From a virus, in IMG/VR virus record IMGVR_UViG_3300042887_005053, positions 124,001-188,000 of that record: a stretch of 64,000 bases of DNA. The stretch is one strand, 5' to 3'. Below the pieces are notes generated by a model. The model had not been told where the DNA came from, did not search any database, and saw only the letters and a program-made list of their open reading frames with translations. Below are positions 1-64,000 of the stretch, one piece after another; position 1 is the first letter of the stretch; each line of letters starts with the position of its first letter. Both the position numbers and the translations under genes were made by a program.

Positions 1-2
1 GG

Positions 3-671
3 AAAATTACAAATAGAGAAGAAGCTAATCAATACTACAAGCAAATAAATGAAGTAATTGATGAGTATATCAAGGATTGGAAGATTAGACCTACTGAAGT
101 ATATCACTATTTCAAAAGAAATATGAATAGTTTTTTAGAAGAGATAGGGTTATCTGACGTGATTGGTATACATAAAGTAGTTGAAGATGTTTTAACTCAT
201 AAGAGAAACATAGAATTAGATGCCGTTTTGACCTTTGAGAGTTTCAATTCATTGGATAAATTAGAATACGAGAAGGTTTTAGGTGACTTTTTTCAAGTAG
301 GTTTAGGACATATAGACATAGTTGATTCTAATAATAATATTTTTAGGGTGAAAGACTTTGGTGAAAGTAAATTTGTTGCTTGTTATAGTAAATCAGACAT
401 TTTAGACATTACCGAAGAAGTTGTTAATGAACTGATGGAGATTGCAGTTTCAAGAATGGTTTCTATTCCCACAGAAGAAATGTCGGTCAAATTCTTTATT
501 GAAGACATAGTAGATAAGGATAAACTCCGAAATAAATTGATGAGTGAAGTTAAAACTGATATATTCAAACTTCTTGAGTACAGAATAAAGAAAAATGAGT
601 CTATTCCTTTAAGTTCGAAGATTATTAAAAGAGAGGATTTAGGCAATTATCTCGTATTCTACTTCTGTTAG
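3..671 (+). CDS. Unrecognised phage protein, 5' end outside the window
   Basis: The reading frame is open from base 3, so the gene starts upstream of this window. The first in-frame ATG (base 123) lies inside continuous coding sequence that already reads as protein (for example EYIKDWKIRPTEVYHYFKRN just before it), so it is probably internal. About 222 residues are visible. The sequence is charged and looks mainly helical, with no membrane segment, signal peptide or motif I can name. It ends at TAG 133 bases before the fibre gene array and shares its strand. I do not recognise it and assign no function. Confidence is for a real, truncated gene. Confidence 0.7.
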   Translation, partial: KITNREEANQYYKQINEVIDEYIKDWKIRPTEVYHYFKRNMNSFLEEIGLSDVIGIHKVVEDVLTHKRNIELDAVLTFESFNSLDKLEYEKVLGDFFQVGLGHIDIVDSNNNIFRVKDFGESKFVACYSKSDILDITEEVVNELMEIAVSRMVSIPTEEMSVKFFIEDIVDKDKLRNKLMSEVKTDIFKLLEYRIKKNESIPLSSKIIKREDLGNYLVFYFC

Positions 672-771
672 TTGGTTGGTCTTTCCTGTTATTTATTCAA
701 CATCATGATATCTTCTACTATTATTTTTTGTGTTTTAATCTGTTCCTTTTTTTTTTAATCGGAGTTTTAAA

Positions 772-788
772 TTTTAATATATACTTTT
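772..788 (+). promoter_or_regulatory. TTTTAATATATACTTTT motif before fibre array
   Basis: An AT-only TTAATATATA-type motif lies 17 bases before the ATG at 805, in the 133-base gap after the first gene. The same motif precedes many other transcription-unit starts here. It is a candidate phage late promoter or translation signal. The gap also has a run of ten T at about 749-758 but no hairpin. Confidence 0.45.
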
Positions 789-804
789 AAAATTAATAGT
801 ATTT

Positions 805-1836
805 ATGCCATCTATAGGTTTACCGGGTTCTGCAACATATGCTGTGACTTTGACAGGTATTGAGGAAATGCTTTCGGCCTTACCCGATAATAATGCTAAT
901 GAGATTGCAGCTCGTGATGTTCGAGATGTAGTCTATACTTTATATGATGAGATTGTAGGTTTAAGTAATTCTGTGTCGAATTTTGATATTACTTATACTA
1001 ATACAGAACCTTCGTCTGCTGCGGTTGGTGGTATTACTCAAGGTGTTGCTTTTGTAAATCGTACTATACAACAAATGTTTGATGATATGTTTTACCCTTA
1101 TGTTCCACCAGTTACTGTTTTTTCTGTATCTCCTTCGATCATTGAATTTGGTGATAGTGTAACTAGAGTTAGTTCTAACTGGACAATTCAGGCAAAAAAG
1201 AATAATATAGTAACCGCAATTATTACTAGACCTTTTAATGTACCTACTACTGAAACAGTTGTTACTCCTTTAGCAAATACTACAGCTACTGCAATTTTGA
1301 CAAATGGTATTCCACAATTGAATACTACTACGACTTTTCAATTTGATGTTAATGATGGTTCGCAAACTATAAATAAATCTGCTAACATAACTTGGGGTTC
1401 CAAAAAGTACTATGGTACAATTGATTTGTTTACCCTAACAGGGTATGACGGTTTTGTTTTAACACCAAAACTAAATTTAACATTGTATCCACTTATATCT
1501 AACGCAGGTATATCTGCCTCAGTTAATTCTGTTATTACTAATACTTCGATTTTGAATTTAGAATATAACACATTATCTTCTGGGCCAGCTCTTGCAGAGA
1601 CTAACATCCCAACTTTGAACAATACTTTCATGATGTTTGCTTGGCCAACTACTGCACAGAACATAAACTTCTTTGTTGGTGCAGGTTCTCAGTTACCAGA
1701 TACAGCTTTCACAAAAGTAAGATCTAATTGGAGTGGTATGACTAATTCATTTGGATATGACGGTACGAATTACGATGTATGGGTTTCGAATATCTCTTAC
1801 CCTAGCGCAACAAAAATAAGAATTACAGTAGGATAA
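805..1836 (+). CDS. Virion structural protein, fibre/baseplate appendage type
   Basis: A 343-residue protein and the first of ten consecutive fibre-type genes. Residues about 25-50 are helical and acidic (ANEIAARDVRDVVYTLYDEI). Residues about 85-125 hold a module I associate with Bacteroidota phage appendages: a short amphipathic helix (TIQQMFDDMFYPYVPP) followed by a beta-rich Ig-like segment (FSVSPSIIEFGDSVT). The rest is rich in Thr, Asn, Ser and Val with alternating hydrophobics, as in beta-structured fibres. The C-terminus (SYPSATKIRITVG) resembles the ends of the proteins at 1838 and 10281. One base separates it from the next gene, so the two are probably co-transcribed. The role in the tail tip or host recognition is inferred from composition and context. 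I see no enzymatic motif. Confidence 0.75.
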   Translation: MPSIGLPGSATYAVTLTGIEEMLSALPDNNANEIAARDVRDVVYTLYDEIVGLSNSVSNFDITYTNTEPSSAAVGGITQGVAFVNRTIQQMFDDMFYPYVPPVTVFSVSPSIIEFGDSVTRVSSNWTIQAKKNNIVTAIITRPFNVPTTETVVTPLANTTATAILTNGIPQLNTTTTFQFDVNDGSQTINKSANITWGSKKYYGTIDLFTLTGYDGFVLTPKLNLTLYPLISNAGISASVNSVITNTSILNLEYNTLSSGPALAETNIPTLNNTFMMFAWPTTAQNINFFVGAGSQLPDTAFTKVRSNWSGMTNSFGYDGTNYDVWVSNISYPSATKIRITVG

Positions 1837-1837
1837 T

Positions 1838-4768
1838 ATGGCACAAAACATAGGTACATTAGTAGGTTCAGCAATAAGACCAATTTATGATGATTTAGCT
1901 ATTGCTTCGGCATATAGTAATGAATTAAAAGGTGGTCATCATGTTTATGCAACACATGCAGAAATGGAACTAATTATTGAACCAAGAAGAGATTGGGGAA
2001 TGTTGGTTACTGTCTATAATGATAATATTGACTCTTCTAAAAATAAGACTTATGTATTAAAGTATAATTACGATGATCTCAACATCATGAACAACAACAA
2101 CTGGATTCCTTATAGTCCATCTGTTGAACCCTTAAACAAAGAATGGATTGATTCTGTTTCAAGCATAGATAGTATTCCTCCTGTGTCACCTGCTGATGGA
2201 TTAAGAATTTTAATCAGTAACAATCCAACTGGTGTTTTTGCGACTTATGAAAATCAATTAGCTATTTATAATGCTGCTACAACTACTTGGAAGTTTTATG
2301 TCCCAACTAATGGTTGGACTGTTCGTGTAGATAGTATACCAAATTCAATTTTTAAGTTTGACGGATCAAATTGGAAAAGAGAGTTCGTAAACTCAGTCAG
2401 ATATTTACAGGCTACTAGTCCTAATGATTTAGATTATGTAGTCTTATCAGCCTCCGCATCTGCTGGAACAGGTGATTTGGACTGGAAAAATTCAAACATT
2501 GTACCAGTAGATTCCTACAGCTATAGTGTTTATTATATCACTTTTGGAAGTACAAATTCAGGCACAACTACTTTACAGATCGATAATTTGTCAACTACTT
2601 CTGTTAAGAAATTTGAAAATGGAGTATTGGTAGATTTAGCTTCTGGTGATTTAATTCCAGGTATATCTTATCAAGTTCTGTGGAACAGTGTAAGTAATGT
2701 TTTTCAAACTTCACCACCTGCTCAGACGGTCACTACTATTGGACCAGCTCCGGATGGTTCTTATACGGATGGGCTTTATCCTTTTACACCTACGACACCA
2801 ATTGGGACAGCAGTGGATAATTTTAATGAAGTGTTAAAAGCTTTAGTACCACCTTCTGCCCCTGATCTACAGAATTGGGACTTAAATCCTACAACTAGAT
2901 TTACAAATGGTGGTCTTTCATTTGACAATACAACTTCTGGTTATTCTTCAGCTACTCAGTCACCGACTCCAGTTGCTATCAAAGGACAATTTAATCCTTT
3001 ATCTGTCAATAAAGATACACCTAACAACCCAAGTAACTTTCAAAGAATGGGAATTACTTCCAGAGTTACTCAACCAAGAACAACAGCTTTCTATTCAGCC
3101 GACATTACGGGTGAATTCAATTCAGTTGTCACGTCTACAAATCCAACTAGTATCACAACACCAACAGTTGCATATGCAGTAAAAAGTTTTGGTAACGGTA
3201 TGACTGGAACGATGTCTTTTTTAGTGAACGGTGTGACTGTATCTTCTGTTGACTTAACCAATTCTGGTGCGATAGATACTACAGTATTTAACTCAGTTTC
3301 TGGAGGAACATCTGGGTTTGTTCTTAGTGCTGCTACTTCTTCGAAATTTCCAGGAGGTGCTGCATTTGAGACATTTATGAATAGAACTGGTAGTTATAGA
3401 CTAAAAAGAGAGAGTAATTATATAGTAGAAGGGTATAATTATTTAGTAGTTAGACACGACATTACGCCATCCTCTTCGATAGTACTTGCTAGAAAGGAGT
3501 TTGTTGCAGATTCTTCAACTGCTGAGATTGCTGCAACTGTAGTGACACCGAGACTGACTAGTACTGTCGGTAACACTAAGAAATTTTTATCTGGAATTGA
3601 ATATTATAATACGAACTTTAGTTGGAAGTATGAATCAACACTTTCTAATGTTTTTTCTAATACTTACAACACTGACACGGATGCTTTGATATTCGAAGAT
3701 GTATCGGATAGCACAGTGAATAACCTAACAGGATATCTAACCACATCGAGTGGATTGGGTATTTCTTCACCAACGATTACAAATAATTCTTTAGACACTA
3801 GTTTTCTTGTTACGCCTAATTCAACTTTACCAATTAGTATGACCTTTTCTTTACTCGCTTCTAAGAGAAGAATTAATGAGTCTCTTAAATTCAGAGTAAA
3901 AGTTAAAAAAACAGTACAAGGAACATTTATAGGTGCAACAGTTTCAAGTGATGGATTGATAAGTAAAGATAATTGGTTTGTAGACACTTATCCCAACAGC
4001 TCTACTGCTACTAATGAGCCTTTTCAAGATGAGAATTATAGACTTCAAAATGGTTCTTCGAAATACGGAGCTACTTTTGATATACATAATGTGACTAGTG
4101 GTAATCCATTTCCTGCTTCTGCTTGGAACTCGACATTAAGTCTGTTTAATGGATCTAATCAGACTAATGGTTTGATTGTGATAAACGATTCTTTGATGTA
4201 TCCAAGAAATAATTCTAATTGGGATTTCTCCTTACCAGGGAATTCAACAACAAATCTTAATTTTGGTATTTCCGATAGAAACTATCAGAACTGTGATTCA
4301 GTATCTTCTGGATTTCCAGCGGTAAGTGGTAATTCAAATTATAGAACTTTCACTAGGTGGACATACTGGGGCACTGGTTCTAAAAAAACATTTGTTATGA
4401 ATGTTACTTTCGAAGGGGTAACTTGGGTGAATTCAAATGTTCCTTTAACAGGTAACCAGTGCTGGTTCGAAGTTAAACTTCCTTTTAAAACAGGATCAAC
4501 AATACCGGGAGGAACGTCTATTGAATCATCTGGTTCAACTACTGGTTGGATGGATGCGACAAAAGCATTCAATCCAACTCTATTCGGAGATGGTGCTGGG
4601 TGTTTTGATGCCTCGGGTTCGGCAGCAAATGCTCCTAATACATCTGGAGTAAACTGGGCTATTAACTTTGGTTCTAGAGGTACAATAACATCAGGTGGTT
4701 ATCTGTTGTGGAGAATCACTATGGGGCCAAATAATTCTGGAAGAATTAATCAAGTTAATATAACTTAA
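1838..4768 (+). CDS. Large tail fibre / adhesin protein
   Basis: A 976-residue, Ser/Thr/Asn-rich, beta-type protein. Residues about 1-95 form an N-terminal domain related to that of the protein at 7951: both have a short R-x-x-GM-x-V segment, then an N-x-x-Y-L-type stretch, then NW. This is probably a shared virion attachment module. Residues about 320-360 (AVDNFNEVLKALVPPSAPDL) begin a module of roughly 300 residues or more that recurs in the protein at 10281 (AIDKLISIIDLLAPAKSPRL). Both copies also contain a K-x-(F/W)-(L/V)-SG-type segment. The C-terminal part is aromatic and Gly-rich and may be the receptor-binding tip. It follows the previous gene by one base and has no TATATA motif of its own, consistent with co-transcription. 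No catalytic motif was seen. Confidence 0.78.
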   Translation: MAQNIGTLVGSAIRPIYDDLAIASAYSNELKGGHHVYATHAEMELIIEPRRDWGMLVTVYNDNIDSSKNKTYVLKYNYDDLNIMNNNNWIPYSPSVEPLNKEWIDSVSSIDSIPPVSPADGLRILISNNPTGVFATYENQLAIYNAATTTWKFYVPTNGWTVRVDSIPNSIFKFDGSNWKREFVNSVRYLQATSPNDLDYVVLSASASAGTGDLDWKNSNIVPVDSYSYSVYYITFGSTNSGTTTLQIDNLSTTSVKKFENGVLVDLASGDLIPGISYQVLWNSVSNVFQTSPPAQTVTTIGPAPDGSYTDGLYPFTPTTPIGTAVDNFNEVLKALVPPSAPDLQNWDLNPTTRFTNGGLSFDNTTSGYSSATQSPTPVAIKGQFNPLSVNKDTPNNPSNFQRMGITSRVTQPRTTAFYSADITGEFNSVVTSTNPTSITTPTVAYAVKSFGNGMTGTMSFLVNGVTVSSVDLTNSGAIDTTVFNSVSGGTSGFVLSAATSSKFPGGAAFETFMNRTGSYRLKRESNYIVEGYNYLVVRHDITPSSSIVLARKEFVADSSTAEIAATVVTPRLTSTVGNTKKFLSGIEYYNTNFSWKYESTLSNVFSNTYNTDTDALIFEDVSDSTVNNLTGYLTTSSGLGISSPTITNNSLDTSFLVTPNSTLPISMTFSLLASKRRINESLKFRVKVKKTVQGTFIGATVSSDGLISKDNWFVDTYPNSSTATNEPFQDENYRLQNGSSKYGATFDIHNVTSGNPFPASAWNSTLSLFNGSNQTNGLIVINDSLMYPRNNSNWDFSLPGNSTTNLNFGISDRNYQNCDSVSSGFPAVSGNSNYRTFTRWTYWGTGSKKTFVMNVTFEGVTWVNSNVPLTGNQCWFEVKLPFKTGSTIPGGTSIESSGSTTGWMDATKAFNPTLFGDGAGCFDASGSAANAPNTSGVNWAINFGSRGTITSGGYLLWRITMGPNNSGRINQVNIT

Positions 4769-4772
4769 TGAA

Positions 4773-4785
4773 GATATATAATAAA
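4773..4785 (+). promoter_or_regulatory. GATATATAATAAA motif
   Basis: A TATATA-type motif in the 34-base gap before the ATG at 4803. It is a variant of the motif that precedes most unit starts in this window. It may be a late promoter, or an AT-rich translation signal given how close it is to the start. Confidence 0.35.
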
Positions 4786-4802
4786 AATATTTAGAAAGTA
4801 AT

Positions 4803-7037
4803 ATGGCAATAAGCCCCTCAACTCAAGGACAAATAGCATTTAAGAATCTTTTAGGTAAGTCACAAACCAATGCACTTTACGGATTGTTGAATGAGGCGAA
4901 TGGTATAGCATTTGATATATTATCGAAAAATGTATGGTTAGATACGATTCCAACATCTTCTGCAACAGCAATTCAACAAGGAGTTACTTTAACTGTGTAC
5001 GCTACACTTGATCCAATTCTTGATTCAAATGGTCGAGCATTTTTTACAAGGTGGCCATCAACCGTTCCAACAGGTACTGATTTGAAGACCGGATTACCTT
5101 TTGAATACAATAAAGGATCTTTATTGGGAATCAATGCAAATGACAGGATCACGAGTGTTATTCCTGATTCGATAAATTTAGACTATTTAGTTAAACCTTA
5201 TAGCTCATTCACATCCGATACGGTGAACACCGAAATCCCAGCTCTAGACATTAGGGACTGGGTTTATCAATATAACTCAGGTATTTTTTATCAAGACAAC
5301 ACCTCTGCTACTTATCCTGCTCCGGTCAGAATTAGAGTTTATCCTTATATAGGTTCAAAACTTACGAATTTATCTACTCAAGAGAACATTAGAATTTCTG
5401 CATTTGGTACTAACAGTTATCAAGCAACTTATAGTACTCCCACAATCGCTACTTATTCAAGTAACTATTTATATTTAGTTGATTTCAAGAATTCTAACAC
5501 TACTGGTGATGTCACATTAAACGTAAATGGCATCGGTACAGTTTCTATTTATCAATATGGGCCAACTGGTTTAGGTAATCTTTTACCAGGTGATATAACT
5601 GGTGCTACTGGTCCAAATGGTGCTACCGCTGGTCCTCTTTATTATCTAACATATAATTCTGGTTATTTTCAGTTCTATAAAAATAATCCAGTTCAATCAA
5701 ATTCAGTTTTTACTCAGCTAACTCCAACTCAGAAACAAGTTGGTTGGGTAGATGTTAATACCAGATTCGATAATGTAAACTTACAAGAAGTTTTCCAAGA
5801 TATTTTATACGGTGATCGACTTGGTAGAATAGAAAGTTTCCAGTTGTACGGGACTCAAGGTGTTGTGAGTAACATTCTCGAAGTGGGGCAACCAACCGGT
5901 TTTGATACTTTCACTTTTTCATGGACGTTATCTCAACCAATTGGTGGTGATTTTTTAACATCTTCTTTCAGAATTTTAGATAAAAATGGTGACGTGGTTA
6001 TTCCGGATTTTAATAACAATGTAGATGGAACTCAGATTTTTGAGGCACAACATGTTAATTTATTGTCAGGTCAGTTTTTGCAAAGCTCGCCGAATGATCA
6101 ATTTTTTGATTTTGAAGCAAAGAGAAGTAATGGAACAACAATACAAAAAAGACTGACATTTGACTACTACTGGGCTGTATACTTTGGCTCAACCAGTAGT
6201 CTTGAGTTAACAAACGATGACATCTTATCATTTAGTAAGATACTAGCAACCAATTCTAACTTAGTAATGGGTGTTAATGGGTCCGGTTATAAATATATTG
6301 CTATACCAGATGATATTGATCAAATATACAGTGTTACAATAGATGGAAATGGCGGTGTAATGGTGGGTACATCAAGTACATTCAGTCATTATGGGGATGT
6401 TAGATCATTCACACATTCTGACTCAAAATTAACTGAGAATAATATTACACTTACATCTTATAATTTTGGACAAATAAGAGTTACAAACTCATATGGAGTA
6501 GGACATGATTATAATCTTTACAGAACAGAGAACTTTATTAACACAGATGTGGTCATCGAGACTTCTGGAGTGATAAATGATTTGAATCCAGTTTTGATGG
6601 GTGGTCAAGGTGAAGTTGGACCGATTGGGCCGCAGGGTCCAACAGGACCATTGGGAGGTCCAGTTGGTCCAACGGGTGCGACTGGTGTTCAAGGAGCTAC
6701 TGGTCCGATTGGAAATGTGACTGATATAGGTGTTAAATTTGTTGAAGTGACTGATTTGTATACATTTTCAAGTATTGATATTAACTACATAGTATCGATG
6801 AGTCACTCAGCAAGTGCTTCAGTTGTGATTCCTTTATATTCTACTAGTCCTATAGCTACGGCATCACAAATTATGATTGTGAATTGGAGTGGAGCAACTC
6901 TATCGGTATCACCAGAGAGTGGTGTAATTTTATTAAGTGCAGACTCATCAAGAAGAATTAGAACACAATATTCAGTAGGTACAATTGTACACATGTCTCA
7001 GGATGTTTGGTTACTTACAGGAGATTTAACTAGTTAG
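4803..7037 (+). CDS. Tail fibre protein with collagen-like segment
   Basis: A 744-residue fibre protein. Its N-terminal ~85 residues are related to those of the protein at 12157: MA-x-x-x-ST, then I-x-FK, KS-x-T, and later WL followed by IP and GV. I take this as a shared attachment domain. Residues about 602-636 are a collagen-like Gly-X-Y run of eleven triplets with one extra Gly breaking the phase, and a smaller GATGPNGA patch lies near residue 265. After the collagen segment comes a compact ~100-residue C-terminal domain ending WLLTGDLTS. Such domains are common at the ends of phage fibres. Collagen-like runs in phage fibres are known to form trimeric coils, so the collagen part probably forms a trimeric stalk carrying the C-terminal head. 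Confidence 0.8.
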   Translation: MAISPSTQGQIAFKNLLGKSQTNALYGLLNEANGIAFDILSKNVWLDTIPTSSATAIQQGVTLTVYATLDPILDSNGRAFFTRWPSTVPTGTDLKTGLPFEYNKGSLLGINANDRITSVIPDSINLDYLVKPYSSFTSDTVNTEIPALDIRDWVYQYNSGIFYQDNTSATYPAPVRIRVYPYIGSKLTNLSTQENIRISAFGTNSYQATYSTPTIATYSSNYLYLVDFKNSNTTGDVTLNVNGIGTVSIYQYGPTGLGNLLPGDITGATGPNGATAGPLYYLTYNSGYFQFYKNNPVQSNSVFTQLTPTQKQVGWVDVNTRFDNVNLQEVFQDILYGDRLGRIESFQLYGTQGVVSNILEVGQPTGFDTFTFSWTLSQPIGGDFLTSSFRILDKNGDVVIPDFNNNVDGTQIFEAQHVNLLSGQFLQSSPNDQFFDFEAKRSNGTTIQKRLTFDYYWAVYFGSTSSLELTNDDILSFSKILATNSNLVMGVNGSGYKYIAIPDDIDQIYSVTIDGNGGVMVGTSSTFSHYGDVRSFTHSDSKLTENNITLTSYNFGQIRVTNSYGVGHDYNLYRTENFINTDVVIETSGVINDLNPVLMGGQGEVGPIGPQGPTGPLGGPVGPTGATGVQGATGPIGNVTDIGVKFVEVTDLYTFSSIDINYIVSMSHSASASVVIPLYSTSPIATASQIMIVNWSGATLSVSPESGVILLSADSSRRIRTQYSVGTIVHMSQDVWLLTGDLTS
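6606..6715 (+). repeat. Collagen-like Gly-X-Y coding repeat
   Basis: Eleven GXY triplets (GEV, GPI, GPQ, GPT, GPL, then one extra G, then GPV, GPT, GAT, GVQ, GAT, GPI), rich in Pro and Thr. The extra Gly shifts the triplet register once, a typical interruption or hinge in phage collagen-like stalks. Locally higher GC reflects the Gly and Pro codons. Confidence 0.85.
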
Positions 7038-7041
7038 AAAT

Positions 7042-7917
7042 ATGATAACATTTTTAAATACATCTATCTCGTCTTCAACATTTGACATAGATGCTCTTGA
7101 ATTCATAAAAGTTGCAGGAGTAACCAATTCATTTCATAAAAGAGCGTTAAATGATTTGTGTGTAGAATTAAAATCAAATGGATTTTGGGATGCTAGTTAT
7201 AGAATTTTCCCGATGATTTATGCCGGAACTACATCTAGTATATTATTAGAATTAAAGACTAGAACTTCTCTGATTGAGGATACTGGATATGGTAGTACAA
7301 GTGCTACATTCTCAAACACGGGTATTTATTTTAATAGTGGTGTAAACTATTATGATAGTCAAACTTGGACACCTGACTCGTCAGTAAAACCAGGTTATAT
7401 TTCAGTCTGGAGTACAACTAATTTATCAACATCTGGTTTAACTTCGTCTGGATTTGGTTATATAAACTCTCAACAAAATGGTCCTTATATTTTACTCGGC
7501 ACGAATTCAGTAAGTGCATCTCTTTGGAATGACTCAACTTATATACCAAATTATGGTGCTCATACATTTTCGTCTGTAGATTCTGAAGGATTTTTCATAT
7601 ATAGTAATCAGGACAACAATAACGACAATACTGCTTCCAATAATAATAAATATATATTTTATTTGAGTAAAAATGGCCAAATATTGGGAACACAATCAAG
7701 TAGAAGTAATATTAGTAGTGGAGGCACGAATTTTAATCTTGGATCAATTATCAATTTAAGTTTATTACCTAATCTATATACAAATGTTGCTAATTCACAA
7801 ATATCTTGGTTTTCTTACGGAGGTGGTTCTAAAGAATTTGGTGGTCAGATAAATATTGAAAATCAGGAAAAGTTTTATGAAATAGTTTCTAAATTTCAAA
7901 AAGCTTTAGGAAGATAG
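7042..7917 (+). CDS. Structural protein, lectin-like fibre candidate
   Basis: A 291-residue protein. Residues about 17-60 (ALEFIKVAGVTNSFHKRAL, then CVELKSNGFWD) match a module I know from many phage and prophage appendage proteins: an AGI-T-type segment, a helix, L-K-x-x-G-x-W, then a hydrophobic P-x-(I/V)-G/A-T segment. The remainder is rich in Ser, Gly and aromatic residues, with alternating beta strands suggestive of a jelly-roll (concanavalin A-like) fold. Residues about 190-205 are a low-complexity Asn/Asp patch. It starts five bases after the previous stop with no TATATA motif, so it is likely read from the same transcript. A sugar-binding role is inference. Confidence 0.7.
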   Translation: MITFLNTSISSSTFDIDALEFIKVAGVTNSFHKRALNDLCVELKSNGFWDASYRIFPMIYAGTTSSILLELKTRTSLIEDTGYGSTSATFSNTGIYFNSGVNYYDSQTWTPDSSVKPGYISVWSTTNLSTSGLTSSGFGYINSQQNGPYILLGTNSVSASLWNDSTYIPNYGAHTFSSVDSEGFFIYSNQDNNNDNTASNNNKYIFYLSKNGQILGTQSSRSNISSGGTNFNLGSIINLSLLPNLYTNVANSQISWFSYGGGSKEFGGQINIENQEKFYEIVSKFQKALGR

Positions 7918-7933
7918 GTTAAAGAAGTTTAAA

Positions 7934-7947
7934 ATTTTATATATAGT
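7934..7947 (+). promoter_or_regulatory. ATTTTATATATAGT motif
   Basis: A copy of the recurrent TATATA motif ending only three bases before the ATG at 7951. A promoter this close would give a nearly leaderless transcript for this gene, so a translation role is also possible. Confidence 0.4.
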
Positions 7948-7950
7948 GTT

Positions 7951-8646
7951 ATGGGATTTAAAGTTAGCGGTACGGTTGAACCAGTAAGTTTAGTGGATAA
8001 CTATCCAGTTATAGATCCAATGTTTGGTATTGATGGGTTGAGATGTGTCTCTTCAACATCTGAGATGTATAACCTTCCTTTGGAAAGAAGAAGAGGTGGT
8101 ATGATCGTAGGTGTTCAAGATAATATTAACACAACTACGGTTTATTATAAACTAAAACCCGGTGTAACTTGGGAGATCGGTAGTGCCAGTAACTGGGATT
8201 TGTTATTTGATTTTGGTACATCCAGTGCTTTTTATGTAAAAAAGTTCATTGCAAATGAAACACTTACTGTTCCAGCAAATTATCAGTATTTAGTTTATGG
8301 TGACTTAACTATAGCTACTGGTGGTAATTTTCAGAATGGTGGTAACGCGATAATTATTAATGGTAATTTGAATTTAGTTGGAACTGGTACTTGGTCAAAC
8401 ATTGGTTCGGGTACTCTAGAGTTAGTATCACTAGACCAAACAGCTAAATATTCCGCTACTTTTACTATACCTAAAGATCAAGGGTTTTTTACTGTTAGTC
8501 ACTTATTAAATAGTGACGACATAATTTATTCAATTAGAGATGGTAACAATATAATTTATCCAAATGTTGAAATATTAGACTCTAACAATATAGTGATAAG
8601 AACAATAGGTACTGTTAGTAATGGTAGAATTAATATAATTAAGTAA
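7951..8646 (+). CDS. Structural protein with attachment-type N-terminus
   Basis: A 231-residue protein whose first ~95 residues resemble the N-terminal domain of the 976-residue fibre at 1838 (ERRRGGMIVGVQDN, then YYKLKPGVTWEIGSASNWDL). Residues about 105-150 contain a short beta-solenoid-like stretch with regularly spaced G-N/G-T turns (LTIATGGNFQNGGNAIIING). The C-terminal ~50 residues form a small beta domain with SIRDGNNI and SNGRINI. The short length suggests an adaptor or a short fibre that shares the docking domain of its longer paralogue. It is followed two bases later by the next fibre gene. No enzymatic motif was seen. Confidence 0.7.
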   Translation: MGFKVSGTVEPVSLVDNYPVIDPMFGIDGLRCVSSTSEMYNLPLERRRGGMIVGVQDNINTTTVYYKLKPGVTWEIGSASNWDLLFDFGTSSAFYVKKFIANETLTVPANYQYLVYGDLTIATGGNFQNGGNAIIINGNLNLVGTGTWSNIGSGTLELVSLDQTAKYSATFTIPKDQGFFTVSHLLNSDDIIYSIRDGNNIIYPNVEILDSNNIVIRTIGTVSNGRINIIK

Positions 8647-8648
8647 AG

Positions 8649-10223
8649 ATGGCTCAGAATAGAATTTTTGATATATTTGATTGGAAGACAGTAACTGCTA
8701 CAGTATCTATACCAGATGCCGAATTCAGTAAAATTTATCCACAAAATGACGGGTATTGGTACACACAAGATGATATTCAAAGAAAGAGAATAGCTTGGTA
8801 CAATGAATTCAAAAACGGGTTTACCACAACTACTTCCACGAACAGTGTATACGGATTAGATGTTACATTGAATATCGGACCTGGTTTAACTTTTAGTACA
8901 GATGATCCATCTATAGTTTATATCAAAGGACTTACTGCTTTAGCATTTGGTGCTGGATTTACAGCAAGTCAAGTTCCATTCACAAATATAGATGGTGAAT
9001 TCACATTCATAGATTTTCCAAACATTAATGGAACACTAAACAGAATTCCAAAGTTCAATTCTGGTAATTCACTAGTGGATAGCTCTATGCAAGAGGATTC
9101 AAGTAAACTAGATTTTAACATTACGTCTTTACCTACTATTGTCGCTGCTTTACCAACTGTTGGTGGTTATCGTTATTCAATGATGGGAGGGCCTATTGTT
9201 ATAAATGACAAACTGTATTTAGATGACAACACTAATTTTTATATCGAGGTACCTGACAGTGATAATTTAAATATTTACACCGATAAAAATTTTTCGATTA
9301 TTGAGAACACAGACTCTTATTACATACTAAGACACAGAGATGATCTTGTTTACAAAACTTTTTCAGTTTTGAATGGATTATTTGAGATTGGTTCAGCAAC
9401 AGAGTCTGGTAGAGCCGGTCTTTATGCTCCATATTTAAACTCTTTTGTAATTGGTTCAACAGATAGTGGTACCTACAGTACAAATAGTTCATTTGTTTTT
9501 TTATCAAGTACGATGAGTGCTGTCAGAATATCTGATGGTACAGAAGGTAGATACAAATTTTTTGTTTCTGATGACATAGGAAGAGGTCAATGGCTCTCAT
9601 TAACATCTGGTCCTGGTATCAAAGTTGATGCAATGACAATATCAATCGGTTTAAGCGGTTCTGGACTTAGCTTCAGTCAGGATGATAGTCACTTACTGTT
9701 TTTAGACTATTCAATTTTTGATTTATCTTCGTTTACTTATTCTTATAACAATGATTCTCCTGGTCCGACTTTTGGACTTTCTCCAACAGGAGTCACCGCT
9801 GGAACATACGGATCATCCACAGAAATTTTACAGCTAATCGTCAATTCAGATGGTCGTATAAGTAACATTGTGACACAATCATTCACGGCTAGCTCTGGTA
9901 ATGTAGTTAGCTCACCTTATGACAAGAGGTGGTCATCACTTTTTGTTGATGTGGATGGAACTACAGCTAGTGGTTCGAGTATGTCATATACACCAATAGT
10001 AGGTAGTTATGTGAGTGTTTTTGTAAATGGTCAGGAATTCGATGTAGGGTGGGGAACTACAAACTCATCTTGTTATTTTGGAACACACTCACAAATTCCC
10101 AAAGGATTCTCCTCTTCAAACAGAATTGAAGCAGGTGACTATTTATATTGGAATCCTTCCGTTTCTGGATTTAATTTAGAAGAGAATTATAGAATTTCGG
10201 TTCATTATTTATATAATCTATGA
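8649..10223 (+). CDS. Tail fibre protein with shaft-like repeats
   Basis: A 524-residue fibre-type protein. An N-terminal helical segment (DAEFSKIYPQNDGYWYTQDD) precedes beta-rich sequence. Several short units with a G-(L/I)-x-(F/V)-x pattern (GPGLTFSTDDPSIVYI, GPGIKVDAMTISIG, GSGLSFSQDDSHLLFL) resemble the shaft repeats of the protein at 12157 and of adenovirus/reovirus fibres. Residues about 190-330 alternate Asp/Ser-rich loops with short strands. The C-terminus (about 430-524) is a compact domain with YTPIVGSYVSVFVNGQEF and a final NYRISVHYLYN. It lies two bases after the previous gene without its own motif. The receptor-binding role is inferred. Confidence 0.75.
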   Translation: MAQNRIFDIFDWKTVTATVSIPDAEFSKIYPQNDGYWYTQDDIQRKRIAWYNEFKNGFTTTTSTNSVYGLDVTLNIGPGLTFSTDDPSIVYIKGLTALAFGAGFTASQVPFTNIDGEFTFIDFPNINGTLNRIPKFNSGNSLVDSSMQEDSSKLDFNITSLPTIVAALPTVGGYRYSMMGGPIVINDKLYLDDNTNFYIEVPDSDNLNIYTDKNFSIIENTDSYYILRHRDDLVYKTFSVLNGLFEIGSATESGRAGLYAPYLNSFVIGSTDSGTYSTNSSFVFLSSTMSAVRISDGTEGRYKFFVSDDIGRGQWLSLTSGPGIKVDAMTISIGLSGSGLSFSQDDSHLLFLDYSIFDLSSFTYSYNNDSPGPTFGLSPTGVTAGTYGSSTEILQLIVNSDGRISNIVTQSFTASSGNVVSSPYDKRWSSLFVDVDGTTASGSSMSYTPIVGSYVSVFVNGQEFDVGWGTTNSSCYFGTHSQIPKGFSSSNRIEAGDYLYWNPSVSGFNLEENYRISVHYLYNL

Positions 10224-10246
10224 TTTTTACATGGATAGAGTTTTGA

Positions 10247-10261
10247 TTTTTAATATATAAA
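10247..10261 (+). promoter_or_regulatory. TTTTAATATATAAAT motif
   Basis: A near-consensus copy of the recurrent TTTAATATATA motif in the 57-base gap before the ATG at 10281. The spacing of about 19 bases is compatible with a promoter plus a short leader. Confidence 0.45.
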
Positions 10262-10280
10262 TCAAAATATTCTTTAGTTA

Positions 10281-12146
10281 ATGAATTCAAGGCAATTAAA
10301 TGGTAATCAAATTTTAATTGGTACTTCATCTGATGGTTTTTTCGGGAACTCACCCAATAATGTTAATGTTCCTAACATACTCTCTAGTGATACAGTACCA
10401 GATGCGATTGATAAACTAATAAGTATTATTGATCTTCTTGCTCCTGCTAAGAGCCCTAGGCTAGATACTAAATCATTGTCATTCATATCAGGAGGCCCTT
10501 ACTATACTGCACGTCATGTCGCTGTTGGTCCGGCTAGTAATGCTAACTTTATTTACAACGGCGCTGCTACTTTAACACAGTCCGCTATGACTGCTTCTTT
10601 ATATACTAATGTAATTTTTTCAAACAGACCAACTGTGAGAGTAAGTGACAGTACTTCTGGAACTGTTTTGGCAACATTTTCAGATGGACAAAGTGGTCAA
10701 TTAGGAGCGTATATTGATAATACACTCGTTGCTTTTAGAACTTTAGATGGTACTTATCATGCTAACGGAGATGGAACATCGGTTGATGTGAATGGTTGGG
10801 ATATAAATGGTACAAACATTGGTCCAAATTCACTCTTCATCACTTTTGATCAAGACCCATTCACAGTTCCACCGAACTCTGGGTTTTGGACATCTCTGAA
10901 GGCGACTATGAGTTCAACTTATAGTTTCCCGAACACAGACGGAATCGAACACTATTATCAGGTAAGACACTCTAAAACGGGGAATACTCCAGTATTTAAG
11001 TTTATATGTGATACAGGTGATTATGTTTACCCAGGTACTATACCATTCTCAGGCACACCAACATTTTCAATTGGTAAACAAAATCCATCAGTTACTAGAT
11101 GGGTTTCGGGTGTACCAGGGTTAACAGTAGGAGACTATATGATTGCTTCTTATACTTTCAGTAATCTACCAGTTAGTGGTAGATATCCATTAATTTCCAG
11201 ATTTTATAATCAAACAAGAATAACTAGTTTCGTTATTTCGGATGGAACTGTTGTATCAAGTAAGAACGATTTGGACACAAACGGTTTTCCGATAATAGGG
11301 GGTACGGCAGCTCCATTTGCTTTCCAACCTGACTGGGTTGTAAGAGGTATAACCGCTGCCGTAGTTGCGAATATGTTTACCCCAAGTACGATGACTCCGA
11401 CACCTTATTCTTTGAATTTATTTGTTAGAGCTTACAATCCAAAAAATGACTTAATGAACTCAGCTGTATTTCAATACGCTAATTATGGCGGTCCGGCTGG
11501 TTCACAAGTTTATGTTGATACTGTTTCTGTTGAAGGAACAATTTCTACTTCAACAAGAGTTAGGTCAGGAAATGGTGTTTATCCGTCTTATGGTTCTGGT
11601 AACTCACAATTTGGTGATAATTATTCGCCAACATTTAATAATGTAAGTATTAGAGGTAACATTGAAACAGTCGCAAGTGAATTAATGCTACAGAATGGTA
11701 AGTTTCAATGGCCTACTGGTAATTATACAAGTAACGTGCCTACTAGCGGTGACGATTACTCTACTTTAGTGACTACCTTCAATAGTCCAGCTGGAGTTAG
11801 GTTCGCTACATTTAATGTAGGTACGATTACCGCAGCTAGTAACATGACAATCAATATTGTTGGTGGAGTGAATTTCGGTTCGGCACCGGTAGTGGCTGGA
11901 TTTTCTCTACAATGTATAATAATGAACGGATCGACACCAGTGACTGGTTGGTTAGATATAAATAGTGCTTATTCGGCAGGTCAACCGACGAACAACGGTG
12001 ATCCTGCACTAAATTTGGGATCTAGTACCGCTACAACTAAAGTAGTAACTTTTGGTAGTCCGTTGACGAGAACTGGAACAGTTTATATTAGAGCAGGGTT
12101 ACCGACATCATCAAACAAAACATTTACAAATATCACAAAATCATAA
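10281..12146 (+). CDS. Tail fibre / adhesin protein
   Basis: A 621-residue beta-type structural protein. Residues about 40-65 (AIDKLISIIDLLAPAKSPRL) and the following ~350 residues correspond to the middle of the 976-residue protein at 1838, including a DGTYHANGDGTS stretch and a W-V-SG segment (TRWVSGVPGLTVGDY). The two are mosaic paralogues. The C-terminal ~120 residues (from about FNVGTITAASNMTINIVGG) match in style the ends of the proteins at 805 and 1838, closing with VYIRAGLPTSSN. The composition (Thr, Ser, Asn, Gly; few Cys) fits an extracellular fibre. The next gene starts 10 bases downstream. Confidence 0.75.
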   Translation: MNSRQLNGNQILIGTSSDGFFGNSPNNVNVPNILSSDTVPDAIDKLISIIDLLAPAKSPRLDTKSLSFISGGPYYTARHVAVGPASNANFIYNGAATLTQSAMTASLYTNVIFSNRPTVRVSDSTSGTVLATFSDGQSGQLGAYIDNTLVAFRTLDGTYHANGDGTSVDVNGWDINGTNIGPNSLFITFDQDPFTVPPNSGFWTSLKATMSSTYSFPNTDGIEHYYQVRHSKTGNTPVFKFICDTGDYVYPGTIPFSGTPTFSIGKQNPSVTRWVSGVPGLTVGDYMIASYTFSNLPVSGRYPLISRFYNQTRITSFVISDGTVVSSKNDLDTNGFPIIGGTAAPFAFQPDWVVRGITAAVVANMFTPSTMTPTPYSLNLFVRAYNPKNDLMNSAVFQYANYGGPAGSQVYVDTVSVEGTISTSTRVRSGNGVYPSYGSGNSQFGDNYSPTFNNVSIRGNIETVASELMLQNGKFQWPTGNYTSNVPTSGDDYSTLVTTFNSPAGVRFATFNVGTITAASNMTINIVGGVNFGSAPVVAGFSLQCIIMNGSTPVTGWLDINSAYSAGQPTNNGDPALNLGSSTATTKVVTFGSPLTRTGTVYIRAGLPTSSNKTFTNITKS

Positions 12147-12156
12147 TTAACATCAT

Positions 12157-14310
12157 ATGGCTTTAACACAATCTACATCAGTTGATATTTTATTTAAGAA
12201 AGTAGTAGCAGCTAAATCAGATACTGACTCTTTGAGAGAGTATTTTGAAGAACCGATAAACTCAAGACCATCAATTGTTACAGACGATATTTGGTTACAA
12301 AGCAATCAAATACCTTTAACTGCTGCTCCGGTTCCAGGTGTTGTAACCTTAGTTACTGCTAGTTTGACTTATGTTTCAGGGTCAAAAGGAAGTTTTGTTG
12401 ATGGAAGTAATAATCTTAGAGACATAATACCATTCAATTATGGTGATGGTGTTAGCTATAAATACAGAATATACAGAAATAATTCTATTACTGAAATACC
12501 TTTAGGTGAAAGTGATTGGTTCTTTGATCAGAGTTCTGGAGTGTTGACCTTTTTTAGTTTAGCTAATGCTGGAACCGTACAAAATTTGGGTGGTGATACA
12601 ATTGCTTCACCTTCTGCGCCTCCAGTTGTGGTAGGTTGGAAGTATACTGGATTAAAAGGTATAATACCAAACCTTGCTGGTTTGACATATAGTGGTGGTA
12701 CACTATCTTCACCTATAGCCTCATTATCGGCTGGGTATGGTCTTAGTTATTCATCTTATAGTTATTCGATTTTATTGGCTTCAATGAGTTCAGGATTAAC
12801 ATTTGCTTCAGATGGTGGATTAAAGACTGTGTTATCAATAGTTACAGCAGAAGGTCTGACATTTTCAAATGAAGGCACATTATCGGTTGCTTTGGGATTG
12901 GGTAACCCAGGTTTAACTTTTTCAAGTGAAGGTAGAATAAGTGTTCTTAATTCCTTGGTGTTAACAGATACGGATGCTACATTAGGTACGAATGTTCTTG
13001 GTAAATATACAACAGATCCAGTCACAAACATAAGTTTTGATTCACTTTCCATTCCAACGAAAGGATATGTTGACTCGATTGCCTCTGGTTTGAGTCTAAA
13101 ACAGTCCGTTAGAGTAGCTGCGACTGGCTCAGTTGATCTTCAGAGTGCTCCTGCGAAAATTGATGGAGTCACACTTTCTTTTGGTGATAGAGTATTGCTT
13201 TGGCAACAAGACGGTACAGTAAATGGTACGATTTCTAACGGTATTTATGCATTCTCAGCTAGTGGAGAACCTTTAAGAAGAACATCGGATTTAGATGGTG
13301 TTCCATCAAGTGAGGTAACACCGGGTGTCTATACATTTGTGACAGACGGAGAAACTTATATCGGAACTGGATTTGTGGTCGTTAACATTGGTACAGAATC
13401 ACAGATTCAAGTTGGTACACAATCAATGAGGTGGACTCAATTCTCCAGTGCCGGTACATATATTTTCGGAGATGGTGTGAATTTAGACACACAAACAGTA
13501 AATTTAGATTTAGAGCCGGATAAAGGACTTACTTTTAGTTCTTCTCAGTTAACACTAAGGCTTTCTAACAATTCGGGATTAAAAGTTGATGGTGGTTTAC
13601 AAGTAGACCCTTATATCGCTAATTTTGGACTTACATTTAATAATGGTAAAATTGATGTTTATAAACCTATTGAGATTGGAAGAGGTCTTACATTTGCGAC
13701 TAATGGTAATAACTACGAGGGCTTCACTTATTCAGTAAGATTGGCTGACAATAATGGTCTTACTTACAGTTTGAATGGTGATATTATGTTAGATCCAAAT
13801 CTTTTTGGTACATATAGTGCTCTAACATTTTCGAATAACCAGCTTTATATGTTAACTGAGTGGGGCGTTACAGTAAGTAATGGTCAAGTAAGAAGCTCTT
13901 GGACAGCAGGTGATGGATTTGATATTATACAAATTGCAGGTGGATTAACTTATAGCCATAAATTACAACCTGTACTTAATAGCACAACTGGTTTATATTT
14001 TGACTATGGTTTTACCCCAAGTCAAATCTCTATAAACTGGCCGAATATCTTAGGCCAGGGTCTGACTTGGAGTGCTAATAAAGTATCGACTTTATCAGCT
14101 GGTGTAAATAAATTTGCGACCACATTATCTTTTACCGCAGGTATCGCTCAGTATGTAACTCACAGTTTGAACACCACTGATTTTGTAATTCAAATGTACA
14201 ATGATATAACTGGTGATGAAATTCTGGCTCAATATACTGGAAGAACAATTAACGATATTTATGTAACCGCATATGAAGATGTTTCAGCAAGAATAGTAAT
14301 TATTGGATAA
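12157..14310 (+). CDS. Tail fibre with triple-beta-spiral-like shaft
   Basis: A 717-residue fibre. Residues 1-90 are a paralogue of the N-terminus of the protein at 4803, a probable attachment domain. Residues about 170-265 and 445-650 are made of short units with the pattern G-L-T-F/Y-S, a two- to four-residue turn containing G, then alternating hydrophobics (AEGLTFSNEGTLSV, NPGLTFSSEGRISV, FGLTFNNGKIDV, GRGLTFATNG). This is the pattern of triple-beta-spiral fibre shafts. Between them, at about 300-440, lies a recognisable phage-fibre domain (SVRVAATGSVDLQSAPAKID, then GDRVLLWQQDG, NGIYAFSASG and LRRTSDLDG). The C-terminal ~60 residues (TLSFTAGIAQYVTHSLNTTD, then VQMYND-like) form a tip domain. 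It shares the final base of its stop with the next ATG. Confidence 0.82.
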   Translation: MALTQSTSVDILFKKVVAAKSDTDSLREYFEEPINSRPSIVTDDIWLQSNQIPLTAAPVPGVVTLVTASLTYVSGSKGSFVDGSNNLRDIIPFNYGDGVSYKYRIYRNNSITEIPLGESDWFFDQSSGVLTFFSLANAGTVQNLGGDTIASPSAPPVVVGWKYTGLKGIIPNLAGLTYSGGTLSSPIASLSAGYGLSYSSYSYSILLASMSSGLTFASDGGLKTVLSIVTAEGLTFSNEGTLSVALGLGNPGLTFSSEGRISVLNSLVLTDTDATLGTNVLGKYTTDPVTNISFDSLSIPTKGYVDSIASGLSLKQSVRVAATGSVDLQSAPAKIDGVTLSFGDRVLLWQQDGTVNGTISNGIYAFSASGEPLRRTSDLDGVPSSEVTPGVYTFVTDGETYIGTGFVVVNIGTESQIQVGTQSMRWTQFSSAGTYIFGDGVNLDTQTVNLDLEPDKGLTFSSSQLTLRLSNNSGLKVDGGLQVDPYIANFGLTFNNGKIDVYKPIEIGRGLTFATNGNNYEGFTYSVRLADNNGLTYSLNGDIMLDPNLFGTYSALTFSNNQLYMLTEWGVTVSNGQVRSSWTAGDGFDIIQIAGGLTYSHKLQPVLNSTTGLYFDYGFTPSQISINWPNILGQGLTWSANKVSTLSAGVNKFATTLSFTAGIAQYVTHSLNTTDFVIQMYNDITGDEILAQYTGRTINDIYVTAYEDVSARIVIIG
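12671..14110 (+). repeat. Shaft-like GLTFS repeats within fibre gene
   Basis: By eye, about ten to twelve degenerate units of roughly 13-20 residues, each G-(L/F/A)-(T/S/K)-(F/Y/V)-x followed by a Gly- or Asn-containing turn and an alternating hydrophobic strand, in two blocks separated by a globular domain. They repeat at the protein level and are diverged at the DNA level. Confidence 0.65.
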
Positions 14311-17300
14311 TGACAAGAATATTAAATAACTTAGAAATAGTTGGTACTGGATCGAACAGTCCGAATAATCGAGCGTTGGGAGTAACTGGTGGTTTTGTTG
14401 CAATTAATCAAAATATTAAAGTAGGTGGAATTGATCAACCTAATTCAATGGTTGATGTGCAGACAACTGGAACAAACTCTTTGACTTCGGGTTTATTAAT
14501 AAACAATTTAACAAATCAATTACTCAAGTATAGTGATGATGGATCACTTTTTTTGTCGGGATTAGGTCTAACATTTGGAGCTACAAATTCAATTAGGCAA
14601 ATAAATAAAGCCGATTTGATCATAGGTACAACTGCATCAGGTAGTATTTCATTAAATGACTATGGCATAGAAGGTATTGAATCTTCAAATAGAGCTGGTC
14701 TAGAGTTTTATCTAAGAGATCAAGCAGGATTAAGTTCAACCTATTCAAGAACTTTTAGATTTAACACATCAGATGGTGGTTTCTTTTCTATGTTGAAAGA
14801 AACTGGCACAAGTTCAATTTTTAATTTCCCAACTAACACGAATTCGAGCATAAGAATTTCAAGTACTTTTTCAAATCAATTTTTTAGAATAACAACTAAT
14901 GACATTACAAACTCTCAAATATTTAGATTCGGTGTTGAGTCAAATGCGACATATTCATTATCATTTTTTGATAGAATAAGTAAATTGAATGTTAACAACA
15001 TATCAATTCAGACTATAGATAATATCACTGGAGGGTATCCAATATTCATGATTTCAAGTACTCAGAGTTCAGTGCAAATTGGATTGACATCTACAAACAA
15101 TCCATCAATTTTTATTATACCTGGTCAAAATATATCATTAACAGCAAGTTATATTTCTGGTACAAGTTCTTATATGAAAAATATTTTCATCGGTACTTTG
15201 ATGAACAGAATTCCACAAGGAACTACATTTAGTAGATTAGAAGGTAATCAGAATATTTTTATAGGTTCAAGATCTCAATTAACATCGGGTTTTGACAATA
15301 TTTCAATGGGTGAAAGATCACTCGATAACTTAACTAGTGGTCAAAGAAATATCTCGATAGGAGTAGGTTCACTTCAATCATCAACTCAGTCAATATCAAA
15401 CATCTCGATCGGATTCGAGTCAGGTAGATTATCTACTGGTGATAGTAATGTTTTTATTGGGAATGGGGCTGGCAGTAACATCTATACTCAATCAAATGTA
15501 TTATTTATATCAAATGGTTCTAATCTACCTTTTGTTGATATATTACAATCAACAAATAATGCAACGGCTGGTGTGGTGCCAAGTTGGTCATTTGGTAATG
15601 CCTTTGGAAATATTGTTTCAATTGGTACAGAGGGAGATTATTATCCTTCTTTAGTATCTTCAACTGGAAGTTATAAGACAATTTTTATTGGTAAGGGTAT
15701 ATGGCACTATTCTAATTCACTTAATACATATGCTATTTCAACTTCGATGCCTGCACTCAATTACTTCACATCATCTGTTGGTTTAACAAATAGCAATGTA
15801 GATTCAGTTGGTAGTAATTTTGAACTAGTAGCCGGTGTAGGAAGGGGTAGTGGAACAGCAGGTGATTTGTATTTTTCAACTGGTAAAACAGTTAGTACAT
15901 CTGATTTGTTACATGATAAAGTAGTAAGAATGACTATTAAGGGAAACACTGGTAGAATAGGTATAGGTGAAGGTACATTTTCTCAAAATCCAGATGCTTT
16001 ACTACATATTACATCTATTACTGCTTCTAACCCAATGTTAAAATTAGTTGATGGAAGTCAGGGAGTAGACAAAGTATTGGTTTCAGATGCGTATGGTAAT
16101 GCAACATGGAAATCTGCAGCAGGTGCTTCAAATTCAATAGTAGGTGTTGGTTCAGCAAGTTTCATACCTTTATTTACTGGTACAATCAGTAACACACTAA
16201 CAAATAGTAATATTTATCAAGCAACCGGTACTTATGGTACTATCTTGATTGGTTATACTATATCATCCTCAAATTATAACGACGACACAAATACATTAAG
16301 AGTATTAGGTGATGTTTATTTTGACAACAGTACAATCACATCTCAGAAATTTTTTCTTAACGGTACTTATTTGTTTGATGATGTTAATAGTAATTTAGCA
16401 CTAGGTTATCAATCAATGGGTGGTAATACTGGGTCAGCAATTCCAATCAGAGGTCAGTACAACATGGGAATTGGTTATCAGTCTCTTAATCAAATCAGAC
16501 AGAATTCGGACTTTAATCTTGGACTAGGTTACCATACATTACGACAACTACAATCCGGAACTCAAAACATTGCACTTGGATATTTCGCAATGAGAAATAT
16601 GACGACAGCGAGTAATAACATTTCAATAGGTGCTAATACTTTAGGTACAACATTTTCAATCTATGATAACATAGCAATCGGATTCGAATCTTTAATTCTT
16701 AATAGAAGTAACAGAAATATTGCAATTGGTCATAATGCTGGTCATGAATTAATACATCAAGATACTGGTTCAAATATTTTCTTAGGTTTTAATTCTGGTG
16801 GAGGATTTATCACTGGGTCTAACAACACCTTTATTACATCCAATGGAAATAATAATTTAGGAATACTTTCTGGAGATAACAATATAATTATTGGTCAAAA
16901 TATAACTATTAATTCAACAAGCAGGAATGGTAATATAATTATAGGTAATAGTTTTTCAACGAAACCTGGTTTAACGAATTCAATTATACTATCGGATGGT
17001 TCAGGTAATCAGAGAATTCTTGTTAATGAACAAGGATTTGTTGGTTTCGGTACAGCATTTTCTGAAACTGCTAATACACCACAAGCACTTGTAGATATGA
17101 GAGTACTTGGTACAGGTTCAAAAGTTTTGAGAATAGTTGACGGGTCAGAGGGATTAAATAAGGTTTTATTATCTGATTCGCAGGGATTTAGTTCTTGGGC
17201 AACTTTGAGTAACCCTGCAACAGTTCAGTTCGGTTTAACTGCAACTGGATCACCATACTCACCTACTTTCTCAGTATTATTAAAGGCTACTTTCTCAGCA

Positions 17301-18317
17301 CTTACTTTCTCTACTATCGAAAGTGGTTTAGCAGTAAGTCCAAATATTGCAGGAAATGGTCTAAACTTTGTAGATGGTCAATTGAACTGGTCATATGCGC
17401 AAGTTATACTGGCAACATCTAGTAGTTTTACAGTAGGAGCAAATCAAAACAATTATTTCTTTGATATTACAACTGGAAATAATTTGATAACAGTTACTCC
17501 ACCTTCAAGTGGACTTACTAATGGATTCACATTCTTAATTAGAAAAGTGGACATCTCTAGTGGTATTATCCAAGTTGCTGGAGTATTTGAGTATAGTGGA
17601 TCAACAAACATATCCACTTTGACGAGATCTAATCAAACGATAGCTTATGTTTACTCTGGTGTAACATTTACTCCTTATACTATAGATGAAGGTGTTATAT
17701 CACCATCGACTGTATTAGCAAATGTTGGAGCCACTTATTCACCAGCAGATGAGGTGGCGGTTTTAGATATACATGACACTGCTCAACAAGCTTTAACATA
17801 CAATCAAGGAGGATTCGAAAATGATTGGTTAAGTGGTGTTATATATTCAGCTTATGGTACTCAGTCTTTTGTTGGTTCTGCTACACCAGTTTCAGTTTTT
17901 GCTACACAATCAAATAAGTTTATCGGAAGTACTATATCAAATACTCTGATACCAGCATTTTCATTAACAAGAGGTAAAACATTCAAATTAAGTATTTCTG
18001 GTACTGTTTCGTTATCATCAAATTTAACATTCAATTCATTAGTTGGGGGAGCAACAGTGAGTTCTACGACTATAAATTCAGTAAATAATGGATTCATAAT
18101 TGATTTTACATTGAAGACTATGAATGTTGGTATAAACGGATCAGTACATGGTTTTGGTATGATATATTACAATGGCACAAGTGTTGCATCATTTATGAAT
18201 ACACCGCCCTATACAACAGTCAATACCGCGATTTCTAATAGAATTGACTTCACAATTTCAAGTAGTGGTACTCCTAATATCACGATATTCCAGTCGATGA
18301 TAGAAAGATTGACGTAG
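14310..18317 (+). CDS. Very large tail fibre with NxAIG repeats
   Basis: A 1335-residue fibre. Its N-terminus (MTRILNNLEIVGTGSNS, then ALGVTGGF) matches that of the 2207-residue minus-strand protein ending at 42374 (MTKVLNSLFITGTGSDS, ALGVTSGY). The two are paralogues. Two blocks of an N-(I/F/L)-(A/S/G)-(I/L)-G-x-x-(S/A)-L repeat occur (residues about 315-395 and 695-830), each unit about 20-27 residues. Between them is a segment shared with the paralogue (DGSQGVDKVLVSDAYGN, then NTLRVLGDVYFDNS and LFDDVNSNLALGY). After the second block come IIIGNSFSTKPG and a second copy of the DGSEGLNKVLLSDSQG segment. The last ~300 residues are a distinct beta-rich C-terminal region. The repeats recall the left-handed beta-roll heads of trimeric adhesins, so a rigid trimeric fibre is likely. 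Confidence 0.82.
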   Translation: MTRILNNLEIVGTGSNSPNNRALGVTGGFVAINQNIKVGGIDQPNSMVDVQTTGTNSLTSGLLINNLTNQLLKYSDDGSLFLSGLGLTFGATNSIRQINKADLIIGTTASGSISLNDYGIEGIESSNRAGLEFYLRDQAGLSSTYSRTFRFNTSDGGFFSMLKETGTSSIFNFPTNTNSSIRISSTFSNQFFRITTNDITNSQIFRFGVESNATYSLSFFDRISKLNVNNISIQTIDNITGGYPIFMISSTQSSVQIGLTSTNNPSIFIIPGQNISLTASYISGTSSYMKNIFIGTLMNRIPQGTTFSRLEGNQNIFIGSRSQLTSGFDNISMGERSLDNLTSGQRNISIGVGSLQSSTQSISNISIGFESGRLSTGDSNVFIGNGAGSNIYTQSNVLFISNGSNLPFVDILQSTNNATAGVVPSWSFGNAFGNIVSIGTEGDYYPSLVSSTGSYKTIFIGKGIWHYSNSLNTYAISTSMPALNYFTSSVGLTNSNVDSVGSNFELVAGVGRGSGTAGDLYFSTGKTVSTSDLLHDKVVRMTIKGNTGRIGIGEGTFSQNPDALLHITSITASNPMLKLVDGSQGVDKVLVSDAYGNATWKSAAGASNSIVGVGSASFIPLFTGTISNTLTNSNIYQATGTYGTILIGYTISSSNYNDDTNTLRVLGDVYFDNSTITSQKFFLNGTYLFDDVNSNLALGYQSMGGNTGSAIPIRGQYNMGIGYQSLNQIRQNSDFNLGLGYHTLRQLQSGTQNIALGYFAMRNMTTASNNISIGANTLGTTFSIYDNIAIGFESLILNRSNRNIAIGHNAGHELIHQDTGSNIFLGFNSGGGFITGSNNTFITSNGNNNLGILSGDNNIIIGQNITINSTSRNGNIIIGNSFSTKPGLTNSIILSDGSGNQRILVNEQGFVGFGTAFSETANTPQALVDMRVLGTGSKVLRIVDGSEGLNKVLLSDSQGFSSWATLSNPATVQFGLTATGSPYSPTFSVLLKATFSALTFSTIESGLAVSPNIAGNGLNFVDGQLNWSYAQVILATSSSFTVGANQNNYFFDITTGNNLITVTPPSSGLTNGFTFLIRKVDISSGIIQVAGVFEYSGSTNISTLTRSNQTIAYVYSGVTFTPYTIDEGVISPSTVLANVGATYSPADEVAVLDIHDTAQQALTYNQGGFENDWLSGVIYSAYGTQSFVGSATPVSVFATQSNKFIGSTISNTLIPAFSLTRGKTFKLSISGTVSLSSNLTFNSLVGGATVSSTTINSVNNGFIIDFTLKTMNVGINGSVHGFGMIYYNGTSVASFMNTPPYTTVNTAISNRIDFTISSSGTPNITIFQSMIERLT
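15250..15480 (+). repeat. NxAIG repeat block 1
   Basis: Coding repeats NIFIGSRSQL, NISMGERSL, NISIGVGSL, NISIGFESG and NVFIGNGAG in the 1335-residue fibre, about 20-25 residues apart. Confidence 0.8.
16390..16760 (+). repeat. NxAIG repeat block 2
   Basis: Coding repeats NLALGYQSM, NMGIGYQSL, NLGLGYHTL, NIALGYFAM, NISIGANTL, NIAIGFESL and NIAIGHNAG in the same fibre. They are diverged at the DNA level, so this is an old expansion. Confidence 0.8.
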
Positions 18318-18328
18318 AAGAGTGTAAT

Positions 18329-18343
18329 ATTTATATATACTTT
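18329..18343 (+). promoter_or_regulatory. ATTTATATATACTTT motif
   Basis: A copy of the recurrent TATATA motif in the 46-base gap before the ATG at 18364. The last fibre gene of the array thus has its own candidate start signal. Confidence 0.45.
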
Positions 18344-18363
18344 GAAAATTTATTTTATAGTCT

Positions 18364-20160
18364 ATGCCTGTTTACACCGTTTCTAATAATCCAAAGAATA
18401 TACCAGGATTAAGGTTTTGGTTGGATGCCGCTGATGAGTCGACAGTAGATTATTTTAATAAAACAATTGGTGATTTTGCTGCAAGGACATATGGTGATAC
18501 TAGTGGTATTCAAATGCCAAATCAACCGAATAGTACTACATATCCTAACTTGCAAGCAGCTTTAGATCCAATTAATGGGTTTGTTACTTTAGAAATGGGA
18601 GTTGCTTCTGCACAGGTGTTATCTCCACTACCTATGCCTGGTACAGTATCATATAACATGGTGACATCAATTAGAGATAAAATTTCAAATACACTTGTAA
18701 TTTCTACATATTCATTCACACGGGGTAATACTACCTCAAGAACGATCAGACCTAATTCGTTAATTGGTACACAATCACTAGGAAGAACCCAGTCTATCGT
18801 TGGAACAGTTAATTTGGTTGGTGATTATCGAACTATGTCAAGAAGTATGCCATATGAGTATAATATTCCAGCACGATTGTACCCAGATTCTTGGTTTGGA
18901 TTTGCAAGAAAATATCCAAGATATGAAGTAGGAGCAGTAAACGGAAAAAGTGCAATAAAATTCAACAAACCATTTCCTGGAGAAATTGGTATGATTGCTG
19001 ACAATGTAGGTTTACTTGATAGTGCAACATATACGGTTTTTTGTGTTTATGCTCCTGTCAATCCAACGAGTTCCCTACAACTAGGTGCTGGGCTAACTGC
19101 TCAAGGTCAATATGTCGTATCAATTTATGATTCTAATCGAATTTCAAGACACGGTGGATATCCTAATCTTGGATTTTTCTATGGTGATGGTAATCCTTAC
19201 AATCAATCTATTGTTGTTACAACTCAATCGACTACTTTTTCCAGATTTATAAGATGGTCAAAGAATACTATGAATACAGCAAACAGTTCGATAGTTATTG
19301 CTCAGTTTAGAAATTCGGCCACATCTTCCAATGGGATACCTTTGTATAAGATTCTTACTGAGTCGAATAATTATTTTATGTACGGTTTTACTGGTGTAGG
19401 TATTAATTCTGGATCAGGGAGTTTCTTTGATCATAGAAGAAATAACTCTAGATTTGTTATTGGCTATAATCCTACACTAGGTACAAGCTCATCACAAAGA
19501 GAGATATATAATTCGGGCCCGAAACAATTTACTGGCTACTTTTGTGAGTTTTTATATTATGATCGAGCTCTGACAGACTTGGAAATGTCAAAAGTAAATC
19601 AGTATTTAGTAAAGAAGTGGAATGGACCAGTGAAACAGTTTCCAGAAAGTTTCATGGTAAGAGACTATACTGTGACTGGTATGCAGCAAACTACCACAAA
19701 CATCAGTAATACAAATAGAACAGGTGCTTATCAATTTGAATATTTTTGGCAAACTACTGCTGGAGCACAACAAGGTAGAAATGCTACGGTCACTCCGATT
19801 TTAGTCAACACCACACAGCCAATTTTGAGTGGTACTCCGATGTATTGTAGATTGGAGATAATTCCAAATTTAGCTACTGGTAGTGCGGGTCACACGAATA
19901 CTTGGAGACATTGGGGTATTTGGTGTGGTGATACTTCTGGCACTCCATTTGGTAGCTACAGATGGAGTTCAAGAAAACCAGACTTAGTATTCAGACCTGG
20001 ATTAACCCAGGGTGTTTATGAGTCTACATTTTGTTGGCCACAGACTGGTAACTCGATGAAATGTGGTTGGGCTTCAACTTTGGGAATCCCTACTCAAGAC
20101 TACGGATGGACTTTTTCTGGTTGGATAAACATGCAGTTTGGAAACTTAGAATCTATTTAA
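18364..20160 (+). CDS. Tail fibre with concanavalin A-like (LamG-type) signature
   Basis: A 598-residue protein. The N-terminal IPGLRFWLDAADESTV motif, together with GYFCEFLYYDRALTDLEMSK and VNQYLVKKW near residues 395-420, is the typical start and end of a concanavalin A-like lectin/glucanase fold seen in many phage and Bacteroidota surface proteins. Between them are strand-rich segments with GKSAIKFNKPFPG and TVFCVYAP. The last ~170 residues (from about FMVRDYTVTGMQQTTTN) form a separate C-terminal domain rich in Trp (HTNTWRHWGIWCGDTSG), possibly the tip. Host-glycan binding is inferred. Its 3' end overlaps the convergent gene at 20146 by 15 bases, with no terminator between them. Confidence 0.78.
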   Translation: MPVYTVSNNPKNIPGLRFWLDAADESTVDYFNKTIGDFAARTYGDTSGIQMPNQPNSTTYPNLQAALDPINGFVTLEMGVASAQVLSPLPMPGTVSYNMVTSIRDKISNTLVISTYSFTRGNTTSRTIRPNSLIGTQSLGRTQSIVGTVNLVGDYRTMSRSMPYEYNIPARLYPDSWFGFARKYPRYEVGAVNGKSAIKFNKPFPGEIGMIADNVGLLDSATYTVFCVYAPVNPTSSLQLGAGLTAQGQYVVSIYDSNRISRHGGYPNLGFFYGDGNPYNQSIVVTTQSTTFSRFIRWSKNTMNTANSSIVIAQFRNSATSSNGIPLYKILTESNNYFMYGFTGVGINSGSGSFFDHRRNNSRFVIGYNPTLGTSSSQREIYNSGPKQFTGYFCEFLYYDRALTDLEMSKVNQYLVKKWNGPVKQFPESFMVRDYTVTGMQQTTTNISNTNRTGAYQFEYFWQTTAGAQQGRNATVTPILVNTTQPILSGTPMYCRLEIIPNLATGSAGHTNTWRHWGIWCGDTSGTPFGSYRWSSRKPDLVFRPGLTQGVYESTFCWPQTGNSMKCGWASTLGIPTQDYGWTFSGWINMQFGNLESI

Positions 20161-20415
20161 TAGTTCATCTAAATTTTGTTTATTAAAATCAACTAGATTA
20201 TCTCCGCCATTTTTTAGATGATTATTTAATAACTCTTGATAATCTTCATAAGTGTAAAATTTTCCATCTATACCCATAATTACTTGAGTGTCAAATTTAG
20301 AAAGTGAATTTGGTAAATTTTGCTCTGGATAATTGGGTCCCATAACATGTTGACCAACTAATTCCCAACCACTAATCGACTCATTAAATTCATTAAATTT
20401 TTTAATTTTCATCAT
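20146..20415 (-). CDS. Small protein with the shared MKxxKFxEF N-terminus
   Basis: An 89-residue protein beginning MMKIKKFNEFNES, one of about fourteen proteins here with this capsid-targeting-like N-terminus. The second Met may be the real start. The rest (for example GWELVGQHVMGPNYPEQNL, then YTYEDYQELLNNHL) is a small soluble domain I do not recognise. It overlaps the end of the upstream gene (20402-20872) by 14 bases in another frame, so the two are probably translationally coupled. If the tag works as in T4, this would be a small protein packaged inside the head. Confidence 0.65.
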   Translation of the reverse strand: MMKIKKFNEFNESISGWELVGQHVMGPNYPEQNLPNSLSKFDTQVIMGIDGKFYTYEDYQELLNNHLKNGGDNLVDFNKQNLDELLNRF

Positions 20416-20872
20416 CTGTTATAGGAATTTTTTCGAAGTACTCTTCCTGAGAAGTAAGTGAGTAACAATCGTGTTTGAAATCATAGGACAAATTATACAA
20501 AAACCTATCATATATTTTAGTAGTCTCTCCATGTTTCAATTTTAAAATTGAGACATCATTTTCAAAGTCATTATCAATTGAAATGATTTCATCATCAATT
20601 TTACCAAAACTATCATACAAATCACAGATAACTTTTTTACCAGATGATCTTAGTTCATCAATCTTAGAGCAAACATCATTTTTACTTAGATGTGAGAAAC
20701 TCATTAAATCTTTTTCCAAAACTTTGTCAAACTTAGATAGAAATTCTTCTTCTCTTTTGGTTAGTTTTTCACTTTTTGAAATTTTATCCAAAATAGAGTT
20801 AAGAGTCTCATCTTTTACAGACTCTCTCAAATTTAAATATTTCGACCATTTTGTAAATGTCATAATTTTCAT
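20402..20872 (-). CDS. Small protein with capsid-targeting-like N-terminus
   Basis: A 156-residue protein starting MKIMTFTKWSKYLNLRES. It resembles the shared N-terminal tag, and L-R-E/S fits the (L/I)-x-E cleavage rule of T4 gp21-type prohead proteases. Residues about 20-75 are charged and helical (TKREEEFLSKFDKVLEKDL). Residues 85-150 look like a small beta barrel (SGKKVICDLYDSFGKIDDEI, then VSILKLKHGE). The function is unknown. It is transcribed divergently from the gene at 20940, and each has its own TATATA motif in the shared 67-base gap. Confidence 0.65.
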   Translation of the reverse strand: MKIMTFTKWSKYLNLRESVKDETLNSILDKISKSEKLTKREEEFLSKFDKVLEKDLMSFSHLSKNDVCSKIDELRSSGKKVICDLYDSFGKIDDEIISIDNDFENDVSILKLKHGETTKIYDRFLYNLSYDFKHDCYSLTSQEEYFEKIPITDDEN

Positions 20873-20875
20873 ACT

Positions 20876-20894
20876 TAAAGTATATATTAAAGAC
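20876..20894 (-). promoter_or_regulatory. TTTAATATATACTTTA motif (minus strand)
   Basis: Read on the minus strand this is GTCTTTAATATATACTTTA, one of the best copies of the recurrent motif. It ends 3 bases before the ATG at 20872. Confidence 0.45.
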
Positions 20895-20901
20895 TTAAAA
20901 T

Positions 20902-20917
20902 TATTTTATATATAACT
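20902..20917 (+). promoter_or_regulatory. ATTTTATATATAACTT motif
   Basis: Plus-strand copy of the motif, 22 bases before the ATG at 20940 and back to back with the minus-strand copy at 20876-20894. The pair forms a divergent start region. Confidence 0.4.
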
Positions 20918-20939
20918 TAATTAAATATGTTTAATAATA

Positions 20940-23411
20940 ATGGATAAACAACTGTTATCTGCTCTAAATAATGTTTCTGTTGCACTAGAAAGACTAGCTG
21001 ATATGTTATCAAAAAAAGATAACAAATCTTCAGCAACCACAGCTGCGTTACAATCTAATAAATTAGACAAACAGTTAGTTTCCATTGATAAGGGTGTAAA
21101 GCAGTTGCAGTCTGATACTAAGATGATATTAAAAAATCAAGAAATTTTAATAAAACTTAGTAAGCAAAAACCAATGGACAAAGATCCAATTGCAAGAGCA
21201 GCTGATCCTAAACAAAAAACCAATCTTAAAGATGGATTGAAATCTATAATGATGATAGCAGTTGGTGTATTAGCAATAGGTTTAGCATTCAAATTAGTAG
21301 GTGGTATAAAATTTGCATCAGTTATTGCGTTAGCAGTCGCTTTGCCACTTGTTGCAATCGCATTTGAAAAAATTGCTAAACTAAAAGACCTTAAAGGAAG
21401 TCAAATGAAAAACTTAGTTTTAGTTACAGTAGCAATCGCAACAGCTATAACACTATCATCATTCATTTTATCAATGGTAAAACCGGTCGGAATATTTAAG
21501 TTATTTACTGCGATTATGATTGGTGCAATGTTTGCTGCAGTTTCTCTTGGAATAGGTAAGTTTTTAATTGGTTTGAAAAAAGCTGACATAAATCCGATGC
21601 GAGATTGGAAAATGTTAATTTTTCTTCCTGTTGTTATGTTGGCAATTTCTGTAGCTATAGCAGCTTCATCTTTTGCCTTACAACTTGTTAAACCAGTTGG
21701 TATATTTAAGTTATTTACTGCAATATTGATAGCTGCTATGTTTGGTGCACTTTCTTTTGGTCTTGGTAAACTGATACAAGCATTTAGAAAAACTGGAAGT
21801 ATTGCTGATTTGGCAAAGATGGCAATAGCTTTACCAATAATATTGGTTGCTATTTCTATTTCTATTGCCGCTTCATCTTTCTTTTTATCTAAGGTAAAAC
21901 CTATTGGATTGTTTCAATTCTTTACTGCCTTATTCATTGCAATTATATTTATACCTATTTCTTTTGCAATACCTTTCTTAGCAAAGGCTATGAGAGGTGT
22001 AGACTTAAAAAGAATTGTTTTGTTACCAATAATGATTATTGCCCTTGCTGCTTCAATTTGGATAAGTTCATTATTCTTTAGTAAGACAAAAGTTATACCT
22101 TTTGGTAAACTAGTCAATATATTAGCTCAAGCAGTCACATTAGCTGCTGTTTCAATAGTTTTAAGTTTTGCAATAAAGGTACTCTCGAAAATACCTATCA
22201 GTCAGATTATTAAGGGTTCACTAGCGATGATTATAATCACTGGTGTGATTATGGTTACTTCACTAATACTATCTGTTGGTAAATATGATAAATATCCTAA
22301 ACCAGATTGGGCAATAGGTGTTGGTCTAAGTTTAGCTTTCTTTGGTGTAGGTGCTGTTTTATTGGGAACTCAAGCACTTAATCCTTTCTTTTATGCAGGT
22401 TTAGGTATAATAGCTTTAGTGGCAGGAACAGTTGTTGCAGTTTCTTATATATTAGCAGCTGGAAATTATGAAAAATATCCAAGTGCTAAATGGGTAGGTT
22501 CTACAGTGGCTATACTTGGAGGATTTGGTTTGTTGCTAGTTGCTTTAGCTATAGTTTCTCCGTTACTTTTAGTGGGTGGTCTCGCTTTGTTTGGGATCTC
22601 GAAACTAATTAAGTCAATTGATAAAACGTTTTCTGAGGGCAATTTTACAAAGTATCCTTCACAAGATTGGATAAAGGGAGTTTCTATGTCTATCAAGGGG
22701 TTCACAAAAATAATGACTGATACTAGTTTTGGTGATGTTTTGAAAGGTGGATTAAAAAGTTTCTTTGGTGGTGGTGTGGATGATGTTGCAAAAGCAATTT
22801 TGAAAATTGATAAGATATTTTCAAAGGGTAACTTCCAAGTTTTTCCAAGCACAAATTGGATGATGGGATTGAGTAATAGTGTAAAACAATATGTAGAACT
22901 TGCAAAGTATTTATCAGCAAGTGGTGTTACTTCAGCAGGTGGTTTACTGGGTGTGATCTTTGGATTCAAAAGTTTGGCAGATGGATATGAACAATTAGCT
23001 AAGGGAGTAGGTAAACTTGGTGAAGAGTTAAACAAAGTTGATACCGAAAAATTAATGGCATTGAAAAATCTGACTGGTTCGATAGTTCTTCTATCTCTTA
23101 TGGATGTTGATCAATTTGAAGCTATGATGGATGCTTTAGAGGATAAAGCACAGATATTTATAGACATTATGAATGATCTTGATAAAGCTGAGGCAGAAAA
23201 AGTAGAAAAGGGTAAGAAATCAGCACCTGCTTCTACTGTGAAAACTGGCGAAAAGAAAAAAGGACCGCCTCCTAAATCTATGGATGATGTTTATAAAGTT
23301 CTTGATGCTATTAATATGAAACTTGGTAATATAGATAAGTCTAGTAGTAATATTTCCGTCTACATTAACGAAGTAAGAGGTGAAGGTGGGAAATTAAAGA
23401 AACAAGTTTAA
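20940..23411 (+). CDS. Hydrophobic repeat protein, tape-measure candidate
   Basis: An 823-residue protein. Residues 1-85 are helical and coiled-coil-like (LNNVSVALERLADMLSKKD). Residues about 95-560 hold many hydrophobic helices arranged as repeats: a unit with KPVGIFKLFTA recurs at about residues 180, 250 and 319 and more weakly near 382 (spacing ~70), followed by a (K/N)Y-x-KYP-x-x-x-W unit at about 445, 508, 567 and 630 (spacing ~60). The C-terminal ~110 residues are charged, with a Lys/Pro linker (EKKKGPPPKSMDD) and a final amphipathic helix. Repetition, length, hydrophobic core and the position beside baseplate genes fit a tail tape measure protein. At about 1.5 Angstrom per residue this would give a tail near 120 nm. 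A multi-spanning membrane protein is the alternative. Confidence 0.55.
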   Translation: MDKQLLSALNNVSVALERLADMLSKKDNKSSATTAALQSNKLDKQLVSIDKGVKQLQSDTKMILKNQEILIKLSKQKPMDKDPIARAADPKQKTNLKDGLKSIMMIAVGVLAIGLAFKLVGGIKFASVIALAVALPLVAIAFEKIAKLKDLKGSQMKNLVLVTVAIATAITLSSFILSMVKPVGIFKLFTAIMIGAMFAAVSLGIGKFLIGLKKADINPMRDWKMLIFLPVVMLAISVAIAASSFALQLVKPVGIFKLFTAILIAAMFGALSFGLGKLIQAFRKTGSIADLAKMAIALPIILVAISISIAASSFFLSKVKPIGLFQFFTALFIAIIFIPISFAIPFLAKAMRGVDLKRIVLLPIMIIALAASIWISSLFFSKTKVIPFGKLVNILAQAVTLAAVSIVLSFAIKVLSKIPISQIIKGSLAMIIITGVIMVTSLILSVGKYDKYPKPDWAIGVGLSLAFFGVGAVLLGTQALNPFFYAGLGIIALVAGTVVAVSYILAAGNYEKYPSAKWVGSTVAILGGFGLLLVALAIVSPLLLVGGLALFGISKLIKSIDKTFSEGNFTKYPSQDWIKGVSMSIKGFTKIMTDTSFGDVLKGGLKSFFGGGVDDVAKAILKIDKIFSKGNFQVFPSTNWMMGLSNSVKQYVELAKYLSASGVTSAGGLLGVIFGFKSLADGYEQLAKGVGKLGEELNKVDTEKLMALKNLTGSIVLLSLMDVDQFEAMMDALEDKAQIFIDIMNDLDKAEAEKVEKGKKSAPASTVKTGEKKKGPPPKSMDDVYKVLDAINMKLGNIDKSSSNISVYINEVRGEGGKLKKQV
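21470..22130 (+). repeat. ~70-residue hydrophobic repeats
   Basis: Three clear and one weak unit with a common core (MVKPVGIFKLFTA, LVKPVGIFKLFTA, KVKPIGLFQFFTA, KVIPFGKLVNI), each preceded by a hydrophobic helix and a Ser-rich turn. They are similar in protein but diverged in DNA. Confidence 0.7.
22276..22860 (+). repeat. KYP-x-x-x-W repeats
   Basis: Four units in the same gene: KYDKYPKPDW, NYEKYPSAKW, NFTKYPSQDW and NFQVFPSTNW, about 60 residues apart, each followed by a hydrophobic or amphipathic helix. Confidence 0.7.
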
Positions 23412-23440
23412 ACTTAGAGATTTATTTTTATATAATTTAG

Positions 23441-23863
23441 GTGAATATTTTTAAAAAAATAATAACATACAGAAAGTATAGAACTTCTATTTCTAAAATA
23501 GAAAGAGAACTATCTACTCAATTTAACATTCGAATCGATAGTGTTGGTAGATTATATACAGTTTTGAATATTCCTGAAGAAATATTTGAAGAACCGTATA
23601 ATATGAGAAAGTCTGACATTGATACTATTGCTCAGAATTACATAAAAGAGTATTCTACTAACTTATCGGTTTTCTTAAATAAGAATGACCTAATCGAGTT
23701 GTATGATTTTTATAGTATACAAAAAGTTGAAAAATATAGTTATCTTTTGATTTTTGGATTTTCTCTTATGAATACCGAAAAGTTCTTTAAAAGATTATAT
23801 TTCAGAGTAATTCCAATAGTTTCGATCATATTACTATCAACACTTTTTTTTCTTATTTTCTAA
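23441..23863 (+). CDS. Small unknown protein with C-terminal membrane segment
   Basis: A 140-residue protein with a GTG start at 23441 (I see no better ATG in frame upstream). The body is charged (SKIERELSTQFNIRIDSVGR). Residues about 118-140 form one hydrophobic helix (VIPIVSIILLSTLFFLIF) that runs to the C-terminus, so it is a candidate tail-anchored or tail-associated protein. It follows the tape-measure candidate by 29 bases, with an AT-rich TTTATATAATT stretch just before the start. I do not recognise a family. It could be a tail-associated chaperone or connector, or a host-membrane protein. Confidence 0.6.
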   Translation: MNIFKKIITYRKYRTSISKIERELSTQFNIRIDSVGRLYTVLNIPEEIFEEPYNMRKSDIDTIAQNYIKEYSTNLSVFLNKNDLIELYDFYSIQKVEKYSYLLIFGFSLMNTEKFFKRLYFRVIPIVSIILLSTLFFLIF

Positions 23864-23908
23864 ACTTTAATTAATAAATCAGTTATAATAGAAAAATAGA
23901 TTATAAAT

Positions 23909-24334
23909 ATGTCAAAATTTTATCATGTTTCTGAAGAAACAATCGAAACATTTAAGTCGGCTTTCAACAAAAAGTCGTTTCCTTTCAATGTTGGGTTTCA
24001 ATTTGTTGGATCTGAGTCACAAAAAAACCTAATTAAGATTTCTAAACTACCAGATCAGTTTTCTTTTCTTTTGGAAAAAGAATTACTGATTTCTATCAAT
24101 GATGAGTTGATGAGTGTGTTTGACCAAGAATCTATTCAGATTCTAATGGAACAAGAAATCGATAAAATTTCAGTAAACATGGATACCGGTAAAATTAAGA
24201 TGATTAAACCTGATTTAACAACTTTCTCAAGCCTAATTAATAAGTATGGTATAGAGAAAATTGCTAAAGCGAATAAAGTAGAAGAACTTTACGCTGAACA
24301 AAAACAAGATGCTGAAGAAGACTTTTTAGCATAA
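23909..24334 (+). CDS. Conserved-looking soluble phage protein, function unknown
   Basis: A 141-residue acidic protein. Segments such as GSESQKNLIKISKLPDQFSF, MEQEIDKISVNMDTGKIKMI and LINKYGIEKIAKANKVEELY are patterned like a family I have seen in large environmental phages, but I know no assigned function. There is no HExxH motif, so a peptidase role is not supported. An exact TATAAATA (23902-23909) directly abuts the start codon, sharing its A, so a promoter there could only serve a leaderless or downstream start. It lies just upstream of the gene at 24346, with an 11-base gap. Confidence 0.65.
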   Translation: MSKFYHVSEETIETFKSAFNKKSFPFNVGFQFVGSESQKNLIKISKLPDQFSFLLEKELLISINDELMSVFDQESIQILMEQEIDKISVNMDTGKIKMIKPDLTTFSSLINKYGIEKIAKANKVEELYAEQKQDAEEDFLA

Positions 24335-24345
24335 AAATAATATAA

Positions 24346-25059
24346 ATGAATATGGAAAATAATCAAACACTAGAAACAAATGTGGTAAAACCAAGTTTAT
24401 CATTTTTTGAAAATGATAACGAGTATCGAATGATTAGCTTTGAAACTGAAGCAGCTTTAGATGCAAAAATTAAAGAAGTTGAAGACTTCTTAAATAACAA
24501 TCACGGTCGTGGTAAATCAGAAGCTGAGAAGGATCAATTATACGCTGATGCTAAGGCTATCTGGGAACAATATGCTACACTATTGAGAGATATGGATTTT
24601 TCTTTCTATTTGAACAGAAAACAATATCAGTTCTTGACTGAACTTTTGAGAGATAAAATGGAGTATGATGTTAATACTGTATTTTTAGCTATCGAACTAA
24701 CAGATATGTTGGGTGAGTGGGTTAAAAAAGGTACAAACAAAGATGATGATTCTGTACAAGAATATGTCACTGATGCAACAGAAATCACTTATATTTATCA
24801 CTTGATCGCTAAGCATAAGGTCAAAGGATTAGGTAACTCGACTTATAGATTTGCTGAAGTTCTTAAAAGAATCGGTGCTATTTCTAAGATTATCGCTTAT
24901 TATGATACTCATGCTAAGAACTTCTCAAAAGATATTCAAGACTGGGTGGCTTCCTTTGAACCTAACATTATGATTGATGGTAAAAGTTGGGGAAAGTCTG
25001 AAGTCGAATCTGAAAATACAGATTCAAAAAAGAAGTCTAAAAAAGAAACAACAATCTAA
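24346..25059 (+). CDS. Unrecognised soluble protein
   Basis: A 237-residue, mostly helical protein. Residues about 1-20 are probably disordered. Residues about 35-100 are charged helices with HGRGKSEAEKDQLYADAKA. Residues about 95-205 are amphipathic helices (NTVFLAIELTDMLGEWVKKG, then ITYIYHLIAKHKVKGLGN). The tail is Lys/Ser-rich (KKKSKKETTI). A second ATG two codons in (24352) could be the start. It ends four bases before a bidirectional terminator and closes the plus-strand unit. Its place between the tape-measure candidate and the baseplate-type gene suggests a tail assembly role, but this is inference only. Confidence 0.65.
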   Translation: MNMENNQTLETNVVKPSLSFFENDNEYRMISFETEAALDAKIKEVEDFLNNNHGRGKSEAEKDQLYADAKAIWEQYATLLRDMDFSFYLNRKQYQFLTELLRDKMEYDVNTVFLAIELTDMLGEWVKKGTNKDDDSVQEYVTDATEITYIYHLIAKHKVKGLGNSTYRFAEVLKRIGAISKIIAYYDTHAKNFSKDIQDWVASFEPNIMIDGKSWGKSEVESENTDSKKKSKKETTI

Positions 25060-25062
25060 ATT

Positions 25063-25089
25063 AAAAACCCTCTTAATTGAGGGTTTTTT
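25063..25089. terminator. Bidirectional intrinsic terminator
   Basis: Perfect 10-base stem AAAAACCCTC / GAGGGTTTTT with loop TTAATT, flanked by A-runs and T-runs on both sides. It lies between the convergent genes ending at 25059 (plus) and 25093 (minus) and can serve both. Confidence 0.9.
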
Positions 25090-25092
25090 ATT

Positions 25093-28000
25093 TTAAATAG
25101 TTGGTACGGTTATCTGTATGATTGGTTCAAACGGTAATATCTGATCACCTCTGTAGCCAGTGTATAGATCATTTAGTCCTCTTATTTCATAATTCTTTTT
25201 ACTAGTATAAATTTGACCATATCCATTATCGCTAGTCACTTCTATTGTAATGAAGGGATCAATATTCGAATCAACAGTGAAGTTATAAGAATGAGTTGCA
25301 TTACCCAACCGATATTCAGACAAAGTTTGAATCGGATAATAATCTATCTTTTTCCATTCTGTCATGTCAAACCAATATTTGATGTCATTTGAAATTACAT
25401 TCTGATAAGGTGTCACAGTTGATTGTGTTCCATATACCAAGAATGAAGACTGAGTGCCAATATATTGATAAATTAAAGAATCGTATAGAGCATATTGTCC
25501 TTGTTGATAGTCAAATTCTGCGTCCCATTTTGTTACAGTGTCATATCTTCTTGGATTTTTGATTCTGTTATTATCTATCACGGATTCGTATAGTTGTCCA
25601 TAATAAATTATTCTATCACCAGAATTGTAAGTAGTAAACGGATTCCACTCTTTGTGAGTCTGGTATGTTCTAACTTTTATTGTGTAGTAATCTGGACTAA
25701 AAGAACTTGTGGCTATAGTAAAATCAACATGGCAAGTATATACTGTACTTCCACTATTAACTGGCATCAAGTAAGCTTCATTCAGTTTGAAGTCAACAGG
25801 TGTCATACTTTGTCTCAAATTAAGAATTTTAGCGTCATAGTTTCTATGTGTTATTGTATCTACTCCAACAAAATCTGCTCTTCCGGTAATGTCTAAAATT
25901 TTATGAGTGATAGGAATTACTTTTCTCTGTAACCAATATTTAAGTCCTTGTAATTTAATTATGACTTCGCCTAACGAATATAATAAAACATTATTTCCTT
26001 CTTTGTCGGTAATTTTATAAGTTAGATTAAAAAGATTTGTATCTTCGAAATTTGGGTTAGGCATAGTGTGCTTAATAAAGTCATTAATTGTCCAACCTTC
26101 GACTGTATTATCGAATATATCCGGAATCTCAACCTTGAATAATTTGTAAAAGTCTGGTGAATTGACATTTATATTTCTATAATACTCGTACAACTCTAAA
26201 TCATTATATCCGAATAGATTGATTGCGTTGATAATCGCTTTGTAAGAACCAACATATGGAAATATATCACTTCTGACCATTAACATTTCTTTTCTCTTCT
26301 GATTCAAATATGTCCAATCAACACCTTGTTCATTGATATCATAAGGTTTAAAAATGTAGGCATCTTCTGGCCCTATATTGTGACCTGTGTTAGTCAGTTC
26401 AATTCTGTATCTTTCATCTTCTATTTCTGTCTGACCCATGACTCTAAATTCACCTATAGACTTATCTTGAACCTTGAATCTTACAGATAAGTATGTCGTT
26501 TTCCCAGTCGATGGGTAGTTAGTGATTGATGTGGTCTCATTAACAAATGAATCATAACTTCTGATAAAGTCTACTATTAGTTGTCTAGAACTTATTCTTC
26601 TTATTTTGAAAGTTTTACCATGATTAATTGAAGCATACTTTCTTTTTGAATTAGTATTGTCAGTTATGTAAATTCTTATAATCTGGCCTACTTTCAAACT
26701 TCTTGTTAAGTTATTATCATCAAATAAGAAGGTTGAGTTAGAATTGATATCTAATGAAATAATACCATAGTTTCCGTTTTTAGAGTCTTCGACTAATTTA
26801 AAGGTCAAGATATTATTATTTGTAGAAGATGTTGTAAATGTAAAATCTATTTCTTCTCTCTTGTACAAAATTAAATTAGATTGTGCGGGTCCTTCATTAT
26901 CCGATCGAAATCCTATGAATGTTTGTAAAGGTTCTGGTAAAAATGAAAGATTGTCACTTGAGTCGACATGATCTAATGTATAGATAATTTCATTGAATAT
27001 AGTTTGTTGAAACTCTGGCAACGAAACTCTTTCTATAACTTTATTTGGATTCTTATTCAAAACAATATTTGTAAGTGGTTTAGGTCCAGTATATGCGTAG
27101 GATCCAGTTATTGGTAGTTGTTCACCACTGAAATCGTATAAGAATATCTCTGGATGTTCATCAGTTCTCCATTTCCAAACATATTTAACATTTACCTCAT
27201 CGTTATAGTTTTCTCTTGGTTTTCTTATATACTCTCTCGTTTTTAACCAAAGATCTTCTCTCGGTTGATAGTTAGGATCCAGAGATCCAAATCCTTGTGA
27301 AATGTTAGAGTATGTAGGATTTTCTATAACTATTTCGGATTGAATAAACACACCAATTTCAACCACATTATTAACAGAAGGTTGTACTCCTATTATACTT
27401 TGTCTATCTGGGTTGTAAATAACTTTGTTTACAGTTTGATTAAAGTTTTGTGTATGTTTAACGGTACTTAAAATATTATCTATCACTAAAACTTTACCAT
27501 TCGTTTGATTTGCTAAATAAACATCACCATCAAATTGACTTAGTGTCATTGGTCCATAACTAGAAGTTACAACTGATGATACTAAATTATCATCTAAATT
27601 AATTGTTTGAACAATTGTTGTTTTACTAATAATTATATTACCTGAATAGTTATTGAAAATAAAATCCGTGAAGGAGTTATCTGTTGAAACTACTGAGATA
27701 TCAACAATAGTTCCATTCTTAATCTTCTTTAAATTTGTTGAATCAAAGTAATAAACCCAACTATTTATAGGTTCGTAAAACAAGACCGATGTTATTCCAA
27801 TTATTGTAACAGTTGAGTCGATGGCTCTGGTTACTCCATCAATTATAGTCAATAAGTCCTGTGAAGAAACAAAAAACTGTTTTTCAAAGTCATTATAAAC
27901 TAAGTCAATCACATTTCCAGTAATGGTTATCTGAGTAGTTTCTGTTGTTGTAATATTATCTTTATCCCAAACATAAAGTACAGAATCATTAACAAATTGA

Positions 28001-30789
28001 ACATAAATATCACCATTCGTCGTATTGATTGAAATTTGCTGAATTTGCTTCGATGATAGGCTAGTTGAATCAGCAATAGTCGCAATTATGTTGTCCGTAA
28101 GAGGATCTACAATTGTTACTTGTTCAGATCCGTAACAATAAAGATAACTATTAATAGGGTTATAAAGAGCCTCTATTGGATTTGTTATGTTAAGACTAAT
28201 AGTGTTTGTTGTTCTAAGAGTAACAGCATCTAAAACTGTTAAGTTGCCACCAAGTATATAAATACTAGCACTAAGTTGTAGATACAAAATATCTTTGATA
28301 TTGACATTGACTACACTTGTTGAAGTTGAGCTATAACTATTAACTGAAGCAAAGTTCAAACTAAAAGATGGTTCAAATTGATCAACTACGAATTCACCAG
28401 CATTTGACAAGGTCGGCGAGATGGGTGGGAGACAAGCAGTCGCTCCAAATCCTCCACTAAAAGCTAAACTAACAAACGGTGAAATCTCACAAATTGGATC
28501 TATGGTTCCCCAGAATGGACCTTGATAGCTCAATACCAAGCTCGTTGGATCGATATGTAAAAGATTATATTCTTGGTTATTGTACGGTTTGTTTGTGTTA
28601 TTTATAGTAACAACTTGACCGGTTGAGAAAGGAAAAGTTTCAAAACTATAAGTTGATCCACTTGTTTGTTTTGGTAATGCTATTTCATTAGAAACTAAAG
28701 TTGCTCCGAATTGTCCTTTTATTTTATTTACAATTTTATACTGAGGAACACCCGGTATATCTGTTTTACCGGTCTTTATTGTGTATTCGAGTCTTTGTGA
28801 CTGTTCTTTCACTCTGAAAACAAGCATAGCATTTATACTCACGACATAAATTCCGTAGTCTGATAATTCATCTTGATAGTCATCAATCCAATTTGATAAA
28901 GCAGTTGCTAAGTCTGGAACTCCATTTGTTATAGTTACTGTTTGACCATAGCTTCTGCCATTAATTATTATGTTTAAATAGTTGCTTGAATCAAAGAAAA
29001 TTATCTCAGAATGTTGGATGTAAAAGTCTGCAGTCGTACCTACTTCAACCGAAAACTCTAGTGGTACATTAGGGTATTGTGTTCTTAAACTTATTGAATT
29101 ATAGTAAAGATTGCTAGCAATGCCTACATATTGGAAAGCGTATTGTAGAGTTGGTATAACACCAAGTGATACTAATCTCGCATAATGTTTTGTTAGCCAG
29201 CTTCGAAGAGTTCTATCAATTGTTCTTGGTAGATTAGGAGATGTTCCTACATAGATCCAATCTATCTCTTGTTGATAGACTTGTCCATCGATCATTATTT
29301 TAAGTCCAAATTCATCTAAATCGGTAAATATAATATTGTAAACAAAGTTTGAGTTAATATCTTCATTTATTTCCGGTAAAAGAGTTTCTTCAATACCAAC
29401 AGTTTGTTCTAAAATATTCTTCTTATTTGCTAAATTTGGTTGATTAGTAAACTGACTATTTGTTATACCATAGAAGTTTATAATAGCATATTCACTAGGA
29501 TAAACTAAATCAGCATAAAGTGTTGGTTCTTCGTAGTATAAATCTATATTGAATAAACTTAAATCATCTTTATAGAACTCAGCCGCTGAGGCTAAAGTAG
29601 AAGCATTACTGTAAGTAAATCTTTGTTGATAGTATATTTTATTGGTTGTTAAGTAAATATTTGTTTGATAAACATTTTCTGTTGCTAATGTAGTGGTTAT
29701 TGGTAGAAATGATGGTTGTGACCAATAAGAAGCACTTCCAGGTGTTATAGAAGATGTAGCATTCCAGTAGTGTGCTTGAATACACTCATAAATATTACTT
29801 TCCCATATGACCTGTGATTGTGTTGCGTAGTAGACAAGATTTGAATTGCCTAAAAATTGTGGTATAGAGTCAACAACTAAAGCATTTGAATTTAATGAAG
29901 ACAGTTCAATTGCAAACTCAATACCTGGTTTAAGTACAAGAGGTATAGTGCCAGAAAAATTTAATCTATTTCCTGAAAGCTCTAAATCACCAAAATAAAC
30001 AGATGGTACCTCAGTTTTAAGTACCAATTCTATCAATAAGTCATTACTTTGTGTAAAATTGTCTTTATTAAGTTCATATCTATAATAATTTTTGTCAGAT
30101 AAATTAATATTATTAACAGTATATACTCCATCATTTTTCTGAGTGTTGAAAAGAGTTAGTTTTTTTCCGTTAAAATATTTTCCGTAGAAATCTGGTTCTG
30201 ACCAAGAAGATATATTTGAAATTGTACCAGTTGAGTAGTTATAGATGCCGATTGAATTTACACCACTTATTGTTTTATCAACATATGACGAGGATAAGCC
30301 TAATTGTGTGTTGTATGTGAGATTAAATTGTTTATTATCAAGTCCTGATATTATTAAAATAGCATCTTTCTTTGTCTGAACAACAGTGTAAGTAATATTT
30401 GAGTTTGAAAATTCAAAAAGTGTTTGATCAAAAGTAATTTGTGTTCCAACTGGGAACTTTGATTCAAAATCTTGACCATAAATCCACTTTGAGTAAAAAT
30501 TCTGATCATTATTAACTGCTTCAATAGATGCTATAGATTGTGTTTTATAGGAATTACCATATATATCGAATCGATATTCATTAAATAATTGAAACTTATC
30601 GAGCTTCAAAACACCTGGTAGTTGATATTCAAAAGAAGGAACTTTTTCAAAAGTATAAATGCCAATAGTTTTGAAGGTATCATTGCTATTTTCATGAAAG
30701 ATTAAATCTCCCTTCCATTGTTCTGTTTCCTGATCGTATCTGAAATTTAAATTATCTCCTTCTTTGTTGAAGAATAGTAGTGATTGCAT
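25093..30789 (-). CDS. Giant baseplate-type structural protein with predicted propeller
   Basis: A 1898-residue virion protein. Residues about 830-1155 read as a beta-propeller of 40-50-residue blades (EALYNPINSYLYCYGSEQVT, DLVYNDFEKQFFVSSQDLLT, DGDVYLANQTNGKVLVIDN), like YVTN/NHL propellers. Residues about 1460-1650 carry a more conserved, tail-protein-like region (DWTYLNQKRKEMLMVRSDIF, then YKAIINAINLFGYNDLEL and YWLQRKVIPITHKILDITG). Near residues 330, 1725 and 1760 are W-x(5-8)-G-D/Q-x-(I/A)-x-Y-x-x-x-x-Y segments resembling small carbohydrate-binding modules (YNSGDRIIYYGQLYES). I infer a baseplate wedge or tail-tip protein comparable in role to T4 gp7 or gp10, without clear homology by eye. 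It has its own minus-strand TATATA motif. Confidence 0.7.
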   Translation of the reverse strand: MQSLLFFNKEGDNLNFRYDQETEQWKGDLIFHENSNDTFKTIGIYTFEKVPSFEYQLPGVLKLDKFQLFNEYRFDIYGNSYKTQSIASIEAVNNDQNFYSKWIYGQDFESKFPVGTQITFDQTLFEFSNSNITYTVVQTKKDAILIISGLDNKQFNLTYNTQLGLSSSYVDKTISGVNSIGIYNYSTGTISNISSWSEPDFYGKYFNGKKLTLFNTQKNDGVYTVNNINLSDKNYYRYELNKDNFTQSNDLLIELVLKTEVPSVYFGDLELSGNRLNFSGTIPLVLKPGIEFAIELSSLNSNALVVDSIPQFLGNSNLVYYATQSQVIWESNIYECIQAHYWNATSSITPGSASYWSQPSFLPITTTLATENVYQTNIYLTTNKIYYQQRFTYSNASTLASAAEFYKDDLSLFNIDLYYEEPTLYADLVYPSEYAIINFYGITNSQFTNQPNLANKKNILEQTVGIEETLLPEINEDINSNFVYNIIFTDLDEFGLKIMIDGQVYQQEIDWIYVGTSPNLPRTIDRTLRSWLTKHYARLVSLGVIPTLQYAFQYVGIASNLYYNSISLRTQYPNVPLEFSVEVGTTADFYIQHSEIIFFDSSNYLNIIINGRSYGQTVTITNGVPDLATALSNWIDDYQDELSDYGIYVVSINAMLVFRVKEQSQRLEYTIKTGKTDIPGVPQYKIVNKIKGQFGATLVSNEIALPKQTSGSTYSFETFPFSTGQVVTINNTNKPYNNQEYNLLHIDPTSLVLSYQGPFWGTIDPICEISPFVSLAFSGGFGATACLPPISPTLSNAGEFVVDQFEPSFSLNFASVNSYSSTSTSVVNVNIKDILYLQLSASIYILGGNLTVLDAVTLRTTNTISLNITNPIEALYNPINSYLYCYGSEQVTIVDPLTDNIIATIADSTSLSSKQIQQISINTTNGDIYVQFVNDSVLYVWDKDNITTTETTQITITGNVIDLVYNDFEKQFFVSSQDLLTIIDGVTRAIDSTVTIIGITSVLFYEPINSWVYYFDSTNLKKIKNGTIVDISVVSTDNSFTDFIFNNYSGNIIISKTTIVQTINLDDNLVSSVVTSSYGPMTLSQFDGDVYLANQTNGKVLVIDNILSTVKHTQNFNQTVNKVIYNPDRQSIIGVQPSVNNVVEIGVFIQSEIVIENPTYSNISQGFGSLDPNYQPREDLWLKTREYIRKPRENYNDEVNVKYVWKWRTDEHPEIFLYDFSGEQLPITGSYAYTGPKPLTNIVLNKNPNKVIERVSLPEFQQTIFNEIIYTLDHVDSSDNLSFLPEPLQTFIGFRSDNEGPAQSNLILYKREEIDFTFTTSSTNNNILTFKLVEDSKNGNYGIISLDINSNSTFLFDDNNLTRSLKVGQIIRIYITDNTNSKRKYASINHGKTFKIRRISSRQLIVDFIRSYDSFVNETTSITNYPSTGKTTYLSVRFKVQDKSIGEFRVMGQTEIEDERYRIELTNTGHNIGPEDAYIFKPYDINEQGVDWTYLNQKRKEMLMVRSDIFPYVGSYKAIINAINLFGYNDLELYEYYRNINVNSPDFYKLFKVEIPDIFDNTVEGWTINDFIKHTMPNPNFEDTNLFNLTYKITDKEGNNVLLYSLGEVIIKLQGLKYWLQRKVIPITHKILDITGRADFVGVDTITHRNYDAKILNLRQSMTPVDFKLNEAYLMPVNSGSTVYTCHVDFTIATSSFSPDYYTIKVRTYQTHKEWNPFTTYNSGDRIIYYGQLYESVIDNNRIKNPRRYDTVTKWDAEFDYQQGQYALYDSLIYQYIGTQSSFLVYGTQSTVTPYQNVISNDIKYWFDMTEWKKIDYYPIQTLSEYRLGNATHSYNFTVDSNIDPFITIEVTSDNGYGQIYTSKKNYEIRGLNDLYTGYRGDQILPFEPIIQITVPTI

Positions 30790-30807
30790 CTAATAATTGA
30801 CAATTTT

Positions 30808-30825
30808 ACTTATATATTAAATTAG
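30808..30825 (-). promoter_or_regulatory. TTTAATATATAAGT motif (minus strand)
   Basis: The minus strand reads CTAATTTAATATATAAGT, 18 bases before the ATG of the 1898-residue gene. With the plus-strand copy at 30849 it makes a divergent pair. Confidence 0.45.
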
Positions 30826-30848
30826 AGATAGCTACTATTAATAAATTA

Positions 30849-30860
30849 ATTTTAATATAT
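30849..30860 (+). promoter_or_regulatory. AATTTTAATATAT motif touching the start codon
   Basis: The motif runs directly into the ATG at 30861. If it is a promoter, the transcript should start near or after 30867, which favours the second in-frame ATG (30867) as the real start of the ATPase gene or implies a leaderless message. Confidence 0.4.
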
Positions 30861-32237
30861 ATGTTTATGACTAAAATATCAAATTATTCACAATTTATAA
30901 CAGAAGCATTTCTAAATAAAACACAAGAAAAAGCTATTGACACTATTCTACAATACCTTAAAAAGAAAATAGGTGTTGATTTTTATTCATATGAAGAAAT
31001 ATGGAACATTCAAAAAAGTGACGAGTTTCTTAAAGGTCAACTTTTTTTAACTCTATCATCAAATAAAGCAATTAGATTTAACTGGATCGAAAGAGACATA
31101 TCAAGTGAGATACATTCAATAGATCTATGGACTGATTTTGAATTTGATTCTAATCCTGACTTCACTTTACTATTAAATGAACTTTCGGTTGTTAAGGCTT
31201 TGCCTCATGTAGTAGACTTTTATAAAAATCCAGAAATAATAGTAAAAACAAGTAAGAAAGATGTAGTATTTGAAGATTTAGAAATCGAGGATACTGATCC
31301 AAGAAAAAGACTTGAAGATGAAAGAAAAAAACTATCAAGATTAAGAAGTCCTGAGAAAATTGAACTTCAGAAAAGAAAAATAGAAAGAATAGAAGCAATT
31401 GTTGCACAAACTGAAAACTCTTCTATTGAAAGTGAAAAAATAAATCAACTTGATGATGAAATGAAAATTGATGTTTTTAAATCAATCGAACTTTATACTA
31501 CTCAAGTTGCAAGAGGCAAGTCAAACTCATTGATTATATCTGGTGATTCGGGTGTTGGAAAGACCCAAACCGTGAAAGATACCTTAACTTCACTTGGTAT
31601 GAGAAAAGATGATGATTATTATTTTGCAACTGGTACTGCAACAACAGCTGGTTTATATGAATTACTATTTAAGAACCGAAACAAACTAATTGTATTTGAT
31701 GACTGTGATTCGGTATTAAAAGATCCAGAATCGGTCAATATATTAAAAGGAGCACTTGATACCTATGATGTTAGAGAAATATCTAAATTATCGAAAGGTA
31801 ATACTTTTGATTCATCTGGATTAAGTGATGAAGAAGTTGATGTCCAGTTTAGCGAGACTGGTAAGTTTCCAAATAAATTCGATTTTACTGGACAAGTAAT
31901 ATTTATATCGAACTTACCAGAAAATAAATTTGATAAAGCACTATTATCGAGAAGTTTACATGTTGATGTGCATTTAGATAGACAAGAATTATTCGAAAGA
32001 ATGAAGTCTATAATGACAAGAATATCTCCAGATGTAGATTTTGAGAAGAAACTGGAGGCATTAGAATATTTAACTTTTATATGTAACACTTATCCAACTA
32101 AGTTTGATCTTAATATCAGAACATTAATACATTCAATCAATTTGAGAGCTCATAATGAAGAAATGATTAAGATTGGTGACAAAGAAGAACAAGTTTGGAA
32201 AGTTTTAATTAAAAAATATTTGGTTAAGTCAAGATGA
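30861..32237 (+). CDS. AAA+ ATPase with capsid-targeting-like N-terminus
   Basis: A 458-residue protein. From the second Met it begins MTKISNYSQFITEAFLN, close to the T4 internal-protein tag MKTYQEFIAEA, with I-T-E/A matching the gp21-type cleavage rule. Residues about 145-190 are a charged coiled coil. A P-loop (SGDSGVGKTQTVKD) sits at about 227, Walker B (KLIVFDDCDSVL) at about 275, and a sensor-1-like FISNLPENKFDKALLSR at about 350, giving a standard AAA+ ATPase core, followed by a helical lid. The substrate is unknown. It heads the cluster of tagged genes and overlaps the next gene by 4 bases. If the tag is functional, this ATPase is packaged in the head. Otherwise it could be an assembly or host-takeover ATPase. 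Confidence 0.8.
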   Translation: MFMTKISNYSQFITEAFLNKTQEKAIDTILQYLKKKIGVDFYSYEEIWNIQKSDEFLKGQLFLTLSSNKAIRFNWIERDISSEIHSIDLWTDFEFDSNPDFTLLLNELSVVKALPHVVDFYKNPEIIVKTSKKDVVFEDLEIEDTDPRKRLEDERKKLSRLRSPEKIELQKRKIERIEAIVAQTENSSIESEKINQLDDEMKIDVFKSIELYTTQVARGKSNSLIISGDSGVGKTQTVKDTLTSLGMRKDDDYYFATGTATTAGLYELLFKNRNKLIVFDDCDSVLKDPESVNILKGALDTYDVREISKLSKGNTFDSSGLSDEEVDVQFSETGKFPNKFDFTGQVIFISNLPENKFDKALLSRSLHVDVHLDRQELFERMKSIMTRISPDVDFEKKLEALEYLTFICNTYPTKFDLNIRTLIHSINLRAHNEEMIKIGDKEEQVWKVLIKKYLVKSR

Positions 32238-32812
32238 AACATTTAGAACTATTTGAATCATTCACTCTTATTAGTGAGAATCTGAAATATCATGTTGATA
32301 ATAATATTCCGGTTTTAGAGAATGTGTTTAGACCACATTCAAAAGCTTTTTATGATTTGATAAAAGAAGCAAGAAATCTATTTGATGGTGGTAAAATTGG
32401 TGTATCAGAACATGATAAACATTTATTTGAAACAACCGATTTAGGTTACTTTGATATATTTGAGAATGAAGTAGTACCACTTGATTTACCGATTGAAGTT
32501 GTTGAGGAAGTAAATGAGGCTGAGTATCACGGAAAAGAAGTTGAATTAAATAAACCAATTAGAAGTTCTGGTCCTAAAAAATATAAAGTTTATGTCAGGA
32601 ATCCTAAAACTAAAAAAGTTATATGTGTTAATTTCGGGGATGTGAAAGGTGGACTAACTGCTAAAGTAAGTGATCCAGATGCTCGTAGAAGTTTTGCTGC
32701 TCGTCATCAATGTCACCTAAAGAAAGATAAGACAAAGCCTGGTTACTGGGCCTGTCGTGCGAATAGATACGCTAATTTGTGGGGTGGTAAAACATATCCC
32801 GGATACTGGTAA
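32234..32812 (+). CDS. Tagged protein with conserved Arg/Cys/Trp C-terminal domain
   Basis: A 192-residue protein starting MKHLELFESFTLISEN. It carries the shared tag, with I-S-E/N as a candidate protease site. Residues about 30-105 are acidic. Residues about 112-192 form a compact basic domain: KYKVYVRNPKTKKVICVNFG, a DPDARRSFAARHQCH motif, then TKPGYWACRANRYA. I have seen this pattern (VNFGD, RRxxFxARHxC, GYWxCR) in head-associated and hypothetical proteins of many large phages, but I know no proven activity. The paired Cys and His could bind metal. ATGA overlap with the ATPase gene indicates translational coupling. Confidence 0.72.
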   Translation: MKHLELFESFTLISENLKYHVDNNIPVLENVFRPHSKAFYDLIKEARNLFDGGKIGVSEHDKHLFETTDLGYFDIFENEVVPLDLPIEVVEEVNEAEYHGKEVELNKPIRSSGPKKYKVYVRNPKTKKVICVNFGDVKGGLTAKVSDPDARRSFAARHQCHLKKDKTKPGYWACRANRYANLWGGKTYPGYW

Positions 32813-32826
32813 AAATATATAGAACT

Positions 32827-33735
32827 ATGAAATACTTAAATACCTACAAATTATTTGAATCAGAAGAAGTAGTAAGCAACGAAGAAGTTACTGAACTAAT
32901 TGAAGAGTGTAAAGACATTGTTGAGACATTCAATGAGTCAGAAGATACTTTTAAAGTAGCTAATTATGAAACGGGATTTGTTGCATATGACTCTTATTTG
33001 AAAAGAATAAGAAGTGGTGACTTTGACTCGAGACAGTCACATGAATCTGATATGGCTGCTATTAAATTTAATCTTGGTTTATCAAGTGATTTGAGTAACG
33101 GATATTTTAGAGATAACGAAGAAAGTGTTACTACAGAAAAAATAGACGGATTAATTGAACTATTGAGTAAATCGAAGATACTAGTTCAGAGATTGTCGAG
33201 ATATTGTACTACAATTTATTATAAAATGACAGGTAACTCAATTAGATTCATTTTAATATTCAAAAATCCAGATGAGGGTAGTAGTAAGGCAGCAAAAGTT
33301 ACAAGATTATATAACAAGCTATCAAAAGATTTTAAAGATTATGACATGTGGAAAACTATGAATTTGGTTCAACTTAATCAAAGATCAAATGATAGAATTC
33401 CAGAAAAATATAGAGAGTTATATAGTTTACTTAAAACTAATCCTAATCTAATTGATGGTAGATATGGTCAATGGGATGAAACAAGAAGAAGTAATTTACA
33501 GTTAAGATTTTCTTGTTCTGAAACATTTGATGGTAATACAATTATTGTTAATGTCACTGGATTCAAATACAAAACATATATGATGGATAGATTCAAATCA
33601 ATTAGATTATCTAATGAAGAGAAAGTAGAAGCAATGAAATGCATCGAACAGAAAGTTAAAAATAGTTTAAGAAGTGATGCCGATTCAATTGAAACTTCAA
33701 TTGAAGGAAATCAGATAAAAATTAAGGTGAAATAA
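32827..33735 (+). CDS. Tagged protein of unknown function
   Basis: A 302-residue protein starting MKYLNTYKLFESEEVVS, the shared tag with L-F-E/S as a candidate cleavage site. Residues about 15-60 are acidic helices. The middle contains RYCTTIYYKMTGNSIRFILI and the end SIRLSNEEKVEAMKCIEQKV. It looks like a soluble alpha/beta protein without a motif I can name. A TATATA motif lies in the 14-base gap before the start (AAATATATAG), and its stop shares a base with the next ATG. Confidence 0.68.
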   Translation: MKYLNTYKLFESEEVVSNEEVTELIEECKDIVETFNESEDTFKVANYETGFVAYDSYLKRIRSGDFDSRQSHESDMAAIKFNLGLSSDLSNGYFRDNEESVTTEKIDGLIELLSKSKILVQRLSRYCTTIYYKMTGNSIRFILIFKNPDEGSSKAAKVTRLYNKLSKDFKDYDMWKTMNLVQLNQRSNDRIPEKYRELYSLLKTNPNLIDGRYGQWDETRRSNLQLRFSCSETFDGNTIIVNVTGFKYKTYMMDRFKSIRLSNEEKVEAMKCIEQKVKNSLRSDADSIETSIEGNQIKIKVK

Positions 33736-33974
33736 TGAAATACTTAAAGAAGTTTGAAGGATTTTCTAACAGAACTTGTGATAGATGTGGCGAGCGAACT
33801 AATACAATGAGTATGTCCTGGTTAAACACAGATGAGTGTTGTATGAATTGTTTAGAAATTGAAAAAGGAGAACCAGATTATATTTTGGCTAAAGAAATAG
33901 AATCCGAAGAAGTTAGAAAAGGTAATCTAAACTATAAAGGTATAAGAAATGAAGATAAACTGACACCGAGATAG
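33735..33974 (+). CDS. Tagged zinc-ribbon-like small protein
   Basis: A 79-residue protein starting MKYLKKFEGFSNR, the shared tag. Immediately after it come CDRCGER (two Cys, C-x-x-C) and, about 20 residues later, CCMNC, which could make a four-Cys zinc ribbon. The remainder is charged and has a LAKEIESEEV helix. Small zinc ribbons usually bind nucleic acid or protein, and the partner here is unknown. It overlaps the previous gene by one base (TAATG). Confidence 0.68.
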   Translation: MKYLKKFEGFSNRTCDRCGERTNTMSMSWLNTDECCMNCLEIEKGEPDYILAKEIESEEVRKGNLNYKGIRNEDKLTPR

Positions 33975-33988
33975 AGAAGACTATATTA

Positions 33989-34002
33989 TTAATATATAAT
34001 TT
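33989..34002 (+). promoter_or_regulatory. TTAATATATAATTT motif
   Basis: Motif copy ending right before the ATG of the HNH endonuclease gene at 34003. Confidence 0.4.
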
Positions 34003-35124
34003 ATGAATTTAGAAATAATTTATAAAAAAATATGTCAAAGAGGTCAAATAAGAGTATTAGATAGATCCATCTATACAGAAAAACATCATATTATTCCGAG
34101 ATGTATGGGAGGTAACAACAATAAGGAAAATATAACTAAATTAACCGCTAAAGAACATTTTATCTGCCATAAAATTCTATGTAAAATTTATCCATCCAAC
34201 GAAAAGTTAAGATATGCCTTTTGGGCAATGTGTAATCAAAAAGTAAATAGAGATTATGTGGTTTCTAGTAGAGATTATGAATATGCTAAAACAATTTGTT
34301 TAGAAATGTGGAGAAGACCAAAATCCCCCGAATCCATAAAAAAAGGAGCAGATAAAAAAAGAGGCATAAAGGTAAATTATTTTATTTACCCAAAACGGAT
34401 ACAAGATGGTAATTCTAATCACAATCACGGTAAAAAGTGGATAACTAATATTTTAACAAGTGAATCAAAAATGATATTTGGTGATATTCCAGATGGATGG
34501 AAAATAGGAAGATCAAAAGTTGGCAGTTTGTGCAAACCAAATTCAAAAGGTAGAAATTGGTATCATAATCCAGAAACAAATGAAGAAAAATACTTCAATT
34601 TTTCCGATAATCCACCAGGATGGATTAAGGGTAGATCTAAAAATAAAAAAATTGGAGGAGATAATCTCTCCGGTAAGATTTGTTATTTCAACAAATCACT
34701 AAATAAAGAGAAATATTTTAAAGATGATGATATAATACCAGATGGGTGGATCAAGGGTAAGTTAAAAAAAAGAATTTGGTTTTATAATCTTGAATTAAAT
34801 ATGGAAAAATTATTCACTGAAGATTCCGCAGATGTTGGTTTTATTCGAGGTAGATTACCTAAATTACCATTTAGTGAAGAAATGAAAGAAACAAATGAAT
34901 TTATAAGAATTTTTAAAAGAGACATAGATGAAAAATCACTTGTTTGGCATAGAGATAGAGAAGATAGAATTATTGAGTCGATTGGTGAAACTGATTGGAT
35001 GATACAATTAGATAATGAACTGCCAAAGTCGTTAAATCAAAAAGTGTTCATTCCAAAAGGAGTTTATCATAGAGTTATAAAAGGAACTAATAATTTGAAA
35101 ATAAAATTAATTAAATTAGTTTAA
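34003..35124 (+). CDS. HNH homing endonuclease fused to a cupin-like phage domain
   Basis: A 373-residue protein without the shared tag. Residues about 24-55 hold an HNH nuclease core (EKHHIIPRCMGGNNNKENIT, then EHFICHKIL). Residues about 143-285 contain four ~35-residue repeats ending in a GW-(I/K)-x-GR-type motif, the DNA-contact arms typical of phage homing endonucleases. From M294 on, the sequence changes to an unrelated domain, WHRDREDRIIESIGETDWMI, then PKGVYHRVIKGTNNLKIKL. I recognise this cupin-like pattern from stand-alone small T4-type phage proteins. M294 (base 34882) starts MKETNEFIRIF, which could be the remains of the tagged start of that gene. The nuclease therefore seems to have inserted into the 5' end of a resident gene and fused with it in frame. 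Confidence 0.82.
   Translation: MNLEIIYKKICQRGQIRVLDRSIYTEKHHIIPRCMGGNNNKENITKLTAKEHFICHKILCKIYPSNEKLRYAFWAMCNQKVNRDYVVSSRDYEYAKTICLEMWRRPKSPESIKKGADKKRGIKVNYFIYPKRIQDGNSNHNHGKKWITNILTSESKMIFGDIPDGWKIGRSKVGSLCKPNSKGRNWYHNPETNEEKYFNFSDNPPGWIKGRSKNKKIGGDNLSGKICYFNKSLNKEKYFKDDDIIPDGWIKGKLKKRIWFYNLELNMEKLFTEDSADVGFIRGRLPKLPFSEEMKETNEFIRIFKRDIDEKSLVWHRDREDRIIESIGETDWMIQLDNELPKSLNQKVFIPKGVYHRVIKGTNNLKIKLIKLV
34432..34853 (+). repeat. Four DNA-arm repeats in homing endonuclease
   Basis: Units KKWITN...DGWKIGR, NWYHN...PGWIKGR, KICYFN...DGWIKGK and RIWFYN...VGFIRGR, each about 35 residues. They are diverged in DNA sequence. Confidence 0.7.
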
Positions 35125-35134
35125 TATATAGAGT

Positions 35135-35716
35135 ATGAAACATTTGAAATTATTTGAAGAATTTATTGATTTCAACTTAGATTGGGTATCAGCCAAAATG
35201 AATGAACTATCAGATTTGGTATCTGATTTTTCAAATATTGAGTTTAAATATCATATTGAAAAAGTCAAGGATAATGAAGATTTACAGGGTCTTTTAGTTA
35301 TAGAACTTACAGCGACTGATGCGAACATAACTCTTATATGGACTATTGATTTAGACTCTCCATCAATTACTATTGAAGAAATTGAAGGTGATGAACATGA
35401 AAATATTTATGATTCAAAACTTGAAAGTATTGAACAAGCTCTTGATTTAGTTGAGAAAAATATACAAGATTTATTTGATATTAATGAGAGAGTCAAGGCT
35501 CAAAGATATAAAGGAAAAAAAATACCTGGTAAATACTTAGCTGGACCACATCCTGGAAAAATGAAGAAGGAAATTGATAAGTATAGAGGTAAAAGTGAAT
35601 ATAAAAAAGAATGGGATGCTGATTATACTACTGGAAAAGGTGGTAAAGGTAAAAGAGTAAAAACTAAGAAATCATCAGCCACAAAAGCTTACCAAAAAAT
35701 GTTTGGTGATAAATAA
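35135..35716 (+). CDS. Tagged protein with basic C-terminal tail
   Basis: A 193-residue protein starting MKHLKLFEEFIDFN, a full match to the shared tag, with L-F-E/E as a candidate protease site. Residues about 15-125 are acidic alpha/beta sequence (LIWTIDLDSPSITIEEIEGD). Residues about 130-193 are strongly basic and Gly-rich (KGKKIPGKYLAGPHPGKMKK, then GKGGKGKRVKTKKSS), ending KAYQKMFGDK. A basic tail suits DNA contact in a filled capsid. The TAATATATAGAG motif fills the 10-base gap from the previous stop. I recognise the tail style from other phage proteins but no defined function. Confidence 0.68.
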   Translation: MKHLKLFEEFIDFNLDWVSAKMNELSDLVSDFSNIEFKYHIEKVKDNEDLQGLLVIELTATDANITLIWTIDLDSPSITIEEIEGDEHENIYDSKLESIEQALDLVEKNIQDLFDINERVKAQRYKGKKIPGKYLAGPHPGKMKKEIDKYRGKSEYKKEWDADYTTGKGGKGKRVKTKKSSATKAYQKMFGDK

Positions 35717-35727
35717 AAATATATTTC

Positions 35728-36288
35728 ATGGAAATTAAGAAATTTATTCGTCAAGAAAAAACTACAAATGTAGAAAAACCACAAACAAGTGGAACAGTAA
35801 TCACTCCTTCAAAGTTGACTGAAGAAACCATTTCAATTTTGACTGAAAGAATAAAAGATGAGTATACTGCTCACTATTTCTATAGATCAGCTGCTAACTG
35901 GTGTCGTAACATGAACTATAAAAAAGCATCACAATTCTTTGATAATGAATCAAGTTCAGAATTAGAACATGCTAAAGGATTACAAGAGTATATGGATGAC
36001 TTTAATGTTCAACCACATATTCTACAAACAGAAACAAACTTTGAGTTTGATTCATTAGTTGATATTATAAATGGTGCATATCAAATGGAACATTCGTTGA
36101 TGAATTCATATAATCAAAGTTCATCAGCATTATTTACTACTGACTTAACTACATTTGATTTCTTAGCTAATTATAGAACAATTCAAAAAGAAGCTGTAAT
36201 TGAGTATTCTGATTTATTGAATGCATTAATGTTAGTAAATCATACTGATAAGTTTCAGGTTCTTTATTTTGAACAAACATATTTTTAA
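35728..36288 (+). CDS. Ferritin-like protein
   Basis: A 186-residue protein. Residues ~1-30 (MEIKKFIRQEK, a weak version of the shared tag, then a Thr/Pro linker) precede a four-helix ferritin core. Iron-site residues can be placed: E45 in RIKDEYTAHYFYRS, E78 and H81 in the ExxH of SSELEHAKGLQEYM, E121 in YQMEHSL, and acidic residues E155 and E159 in the last helix (IQKEAVIEYSDLL). The length fits bacterial non-haem ferritins plus an N-terminal extension. Known ferritins oxidise Fe(II) with O2 or H2O2 and store the mineral in a cage of 24 (12 for Dps-like). It sits among tagged genes, 4 bases before a Cys-rich gene. Whether it stores iron for the infected cell or is packaged is inference. Confidence 0.82.
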   Translation: MEIKKFIRQEKTTNVEKPQTSGTVITPSKLTEETISILTERIKDEYTAHYFYRSAANWCRNMNYKKASQFFDNESSSELEHAKGLQEYMDDFNVQPHILQTETNFEFDSLVDIINGAYQMEHSLMNSYNQSSSALFTTDLTTFDFLANYRTIQKEAVIEYSDLLNALMLVNHTDKFQVLYFEQTYF

Positions 36289-36292
36289 TACA

Positions 36293-36553
36293 GTGAAATA
36301 CTTAAAGAAATTTGAAGCATATACATTCGAGGACTTTACTCTCAGTGATATTGAAGATGTTAAAGATTTGTTAGAATATGGTTTGCCTATTGAACAAATT
36401 GCGATAGAATTAGACTTTACGGTCGATAAAGTGAAACAAATAGTTCACTCTATTGAAAAGAATAAAAAAACGACTACAAAAGGATGTGGTTGTTGTTCAG
36501 ATTGTACCGGTGAAGTGGATTGTGAATGTGGTTGTGTTGAGTGTGAATGCTAA
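36293..36553 (+). CDS. Tagged protein with helix-turn-helix-like and Cys-rich parts
   Basis: I place the start at GTG 36293, not the upstream in-frame ATG 36269, because translation from GTG begins VKYLKKFEAYTFEDF, the shared tag, and avoids overlap with the ferritin gene. The product is 86 residues. After the tag comes a helix-turn-helix-like segment (YGLPIEQIAIELDFTVDKVK). The last 24 residues contain nine Cys in closely spaced CxC/CxxC pairs (GCGCCSDC, then DCECGCVECEC), metallothionein-like. Metal binding (Zn, Cu or Fe-S) is likely from this composition. Its place next to a ferritin-like gene suggests a metal-handling pair, which is inference. Confidence 0.7.
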   Translation: MKYLKKFEAYTFEDFTLSDIEDVKDLLEYGLPIEQIAIELDFTVDKVKQIVHSIEKNKKTTTKGCGCCSDCTGEVDCECGCVECEC

Positions 36554-36571
36554 AAATTAGTTACTATAAAC

Positions 36572-36579
36572 TATAAATA
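36572..36579 (+). promoter_or_regulatory. TATAAATA, identical to the T4 late promoter box
   Basis: An exact TATAAATA lies 10 bases before the ATG at 36590 (CTATAAATAAAATTATT). T4 late genes use this box as the -10 recognised by gp55. Here it may be a variant of the TTTAATATATA motif. Confidence 0.45.
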
Positions 36580-36589
36580 AAATTATTAT

Positions 36590-36961
36590 ATGGAAAAATT
36601 AATGACATTCGAATCTTTCTCTGATGAAATAGATTATGAAAACTACTACTATTTAGTAGAAGATATATTACTACTTGAAGAAGTAACAGCTGGGTCAGTT
36701 GATACTGCTGGGTCAAAAGCATCAAAGATGATAAAAAAGAAATCAGAACAAAGTGGTATTCCTGTTGGAATTCTTAAAAAGGTTTATAAGCGAGGGCAAG
36801 CTGCTTGGAATGCTGGTCATCGTCCAGGTACACCACAACAAGCTTGGGCTACTGGTAGGGTAAATAGTTTTATAACTGGTGCTGGTGGAGCTAGAAAAGC
36901 TGACAATGACTTATGGGCAAAAGCTAAAGCTGCTAAAGCTAGAAAAAAGAAGAAAAAATAA
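36590..36961 (+). CDS. Tagged protein with DUF5824-like basic domain
   Basis: A 123-residue protein starting MEKLMTFESFSDEIDYEN (tag variant), followed by an acidic ~20-residue stretch. Residues about 45-123 match a domain I recall as DUF5824 from many phages: SGIPVGILKKVYKRGQAAWN, then GHRPGTPQQAWATGRVNSF, TGAGGARKADNDLW and a terminal poly-Lys run. The domain is basic and probably binds DNA or the head interior. No activity is established to my knowledge. Its stop overlaps the next ATG by one base (TAATG). Confidence 0.75.
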   Translation: MEKLMTFESFSDEIDYENYYYLVEDILLLEEVTAGSVDTAGSKASKMIKKKSEQSGIPVGILKKVYKRGQAAWNAGHRPGTPQQAWATGRVNSFITGAGGARKADNDLWAKAKAAKARKKKKK

Positions 36962-37425
36962 TGAAATACTTAAAAAGATTTAATGAAAATTTAGATAATA
37001 ATTCTTATAAAATTCATATACCCGAAAAATATTCAGGGGTTAGAATGGAATTTGGGGAATTTGCCTCACCACAAGACATAATTGATACGTACAATCAGAT
37101 AGTAGAAGAAGGAGTTCCTTTGGTAAGTTATTCCGAGGATGGGTTCTTCACTAATGAAGATGATGAAGAAATTGAAGAGTTTATAATTCTTGATGAATTG
37201 AATTATGCTATTGTTGGTGAAGAAGAAGATAATATGGGAGATTTACCAAAACAAAAAAGATTTGGTGATGGTAATGAAAATGAAATCTATTTAACCAATA
37301 ATGTAAGATTCCACCGTAAAGGGAATGAGTTAACTTTAAGTTACACCCCAACTAAAATTGGAGGGGGACTTAGAATATCTGATGAACAGAAGAATATGTT
37401 AATTGATTTTTTAACCAAGAATTAA
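36961..37425 (+). CDS. Tagged acidic protein, function unknown
   Basis: A 154-residue protein starting MKYLKRFNENLDNNS, the shared tag. The rest is acidic (GFFTNEDDEEIEEFIILDEL, then GEEEDNMGDLPKQKRFGDGN) with a C-terminal alpha/beta segment (LTLSYTPTKIGGGLRISDEQ). I recognise no family. It is the last gene of the plus-strand tagged cluster and is followed by a short degraded coding remnant and a terminator. Confidence 0.65.
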   Translation: MKYLKRFNENLDNNSYKIHIPEKYSGVRMEFGEFASPQDIIDTYNQIVEEGVPLVSYSEDGFFTNEDDEEIEEFIILDELNYAIVGEEEDNMGDLPKQKRFGDGNENEIYLTNNVRFHRKGNELTLSYTPTKIGGGLRISDEQKNMLIDFLTKN

Positions 37426-37510
37426 CCTCTCTAATGACATTATTGTTGAAAAGGTAATTAAAGAAAATGAAGATATGATTCGCATTGAAATGAATTGCAG
37501 ATTATCTTAA
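37413..37510 (+). pseudogene. Possible 3' remnant of a lost gene
   Basis: A short open stretch with no start codon at its beginning reads ...SNDIIVEKVIKENEDMIRIE...CRLS then TAA, ending one base before the terminator stem. Its amphipathic helix followed by a strand looks like a genuine protein C-terminus, and the terminator placement suits it. It partly overlaps the end of the 36961 gene in another frame. It could be chance; the evidence is weak. Confidence 0.3.
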
Positions 37511-37511
37511 C

Positions 37512-37539
37512 AAAAAAGAGACCTATTGGTCTCTTTTTT
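37512..37539. terminator. Bidirectional intrinsic terminator
   Basis: Perfect 12-base stem AAAAAAGAGACC / GGTCTCTTTTTT with loop TATT. It separates the convergent tagged cluster (plus) and the SbcD-like gene (minus, ending at 37542) and works in both directions. Confidence 0.92.
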
Positions 37540-37541
37540 GT

Positions 37542-38675
37542 TTATTCGGATAGCCCTTTATAGTTATCATCATATATCTTTACAACCTCATTAAATTCTT
37601 GTAAGACACCATTTTTAATTTTATCTGACTCGTACTTACTTCCATTTATATATTCTCGAATCATTTCTGTATACTCTAATTGTATAGTTGGAATAACTCC
37701 TTCATCAAATTCATCGGTACTAAGTTCTTCGGTAATTATTTCTCCGTTTTCAGCTTTTTGTAATACAATATCGTCTAAATACTCAACAGAAGCAAAGTTT
37801 CCTTGTTCAAGCATAGCTTCTAATTTTCTTCTTAGTTTTCTGTTATTTATTAACAAAGAATTGGAAATAAATAGATCAATATAGTCCTTTGTTGAAACTG
37901 AATCTAACGAAAGAATATCATCTTCTGACTTTAGATATACTTTCTTGAATTTCGGTGAAACATTATTTGGAATAAATCTTTCTGTATTTTCAATCACATC
38001 TAAAATAAAAATTCCTTTTTGATTTCCTAAATCATTTCTATCCATTTCAAAAAGATTACCAACAAAAGTAAAATTTTTATTTACTTGTTTAAGATGAATA
38101 TGTCCACTGTATACTGATCTATATCCACTAAATTCTTCAACATCAATTTTGTCGTGGTTCTTATGTGCAACTGATGTTAAATGCATTTTAGCTCCATTTA
38201 GATCTGAGTGACAAAATAGATAATCACAACCACTAAATTGTTTTAGTATTTCAATTTGATTTTTTCTTTTCTCTACCCAGGGTAACATAAGAATAGACTT
38301 TCCCATAAAATCTATTTTAGTTGGTTCTTCATACACGGTAACACCTGGAATATATTTATAGAGTTTAACTGTATTTACATCATTGGTAGCCTTTGTATAT
38401 AAATCATGATTTCCAATAATGATGTGAACTTGACAAATTTTGGCTATTTCCTCTAAAAGATTCTGAGCATAATTAAGAATATTGATGGGTATTACTGACC
38501 TATTGTCAAATAAGTCACCAAGATGTACAATAATATCATCTTTAGTTAATTCTTTTCTAAGAAGTGGTAGAAGAAAATCGTTGAAGTATTCTTGATGAAC
38601 TTTGAACCACTTATCGACAGAGTTAGGGTAGCCAAGTCCTAAGTGGGTATCACCAACCAGTAATATTTTAGACAT
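37542..38675 (-). CDS. SbcD/Mre11-type nuclease, T4 gp47-like
   Basis: A 377-residue metallophosphoesterase. All core motifs are visible: GDTHLG (residues 8-13), HLGDLFDNR (about 51-59), GNHDLY (about 88-93), HSDLNG, and SGHIHLKQ (about 190-197). These are the metal ligands of the Mre11/SbcD family. The C-terminal ~130 residues are the capping and partner-contact region. In T4 the equivalent, gp47, acts with the ATPase gp46 in DNA end resection, recombination-dependent replication and host DNA breakdown. No gp46-like gene is in this window. It is transcribed alone on the minus strand, opposite to the flanking late genes, and shares its 231-base upstream region with the tail tube gene. Confidence 0.88.
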   Translation of the reverse strand: MSKILLVGDTHLGLGYPNSVDKWFKVHQEYFNDFLLPLLRKELTKDDIIVHLGDLFDNRSVIPINILNYAQNLLEEIAKICQVHIIIGNHDLYTKATNDVNTVKLYKYIPGVTVYEEPTKIDFMGKSILMLPWVEKRKNQIEILKQFSGCDYLFCHSDLNGAKMHLTSVAHKNHDKIDVEEFSGYRSVYSGHIHLKQVNKNFTFVGNLFEMDRNDLGNQKGIFILDVIENTERFIPNNVSPKFKKVYLKSEDDILSLDSVSTKDYIDLFISNSLLINNRKLRRKLEAMLEQGNFASVEYLDDIVLQKAENGEIITEELSTDEFDEGVIPTIQLEYTEMIREYINGSKYESDKIKNGVLQEFNEVVKIYDDNYKGLSE

Positions 38676-38798
38676 TCATGTAATTATATTTTAGTATTAT
38701 ATGATGAGTATCAACAAAAGTTATAGTATATTATGTCTCCGACAAAGTAAAACTAAAGTAAGAATAAAGAGTTGTTTAGAAAAAATTCGTTTTTATAA

Positions 38799-38813
38799 GT
38801 AAATATATATACA
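38799..38813 (+). promoter_or_regulatory. Distal TATATATA motif before tail tube gene
   Basis: GTAAATATATATACA, first of two plus-strand motif copies in the 231-base gap between the nuclease gene and the tail tube gene. The rest of this gap is AT-rich with no ORF or hairpin that I can support. Confidence 0.35.
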
Positions 38814-38848
38814 TACAAAAGAATATTAAATAACTAGAGACTTTTTTT

Positions 38849-38865
38849 TATTTAATATATACTTT
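38849..38865 (+). promoter_or_regulatory. TATTTAATATATACTTT motif before tail tube gene
   Basis: Best-matching copy of the recurrent motif, 41 bases before the ATG at 38907. Two motif copies in front of the tail tube gene fit the need for high expression of a major structural protein. Confidence 0.5.
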
Positions 38866-38906
38866 ATAATTGTTCAACCAATTAAAATAAAAAAATATAA
38901 AGAGTT

Positions 38907-39527
38907 ATGCCACTTCCGCACTTTACTCAATTACAGATGACTGGTTCACCAGGTGGTCCCGGTACTAAACCAGAAGAACCAGTATACTTAAACCTGTTTG
39001 AAATAACATTTATTTTACCTACAATATTACAAGCTCAAGGTAGAGATCCTATCATGATGTTACAGCAAGCAAACAAAGTTTCTTTGAACTTGACTGAAGC
39101 TATTGGTGTAGCGCAACAAAAGTTCAAGTATTCAACAAGAGCCTTTCTACAGACTCCTGAGAAAACTCATGTTGAATTTGATATTACTTTCAATGTGAAT
39201 GTTAACGAAAGAGGTAATATGACTACTTGGGACACACTAAAAGCATGGTATGATTTAGTATGGAATTCTCAAAATGGTTCTCTTCACTATAAGAGTGATA
39301 TTATTGGAACCATTATTGTTAATCAACACGATAAAAAAGGTGTTGTGTTGAGACGTGTTACTTTCCAGAACTGTCAAATTAAGAATGTTGGGGGTCTTGA
39401 ATTATCCTGGGCAAATGCTGGTGATATTTGGAATGATATTACAGCTGGTTTTGTAGCTGATTACTGGATTGATGAGTACATCGATGGCAACTTCACTATT
39501 TCTCCGCCTTTAATTCCTGGGTACTAA
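38907..39527 (+). CDS. Tail tube protein, gp19-like
   Basis: A 206-residue protein. The order of features fits the tail tube fold of T4 gp19: an N-terminal strand with LFEITFILPTIL, a middle ATREFLQTP-like segment (YSTRAFLQTPEKTHVEFDIT), TWDTLKAWYDLVWN, then IIVNQHDKKGVVLRRVTFQN and KNVGGLELSWANAGDIW near the C-terminus. The ending FQN(C)-x(8)-L-(E/S)-x-SW is typical of gp19-family proteins. It would form stacked hexameric rings inside the sheath. It is larger than T4 gp19 (163 residues), mainly by N- and C-terminal extensions. It has its own two-motif upstream region and is followed by a homing endonuclease, not by other tail genes. Confidence 0.75.
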   Translation: MPLPHFTQLQMTGSPGGPGTKPEEPVYLNLFEITFILPTILQAQGRDPIMMLQQANKVSLNLTEAIGVAQQKFKYSTRAFLQTPEKTHVEFDITFNVNVNERGNMTTWDTLKAWYDLVWNSQNGSLHYKSDIIGTIIVNQHDKKGVVLRRVTFQNCQIKNVGGLELSWANAGDIWNDITAGFVADYWIDEYIDGNFTISPPLIPGY

Positions 39528-39551
39528 AATTAAACAAAGTATATATTTTTT

Positions 39552-39566
39552 CATAATATATACAAT
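39552..39566 (+). promoter_or_regulatory. CATAATATATACAAT motif
   Basis: Motif copy ending directly before the ATG of the homing endonuclease gene at 39567. Another TATATATTTTT stretch lies just upstream. Confidence 0.4.
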
Positions 39567-41129
39567 ATGACGAATTCCGATTTAAACAAAGACACTAGAT
39601 GGATAGAAAAAAACTATCCATCTTTTTTTTGTGATATTAGTAACTACACTAGTATAGATATTCCTTGGAAAGAAAAATATTTTTGGAGTGTTAATGGAAT
39701 CAAGGATAAACCTAAATGTACAATCTGTGATAATGAACTAAAATTTTTGTCTATAAAAAAGGGTTATACTAAATTCTGTTCTAGAAAATGCACGGCCATT
39801 GGCACTATCGATAAGAAAAAAAATACTTGTATTCAAAAATATGGTGTTGATAATCCAATGAAATCCGAGATGATAAAGGATAAGTTTGATAAACTAATAA
39901 CTGAAAAGTATGGTGTATCAAACATCTCAAAATTATTAGACACAAAGGATAAAAAGAAAAATACTATGTTGTTGAATTATGGTGTTGAGTATAATTCACA
40001 AAGAGATGAGGTTAAGAGTTTACTTTCAGAAAAAATGGTTCAAAAGTCAAGTGAAATGAACTATAAAAGATCACTTCAAATATTTGAAAATCTTAATAAA
40101 AAAATAGAAATGTTTGATATTAAATTAGTATCAGTCAAATCATCTAATTATCAGTTTGAATGTTTTAATTGTGGTGAAGTTTTTGCCATACATAAAAACA
40201 CTCTTAATGATAGAATACGAAATCAAAACACAATTTGTACAATATGTAATAAAATTGACAACACATCTAATTCACAGGAGATAATTTTGGATTTTATTAA
40301 ATCGATTTATAACGGTCCTATAAAATCAAATGATAGACATTTAGGATTTGAGTTAGATATATATTTACCAGAGTTAAAAATAGCATTTGAATATAACGGT
40401 GTGTACTGGCATTCAGATGAATTCAAAGATAAAAAATATCATTTTAACAAGACTAAAATGTGTAGTGAGAATGGTATAAAACTAATTCATATTTGGGAAG
40501 ATTTCTTCATATCAAAGAGAAATATAGTTTTGTCAAGAATATCTAATCTTCTTGGAAACAGTAAAAGAGTTCACGGAAGAAATTGTAAAGTTTCATTTAT
40601 TAGTAATGACGAGTATGTAAAGTTTATAGAAGAAAACCATCTACAGGGTTATGTAGTATCAAAATACAGAATAGGAATTTATTACAATAATGATTTATAC
40701 GGTGTTATGTCTTTTGGTGGTCTTAGAAAAGCACTCGGTCAAAAAAGTGAGAGTGGAACTTATGAGTTATTGAGGTTTTGTAACAAAAATGGATATACTA
40801 TTGTTGGTGGAGCATCTAAGATGTTGAATTTTTTTATTAAGAATATTTGTCCAAATAAAATAATTAGTTATGCTGATAAATCTTGGTCATCCGGTAGTAT
40901 TTATTATAGGTTAGGTTTTAGATTTGATTCTGAGACTGCTCCTAATTATTATTACATAAAAAATGGAGTTAGATACAACAGATTTTCCTTTAGAAAAGAT
41001 ATTTTAGTTAGAAATGGAGAAAACAGTTCTTTGTCTGAGTCTGAGATTATGAGAAAGAATAAATATTACAAAATATATGACTCTGGTAATTACAAATTTA
41101 TTTGGGAAAATAAAAATCCAATCATTTGA
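39567..41129 (+). CDS. Homing endonuclease, zinc finger plus PD-(D/E)XK/Vsr-like
   Basis: A 520-residue protein, paralogous to the one at 49043. Residues about 51-75 form a Cys4 zinc finger (C51, C54, C71, C75). Then come YGV-(D/S/E)-N/Y-x-K/S repeats (QKYGVDNPMKS, EKYGVSNISK, LNYGVEYNSQ), NUMOD-like DNA-contact units. A second C-x-x-C pair lies near 205-230. The nuclease-like core is LDIYLPELKIAFEYNGVYWH (about 263-282) with HIWEDFF near 309, the arrangement of Vsr-like homing endonucleases. Residues about 345-470 (ENHLQGYVVSKYRIGIYYNN, then GGASKMLNFFI and GSIYYRLGF) look like a GNAT/Mom-type fold. It ends KIYDSGNYKFIWEN. It probably spreads by cutting alleles of a neighbouring tail gene. 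Confidence 0.8.
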   Translation: MTNSDLNKDTRWIEKNYPSFFCDISNYTSIDIPWKEKYFWSVNGIKDKPKCTICDNELKFLSIKKGYTKFCSRKCTAIGTIDKKKNTCIQKYGVDNPMKSEMIKDKFDKLITEKYGVSNISKLLDTKDKKKNTMLLNYGVEYNSQRDEVKSLLSEKMVQKSSEMNYKRSLQIFENLNKKIEMFDIKLVSVKSSNYQFECFNCGEVFAIHKNTLNDRIRNQNTICTICNKIDNTSNSQEIILDFIKSIYNGPIKSNDRHLGFELDIYLPELKIAFEYNGVYWHSDEFKDKKYHFNKTKMCSENGIKLIHIWEDFFISKRNIVLSRISNLLGNSKRVHGRNCKVSFISNDEYVKFIEENHLQGYVVSKYRIGIYYNNDLYGVMSFGGLRKALGQKSESGTYELLRFCNKNGYTIVGGASKMLNFFIKNICPNKIISYADKSWSSGSIYYRLGFRFDSETAPNYYYIKNGVRYNRFSFRKDILVRNGENSSLSESEIMRKNKYYKIYDSGNYKFIWENKNPII

Positions 41130-41138
41130 TTGGATTTT
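41113..41138. terminator. Bidirectional intrinsic terminator overlapping a stop codon
   Basis: Perfect stem AAAATCCAATCA / TGATTGGATTTT with minimal loop, flanked by A and T runs. The stop TGA of the endonuclease gene lies in the stem. It separates convergent genes ending at 41129 (plus) and 41147 (minus). Confidence 0.88.
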
Positions 41139-41146
41139 TTTAGATA

Positions 41147-41395
41147 TTATTTAAATTTATTCATCATACTATTCATCGAACTCATGTAAGAGTTTGGATT
41201 GAAGTTTGGTGTATTTTTACCTTGGTCTTCTTCTTGTTTCTTCTTTTGTTTTTCTTCTTCTTCTGTTATCTCATTAACAATTTTGATGTTTTCTTCAAGC
41301 ATCCAGAATGGCCAACTATCTATTGCGGATTCTTGTAGATGATAGTTTTTTTGAAGTAATAGTTTATTCTTCAATAAATTGGTCAAATGCGTCAT
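41147..41395 (-). CDS. Small overlapping baseplate/tail assembly chaperone candidate
   Basis: An 82-residue protein from ATG 41395; an in-frame TTG two codons upstream is less likely. It overlaps the 3' end of the gp26-like gene by 32 bases, in the +1 frame relative to it. Features are a helical N-terminus, SWPFWMLEENIKIVNEITEE (the W-P-F/W plus acidic helix seen in tail assembly chaperones), a Lys/Glu/Gln-rich coil, and a C-terminus rich in Met and Asn. It may be translated separately by coupling, or joined to the upstream protein by frameshifting as in gpG-GT chaperones of other phages. I saw no obvious slippery site. The role is inferred from position and pattern. Confidence 0.6.
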   Translation of the reverse strand: MTHLTNLLKNKLLLQKNYHLQESAIDSWPFWMLEENIKIVNEITEEEEKQKKKQEEDQGKNTPNFNPNSYMSSMNSMMNKFK

Positions 41396-42305
41396 GAACA
41401 ACGAAAATAGCTGACGGTCCGTCGGGAAAGATCATATCCGTGTGTACCTCCAGGCCACACGAACATTTTTTAACCAATTTCTCGATACCAAAACTCATCT
41501 TATCGACTGCTGAGTTCAAGAATTGGAAAGAAATATCATCCATTTTGTCGTATTCTGCTAATTTAGATTTAATTCCATCCAAAGTAATTGATGTTCTATC
41601 ATATAATAAGAAAGGAATAATTTTCAAGAATGAAAGATTTGGTTTTCTTTTCTCTGAGTTTTCTTGAATAATATACTCTGTGAAACTTTTTTGTAAACCA
41701 ATTGTTGGTGGTGCAAGATGGTAAGATTTACCATTTTTAAGTGTAAATTTAAAAGAATAACTTTGTGGGTCAAAGTATTTTACAATCTTTTGATCAATTT
41801 CAAACTTTATAAAGTTTTCTCTTTTAAGTTCTACTTGGATTTCGCTATTACAAGTACAAGTTGTCTTAGTAGTAAGAGAAGAACCTTGTTGGAAGGTAAG
41901 TTCTCTGATTAGGAAAATTAGGTAATATCTGTCTGGGTCACGAATTTCAATATAACTTCCTATTCTACCATCTAAATATTTAACTCTAACACAAGCAGCA
42001 AGCATATCATTCATTTTTTCAACAATATCGTAGAAATTATTATCATCGACCATCGAATACGCTTGAATTTCTTTTACTTGGGCTGGTCTGACTTGAATTG
42101 TAGTTCCTGCTGGGTAGAATATGCCACAAGGAAATTCTTTAACATCAAAAGCAAAATATTGTAGTTCTGAAGTTCTTGTATTTTCTACTTGTACGGAATT
42201 TTGTGGTTGTTGATATGTTTGCTGAGTTGTTTTATTTTCGATTCCTTCGAGATGTTTTCTAAGATATTCTTCTTCGGAAAGTTGTGCTTTATTTTGATCA
42301 GACAT
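41364..42305 (-). CDS. Baseplate hub assembly protein, T4 gp26/gp51 family
   Basis: A 313-residue protein. Residues 1-45 are a polar, probably disordered extension. The family pattern follows: a short LP-x-x-G-like entry (VKEFPCGIFYPAGTTIQVRP), a helix with VKEIQAYSMVDDNNFYDIVE, then DPDRYYLIFLIRELTFQQGS and a Cys pair (TCTCNSEIQVEL). A second Cys pair occurs near the end (KKCSCGLEVH), so the four Cys may bind zinc. In T4, gp26 and gp51 are needed to build the baseplate hub but are not kept in the particle. The length is close to the family's plus the N-terminal extension. It overlaps a small gene at its 3' end and has its own minus-strand TATATA motif. Confidence 0.72.
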   Translation of the reverse strand: MSDQNKAQLSEEEYLRKHLEGIENKTTQQTYQQPQNSVQVENTRTSELQYFAFDVKEFPCGIFYPAGTTIQVRPAQVKEIQAYSMVDDNNFYDIVEKMNDMLAACVRVKYLDGRIGSYIEIRDPDRYYLIFLIRELTFQQGSSLTTKTTCTCNSEIQVELKRENFIKFEIDQKIVKYFDPQSYSFKFTLKNGKSYHLAPPTIGLQKSFTEYIIQENSEKRKPNLSFLKIIPFLLYDRTSITLDGIKSKLAEYDKMDDISFQFLNSAVDKMSFGIEKLVKKCSCGLEVHTDMIFPDGPSAIFVVHDAFDQFIEE

Positions 42306-42322
42306 AAAGTTGTAATATTTTT

Positions 42323-42340
42323 TATTAAAATATATATTAC
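42323..42340 (-). promoter_or_regulatory. GTAATATATATTTTAATA motif (minus strand)
   Basis: Motif copy 17 bases before the ATG at 42305, in the 68-base gap after the 2207-residue fibre gene. It gives the gp26-like gene its own candidate start. Confidence 0.4.
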
Positions 42341-42373
42341 AACCTCATGTCTCTCCTTTGAAATTTCAAAAAT

Positions 42374-45300
42374 TTAGATAGATGTATAAGTTACTCTACT
42401 CCAAGTAGCGGTCGTACCTCTATAAAAATTGAGTGTTTCTTGATCAGTATTATATACCGTCAGTCCATCGGCGGGACTCGAAATTGCTAGTATTTGAGCG
42501 GTCGTGAGTCTTGGTAACAATATACCCTGTGAGTCAGAGGTGAAATTTACTAAAGTAGTATTTGTATCACCAGTTTGTTTATTGACTGTCAACATCGCTG
42601 AGGGTGATTGTGTACCAACACCAAAGTAACCCTGTGAATTCACATTAATTCTTTGTTGACCAGAGCCATTGGCAATTATAATCGAGTTTGTGATTCCGGG
42701 TGGTAAATTCACTCTAGCTCCGATTACCGTATTATTAAAGTTTGAATTTGCTGATGTTGTTATTCCAAATCCAATGTAGGTATTGTTTGATCCAAATGTC
42801 ATACCAACGGGTACACCAATACCGATATTACCTCCAATAAGAGTATTGAAACTACCGGAAGCTAAACCAGCACCTGAGATAGCTCCTATATAGGTATTAT
42901 CGGTATCCGTCCAATCAGGTGATATTGAGGATGAAATTGCACCACCAGCACTGGCTCCTGCCATAAAACCAATAGCTGTATTTCTTGTTCCTTTACCCAA
43001 ACTTTTAAGTGATTCCGCACCAACACCAACATTATACGAACCGGTCGCTAATAACATGGTGTTATGTCCAAGTGCTAAGTTGTTATCACCTATTCTATTA
43101 ATCGAAAGTGCGAAATATCCGATGGCTATATTTCTATATCCGGTTGTATTCGCTATTAAAGCGGCTCGGCCTATCCCAACATTAAACGATGCGTTTGAGT
43201 TTGAAGTATTGTCGACGTTATTTCGGAGTGCTTGGTATCCGATGGCAATATTGTCTATTCCTATAGTGTTTTCTTGAAGAGCGCCCGATCCAATTGCAAT
43301 ATTTCTAATACCAACTGTATTTCTAAGTAAAGCACTTGTGCCTATTGCTATCGTATCTTCGCTGTAGGTCGAAGCTTGAAGTGCACTTGTGCCTATTGCA
43401 ATATTGTTAAAAGCATATCCGGTTGAGTTTGTCCCACTTAATCTACTTGGTGCGGATCCAAGATTATAACCAGCTCTCCATCCAATCGCAACATTGTTAA
43501 TACTATAAGAACCAAGTTGCATAGCTTGATATCCTACAGCCACATTTGCACTTGAGTTCAATGCGTTAGACATTGCTTCATAACCAACAGCAACTGACTG
43601 GCTACCCTGATTAAATTGTAATGTATAGTTACCTACACCTACTTGAAATGACGGATAATGTATTTGTGTCAATCCTGGCATTATAGCCGAAGCTGTGACT
43701 GAGCTATACATTTGCATGGATCTATATCCAATCGATAAGTTTTCATTTGGTGGTCTTCTGAAATTAACTGTTGAAGTTGTTGCCCAGTCGACTGTATCTG
43801 TTCCTGCAACAACCGCAAGTTGCGGTATACCCATATAATATTGAGACTCACCTCCTATTGCAATATTGTTAAAAGCATATCCGGTTGAGTTTGTCCCACT
43901 TAATCTACTTGGTGCGGATCCAAGATTATAACCAGCTCTCCATCCAATCGCAACATTGTTAATACTATAAGAACCAAGTTGCATAGCTTGATATCCTATA
44001 GCCACATTTGCACTTGAGTTCAATGCGTTAGCCATTGCTTGATAACCAACTGCTGTTGATTGACTACCCTGATTAAATTGTAATGTATAATTACCTACAC
44101 CTACTTGAAATGCTGGATAATGTATTTGTGTCAATCCTGGCATTATATTCGAAGCTGTGACAACGCTATACATCGCCATGGATTTATATCCAATCGATAA
44201 GTTTTCATTTGGTGGTCTTCTGAAATTAACTGTTGAAGTTGTTGCCCAGTCGACTGTATCTGTTCCTGCAACGACCGCAAGTTGCGGTATACCCATATAA
44301 TATTGAGACTCACCTCCTATTGCTACATTGAAACTACTATTAGTAGCGTTACCGAGTGCATAACCACCAATCGCCACATTCCAACTACCCGACAGACTTT
44401 GAAACAAACTTTCATATCCCATTGAGACATTATTACTTCCTCGTAGAAAATATCCTGAGTTTCCACCTATAGTTATATTATTAGCTCCACTAAGATTAGA
44501 TGCTTGTGATTGAACACCGATCGCGACATTGTTACTACCGGGATTACCAGCATTTAGAGTATTTAATCCTATTGCTACATTCCCATTCGTTGTTTGAACA
44601 CCATTTCCAGCATTTGAACCAAGTGCTGTGTTATTTATACCGGTTGTCAAATTTTGTAATGATCTCCATCCGATACCTACATTGTGACCATCTTGTCCTG
44701 AATATCTTTCAAGTGCACTATGACCAATTGCAATAGTTCTACTAGCCATTGTTGCGGTGTGTAATGTGAAGTTGCCAATTGCGACATTGAAGTTTGCTTG
44801 TGATGTATTATTCGCTACTGATCCAAATAAATTGTTTAAATCAAAGTTACGTATAGAACCCAAGTTATAACCCGCTCTAAATCCAATAGCGACATTGTTC
44901 GTACTATGAGATCCAAATGACAAAGCCTCACCACCAATTGCTGTGTTTCTGAATCCAGTAACATTATTTTGCATTGCCGCATAACCAATTGAAGTGTTGA
45001 AACCTTTAGCTCTAGTCCTTTCTCCAAACGATGCGTAGGAAGTCAAAACTCCATCTCCCTTAGACCAACCTATTGTTGAATATGTTGTTCCTTGGTTATT
45101 CTGTAGTGCAAAATTACCAATTGCGACATTATATGAAGATGAAACTGTATATGTCAAACCAAACCAAAAAGATCCTGTAGTTCCCTCAAATGCTCTATAA
45201 CCTATTGCCAAGTTATTAGAAGATGGTGTTATACCCGCCCATCTTGAGTCATAGAATCCCATGTATCTATGTGTCCACTGACCAATACCAATATTTTGAT

Positions 45301-48300
45301 TGTAGTTTGATAAAAAGTTAGTAGAGTCTGATCCTGTCGCTATATTACCAACTGGGTTACCACTTTCGTGTCCAATAAATATGTTAGAACTACCGTTACT
45401 ATACATGTTTGAACTATTTCCAATCGTAACATTGAAACTTCCTTGAGTACCACCAAAAGAAGAGTTATACCCTATTGCAAAGTTTTGTATACCTGTTCTG
45501 TTTTGATTAAGTGCTTGATAACCAATTGCTGTATTTTGTGAGGTCGCCACTGGATTATTAAATTGTAAAGCTGCATATCCAATTGCAACATTACCCAAGG
45601 TTGTTGACGAATTACCAGCATTGTTAGCTGAATGACCAATTACAACATTTTGTCTACCAGTCGTATTTTGTTGTAGTGCTCCGTAACCAATTGCTACGTT
45701 ATATTCCTCCGGATTTGCCGATCCACTAAATCTTTGATTTTGAAGTGCGAAATCTCCGATAGCTATATTAAATCGACTCGCGGTTGAAAGTTGAAGTGCT
45801 CTGTATCCAATAGCGATATTATTTCCACCAAGTGATGCTGTAGAAGTAAGATTCCTCCAAACACTATTCATGTTTAGCATCGATTCTCTACCTATTGCAA
45901 TATTCTTTCCAAGTTGCCAGGTATCATTAAGACCAGCATCGACACCAATTGAAACACTATCGTTCTCTGATACAAAATGTCTCTTCCCATCACCACTTGA
46001 AATCATAACCATTCCAGTCAGTGGGTTACCGACCGCGCCTCCCTGATCGCCTGGTGACACACCAAATGCATTAGGTATTGCTAGGATACTACTGGCTGTG
46101 TTTACTAAGTATGTTCTAAGATCTTGGTTTCCGCCTATTATCGTGTTATTATTTGACTGTGAGGCTGGTAGTATATTGATGCCCAAAAAGGTATTATTCG
46201 AAATATTGTAAAGGCCGTTAAAGTTTAACCCTATACCAGCAGATCCAGATATGATTAAGTTTTTGTCAGATCTTATACCAAAGTTCTGAACATTGAAACC
46301 TATACCGATGTTGTCGTTTCCAGATGTCAATCCAGCTATAGACCCATACCCAATACCAATGTTTCTACTTCCAAATTTCAAACTATTCATAGATTGACCA
46401 CCAATCGAGGTGTTAAAACTACCGGTAGCATTATTAAAAAGTGAGTTATAACCAAGTGCCAAATTGTATACACCTCCGTCATTGTAAGCAGCTGCTTGGA
46501 ATCCTATTGCGACATTAAAGGAATTACTACCAGCTCCAAGTGCGTTGTAACCTACTGCAACATTACCGAAGCCATTTGTGTTGGTGTATAATGCTCCGTA
46601 GCCTATACCTACATTATAGTACCCAATTGTTTGGTTATATAAAGCATAATTACCGATTGCGACATTCTGCCCAAGTGGATTTCTGTTATTATAGAGAGAA
46701 TTCCAACCTATTGATAAGTTATCACTACTTGAAGTTCCTACTCTTTGAGAGTCAAGTCCAATAGATATATTCCTGTTACCAAGAGTGTTAGATCTTTGGG
46801 AAAAATTACCGATTGCTATATTATTATCAGCGGCTGTCGCTGAAAGTAGTGAAGAATTACCTATGGCAATACTATTAGAACCAATAGTCAAACTACTTAG
46901 CGCATTATTACCAATTGCAATATTATCGGGTGTTGAGCTTGTTCTAAGTGAATTTACCCCTATTCCTATATTATTATCTGGGTTACCAGATGATAAACTA
47001 TTATAACCGATTGCAATACTTTGACTACCGGTCAAATTAGATCTTAGTGTATTATTACCTATACCAATATTTGTGGGTGATAAAGTATCCTTTAGTGATT
47101 CAAATCCAATTGCAACATTATTGAATGAAAATGTCATGCCATTTTCGAGAGCTTTCCATCCAATACCTATACTTTGTGTAGCTGCTGTGTTTTTCCAAAG
47201 AGTGTGATATCCAATACCAATGTTATACTTACTTGTGGAATCTTTTAATGATTCATATCCTATCGCTACATTTCCTTCACTTGTACTTGTATAATTCAAG
47301 AGAGCTTTGTGTCCAATACCAATGTTATATGTTCCACTATTATTATTTCCACCCAAGGCGGTATATCCTAAAGCTAAATTACCGTTTACTTCATCAAATA
47401 AATAAGATCCATTAATTTGAAAAACTCGACTCGAAAGAGGAAAAGTGAAGTTATCGAAGAATACATCACCTTTAACTCTAAGAGTATTAGAATCAAATTT
47501 ATAGTTTGGTGATGAATTAGTATATCCAATTAATATTGAACCAGATACTCCTTGATAAATTACACTAGCTGTTAGTGTTGATACTCCTTCAAATAGTGCA
47601 ACAAAACTTGGTGTTCCAAAGGCTGTAGCATTTCCTATAGCACTAAATGTAGTCCAATTACCATATCCGTTTGAATCAGATATTAAAAATTTACCAGATC
47701 CTTGATTGCCATCATTCAACCTGAATGAGTAAGTATCGCCCGAAATGAACAACTTAGCTGAGTTAGATGTTGTTCCTACTGATATATTACCACTGTTAAA
47801 GACAATAAGACTTGGATTACCATTTGAGTAAATATCTAAGTCAGCAGCGTAAGATCCACTATATGTTGAAGTAATATTGCTATTTATTCTTAGTGAACTA
47901 ATTGTTTGTGTTTCACCGATTGAAACCAAATTTGTGGTTAAATTAAGTCCAAATTGTGTATTGGATGATGTTGATACTACAGCAGTTGGGTTAATCAGAA
48001 CTTTAGAAGTATTTGAAGATTGAGTAAAAATACCTAGTATTTCTTCGTTTGACTGTGTGATGAATCCAAAGTCCAAATAAATTGAATCATCTATTGTAGA
48101 ATTTATTTTAACATTAGGATCTAATTTAATTGAATTAGTTCTTGGACTAATCTGTATACCATTTGTTAAACCAATTATTGCATTTTGTGATAAAGTGAAC
48201 GATGAAACATCTTGATTACTTGTAATCAAAACTAAATCACTATAATTACCTGAGTATGTAGATGTGATCTCGATTTTACTCTGTGGGTTATAATTTGAAA

Positions 48301-48997
48301 TTATCAAATTACCGTCAGAAGTAAATCTATATGAATTAGAAAAAGTTTCTCCAATCACATCACCACTTTGCAAAAATAGAATATTTTCCGATTGTGTTAA
48401 AGACGAATGTATAAATAATTTACCAAGAGTGCTGTTTGTACCAATTGAGATGTCGCCATTTGCACTTATGTTAAATAAGTAAGGGTTACTTTGTGTTCCA
48501 AAACTTAATTCATCTAGGTTGAATAGAAATCTAGTTCTTTCGTTATTTAAATCACCTTCGAAAGTGAGTGGATATAAATTATAGTCGTTACTAAAAGTCT
48601 CACCGAATCCGATTATTCCTTTTGAAACAATTGCAGAATGACTAGTTGCGCTAATGATTCTTATTAAATGGTCTGATGTTCCTATTTTCAGAGTGCCGAA
48701 TGAAGATTGTGAGTCTGTGCCTCCTATGACAACTGAGTCAATATTTGAAGATGTTTGAAAGTCGTTAAAGTAAGTTGTTTGAGAACCACTTATTAAAAAA
48801 ATATTACCACCATCAGTACTGACCCTAATACCATACTTATCTGAATCATTTTTGATATAAAGGTTATCAGATTGTGAGTAAATAGGTTCTCCAATTGATA
48901 GATTTTTATATATGTAAGTATATCCACTTGTAACACCAAGTGCTTGTGAATCAGATCCAGTTCCAGTTATGAAAAGACTATTGAGTACTTTTGTCAT
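42374..48997 (-). CDS. Giant NxAIG-repeat tail fibre
   Basis: A 2207-residue fibre, the longest protein in the window. The N-terminus (MTKVLNSLFITGTGSDS) matches the 1335-residue fibre at 14310, and so does a later segment (NTLRVKGDVFFDNF, LFDEVNGNLALGY). Residues about 1-520 are beta-rich with TQSN/SIG segments. From about 550 to 2015 there are, by eye, 65-70 units of N-(I/V)-(A/S/G)-I-G-x-x-(A/S)-(L/M), typically 20-27 residues apart, sometimes with longer insertions. The C-terminus carries FGVGTQSPSAMLTVNK, then GILLPRLTTAQILAISSPAD and LTVYNTDQETLNFYRG, a fibre-end module common in Bacteroidota and their phages. The repeats probably form a long, trimeric beta-roll stalk. A nearly perfect in-frame duplication lies at 43401-44324. 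Confidence 0.85.
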   Translation of the reverse strand: MTKVLNSLFITGTGSDSQALGVTSGYTYIYKNLSIGEPIYSQSDNLYIKNDSDKYGIRVSTDGGNIFLISGSQTTYFNDFQTSSNIDSVVIGGTDSQSSFGTLKIGTSDHLIRIISATSHSAIVSKGIIGFGETFSNDYNLYPLTFEGDLNNERTRFLFNLDELSFGTQSNPYLFNISANGDISIGTNSTLGKLFIHSSLTQSENILFLQSGDVIGETFSNSYRFTSDGNLIISNYNPQSKIEITSTYSGNYSDLVLITSNQDVSSFTLSQNAIIGLTNGIQISPRTNSIKLDPNVKINSTIDDSIYLDFGFITQSNEEILGIFTQSSNTSKVLINPTAVVSTSSNTQFGLNLTTNLVSIGETQTISSLRINSNITSTYSGSYAADLDIYSNGNPSLIVFNSGNISVGTTSNSAKLFISGDTYSFRLNDGNQGSGKFLISDSNGYGNWTTFSAIGNATAFGTPSFVALFEGVSTLTASVIYQGVSGSILIGYTNSSPNYKFDSNTLRVKGDVFFDNFTFPLSSRVFQINGSYLFDEVNGNLALGYTALGGNNNSGTYNIGIGHKALLNYTSTSEGNVAIGYESLKDSTSKYNIGIGYHTLWKNTAATQSIGIGWKALENGMTFSFNNVAIGFESLKDTLSPTNIGIGNNTLRSNLTGSQSIAIGYNSLSSGNPDNNIGIGVNSLRTSSTPDNIAIGNNALSSLTIGSNSIAIGNSSLLSATAADNNIAIGNFSQRSNTLGNRNISIGLDSQRVGTSSSDNLSIGWNSLYNNRNPLGQNVAIGNYALYNQTIGYYNVGIGYGALYTNTNGFGNVAVGYNALGAGSNSFNVAIGFQAAAYNDGGVYNLALGYNSLFNNATGSFNTSIGGQSMNSLKFGSRNIGIGYGSIAGLTSGNDNIGIGFNVQNFGIRSDKNLIISGSAGIGLNFNGLYNISNNTFLGINILPASQSNNNTIIGGNQDLRTYLVNTASSILAIPNAFGVSPGDQGGAVGNPLTGMVMISSGDGKRHFVSENDSVSIGVDAGLNDTWQLGKNIAIGRESMLNMNSVWRNLTSTASLGGNNIAIGYRALQLSTASRFNIAIGDFALQNQRFSGSANPEEYNVAIGYGALQQNTTGRQNVVIGHSANNAGNSSTTLGNVAIGYAALQFNNPVATSQNTAIGYQALNQNRTGIQNFAIGYNSSFGGTQGSFNVTIGNSSNMYSNGSSNIFIGHESGNPVGNIATGSDSTNFLSNYNQNIGIGQWTHRYMGFYDSRWAGITPSSNNLAIGYRAFEGTTGSFWFGLTYTVSSSYNVAIGNFALQNNQGTTYSTIGWSKGDGVLTSYASFGERTRAKGFNTSIGYAAMQNNVTGFRNTAIGGEALSFGSHSTNNVAIGFRAGYNLGSIRNFDLNNLFGSVANNTSQANFNVAIGNFTLHTATMASRTIAIGHSALERYSGQDGHNVGIGWRSLQNLTTGINNTALGSNAGNGVQTTNGNVAIGLNTLNAGNPGSNNVAIGVQSQASNLSGANNITIGGNSGYFLRGSNNVSMGYESLFQSLSGSWNVAIGGYALGNATNSSFNVAIGGESQYYMGIPQLAVVAGTDTVDWATTSTVNFRRPPNENLSIGYKSMAMYSVVTASNIMPGLTQIHYPAFQVGVGNYTLQFNQGSQSTAVGYQAMANALNSSANVAIGYQAMQLGSYSINNVAIGWRAGYNLGSAPSRLSGTNSTGYAFNNIAIGGESQYYMGIPQLAVVAGTDTVDWATTSTVNFRRPPNENLSIGYRSMQMYSSVTASAIMPGLTQIHYPSFQVGVGNYTLQFNQGSQSVAVGYEAMSNALNSSANVAVGYQAMQLGSYSINNVAIGWRAGYNLGSAPSRLSGTNSTGYAFNNIAIGTSALQASTYSEDTIAIGTSALLRNTVGIRNIAIGSGALQENTIGIDNIAIGYQALRNNVDNTSNSNASFNVGIGRAALIANTTGYRNIAIGYFALSINRIGDNNLALGHNTMLLATGSYNVGVGAESLKSLGKGTRNTAIGFMAGASAGGAISSSISPDWTDTDNTYIGAISGAGLASGSFNTLIGGNIGIGVPVGMTFGSNNTYIGFGITTSANSNFNNTVIGARVNLPPGITNSIIIANGSGQQRINVNSQGYFGVGTQSPSAMLTVNKQTGDTNTTLVNFTSDSQGILLPRLTTAQILAISSPADGLTVYNTDQETLNFYRGTTATWSRVTYTSI
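42960..47330 (-). repeat. Long NxAIG coding repeat array
   Basis: Some 65-70 repeats of the NVAIGYQAL type by eye, diverged in DNA except for recent duplications. They occupy about two thirds of the gene. The DNA shows recurrent short blocks such as CCAATTGCAATATT and CCTATTGCTA on the plus strand. Confidence 0.88.
43401..44324 (-). repeat. Recent 462-bp in-frame tandem duplication
   Basis: The segment 43401-43862 is repeated at 43863-44324 with only scattered single-base differences (offset exactly 462 bases, 154 codons). Both copies contain the same GGTATACCCATATAATATTG block and the same AAAGCATATCCGGTTGAG block. Because the length is a multiple of three, the fibre is lengthened without a frameshift. 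Confidence 0.9.
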
Positions 48998-49012
48998 TTA
49001 ATATATTAAAGA
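48997..49012 (-). promoter_or_regulatory. TCTTTAATATATTAAA motif (minus strand)
   Basis: Motif copy abutting the start codon of the 2207-residue fibre gene. A second copy (49022-49036, reading CATTTTAATATATAG) lies 10 bases further upstream, so this large gene has two. Confidence 0.4.
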
Positions 49013-49021
49013 TTTTCTCTT

Positions 49022-49036
49022 CTATATATTAAAATG
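49022..49036 (-). promoter_or_regulatory. CATTTTAATATATAG motif (minus strand)
   Basis: Second upstream motif copy for the 2207-residue fibre gene, overlapping nothing coding. It is also just past the stop of the homing endonuclease at 49043. Confidence 0.4.
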
Positions 49037-49042
49037 AGTTAC

Positions 49043-50740
49043 TCAACTTTGGTAATTTAGTACCCATTTTTTATTACCACCATTATAAATTTTAGGGAAG
49101 TTAAGTTCACTCATTATTTCTTCTTCTGTTTTATCTGGATCGAATCCCATTTTAACAAGTTTTTGTTTTCTCCAGTTGTATCTGTGACTTCTAATTCCAT
49201 TAATCAAATACCAATATCCCGGTTTTGAAGTATGTTTATATTTGAATCCCAATTTTTGATACAGGTCTCCTGTTGATATTAGATTGTCAGAGTATGTTTC
49301 AATAGTAATTGGATTGTTTTTATTGATGAAGTAATTAATTAGTTTTGAAGCACCTCCAATTATATTGGTGTATCTCTTGTTACAAAATCTAGTAAGTTCC
49401 CAGAAATCCTTTTTGTTGACTCCGCCAAGTGGTACTCTTAGTCTTGAGAAAGTCATTAGACTAATTAATTCATTTTGATAAAATAATCCAATTCTAACTG
49501 ATGACTTACAATCACCTTGTAAATGATTCTCATCTAAGAAATTTTTGGAATCATTGTAACTTACTTCTTTAATGATTGTTTTTCTTGCTCCTATACTATT
49601 AGACTTTTTTATTTTGTGTAGAATGAATGATTTGCACAAATCTCTCTTAGTAACCCAATCATCCTCCCAGATTGTGTAAAGTTTGATTTTGTTCTCCTCA
49701 GATAGTTGACTTTTCTTCAAATGATAATTAATCTCCTTAAATTTATCAGAATGCCAGAAAACACCATTGAATTCAAATCCTATTTTTAATTCCGGTAAAT
49801 ATATGTCTATTTCAAAAGGTTTTATAGTTTGTTTACAGTTTTCTATGATTTCACCATTATAATTTTCCTTTATGAAGTTATAAAGTTCGATTTGCCCAAT
49901 TGAAGAACTTTGAGATATAGGAAAACAATTCGTGCAAATTGGCGTAGAGTTATTTATTCGAAAATAAAATTGATAAGGAAGTATGTCAAATTTTTTAAGA
50001 CATTTTTTACAGTAGAAAATAAGATTTGTCGATATTTTCTTTTCAAAAGAAACAAATTCGTAATCAGATGATAAAGCATTTGATATTCTTTCTTTGTAAT
50101 TCTTATAGAAGTGTTCAATTGTTTTATCATGAATATTTTTGTTCATCCAAGGATGTTCAACTCCGTATTTTTCGATTGATGTATTCTTATATGACTCTTT
50201 GAAAGACTGAATGTTCAATTTGAAAGACTTGACTCTTTTATCTAGAATTTCTTTAGATTTTGATGGGTTATCAACTTTCCAATTTTTATGTAATGTTGTT
50301 TTTGATTTATCTTTAATTTCACTAGATGACATAGGTGAGTTACCACCATATTTTTTATTATTAGTTTCTTTGATTTTATTTTTTATTATGTCAGATTTAC
50401 TGGGACTAGTAGTTCCATATTTTTCTAATGATTTACTTTTCTTTAATTCAATTATGGATGGATCTGACGACATACACTTATTTGAGCAATACTTTAAAAA
50501 TCCAATATTTGAATTTTTATATTTTACCTTTTTATCACACGCAGGATGCTGACATTTTGGTATCTCTACTAAACTATTTAAACACAGATAAACTTTTTCC
50601 TTAAATGGTAATTCAACAATATTATATTTAGAGCAGTATTCAATAATGTATTCATACTCTTCTGGATAATTTTTAGACAAAAAAGATTCTTTTGAAAATC
50701 TACCAGATGGATCCGAGTCTGTGAATATTTCTAAATTCAT
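49043..50740 (-). CDS. Homing endonuclease, second PD-(D/E)XK/Vsr-like paralogue
   Basis: A 565-residue paralogue of the protein at 39567, with the same domain order. An N-terminal zinc finger (CQHPACDKKVKYKN, then CSNKC) is followed by several K-x-GT/GG/GV-x-x-P repeats (EKYGTTSPSKS, KKYGGNSPMSS, EKYGVEHPWMN), the NUMOD-like DNA-reading part. A CKKC / CTNC pair comes next. The nuclease core is FEIDIYLPELKIGFEFNGVF (about 306-326) followed by HSDKF and TIWEDDW near 354. The C-terminal GNAT/Mom-like region includes DENHLQGDCKSSVRIGLFY, LTRFCNK, GGASKLINYFI and LYQKLGFKYKH. It ends KIYNGGNKKWVLNY. It sits between the 2207-residue fibre and the sheath gene with its own motif, as expected of a mobile free-standing endonuclease. 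Confidence 0.8.
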   Translation of the reverse strand: MNLEIFTDSDPSGRFSKESFLSKNYPEEYEYIIEYCSKYNIVELPFKEKVYLCLNSLVEIPKCQHPACDKKVKYKNSNIGFLKYCSNKCMSSDPSIIELKKSKSLEKYGTTSPSKSDIIKNKIKETNNKKYGGNSPMSSSEIKDKSKTTLHKNWKVDNPSKSKEILDKRVKSFKLNIQSFKESYKNTSIEKYGVEHPWMNKNIHDKTIEHFYKNYKERISNALSSDYEFVSFEKKISTNLIFYCKKCLKKFDILPYQFYFRINNSTPICTNCFPISQSSSIGQIELYNFIKENYNGEIIENCKQTIKPFEIDIYLPELKIGFEFNGVFWHSDKFKEINYHLKKSQLSEENKIKLYTIWEDDWVTKRDLCKSFILHKIKKSNSIGARKTIIKEVSYNDSKNFLDENHLQGDCKSSVRIGLFYQNELISLMTFSRLRVPLGGVNKKDFWELTRFCNKRYTNIIGGASKLINYFINKNNPITIETYSDNLISTGDLYQKLGFKYKHTSKPGYWYLINGIRSHRYNWRKQKLVKMGFDPDKTEEEIMSELNFPKIYNGGNKKWVLNYQS

Positions 50741-50758
50741 AAAAACATATTAATTTAA

Positions 50759-50775
50759 CATATATATTAAAGACA
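50759..50775 (-). promoter_or_regulatory. GTCTTTAATATATATGT motif (minus strand)
   Basis: Good copy of the motif 18 bases before the ATG at 50740, just downstream of the sheath gene terminator. Confidence 0.45.
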
Positions 50776-50793
50776 CCTAATTATGTTTAATAA

Positions 50794-50818
50794 AAAACCC
50801 TCAATAAATGAGGGTTTT
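50794..50818 (-). terminator. Intrinsic terminator after the sheath gene
   Basis: Stem AAAACCCTC / GAGGGTTTT with loop AATAAAT, followed on the minus strand by a run of six T. It lies 20 bases past the sheath stop at 50838 and isolates the downstream homing endonuclease, which then needs its own start signal. The stem resembles the terminator at 25063. Confidence 0.88.
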
Positions 50819-50837
50819 AATATTATTTTAGTTGAAT

Positions 50838-53800
50838 TTATTGATTTATAAATCCACCTGCAGAAATTGCTCCTGTTCTGAGAATTGTGATGTTGTTTAC
50901 AATAACTCCCATACCCTTAATAGGTTCAACATATGTGTCAAGAACACCAATTTGGTTATCTATTATAGTTGGTGTGTTATTTTCTTCATCACATTTGTTG
51001 AAGTAGTTATAAAGACCGTTCTTATTAACATACTTTTCACAGATTACATCAGCTCTTAGTTTTATTTCAGCTCTTATTTCAGCTGTATTAAACTTCCATT
51101 GGAATTCAAGTAACATTGCTGAAAGTTCTCTTTCTAATTCAATCAAGACCTCTCTAACATGTAAGTAAGAAAGTGCTGATTTGTAAAGAGTTTGACCTGT
51201 ATTTTCTGTTTCAATTACAAATCCTCTATTTCTCTTGAATACAATAGGATTCATTTGAGCTCCGTTCAAGTTTTCGATATCCTCAGGAGTATAATTCATT
51301 TCGATTCCTGCGATATTTGTAACTCTACCGTTAGTAACACCCGCTGCAATTGTCCAAGGAACAATTGAAGTAACATTTGTATTCTGTTTTCTCATATATG
51401 TAGTAGCTACATACATTGCTGGTGGTACATCAGCTGGTCTACCGTTATCATTAACTGTGACATAAGGAAGAAAATAACCAACACAACTTGCACCCCTTCC
51501 GTCGCCGAATGAGTATAAGAATGCTGGACTAGATTCTAAGTCACCGCCTGTTGCAATAAAGGATGTTTGTAAGACTCCTTCGTTATTAACAAATGTAGGT
51601 GATGTAGAGTTCCTAAATGACTTCATTGAAGGCATATTTATGAATCCTAAGCAATCTAATCTATCTCCACAAACATCAACCAATTGCTGTTTTGATCTCT
51701 CAGTTAAACCTAATCCAAATGCATCTACAACATATCTAAAGTCGATAGCTTCTTTATTTGTAAGTGCCTTGAACAATGGTGTTCCCTTTGCAATCAAGTT
51801 TAAAATAGTGCTTTGTCTTGTTTCAGTACCATCTGGCATTGAAGCTTCTCTTACTCTGAATCCTTTTAGTGGAATAGCCTTATAAGTAGAAACATAATCA
51901 TCCATTGATGTATATCTAATTGTCTGATAATCTACCGAGTTACCATTTGTTACCGCGTATTTTTCGATAGCTGAATCACAAGTGATTTCAACTAAGGTTG
52001 TATCAGGTGCGTAAACTCTCTTACTGATAATTCTAGTTAGATTTCTTGTCATCTCACCTACATTTACTGGAACATTAGGATCTACATAAGCCTCTAAGAA
52101 ATCACCAACTTTTACTTCAGTGTATCTTGAACCATTTACTAAGATCTTATTAACAATTGGAGTGTAACCAGCTGGTACTTCGATTTCAATAGTTTGTTTG
52201 TAATTTGACTTGTTAGTTATAACATTAAATATGTTATTTTTTGTTACATCAATTGGTTCAGTTGATGTTAATAAAGAATCTACAAACTTAACAGTCAAAT
52301 TGTTTGAACTATCTAAGTACATTTGTAAATAAACTTTAGTAGTAGCATCATAAACAAAAGGTGTAGAAGTGATATCCTCATCTACTACATTTGTAGTAAC
52401 TCTATATGCTTCATACCCAGCTGTGTAATTACTGCCCGTTAGTGGGTCAACTAAAGTGTTATAATAGTTAGTATCTCCATCAAGAGTTATTGTACCAGTG
52501 TTTAGTGTAGAATCTGGAATGCTAATTTGTTCATTTCCTAAAACATTCCAACCATTAGTTTGACTGAAGACCACATAACTGTAAGTGCCTTCATTTTGAA
52601 AAACTACTCTGATAGGTGATTGTGGATAAGATGACTCAATTAGATTATCATAAAAATAGTCACCAGTATTAATTTGACCATTGTAGAAGTTGTTATATAA
52701 ATCTGCAAACTTACCCACAACACCAGAAGCAGTTGGACTTCCTTTGACTGTTGTGGTCGTTACTCCGTTTGGTCCTAAGACTAACTCATTATCAATTTTA
52801 TAGAAAACTAAGTTACCAGCTAATATATCAGATGGAGTTGATGACAAACCTAAATCTAAATCAAAAGACTTGTTAGCAGTTGTTGATACGACAACATTAC
52901 TAAGTGTCGCATTTGCTAGTGGGAATTTTTCTAAGGTAACTAAATCTTTCAACATAGTCATCTGAGATAGATTATTCTCTAACATACTAGAGAAGAAATT
53001 AAATAATCTAATCTTTCTGTGTTTCTCGTAATTGTTTGTTGTGTCTGTACCAGAAGTCCCTAAGAACTCTACTCTGATTTTACCTGCTGATAATTCAGTA
53101 ACATCATAATCGACACCAAAGTCAAGTTCATTGAAACCACCATCAACACCTCCGGATATAGTAAGTGAGTTTGTATTTACAGTAATACTTGCGGAACCAG
53201 CAAGAAGTGTGTTAGTAAATACATCACCGTTGTATAGTGCTCCTGAACCTGCATCAGGTGTTATTATAAATGATGTGGTAAGACCTAGTGTTGAAACTGT
53301 TGCTGAATAACCAGTTACGCTTGCCACAACAAAGTCTAAATAAACAGAGTTCAAGAATGTATCTAGTACATCTGAACTTGCTGTTGTTGAAAGAATCTGA
53401 GAACCATTAAGATTCAACACAAAGTTACTTTCTACCGGAATTCCAGATGAAGTACCTCCGAATAAGAAAGTAATTGGAGACGGATCTGTAAGTTCATTAA
53501 CACCTATTTCAGTCACCGTTGGAGTGTTACCAACAGTCTGTAAAATCTGACCATTTGCAACTTGAAAGTCAATGTAAGTTAAAACAATGTCACTTGATGG
53601 TATTGTTGGGTTAATTCCATCAACGGTTCCATTAGTCAAAGTAATTTCTCCAGTTGAAGAATTAATATGTACCACTGAAGTGTAAGAAGCGGTTTGTGAA
53701 CTAACTGTGTAGTTAGTTGCTAGAATAGAGTAAGTAAATGAACCAGCAGTCCCAGAATTCACTAACACTTTATTACCAGCAGTTACAATATAAGCCTCTG

Positions 53801-55061
53801 AAGCAGTTAATGAACCCAATGATGGATTTGTAAGAGTGTATCCAATTTGAAGTGATTGTGAACCACCAAGTGATTCTAAAGCTGTTTCATAAGTAACACC
53901 ATTGATATATTCTTCTGAGAAATGTGCTGTTCTGTTAACTCCACCCCAAGTTGAACGAGCTAGTGAAACTGATGGACCCATTGCGACTAAGTTTTGTCCG
54001 TCTGATCCACCCGCTATGTCTAATGGCGTTGCTATGTAATCTAGGCTTTCAATGATTGATACATTATATGATAGGAAATCTATTTCAACTTGACCATTGT
54101 TAACAAGACCCTCAGAGACAACTAAGTTGTTACCTATAAGGTCAACCATTCCAGTTGGGAAGTCTTTCTCAAACTTATCCATATCAAATGCACAAAATAG
54201 ACCAGTTCTATCTGTATCATTATTTATGATTGTCTCAATAAATATATTTCTACCGTTTGAATCTCTGAAAAATGGAATCAAAGAAAGGCCTTCATAGTAC
54301 TGTAACAAATTAACATTTCTATCATTTGCAAAATTTTGAACTTGATCTTTCATAAGACCTTGGCTAGTAAAATAGGCAGACCATTTGGTATCAACTGCTA
54401 ATTGTTGGTAATTTGACCAATCACCACCAACTACTAAAACATCTACTAAATAGTCTGAAGCATAATCCAATTGGTTAACATAAGATGGAACTTTATCAGC
54501 TGAACCATACCACTCTAGTAATGTTCTGTTGAAACCACTTAATCTTGACTTAAATACAAAAATTGTAATGTATTTATCTGACATATTAGTGAAAGACAAC
54601 AATCTGTCTGCCGCTCCTAAGTCGTCACTTGTAAGATTAATGAAAGAATCAGTATCTCTTTTCCAGAAACCAGTTGTGTCGAAAAATCTTCTATATGCAC
54701 CCTCTCTTACAACATCATTTGTTTTATCAGTAGATGTTGATACTGACTTATATTCTATAAGGTCTAAAGTATCCGATGTAGATAATAGATTCATTGCGAA
54801 TACTGGACTCGACTCTAGCATTTTGCTAACAGTTCTATGAAAGAAAGAACCCTTTCTTTCTAAATTTCTGTCTAGTGGTCCAAATATACTTTCTAAATCC
54901 TGTGTAGTCTGTAAGAAAACAGGTGTATTAGCTGGTCCTTTTTTTGAGAAACCAACTACCAATGAGCTTACACCAGTTACGGTTGGGCTGACAATAACTG
55001 AATTATCAAATTCTTCTATGAAGATACCTGGTCTTTTATACTTACCAATTTGAATTGCCAT
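50838..55061 (-). CDS. Tail sheath protein, gp18-like, with large insertion
   Basis: A 1407-residue sheath. The N-terminus has the hallmark KRPGIFIEEFDNSVIVSPTV, then VVGFSKKGPANTPV and LESIFGPLDRN. The C-terminal half has the conserved body: FRVREASMPDGTETRQSTIL, RSKQQLVDVCGDRLDCLGFI, DGRGASCVGYFLPYVTVND, VPWTIAAGVTNGRVTNIAGI and a final LDTYVEPIKGMGVIVNNITI. T4 gp18 has 659 residues. Here residues about 360-900 are extra, Thr/Ser/Gly/Asn-rich beta domains of the type seen in phage surface decorations. The sheath surrounds the tube and contracts at infection. The extra domains probably face outward and may bind cell-surface glycans or stabilise the tail. It has its own motif and terminator, a monocistronic unit. 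Confidence 0.88.
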   Translation of the reverse strand: MAIQIGKYKRPGIFIEEFDNSVIVSPTVTGVSSLVVGFSKKGPANTPVFLQTTQDLESIFGPLDRNLERKGSFFHRTVSKMLESSPVFAMNLLSTSDTLDLIEYKSVSTSTDKTNDVVREGAYRRFFDTTGFWKRDTDSFINLTSDDLGAADRLLSFTNMSDKYITIFVFKSRLSGFNRTLLEWYGSADKVPSYVNQLDYASDYLVDVLVVGGDWSNYQQLAVDTKWSAYFTSQGLMKDQVQNFANDRNVNLLQYYEGLSLIPFFRDSNGRNIFIETIINNDTDRTGLFCAFDMDKFEKDFPTGMVDLIGNNLVVSEGLVNNGQVEIDFLSYNVSIIESLDYIATPLDIAGGSDGQNLVAMGPSVSLARSTWGGVNRTAHFSEEYINGVTYETALESLGGSQSLQIGYTLTNPSLGSLTASEAYIVTAGNKVLVNSGTAGSFTYSILATNYTVSSQTASYTSVVHINSSTGEITLTNGTVDGINPTIPSSDIVLTYIDFQVANGQILQTVGNTPTVTEIGVNELTDPSPITFLFGGTSSGIPVESNFVLNLNGSQILSTTASSDVLDTFLNSVYLDFVVASVTGYSATVSTLGLTTSFIITPDAGSGALYNGDVFTNTLLAGSASITVNTNSLTISGGVDGGFNELDFGVDYDVTELSAGKIRVEFLGTSGTDTTNNYEKHRKIRLFNFFSSMLENNLSQMTMLKDLVTLEKFPLANATLSNVVVSTTANKSFDLDLGLSSTPSDILAGNLVFYKIDNELVLGPNGVTTTTVKGSPTASGVVGKFADLYNNFYNGQINTGDYFYDNLIESSYPQSPIRVVFQNEGTYSYVVFSQTNGWNVLGNEQISIPDSTLNTGTITLDGDTNYYNTLVDPLTGSNYTAGYEAYRVTTNVVDEDITSTPFVYDATTKVYLQMYLDSSNNLTVKFVDSLLTSTEPIDVTKNNIFNVITNKSNYKQTIEIEVPAGYTPIVNKILVNGSRYTEVKVGDFLEAYVDPNVPVNVGEMTRNLTRIISKRVYAPDTTLVEITCDSAIEKYAVTNGNSVDYQTIRYTSMDDYVSTYKAIPLKGFRVREASMPDGTETRQSTILNLIAKGTPLFKALTNKEAIDFRYVVDAFGLGLTERSKQQLVDVCGDRLDCLGFINMPSMKSFRNSTSPTFVNNEGVLQTSFIATGGDLESSPAFLYSFGDGRGASCVGYFLPYVTVNDNGRPADVPPAMYVATTYMRKQNTNVTSIVPWTIAAGVTNGRVTNIAGIEMNYTPEDIENLNGAQMNPIVFKRNRGFVIETENTGQTLYKSALSYLHVREVLIELERELSAMLLEFQWKFNTAEIRAEIKLRADVICEKYVNKNGLYNYFNKCDEENNTPTIIDNQIGVLDTYVEPIKGMGVIVNNITILRTGAISAGGFINQ

Positions 55062-55084
55062 AATAGTTCATTAATTTTTATTTA

Positions 55085-55101
55085 ATGTATATATAAAAAG
55101 A
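55085..55101 (-). promoter_or_regulatory. CTTTTTATATATACATT motif (minus strand)
   Basis: Motif copy 23 bases before the sheath start codon at 55061. Confidence 0.4.
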
Positions 55102-55116
55102 AAAAAATATATTTTT

Positions 55117-55692
55117 TCACTTTTTGGTGAACTTATTAAAACGATAAAGATCAATTCTCTTCTTACTAGCCATTAAATCATCTTTGAAGACCTTTAGTTT
55201 ATCCTTGGCTATTTTTTCTAAGTTGACTATTTCCATTTGAAGTTTAGAAATATCCTGTGTTTTTTGACGAATCTTATCCTCAGTAAGTTTGATATTAGCT
55301 GAAAGAGAATCCTTTGAACTTGGATTTGCTTTTATATTGGATTGTTCGTCACTGATATCTGTTTTCCAGTCTTTAATCTGATCCTGTAGATTCTTCAAAT
55401 CTCTTCTTTTATCACAAGATTGTGCCCAAATCGCTAAAACTGGGTTATGAAATTTCAATTTCTTTTTATTATCAGTTTTATCAATTATTTTTTGAGCAGC
55501 TAATTTATCGATTAAGTCTTTTTCATCTTTATAAGTCATATAAATGTTATTTACTGTAACTTTAAGTCTGTCAAAATCTTTGATTTGATTTTCAAGCTCA
55601 TTATATCTATTCATGTCCGATGCGATCTGAGGTGGATCGGTTTTATCAGCATTGTATAATTCTAAAATAAATTCTTGAAAGTACTTAATCAT
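55117..55692 (-). CDS. Tagged coiled-coil protein
   Basis: A 191-residue protein beginning MIKYFQEFILELYNAD, very close to the T4 internal-protein tag (YQEFIAEA), with I-L-E/L as a candidate protease site. Residues about 30-70 and 100-175 are long charged helices with heptad-like spacing (LQDQIKDWKTDISDEQSNIK, then KLQMEIVNLEKIAKDK). The end is basic (RFNKFTKK). A rod-like scaffold, core or internal head protein is plausible. It starts one base after the stop of the upstream 935-residue gene, so the two form a unit. The role is inferred. Confidence 0.65.
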   Translation of the reverse strand: MIKYFQEFILELYNADKTDPPQIASDMNRYNELENQIKDFDRLKVTVNNIYMTYKDEKDLIDKLAAQKIIDKTDNKKKLKFHNPVLAIWAQSCDKRRDLKNLQDQIKDWKTDISDEQSNIKANPSSKDSLSANIKLTEDKIRQKTQDISKLQMEIVNLEKIAKDKLKVFKDDLMASKKRIDLYRFNKFTKK

Positions 55693-55693
55693 A

Positions 55694-58501
55694 TTAAATT
55701 ATGTCAAAATCATTCATTTTAGACCTCATTTTATCCAATCCTAGAATATCATATTTAGGTCTATCATCTGGATCAATCACTTTTATAGTCTCTAACTTAC
55801 CCTCTTGAACATTGTTCTTAGAAAGAGCTTCTATTTTTTGAAAGTTCATTTTTAGATCTTGTATATTACTAAAAGTGTTATTAGATGTAACTTCAGCGAC
55901 TTTCATCTCAATAACTCTGTCTTTTGACAATTTAGGATATTTATTTATGTTGATTACTGCTACGAATAAAGGTTCATTAGGTACAAAAGATAGATTTTTT
56001 GGTAACTCCAACTCTTTTGAATCAAGTTTATTTTTCAAGTAAGTACTAAAGATTGATTGTTTTGGAGTTTTTTCATATTTATGAAACTTAATAACAATTC
56101 CTTTATCTCTAGTTCCATTAATTTGACCTTGTATAAATCCAATCAAATATTTGGTAACTTTATCTTCCTTATAAGTAATTTTGAAAAATTCTCTACCGTA
56201 CTTATCATCCTTACCGAAAAGACTTGTCACTATATCAGCTCCTCTTCCAAGTTGGCTATAAAGTGAGAACACTAATTGCTTTTCACTACCCATGTCATCT
56301 TTCTTTATTTTTCCTGGACCTGGTTCTGGTGTATCAGATGTTTTTTCTATGTCACTATTTCCCCCAAAATAATCAGTCAGTAATCTATGTCTCTTAGATC
56401 TGAAATCTCTATCTTTACCACCAGATCCTAACATATCATTAATAAAAGTAAATAAAGTCCTACCTGAGCCAGCTTTTTGATTAGGTCCTCTATTTTTGAA
56501 TTTCGCATTTGCTAATATTTTTCTGTACTTTGTATCTTCTAATAGTTTCATAATACCATCTTCCCATTTTTCAAATGGAACATTAGCTGCCCAGGGTCCA
56601 ACTGATGGACCGGCATCTTTTGACCAAGATGGATATTCACCTTTTCCGATATATGTGTACTCTCTAAATGTTTTCTGAGAAATCACGCCGTTTGGTCTAC
56701 CAGAGGGTATGACCTCAGTTGCATACATTTTATATGCTCTGCCAAAGATATTCACGATTCTAATGATGTTGTCTTTGAAAGATTCAGCGTCAATCTCTAT
56801 TTCTTTTTCTTCTAACTCTTTATCTGTATCTTCTTGGAGTTTTTTAGCTTCTTTTTCGTCGATTTTCCATTCATCTTCTTCTCCCTTTTTGAAGAATTCA
56901 AACCAAATAGTTGATATTTTATCATTTATCAGTTCCTGATCAGACTTCGAGGCTTGTTCATCTTTGTCAGTATCTTCATCAGTTTCCATTTCAATATCAT
57001 CTGCTTCATTTACAAAAGAAAAATAGTTATGTATAAATGATTCGTTCTTTTCTTCTTTATCTTCTTTTTTCTCCTTTTTAAGAGAAGGATAAAGCTTTTT
57101 AAGTTGATTAAAAGATTTTATGAACTTATTAAGACATTCTTTTGCATCAGTAAGTGCGTTAACTAGTCCCATATCTTCTCTAAATGCAAGAATTATTCTA
57201 GCTATTAGTGAAATTGACTTCGAAATATCACTATATGAAATAGATTGTTCAGCTTCTTTAATTAGTTCTTCAAAAGAAATTGGCTTACCAACAGTTGCTT
57301 CATTCATTACGACTTCTCTACCTATTTTTGTGATAGTATCTACAATGATTGCATTGTTTGTTTTTGATTTAGTAAGCAATTCTTGAATTCTTGGTAATGT
57401 TTTTATAATGCCAGATTTAGACCACGAGTTTAATACTTTATTCCAAGCTGCTCTCGCATTTGACTCCGCTAACTTCAATTCTGCTTCTTCAAATATTGGA
57501 AGAGATTCATTTTCATAAAATAAAGATTCTGCGACTTTTTCACCAGCTTTGAGTGTTGTAACTTGTAAAGGTCTGCCATCGGGTCCTTTCTTTGTATCTG
57601 AGTTTAGTATAGGTGTGAGAGAATCTCTACGAACACTCATCGGTGCTGAGTTTGGTAGATATGATTTAGTCTTCTCATCCCTAAAAATAACAAAAACATT
57701 GGGTTTGATTGTACCTGATTGAACAACATCATCTTTAGTTAAGAACTTTTTGTCAATTCCTCTCTTCACAGCATGTTCCAGAGAAATGACTAAAACAGTA
57801 GTTTTTTTGCCATCTTTTGATTTGTGTGTATATTCTTTACCTACTTCGATTGATTTCTCTGAAGTAATCTTCTTTTTTGAAATGATTTCATTCAAGTCTA
57901 ATATGGATTCTAAAAGATCAATTGTAGTTTCATAGAACTCTTTATTTGAGCTTGTTTCTTCTTGTTTTTCTTCTTCCGATTCTTTTGGTTCAAAATCGAT
58001 TTCCAATAAAGCTTTTCTATAATCTTCAAGTTTTTTTACTAATAAATCTTTATTAGGTAAGTCTTTTTTATCTACTTTCTCAACATCTTTGATTGTTGTT
58101 GAGATAAGACCAGAATCATCAGATTTATCACCTAATAATATTGTCAATTTTTCATCAATCTCTTTGTTTGAAGTAGATTCTTTATAAACCTCTGTTATAA
58201 GAAATTTTACTTTTATTTTTTCTATTTCTTTTTTAGTATTTTCACCAAATGCAGAAGCGGCTATTAAATTATTTAATTCATTTTCAACATCTTTTACTAA
58301 AGAACCAATTCTAGCAGCTTGAAAATAAATTTTACCTTTTCTGATTGTTGAATTGATTAATCTACCTAATAGAGATCCTCCCCAGGTTATATCATTTTCA
58401 AAAGCTTCCTTTATTAATAAAGAAGATTCGAAGTCCTTTTGATTAAATTCAGTTCTTGTTTCTTTGATTAAAAATTCTTGTCTGTGCTTGAGATATCGCA
58501 T
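55694..58501 (-). CDS. Large tagged protein, possible packaged or processed protein
   Basis: A 935-residue protein starting MRYLKHRQEFLIKETR, the tag with I-K-E/T as a candidate cleavage site. A second I-K-E/A follows at residue 32. Residues 175-200 and 470-580 are strongly acidic, Glu/Lys-rich linkers. Three more folded parts are suggested: about 220-330 (KEYTHKSKDGKKTTVLVISL), about 590-760 (GSGRTLFTFINDMLGSGGKD, then FRSKRHRLLTDYFGG), and about 770-910 (LVFSLYSQLGRGADIVTSLF). Internal tag-like pieces (FIHNYFSFVNEADD near residue 495) raise the idea of a protein cut into several parts. I see no known catalytic motif. An internal head or ejection protein is a reasonable guess only. Confidence 0.68.
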   Translation of the reverse strand: MRYLKHRQEFLIKETRTEFNQKDFESSLLIKEAFENDITWGGSLLGRLINSTIRKGKIYFQAARIGSLVKDVENELNNLIAASAFGENTKKEIEKIKVKFLITEVYKESTSNKEIDEKLTILLGDKSDDSGLISTTIKDVEKVDKKDLPNKDLLVKKLEDYRKALLEIDFEPKESEEEKQEETSSNKEFYETTIDLLESILDLNEIISKKKITSEKSIEVGKEYTHKSKDGKKTTVLVISLEHAVKRGIDKKFLTKDDVVQSGTIKPNVFVIFRDEKTKSYLPNSAPMSVRRDSLTPILNSDTKKGPDGRPLQVTTLKAGEKVAESLFYENESLPIFEEAELKLAESNARAAWNKVLNSWSKSGIIKTLPRIQELLTKSKTNNAIIVDTITKIGREVVMNEATVGKPISFEELIKEAEQSISYSDISKSISLIARIILAFREDMGLVNALTDAKECLNKFIKSFNQLKKLYPSLKKEKKEDKEEKNESFIHNYFSFVNEADDIEMETDEDTDKDEQASKSDQELINDKISTIWFEFFKKGEEDEWKIDEKEAKKLQEDTDKELEEKEIEIDAESFKDNIIRIVNIFGRAYKMYATEVIPSGRPNGVISQKTFREYTYIGKGEYPSWSKDAGPSVGPWAANVPFEKWEDGIMKLLEDTKYRKILANAKFKNRGPNQKAGSGRTLFTFINDMLGSGGKDRDFRSKRHRLLTDYFGGNSDIEKTSDTPEPGPGKIKKDDMGSEKQLVFSLYSQLGRGADIVTSLFGKDDKYGREFFKITYKEDKVTKYLIGFIQGQINGTRDKGIVIKFHKYEKTPKQSIFSTYLKNKLDSKELELPKNLSFVPNEPLFVAVININKYPKLSKDRVIEMKVAEVTSNNTFSNIQDLKMNFQKIEALSKNNVQEGKLETIKVIDPDDRPKYDILGLDKMRSKMNDFDII

Positions 58502-58520
58502 AAAAATAGCCTAATATTTT

Positions 58521-58538
58521 GATTATATATTAAAAGTC
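58521..58538 (-). promoter_or_regulatory. GACTTTTAATATATAATC motif (minus strand)
   Basis: Near-consensus copy 19 bases before the start of the 935-residue gene at 58501. Confidence 0.45.
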
Positions 58539-58671
58539 TAATATCACAAAATAATAGAAAAAATATTTGGTGGTTTATTATTTTTTAATTATATTAGCAT
58601 ATCATTGATTGAGACAGTGTTTTAGACGATAAAAAAAGTCAAAAATATTAGGAAAATCAATAATTTTACCT

Positions 58672-58679
58672 TATATTTG
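58672..58679 (+). promoter_or_regulatory. TATATTTG, Bacteroidota-type -7 box
   Basis: TATATTTG fits TAnnTTTG, the -7 element read by the Bacteroidota housekeeping sigma factor, 22 bases before the ATG at 58702. I see no clear TTTG -33 element. The rest of the 200-base gap (58502-58701) is AT-rich and otherwise empty. This gene lacks a good TTTAATATATA motif, so it may be read by host polymerase early. Confidence 0.5.
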
Positions 58680-58701
58680 TAGTATCAATAACAGTAAAAC
58701 T

Positions 58702-59100
58702 ATGAACGAAAACAATATCTTCTCTTTTAATCTAATCAAATTTGATTTGAGACCTTATAGTAAATCTGAAGAAATTCAGAGAATTATTAATGATCATGGT
58801 ATGCAACAAGTGTGGACAGGAGAAGAAATGTTCGAGTTGAAGAAAGAAGGATACATCTTCATCTGTGTTGATTCTGTCACATTTTTTCCAATTTTCTACT
58901 TTAATGAAAAAACATTAGACTGGACTACTCCGATGCAAGTTACAAACATCTTGGCTGATCAAAAACCAATCAAAAAGAAAAAGGTTAAAAAACCAAGAAC
59001 TACATTGAATTTAGATTCACTTTTAGATAAAATTAATGAGTCTGGTATGGAATCTTTAACTCCAAGAGAGTTAAAGTTTTTAGAAGAGTCTTCTAAGTAA
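58702..59100 (+). CDS. Unrecognised small protein, possibly host-promoter driven
   Basis: A 132-residue protein without the shared tag. It begins MNENNIFSFNLIKFDLRPYS, with a mid segment VDSVTFFPIFYFNEKTLDWT, a Lys-rich linker (QKPIKKKKVKKPRTTLN) and a C-terminal pair of helices (LDSLLDKINESGMESLTPRE). That last part (LD-x-L-L-D-x-I-x-x-x-G-x-x-S-L-T-x-x-E-x-x-x-L) is the short helix-turn-helix motif often found at the end of Bacteroidota proteins. The function is unknown. It is a single-gene unit with its own promoter candidate and a strong terminator. Confidence 0.68.
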   Translation: MNENNIFSFNLIKFDLRPYSKSEEIQRIINDHGMQQVWTGEEMFELKKEGYIFICVDSVTFFPIFYFNEKTLDWTTPMQVTNILADQKPIKKKKVKKPRTTLNLDSLLDKINESGMESLTPRELKFLEESSK

Positions 59101-59117
59101 AAAATATTTTTTATATG

Positions 59118-59144
59118 ACCACCAAGGCTTTGGTGGTTTTTTTT
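59118..59144 (+). terminator. Intrinsic terminator
   Basis: Stem ACCACCAA / TTGGTGGT with loop GGC followed by eight T, 17 bases after the stop at 59100. The stem sequence is close to that of the terminator at 59997. Confidence 0.9.
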
Positions 59145-59205
59145 ATTTTAAATCTTAAAAAATTTTGAAATTTTCACCAACGATAATTTTATAGTGAAAT
59201 TTATG

Positions 59206-59219
59206 TAATATATAATCTT
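59206..59219 (+). promoter_or_regulatory. TAATATATAATCTT motif
   Basis: Copy of the recurrent motif 19 bases before the ATG at 59239, in the 138-base gap after the previous terminator. Confidence 0.4.
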
Positions 59220-59238
59220 GTAAATTAATTTTTTAATT

Positions 59239-59529
59239 ATGAGATTCTTAGAACTTGTCTACAATGGCAGAAAAATAACAAATAATTTATTAATCAATGA
59301 TATTTTAGAGAAAGAGAACCTGAATTGGTTGATCGATTCTGAAATCGAAAATGCAGAAATCGAAATCAAAAATCATACTTTAATATGGAAAAATGGCTAC
59401 TTTTTTGGTAATTGGCATTATGGTATCTTTAAGGATGGTCAATTTTATGGCACATTTGAGAATGGAATTTTAGAAGGTGGGAAGTTTAATGGCAATTTTA
59501 TTAGTGGTTTGAATTTGATTTCGGTATAA
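59239..59529 (+). CDS. Small MORN-like repeat protein
   Basis: A 96-residue protein. Residues about 50-92 contain a G-x-W/F-x-x-G-x-F-x-x-G pattern at 8-12 residue spacing (GYFFGNWHYGIFKDGQFYG, then TFENGILEGGKFNGNF), as in MORN-type or W-x-G-G beta-hairpin repeats often seen in large phages. The first 45 residues are a different, charged domain. Such repeats commonly mediate protein contacts. The partner is unknown. It has its own TATATA motif and is followed 18 bases later by the next gene. Confidence 0.62.
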   Translation: MRFLELVYNGRKITNNLLINDILEKENLNWLIDSEIENAEIEIKNHTLIWKNGYFFGNWHYGIFKDGQFYGTFENGILEGGKFNGNFISGLNLISV

Positions 59530-59547
59530 AAAATAATTTTTTTCTTT

Positions 59548-59991
59548 ATGGGAAGAAAGCGTTTCACAAAATCCAAATTATTATCAGAAAATTTGAGATT
59601 TAAAATCACAGAAGAAGCAAATAATCATTTGTTCTTCGAAATAGGCAGTGAAATTACAACAGACATTGCAGAAGCAGTTGCAATTATGATGAGAACTAAT
59701 AATATTGAAAAAGAAATTTGGTCTCAGAAAATTAATATAAATCTAGAAACAGTTGAACCCAAAAGAGCATTATATTGGTTATCTGGTGGAGATACTGAGT
59801 GGATTAGTGGTAAAAATTATAGTTTAAATTGGATGCAATGTGATTTAGATTATCAAGAAGAATTTGGATTTATGGTAATTTCAATACTTAAAAAATCACA
59901 AACTCTCGATGATATAAGAAGTGGATTTATGAAATACTTAAATTTACCAGTTTTATATGAATTTGCTCTTAAAAGAGGATTTGTAAAGTAA
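59548..59991 (+). CDS. Unrecognised small protein
   Basis: A 147-residue protein with a basic N-terminus (MGRKRFTKSKLLSENL), a central part with EIGSEITTDIAEAVAIMMRT and YWLSGGDTEWISGKNYSLNW, and a helical C-terminus (SGFMKYLNLPVLYEFALKRG). Not recognised. No membrane segment, Cys pairs or catalytic motif was seen. It closes a two-gene unit with a terminator 6 bases after its stop. Confidence 0.62.
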   Translation: MGRKRFTKSKLLSENLRFKITEEANNHLFFEIGSEITTDIAEAVAIMMRTNNIEKEIWSQKININLETVEPKRALYWLSGGDTEWISGKNYSLNWMQCDLDYQEEFGFMVISILKKSQTLDDIRSGFMKYLNLPVLYEFALKRGFVK

Positions 59992-59996
59992 GAGAC

Positions 59997-60020
59997 AACC
60001 CACCAACTTGGTGGGTTTTT
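59997..60020 (+). terminator. Intrinsic terminator
   Basis: Stem AACCCACC / GGTGGGTT with loop AACTT and a T-run, directly after the gene ending at 59991. The next gene's motif begins two bases later. Confidence 0.9.
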
Positions 60021-60021
60021 A

Positions 60022-60037
60022 TTTTAATATATAAAGT
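60022..60037 (+). promoter_or_regulatory. TTTTAATATATAAAGT motif
   Basis: A full motif copy squeezed between the terminator (ending 60020) and the ATG at 60038. Because a terminator precedes it, this gene needs a new transcript, so the motif is the only visible promoter candidate and would give a nearly leaderless message. Confidence 0.55.
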
Positions 60038-60271
60038 ATGAAAACATTAAGAGCGATATGTTCAAATCCTTGGTGTAAAGCGCCTTTTGAAGTTAGTTCA
60101 GAAGATACTAATCACTCAAAAATCTGTTATAAGTGTTGTAGTCTTGAGACTGAGACATCAAATGGAGTGACCTGGGTCGAAAAAACTTATGAGGGTAGTA
60201 GATTTGATAATCATCCACACCAAATATCGATAAATGTAAATAGAGCAATAGATCAAAATAAGAAATGGTAA
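60038..60271 (+). CDS. Small zinc-ribbon-like protein
   Basis: A 77-residue protein starting MKTLRAICSNPWCKAPFEVS. Cys pairs at CSNPWC and, about 20 residues on, CYKCC can form a four-Cys zinc site. The C-terminal half is polar (HPHQISINVNRAIDQNKKW). The start resembles the shared tag only loosely. The stop overlaps the next gene by 7 bases, suggesting translational coupling. The binding partner is unknown. Confidence 0.62.
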   Translation: MKTLRAICSNPWCKAPFEVSSEDTNHSKICYKCCSLETETSNGVTWVEKTYEGSRFDNHPHQISINVNRAIDQNKKW

Positions 60272-61116
60272 ATTCAGTATTCATAGATTTAGACGCACTT
60301 GTAAAAATTGAAAACAAGGCTTGGATTGTTGATAAAAACTCTCCAAATATACCATTGTTAAAGTTATCAAAGTCGGACTTTAACCTAATAAAAAGTGGTA
60401 TATATCGTTCTCAGAATAACAAAATTGAGTTTAATGGTGTCACCTATTGGTTACCAAGTGAACTGATTAATAAGCTTAAAATAAAAGCAAAAATTTCTAA
60501 AATTGATTTTGGTAATTTAGCAATTAGTCTTCAAGAGTTTCTAAATAAGTCAATCATTGATAGTTTAGATTTCGAAGTGAATAGTTTTCTAATTTCAAAG
60601 TTAAAAAACACAGAAGATGATATTTATATTATCTGTTCAAAACAGACTAAGAAAAATTATCAAAATATAACTGATAAAATTGAAAAAGAGTTTTTGAAGA
60701 CAGGTCTTAAAATCAAAAATTATTATTTCATTTCCGAAACATTCTATAATCAAAAAGAAGATAATATTGAGTTTAAAAAAATGAGACTACTATTACAACA
60801 CCTACTTGGTTACAAAACAGAAGGTGATAAATTCATAGATGAAGAGATAACTAAGTATAACAAGATACACTATTATGATTCAAATATTAATACTCTAAAG
60901 ATTTCTGATAAAATAAATGAGTTGTTGAGTTTTGTATTGTCAAATACAGATAAAGGTCTGGCTAATGTTATTAAAGAAGATGTAAAAGATTTCAGACCAA
61001 CACTTTATCTAAATAGAGTAAATGATAACGAAGTGAATAAAATTGATAATAAAAAGATTATTTTGAGTTTATCAACATTAATTAAAACATTTGAATCATT
61101 TAGAAGATTTTATTAA
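60265..61116 (+). CDS. Unrecognised protein, weak HAD-like pattern
   Basis: A 283-residue protein. The N-terminus VNSVFIDLDALVKIENKAW has a strand followed by D-x-D, and later YIICSKQTKKNYQNI (strand plus S/T) and HYYDSNIN (strand plus D) are in the order expected for HAD-type phosphatases. The spacing and surrounding residues are not convincing, so this is only a resemblance. The C-terminal ~70 residues end in a helix with TLIKTFESFRRFY. It overlaps the previous gene by 7 bases and the convergent gene at 61113 by 4 bases, with no terminator between. Confidence 0.62.
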   Translation: MVNSVFIDLDALVKIENKAWIVDKNSPNIPLLKLSKSDFNLIKSGIYRSQNNKIEFNGVTYWLPSELINKLKIKAKISKIDFGNLAISLQEFLNKSIIDSLDFEVNSFLISKLKNTEDDIYIICSKQTKKNYQNITDKIEKEFLKTGLKIKNYYFISETFYNQKEDNIEFKKMRLLLQHLLGYKTEGDKFIDEEITKYNKIHYYDSNINTLKISDKINELLSFVLSNTDKGLANVIKEDVKDFRPTLYLNRVNDNEVNKIDNKKIILSLSTLIKTFESFRRFY

Positions 61117-61736
61117 TCTTTCTTATTTTTAAGATAGTTATCGATCATATTATTTAAACTTCTCGAATCCACAATTTTACCATCTTCCTTAGTATTATCT
61201 TCTATTTGTTGTTCTAAATTCTTTTGTTCCATTGACTCTGACATTTCATTCAGACCTAAATCTATTCTCATTTCTTTATAGAATTTCTCAAGTTCTGTTC
61301 TCTGGCTTTGTGAGAACTTAATATTATCTCGAATCTGTGAAATTGACTGATTAATAACTTCGTGCATTCTAGCTGATGTGTCGCCATTATCAACTTGTCT
61401 TAATTGTGTAAGAAAGTTTTTTCTTGTCATCTTCTGAAGAAAAATAGTGTCTGCATAAACTTGAGCATCTTCTTTCATCTTCTTAATTATATAATCATGG
61501 TGTGCGATTTGAGGATTATCGCCTAAATACAAGTCGACTAATGACTCTAATACTTCAGTTGCTTGATTTTTTGAGTCTTCTAAGTCAGCATCATAGTCAT
61601 AAATTTGAATTTCTCCAAGATCCGGTAGATCTTCTCTTTTAGCTAGATATTTACTAACATCAAGTTCTTTATTATCTTCTTGAATACGATTAAACTCATT
61701 CTGAAGATCATTTATTTTATCTTCTTTCTTGCTCAT
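61113..61736 (-). CDS. Helical acidic protein, possible small terminase
   Basis: A 207-residue, charged, almost entirely helical protein. It has a helical N-terminus (KINDLQNEFNRIQEDNKELD), a central helical region with VLESLVDLYLGDNPQIAHHD and IIKKMKEDAQVYADTIFLQK, and an acidic C-terminus. It is divergently transcribed from the terminase large subunit across a 45-base gap. Small terminases are typically helical, of this size, and next to the large subunit, so this is a candidate gp16 counterpart, but I see no diagnostic helix-turn-helix. In T4 the two genes are on the same strand, which weakens the idea. Confidence 0.5.
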   Translation of the reverse strand: MSKKEDKINDLQNEFNRIQEDNKELDVSKYLAKREDLPDLGEIQIYDYDADLEDSKNQATEVLESLVDLYLGDNPQIAHHDYIIKKMKEDAQVYADTIFLQKMTRKNFLTQLRQVDNGDTSARMHEVINQSISQIRDNIKFSQSQRTELEKFYKEMRIDLGLNEMSESMEQKNLEQQIEDNTKEDGKIVDSRSLNNMIDNYLKNKKD

Positions 61737-61741
61737 AGGAA

Positions 61742-61765
61742 CAATATATTTCTTATATATATTGG
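61742..61765. promoter_or_regulatory. Divergent TATATA region between unknown gene and terminase
   Basis: CAATATATTTC and CTTATATATATTGG lie in the 45-base gap between the starts at 61736 (minus) and 61782 (plus). Being nearly palindromic, the motif could serve both directions. Confidence 0.4.
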
Positions 61766-61781
61766 AAAATTAATATTCCTT

Positions 61782-63926
61782 ATGGCGGTTGCAAAGAAAC
61801 CAACAGAAGAAAAAAAATTTGTATTTACTAGTAAAATCGTTGATGAAGTAACAGAAAAAATTAACGATGGTGTTGTTGTAAAAAGATTTCAAAATCCTTG
61901 GTTCAAGAATGAAGTAGGTGTTAGAAGAGCCGGTCTAACATTTATGATGACTGAAGATGAAATACAAGAATACATTAGGTGTAAAATAGATATACAATAC
62001 TTTGCTGAAAAATATTGTAGAATAAAAACAGAGGATGGTTCGGTTCAAAATATCAAACTTAGAGATTATCAAAGAGATATTTTAGATCTTTATACAAAAA
62101 ATCGATTTAGTATTCTTTGTGGGTCAAGGCAGATTGGTAAAACTATCAATGCTGCGATCGCTATGCTACATTTTATAACATTCAATAATGATAAAAACAT
62201 TATGATTGTTGCTAATGTTAGAGGAACGACCGTCGAAATTATTGATAAAATTAAAAATATCTATATACAGCTACCATTTTTCTTGAAGTCTGCTATCAAA
62301 AACTGGAATCAACAATCTATGATTTTTGAAAACGGTTGTCGTATAAAATCAGCAGCTAGAAGCAAAACACCAGCCATCGGTTTCACTATTGACTTTTTGT
62401 ATCTCGATGAGTTCGCTCATATTCCAAGTAATATCATCGAACCATACTATACAGCTGCTTTTCCAACCGTTTCGGCTATTGAGAATTCCAAGATCGTTAT
62501 TACTTCTACCCCAAATGGTATGAATCTTTTTTATAGATTATTAACAGACGCTGAAAGACCAGAAGGTGATGCTTTAAAGAACAACTATAAACCAATGAGG
62601 GTTTATTGGTATCAAGTTCCTGGTAGATTTGTTACCTTCTTTAGATTGAATAATCACAGAATGTATGACCAGAAAGTAACTAAAGAATTAATCTTCGAAC
62701 AAGTTTTTGCTGAATTTGGTGATATTACAAAAGTAGAGATGAGGTATAACTCTGACTTAATGAAAGATGTAATTTACATCTATAATAATGATGTTTGTCC
62801 AGATACACTTGTAAAATCTTTCCAAATTAAAAAAGATGATGGACTAGAAATACCAATATTTAGTGTTGCTGAAGTCACAACTTGGAAAGAAGAAGCTATT
62901 AAAGATATTGGTGGAGAAGATGCTTTTAATCAAGAATACGGCCTTAGATTCGTTAATGCCACAAGATCTTTATTAAGTGAGAGTTTAATAGATCAATTAT
63001 TGAATAATAAGAAGAATTATGTATATGAAGAAATATTGGAATTTTCAAAGAAGTTAAAGTTTTCTTATAGTGATTTAAAGTGGATTGATGATGATGATGT
63101 TTTTAATCCACTAATGAGAAATTCAATTAAAGGGGTTATATCGGTTGATATATCTGAAGGATTGGGTCAAGACTATTCGATAATTAATATATTTAAGATA
63201 TCTCCAAAGAACAGTGAAATAATTGATTTTCAACAATTAAATTATACGCAATTATCTGACTTTTTTTGTTTAGAACAAATAGGAATTTTTAGGTCAAATT
63301 TTGTATCAGTAAAACAGTTAGCTGAGTTATTTTATTGCTTGTTATTTGATTATTTTAATTATGAGAATTTTAAAGTAGTTTTAGAATTAAATAACTATGG
63401 TAATGAGTTTTTAGCACATTTGCCATATGTATTTGATGGAAATAACAACTATGGTTCGAATGTTTTCTTTAGATATAAACACAGAGCTGATGCAACAGAA
63501 GAAAAAGTAGGATTAAAAGTTGGTGAAAATAAAAACATGCTTGTTAAAGAGTATCAAGAAGCTATGGATAAGAAAAACTTTATAATTACAAATGAAGATA
63601 ACATCAGAGAGATAACTACATTTGTAAAGCACATAACGCCATCTGGAAATGTTAGATATGCAGCAGATATCGGACACGATGATACTGTTATGACTCTTGT
63701 AAACTCATCCAGTGTTTTCTCTAAATATGAATTCAGAGAAATGGTTGAGGATTATGCATCAAAGGTTGTTGATTCTCATACTTTGAGTGGATGGAAAGAT
63801 ATTCTAAAGAGAAGTGACTTTAAAGAAGGTGTTGATTATTCTTCTATTATTAACATCAATAGACAAAGAAGATTTATGAATCAATATAAGACAAACAATA
63901 ATAATAATAATTGGTTTGGAAAATAA
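61782..63926 (+). CDS. Terminase large subunit, gp17-like DNA packaging motor
   Basis: I start the gene at ATG 61782 (MAVAKKPTEEKKF, 714 residues). The longer frame from 61680 would overlap the divergent gene and add a hydrophobic leader unlike terminases. ATPase motifs are Walker A GSRQIGKT (about residue 113), Walker B FLYLDEFAH (about 206), and the coupling motif ITSTPNG (about 240). The C-terminal nuclease (RNase H-like) shows VDISEGLGQDYS (about 455), ELNNYGNEF (about 535) and GHDDTVM (about 630), supplying the acidic metal ligands. The protein docks on the portal, pumps DNA into the prohead with ATP, and cuts it when the head is full. It is larger than T4 gp17 (610), mainly by insertions between ATPase and nuclease. 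Confidence 0.93.
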   Translation: MAVAKKPTEEKKFVFTSKIVDEVTEKINDGVVVKRFQNPWFKNEVGVRRAGLTFMMTEDEIQEYIRCKIDIQYFAEKYCRIKTEDGSVQNIKLRDYQRDILDLYTKNRFSILCGSRQIGKTINAAIAMLHFITFNNDKNIMIVANVRGTTVEIIDKIKNIYIQLPFFLKSAIKNWNQQSMIFENGCRIKSAARSKTPAIGFTIDFLYLDEFAHIPSNIIEPYYTAAFPTVSAIENSKIVITSTPNGMNLFYRLLTDAERPEGDALKNNYKPMRVYWYQVPGRFVTFFRLNNHRMYDQKVTKELIFEQVFAEFGDITKVEMRYNSDLMKDVIYIYNNDVCPDTLVKSFQIKKDDGLEIPIFSVAEVTTWKEEAIKDIGGEDAFNQEYGLRFVNATRSLLSESLIDQLLNNKKNYVYEEILEFSKKLKFSYSDLKWIDDDDVFNPLMRNSIKGVISVDISEGLGQDYSIINIFKISPKNSEIIDFQQLNYTQLSDFFCLEQIGIFRSNFVSVKQLAELFYCLLFDYFNYENFKVVLELNNYGNEFLAHLPYVFDGNNNYGSNVFFRYKHRADATEEKVGLKVGENKNMLVKEYQEAMDKKNFIITNEDNIREITTFVKHITPSGNVRYAADIGHDDTVMTLVNSSSVFSKYEFREMVEDYASKVVDSHTLSGWKDILKRSDFKEGVDYSSIININRQRRFMNQYKTNNNNNNWFGK

Positions 63927-63937
63927 ATATATAATTT
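63922..63937 (+). promoter_or_regulatory. AAATAAATATATAATT motif
   Basis: Motif copy in the 11-base gap and terminase stop region before the last gene start at 63938. Confidence 0.35.
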
Positions 63938-64000
63938 ATGAATAGAATATCAACTTATCAGCAATTTAATGAGGAAATTTTGGGTGGATTAGGAGACAAG
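63938..64000 (+). CDS. Start of another tagged gene, cut by the window end
   Basis: The last 63 bases encode MNRISTYQQFNEEILGGLGD before the window ends. The first 14 residues match the shared tag and are close to the T4 tag (TYQEFIAEA). It follows the terminase by 11 bases. T4-type head genes often lie in this region, so a head protein is possible, but nothing more can be seen. Confidence 0.6.
   Translation, partial: MNRISTYQQFNEEILGGLGDK

Follow-up and report, generated by a model that had tools for sequence, protein, structure and literature searches.

A short N-terminal tag borne by otherwise dissimilar proteins is very probably a capsid-targeting sequence of the bacteriophage T4 type that serves as a general address label in a clade of giant phages; the presence of its bearers in virions and their cleavage are as yet untested. 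On the best reading, T4-type capsid targeting has been expanded more than tenfold in this clade. The window analysed here, 64,000 nucleotides long, is part of a 204-kb record (IMGVR_UViG_3300042887_005053, positions 124,001 to 188,000), a fragment from the genome of a giant phage that has uncultured relatives of 634–735 kb. Genes and start codons are our own ORF calls. The tag detector rule was applied record-wide to ATG-started ORFs, with internal methionines giving the chance level, and run on T4 as a positive control it recovers ipI, ipII, and ipIII.

The tag is found on 30 of the 198 ATG ORFs of the fragment against 1.7 expected (p=1e-15), far above chance. A complete relative of 642 kb, LR756502, bears it on 139 of 848 ORFs (12.2 expected), and an excess is also present in LR745206, LR756501, LR756504, and LR756500. 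No comparable excess was detected by the same detector in Lak-A1, pT24, MaF61, HTVC008M, or GAP32, the other gp21-type phages tested. The first-pass annotation had noticed about fourteen such N-termini and cited 30867-37425 as their place, though some of those it listed lie outside. All those it quoted are present in the sequence, eleven match the rule at an ATG, and one more (36293) has a GTG start; tagged genes do lie in that region but are not confined to it, about 19 being located elsewhere in the record. Two weak members did not stand equally well. The ferritin-like protein at 35728, MEIKKFIRQEKTTN, has no aromatic pair and was dropped, while membership of the protein at 58501(-) is doubtful. 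The genes of the window are collected in Table 1.

Table 1. Genes of the window with the tag or a weak form of it (window positions; a bar marks the predicted cut).
Feature	Position	Strand	ATG-start rule match	Tag and relatives
Tagged protein	20146..20415	-	yes	MKIKKFNEFNE|S, at second Met; LR756502 orthologue MAIKSFKSFNE|E
Tagged protein	20402..20872	-	yes	MKIMTFTKWSKYLNLRE|S; orthologue MEIMGFKKFIKHYLLGE|S
nrdC.10-like AAA ATPase	30867..32237	+	yes	MTKISNYSQFITE|A, predicted cut after I-T-E; phrog_1250 E=1.5e-35; LR756502 orthologue (57% identity) MKIKKYQAFYE|A
Tagged protein, function unknown	32234..32812	+	yes	MKHLELFESFTLISE|N; phrog_7595 E=1e-11 on body
Tagged protein, function unknown	32827..33735	+	yes	MKYLNTYKLFE|S
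Small Cys-rich tagged protein, possibly metal-binding	33735..33974	+	yes	MKYLKKFEGFSN
Tagged protein, function unknown	35135..35716	+	yes	MKHLKLFEEFIDFN; weak relatives in LR745206 and LR756502, N-termini related
Small tagged protein, GTG start	36293..36553	+		VKYLKKFEAYTF (sequence)
DUF5824 tagged protein	36590..36961	+	yes	MEKLMTFESFSDE; PF19141 E=3e-14
Tagged protein, FNE subtype	36961..37425	+	yes	MKYLKRFNE|N
Tagged protein	55117..55692	-	yes	MIKYFQEFILE|L
935-aa protein, weak tag, membership doubtful	55694..58501	-		MRYLKHRQEFLIKE|T, R at first aromatic position; no Pfam or PHROG match
Tagged protein, 5′ part only in window	63938..64000	+	yes	MNRISTYQQFNE|E; ORF continues to record 188414

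The tag consists of aromatic residues at positions i and i+3 near the N-terminus, usually preceded by a basic and aliphatic lead. It carries all four residue positions that define the T4 capsid-targeting sequence (the two aromatics and [ILV]xE) with the same spacing as in IPIII, where mutagenesis has mapped targeting to residues 4 and 7 and processing to residues 8 and 10 (PMC9026906). In its strict IPIII-type form, [FY]xx[FYW][ILVM]xE, the motif is enriched 8-fold at N-termini, with a peak at indices 4–6, and the nearest tag to that of IPIII (MKTYQEFIAE) in the window is the one at 55692(-). The T4-like cut sites claimed earlier are borne out by a strong excess: within the 12 residues behind the aromatic pair, [ILVM]xE occurs in 104 of 208 tags compared with 164 of 1100 internal look-alikes (p=4e-26). 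About half of the tags have no recognisable site at the expected distance. Chance alone places an aromatic pair ahead of 1.6% of internal [ILV]xE sites.

The bodies behind the tag are unrelated, as had been supposed: the 31 proteins of the fragment fall into 31 clusters, and those of LR756502 into 122 clusters for 140 proteins. Expansion of a single gene family is rejected on this clustering, save for one 13-member paralogue family in LR756502. A narrower reading, which we consider unlikely but which keeps some weight, is that packaging is limited to proteins that have the T4-type motif in full (Y/F xx F/Y [ILV]xE), and that the YKIFE|S and FNE|S subtypes are a separate signal or a lineage-specific relic of a gene family. 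The subtypes are indeed spread unevenly among the phages (YK[IL]FE|S, as at 32827, is very common in LR756502), and the paralogue family just mentioned would fit a relic. Yet both subtypes occur on unrelated bodies, and their cut sites resemble those of T4 gp22, which include SIFE|S and ELFE|S, as well as the NE|N-type sites carried by the capsid proteins of the clade.

The targeting reading would have been refuted by the absence of a gp21-type prohead protease, and such a gene has been found. It lies at the contig end (record 202752-204336), where it is incomplete, and was located by tblastn with the LR756502 protein; a full-length version is present in L133. The PF03420 (Peptidase_S77) profile has no match in the fragment, and the protease scores E=6.7e-4 against it, under the curated cut-off; it matches phrog_207 at E=2e-31, and the top Foldseek matches are T4 gp21, 5JBL (E=3e-6, probability 1.00). 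By family profile and fold, the protease is a Peptidase S77 (T4 gp21). AlphaFold models are low in confidence and were used only for the gp21 match and a long repeat helix. This helix, fused to the protease in one protein of 700 aa, contains 10–13 copies of a 14-residue unit, YSEY[IL]AE|N, whose core spacing is the same as that of the tag; it is inferred to be a probable scaffold. A 14-column profile of the repeat shows no preference for cargo N-termini in either the fragment (G000) or LR756502, and a tag derived as a copy of the entire repeat is therefore not supported; only the core spacing is common to both. The predicted propeptide of a gp23-type capsid protein ends in SINE|N.

Among tagged proteins of known function are a T4-type RNA ligase 1, a CCA-adding/poly(A) polymerase, and PPK2, while replication proteins are missing; UvsX, the clamp loader, and SbcD are among the untagged controls. 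All 11 tagged orthologues of the RNA ligase retain [ILVM]xE|[SN], and two untagged ones start directly after the predicted cut position. In the AlphaFold model of the ligase, the tag is a short helix of very low confidence outside the body. In LR756504 and LR756501, the ligase is untagged despite the repeat scaffold being kept, so a given enzyme is not necessarily packaged. Cargo had been expected to include basic proteins, which did not hold: the tagged proteins are slightly acidic. A scan of IMG/VR found no relatives of the window ATPase.

These data also bear on the possibility that the tag sends proteins elsewhere than the head (to a replication compartment, a membrane, or a host partner) and that its likeness to T4 is convergent. 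The location of tagged proteins is unmeasured, and compartments that import selected proteins exist in some giant phages (PMC13282480). Against such a destination, for which we see only a slim chance, stand the recurrence of the four T4 specificity positions at identical spacing, the cut-site excess behind the tag, sites of the same kind in the protease repeat array and the capsid protein, and the lack of replication proteins in the tagged set.

The tag is conserved at the protein level, and orthologues agree in whether they carry it (odds ratio 102, p=7e-12). An explanation of the shared start as a DNA or RNA element (a promoter, a ribosome-binding or early-codon unstructured region) or as a recombination trace at gene 5′ ends, with protein similarity as a by-product, is most improbable: the genome has 32% GC with AT-rich tag codons, and 15 tagged genes of LR756500 share some upstream bases, but synonymous codons in the tag are used near background frequencies, upstream bases in LR756502 show no more conservation than those preceding untagged genes, and orthologues retain the residue pattern across different sequence (MKIYTFNQYLKES / MKKLHRYNSFIKES), and a DNA-level origin was rejected via codon usage and upstream bases.

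T4 has three internal proteins with a targeting sequence, IPI, IPII, and IPIII, plus Alt, and its internal proteins are basic. The clade resembles T4 in having an N-terminal label of 10–20 residues with the same aromatics and a cut site of the form (L/I)xE, mature bodies that are unrelated to one another, and a gp21 protease within the phage lineage itself. It differs in extra lead residues (M-K-x-L-K), two further tag subtypes, large enzymes and slightly acidic bodies among the cargo, and above all in number: about 30 such proteins on the fragment and about 140 in the complete genome, a set not only wider than that of T4, as first suggested, but larger than was then thought. As with T4 gp21 and gp22, there is a protease of the gp21 fold and family and a long helical scaffold with many [ILV]xE sites; unlike in T4, protease and probable scaffold form a single protein, and T4 gp22 has no such aromatic-pair repeats before its sites. 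A gp22 counterpart in giant phages was still described as unconfirmed in 2017 (PMC5694885). In phage P1, the N-terminal residues of DarB alone suffice to carry a reporter into the capsid, but the Dar proteins are few and have no common consensus (PMC9024508). The giant phages phiKZ and SPN3US likewise package and process many inner-body and ejection proteins via a gp21-type protease (nine cleaved substrates are known in SPN3US), but their propeptides are mostly 111–254 residues long and without a short common label (PMC10052503). No papers describing a capsid-targeting label for huge phages and no virion proteomics for phages of this clade were found.

Nearly every computational test run supports T4-type capsid targeting; packaging and cleavage remain unproven. 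Under the inferred mechanism, the aromatic pair, usually after its basic and aliphatic lead, would dock a cargo protein in the prohead core, and the protease fused to the helical repeat scaffold would cut behind [ILVF]-x-E, freeing a mature protein to be packaged along with the DNA and then ejected into the host. The cargo would number about 30 proteins on the fragment and about 130 above chance in LR756502. More tentatively, and with rather more doubt than belief, one phage may deliver over 100 proteins per host cell, including a tRNA-repair set (RNA ligase 1 and the CCA-adding enzyme) and a polyphosphate kinase, the core of the label mimicking one protease-scaffold repeat unit, by which cargo would assemble jointly with the prohead core and be released along with it by cleavage.

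If T4-type targeting is confirmed, this clade of giant phages would carry the largest co-injected protein set known to us, most of it of unknown function and likely active in the first minutes of infection, and pre-made tRNA repair would be indicated as an entry strategy. The repeat array is a candidate scaffold for giant phages, and the tags offer new address labels for loading phage heads with proteins. Since the tag is a simple sequence rule, more than 100 nameless genes become testable effector candidates.

The shared N-termini quoted by the first-pass annotation are present in the sequence. A single rule covering three tag subtypes (T4-type, KIFE/S and [FY]NE/[SN]; the slash marks the predicted cut) was applied to ATG-started ORFs, with the expected number estimated from methionines inside those proteins. 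The tag opens 30 of 198 ORFs in G000, the 204,336-base IMG/VR record in which the window occupies 124001-188000 (1.7 expected, p = 1e-15), and 139 of 848 in the uncultured giant phage LR756502 (12.2 expected, p = 1e-52), the nearest full genome, which was read completely. The same rule detects enrichment in the related LR745206, LR756501, LR756504 and LR756500 and none in Lak-A1, pT24, MaF61, HTVC008M or GAP32; P-SSM4 is borderline (3 vs. 0.3 expected). T4 has 7 tagged starts against 3.2 expected, and a narrower detector returns its ipI, ipII, ipIII and two small ORFs. Beyond the tag, the proteins are unrelated in sequence: 31 proteins form 31 clusters in G000, and 140 form 122 in LR756502, where the [FY]NE/[SN] subtype with close variants has 26 members against 1.1 expected. 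Tagged genes, many of the MKHLKTYKIFES subtype, are dense at 11-90 kb of LR756502, with 28 of 84 ATG ORFs tagged in the first 40 kb.

G000 is a fragment, as its tail sheath shows: the best matches, at 56-58%, come from two uncultured giant phages, LR745206 with 635 kb and LR756502 with 642 kb; LR756504 and LR756501 follow at 44%, and next come Lak, Tenacibaculum and Flavobacterium phages. The LR records are part of the published huge-phage set. The remainder of G000 was also read, stretch by stretch, with ORFs called mechanically. Outside the window, inspection by eye alone suggested genes resembling those for DnaK, topoisomerase, an Fe-S carrier, PRPP synthetase, CarAB, PurB and glutamine synthetase (6089-7972, 20362-23654, 37654-37980, 55417-56370, 62286-66097, 115079-116425, 197373-198506), a metabolic set unusually broad for a phage.

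T4 IPIII begins MKTYQEFIAE/A, and mutagenesis has assigned targeting to residues 4 and 7 and processing to residues 8 and 10 (reviewed in PMC9026906). These four specificity positions, with unchanged spacing, are those of the motif [FY]xx[FYW][ILVM]xE, which in this giant-phage clade occurs 8 times as often at N-termini as within proteins. Its counts are highest at indices 4-6 (10, 12 and 23 genes) and stay below 1 per position elsewhere. In 104 of 208 tags, an [ILVM]xE cut site lies no more than 12 residues after the aromatic pair; for internal look-alikes the figure is 164 of 1100 (p = 4e-26). The distances peak at +4 (KIFE/S type; 18% vs. 1.5%) and +6 (T4 type; 16% vs. 2.3%). The T4 scaffold gp22 holds SIFE/S, ELFE/S, LIAE/A and WLAE/N as potential cut sites, and the N-terminal segment of the clade capsid protein ends in HSINE/NAY or similar ([IML]xE/N). 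In T4 (NC_000866), a 54-residue ORF at 18966 (-) starts with MKTFKEFIKEDM, which fits an internal-protein leader. This ORF could represent an additional internal protein or a remnant, or the resemblance could be fortuitous.

Synonymous codon choice in the tag is close to genome-background rates, and bases upstream of tagged genes in LR756502 are not specially conserved; therefore, selection acts on the residues. When proteins of G000 and LR756502 are paired as reciprocal best hits, tag status agrees: 13 pairs are tagged in both, 118 in neither and 8 are discordant (odds ratio 102, p = 7e-12). Orthologous tags agree despite differing letters (e.g., MKIVKNYSDFVSKINES vs. MAIIKKYNQYIKKINED), the consensus being M-K-[YH]-[IL]-K-x-[YF]-x-x-[FYW].

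It had been proposed initially that a T4-like tag is cut by a gp21-type protease, whose absence would refute the idea. This objection fails: the protease gene is found at the end of G000 and completed in L133, an IMG/VR contig overlapping that end by 7,687 identical bases. PF03420 has no match in G000, where the contig ends inside the gene; the part present belongs to phrog_207 (head maturation protease, E = 2e-31) and shares 74% identity with its LR756502 counterpart where the two overlap. The AlphaFold model, which has a mean pLDDT of 54 and is poor over the protease, has T4 gp21 (5JBL) as its top three PDB matches (E = 3e-6 to 1e-5, probability 1.00). A second, short gp21-type paralogue (~180 aa) lies in LR756501 at 11386-11787 (-), remote from the head gene cluster.

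Residues 235-435 of the protease protein are predicted to form a single helix (pLDDT ~55-76) of 14-residue units, I-[AS]-Y-S-E-Y-[LI]-A-E-[NH]-L-D-K-N. Dividing the arrays of 36 proteins by period, without regard to the motif, gives 396 units; Y occurs in 360 of them, the second Y in 387, and [LIV] and E in all 396. All 80 of 80 IMG/VR relatives carry 10-13 copies in one ORF with the protease; tandem repeats of the motif were found in no other protein of the genomes read, and no description of such a fusion was found in the papers searched. The array is inferred to be a scaffold because it stands behind the protease, is helical and forms a ladder of cut sites. Tag and repeat have a common core (aromatic, two residues, aromatic, aliphatic, any, Glu). 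Since such an aromatic pair precedes 1.6% of internal [ILV]xE sites, coincidence is not negligible, and a whole-unit profile shows no preference for cargo N-termini (3 in G000 and 2 in LR756502 among the best 30). Given both results, it is plausible that the tag may imitate the core of the putative scaffold repeat, while a copy of the whole unit is unsupported in these two genomes.

Protease genes and tagged cargo genes (packaging inferred)
Feature	Location	Strand	Remarks
gp21-type protease, partial	G000 202752-204336, outside window		528 residues; contig end within gene
Full protease-repeat ORF	L133 6103-8232		709 residues; capsid protein gene next
T4-type RNA ligase 1, tagged	G000		PF09511, E = 2e-21; PDB 9DO4, 2C5U, 5TT6
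CCA-adding/poly(A) polymerase head, tagged	G000		PF01743, E = 3e-32
PPK2, tagged	G000 119840-121000, outside window	-	E = 3e-78; N-terminal extension with two tag-like motifs
nrdC.10-like ATPase, tagged	G000

The N-terminal extension of PPK2 has its two tag-like motifs at residues 1 (MKLKPFNTFLNE) and 32 (MRLNTYRDFILE). Tagged proteins of LR756502 add NUDIX, SET, GNAT, HNH, ankyrin, methyltransferase, glycosyltransferase and SLT transglycosylase domains. The tagged set has 35 PHROG families vs. 79 in a length-matched untagged sample, which include UvsX, clamp loader, SbcD, PhoH and endolysin. The clearest example, judged by sequence, is RNA ligase. Its eleven tagged orthologues, with that of L218 irregular, carry an aromatic, two residues, F or Y, and [ILVM]xE/[SN] before a common mature start, at which the untagged orthologues of LR756504 and LR756501 begin. 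T4 Rnl1 repairs tRNA cut by the host anticodon nuclease, so shipping an Rnl1-type ligase with a CCA-adding enzyme, if it occurs, would fit defence against tRNA-cutting immunity.

Virion presence, cleavage and ejection are predictions for all of these proteins; on the features that genomes alone can test, the tag's apparent function and its identity both point to T4-type capsid targeting, which, compared with T4, is expanded more than 10-fold in this clade and tied to a protease fused to a repeat array.
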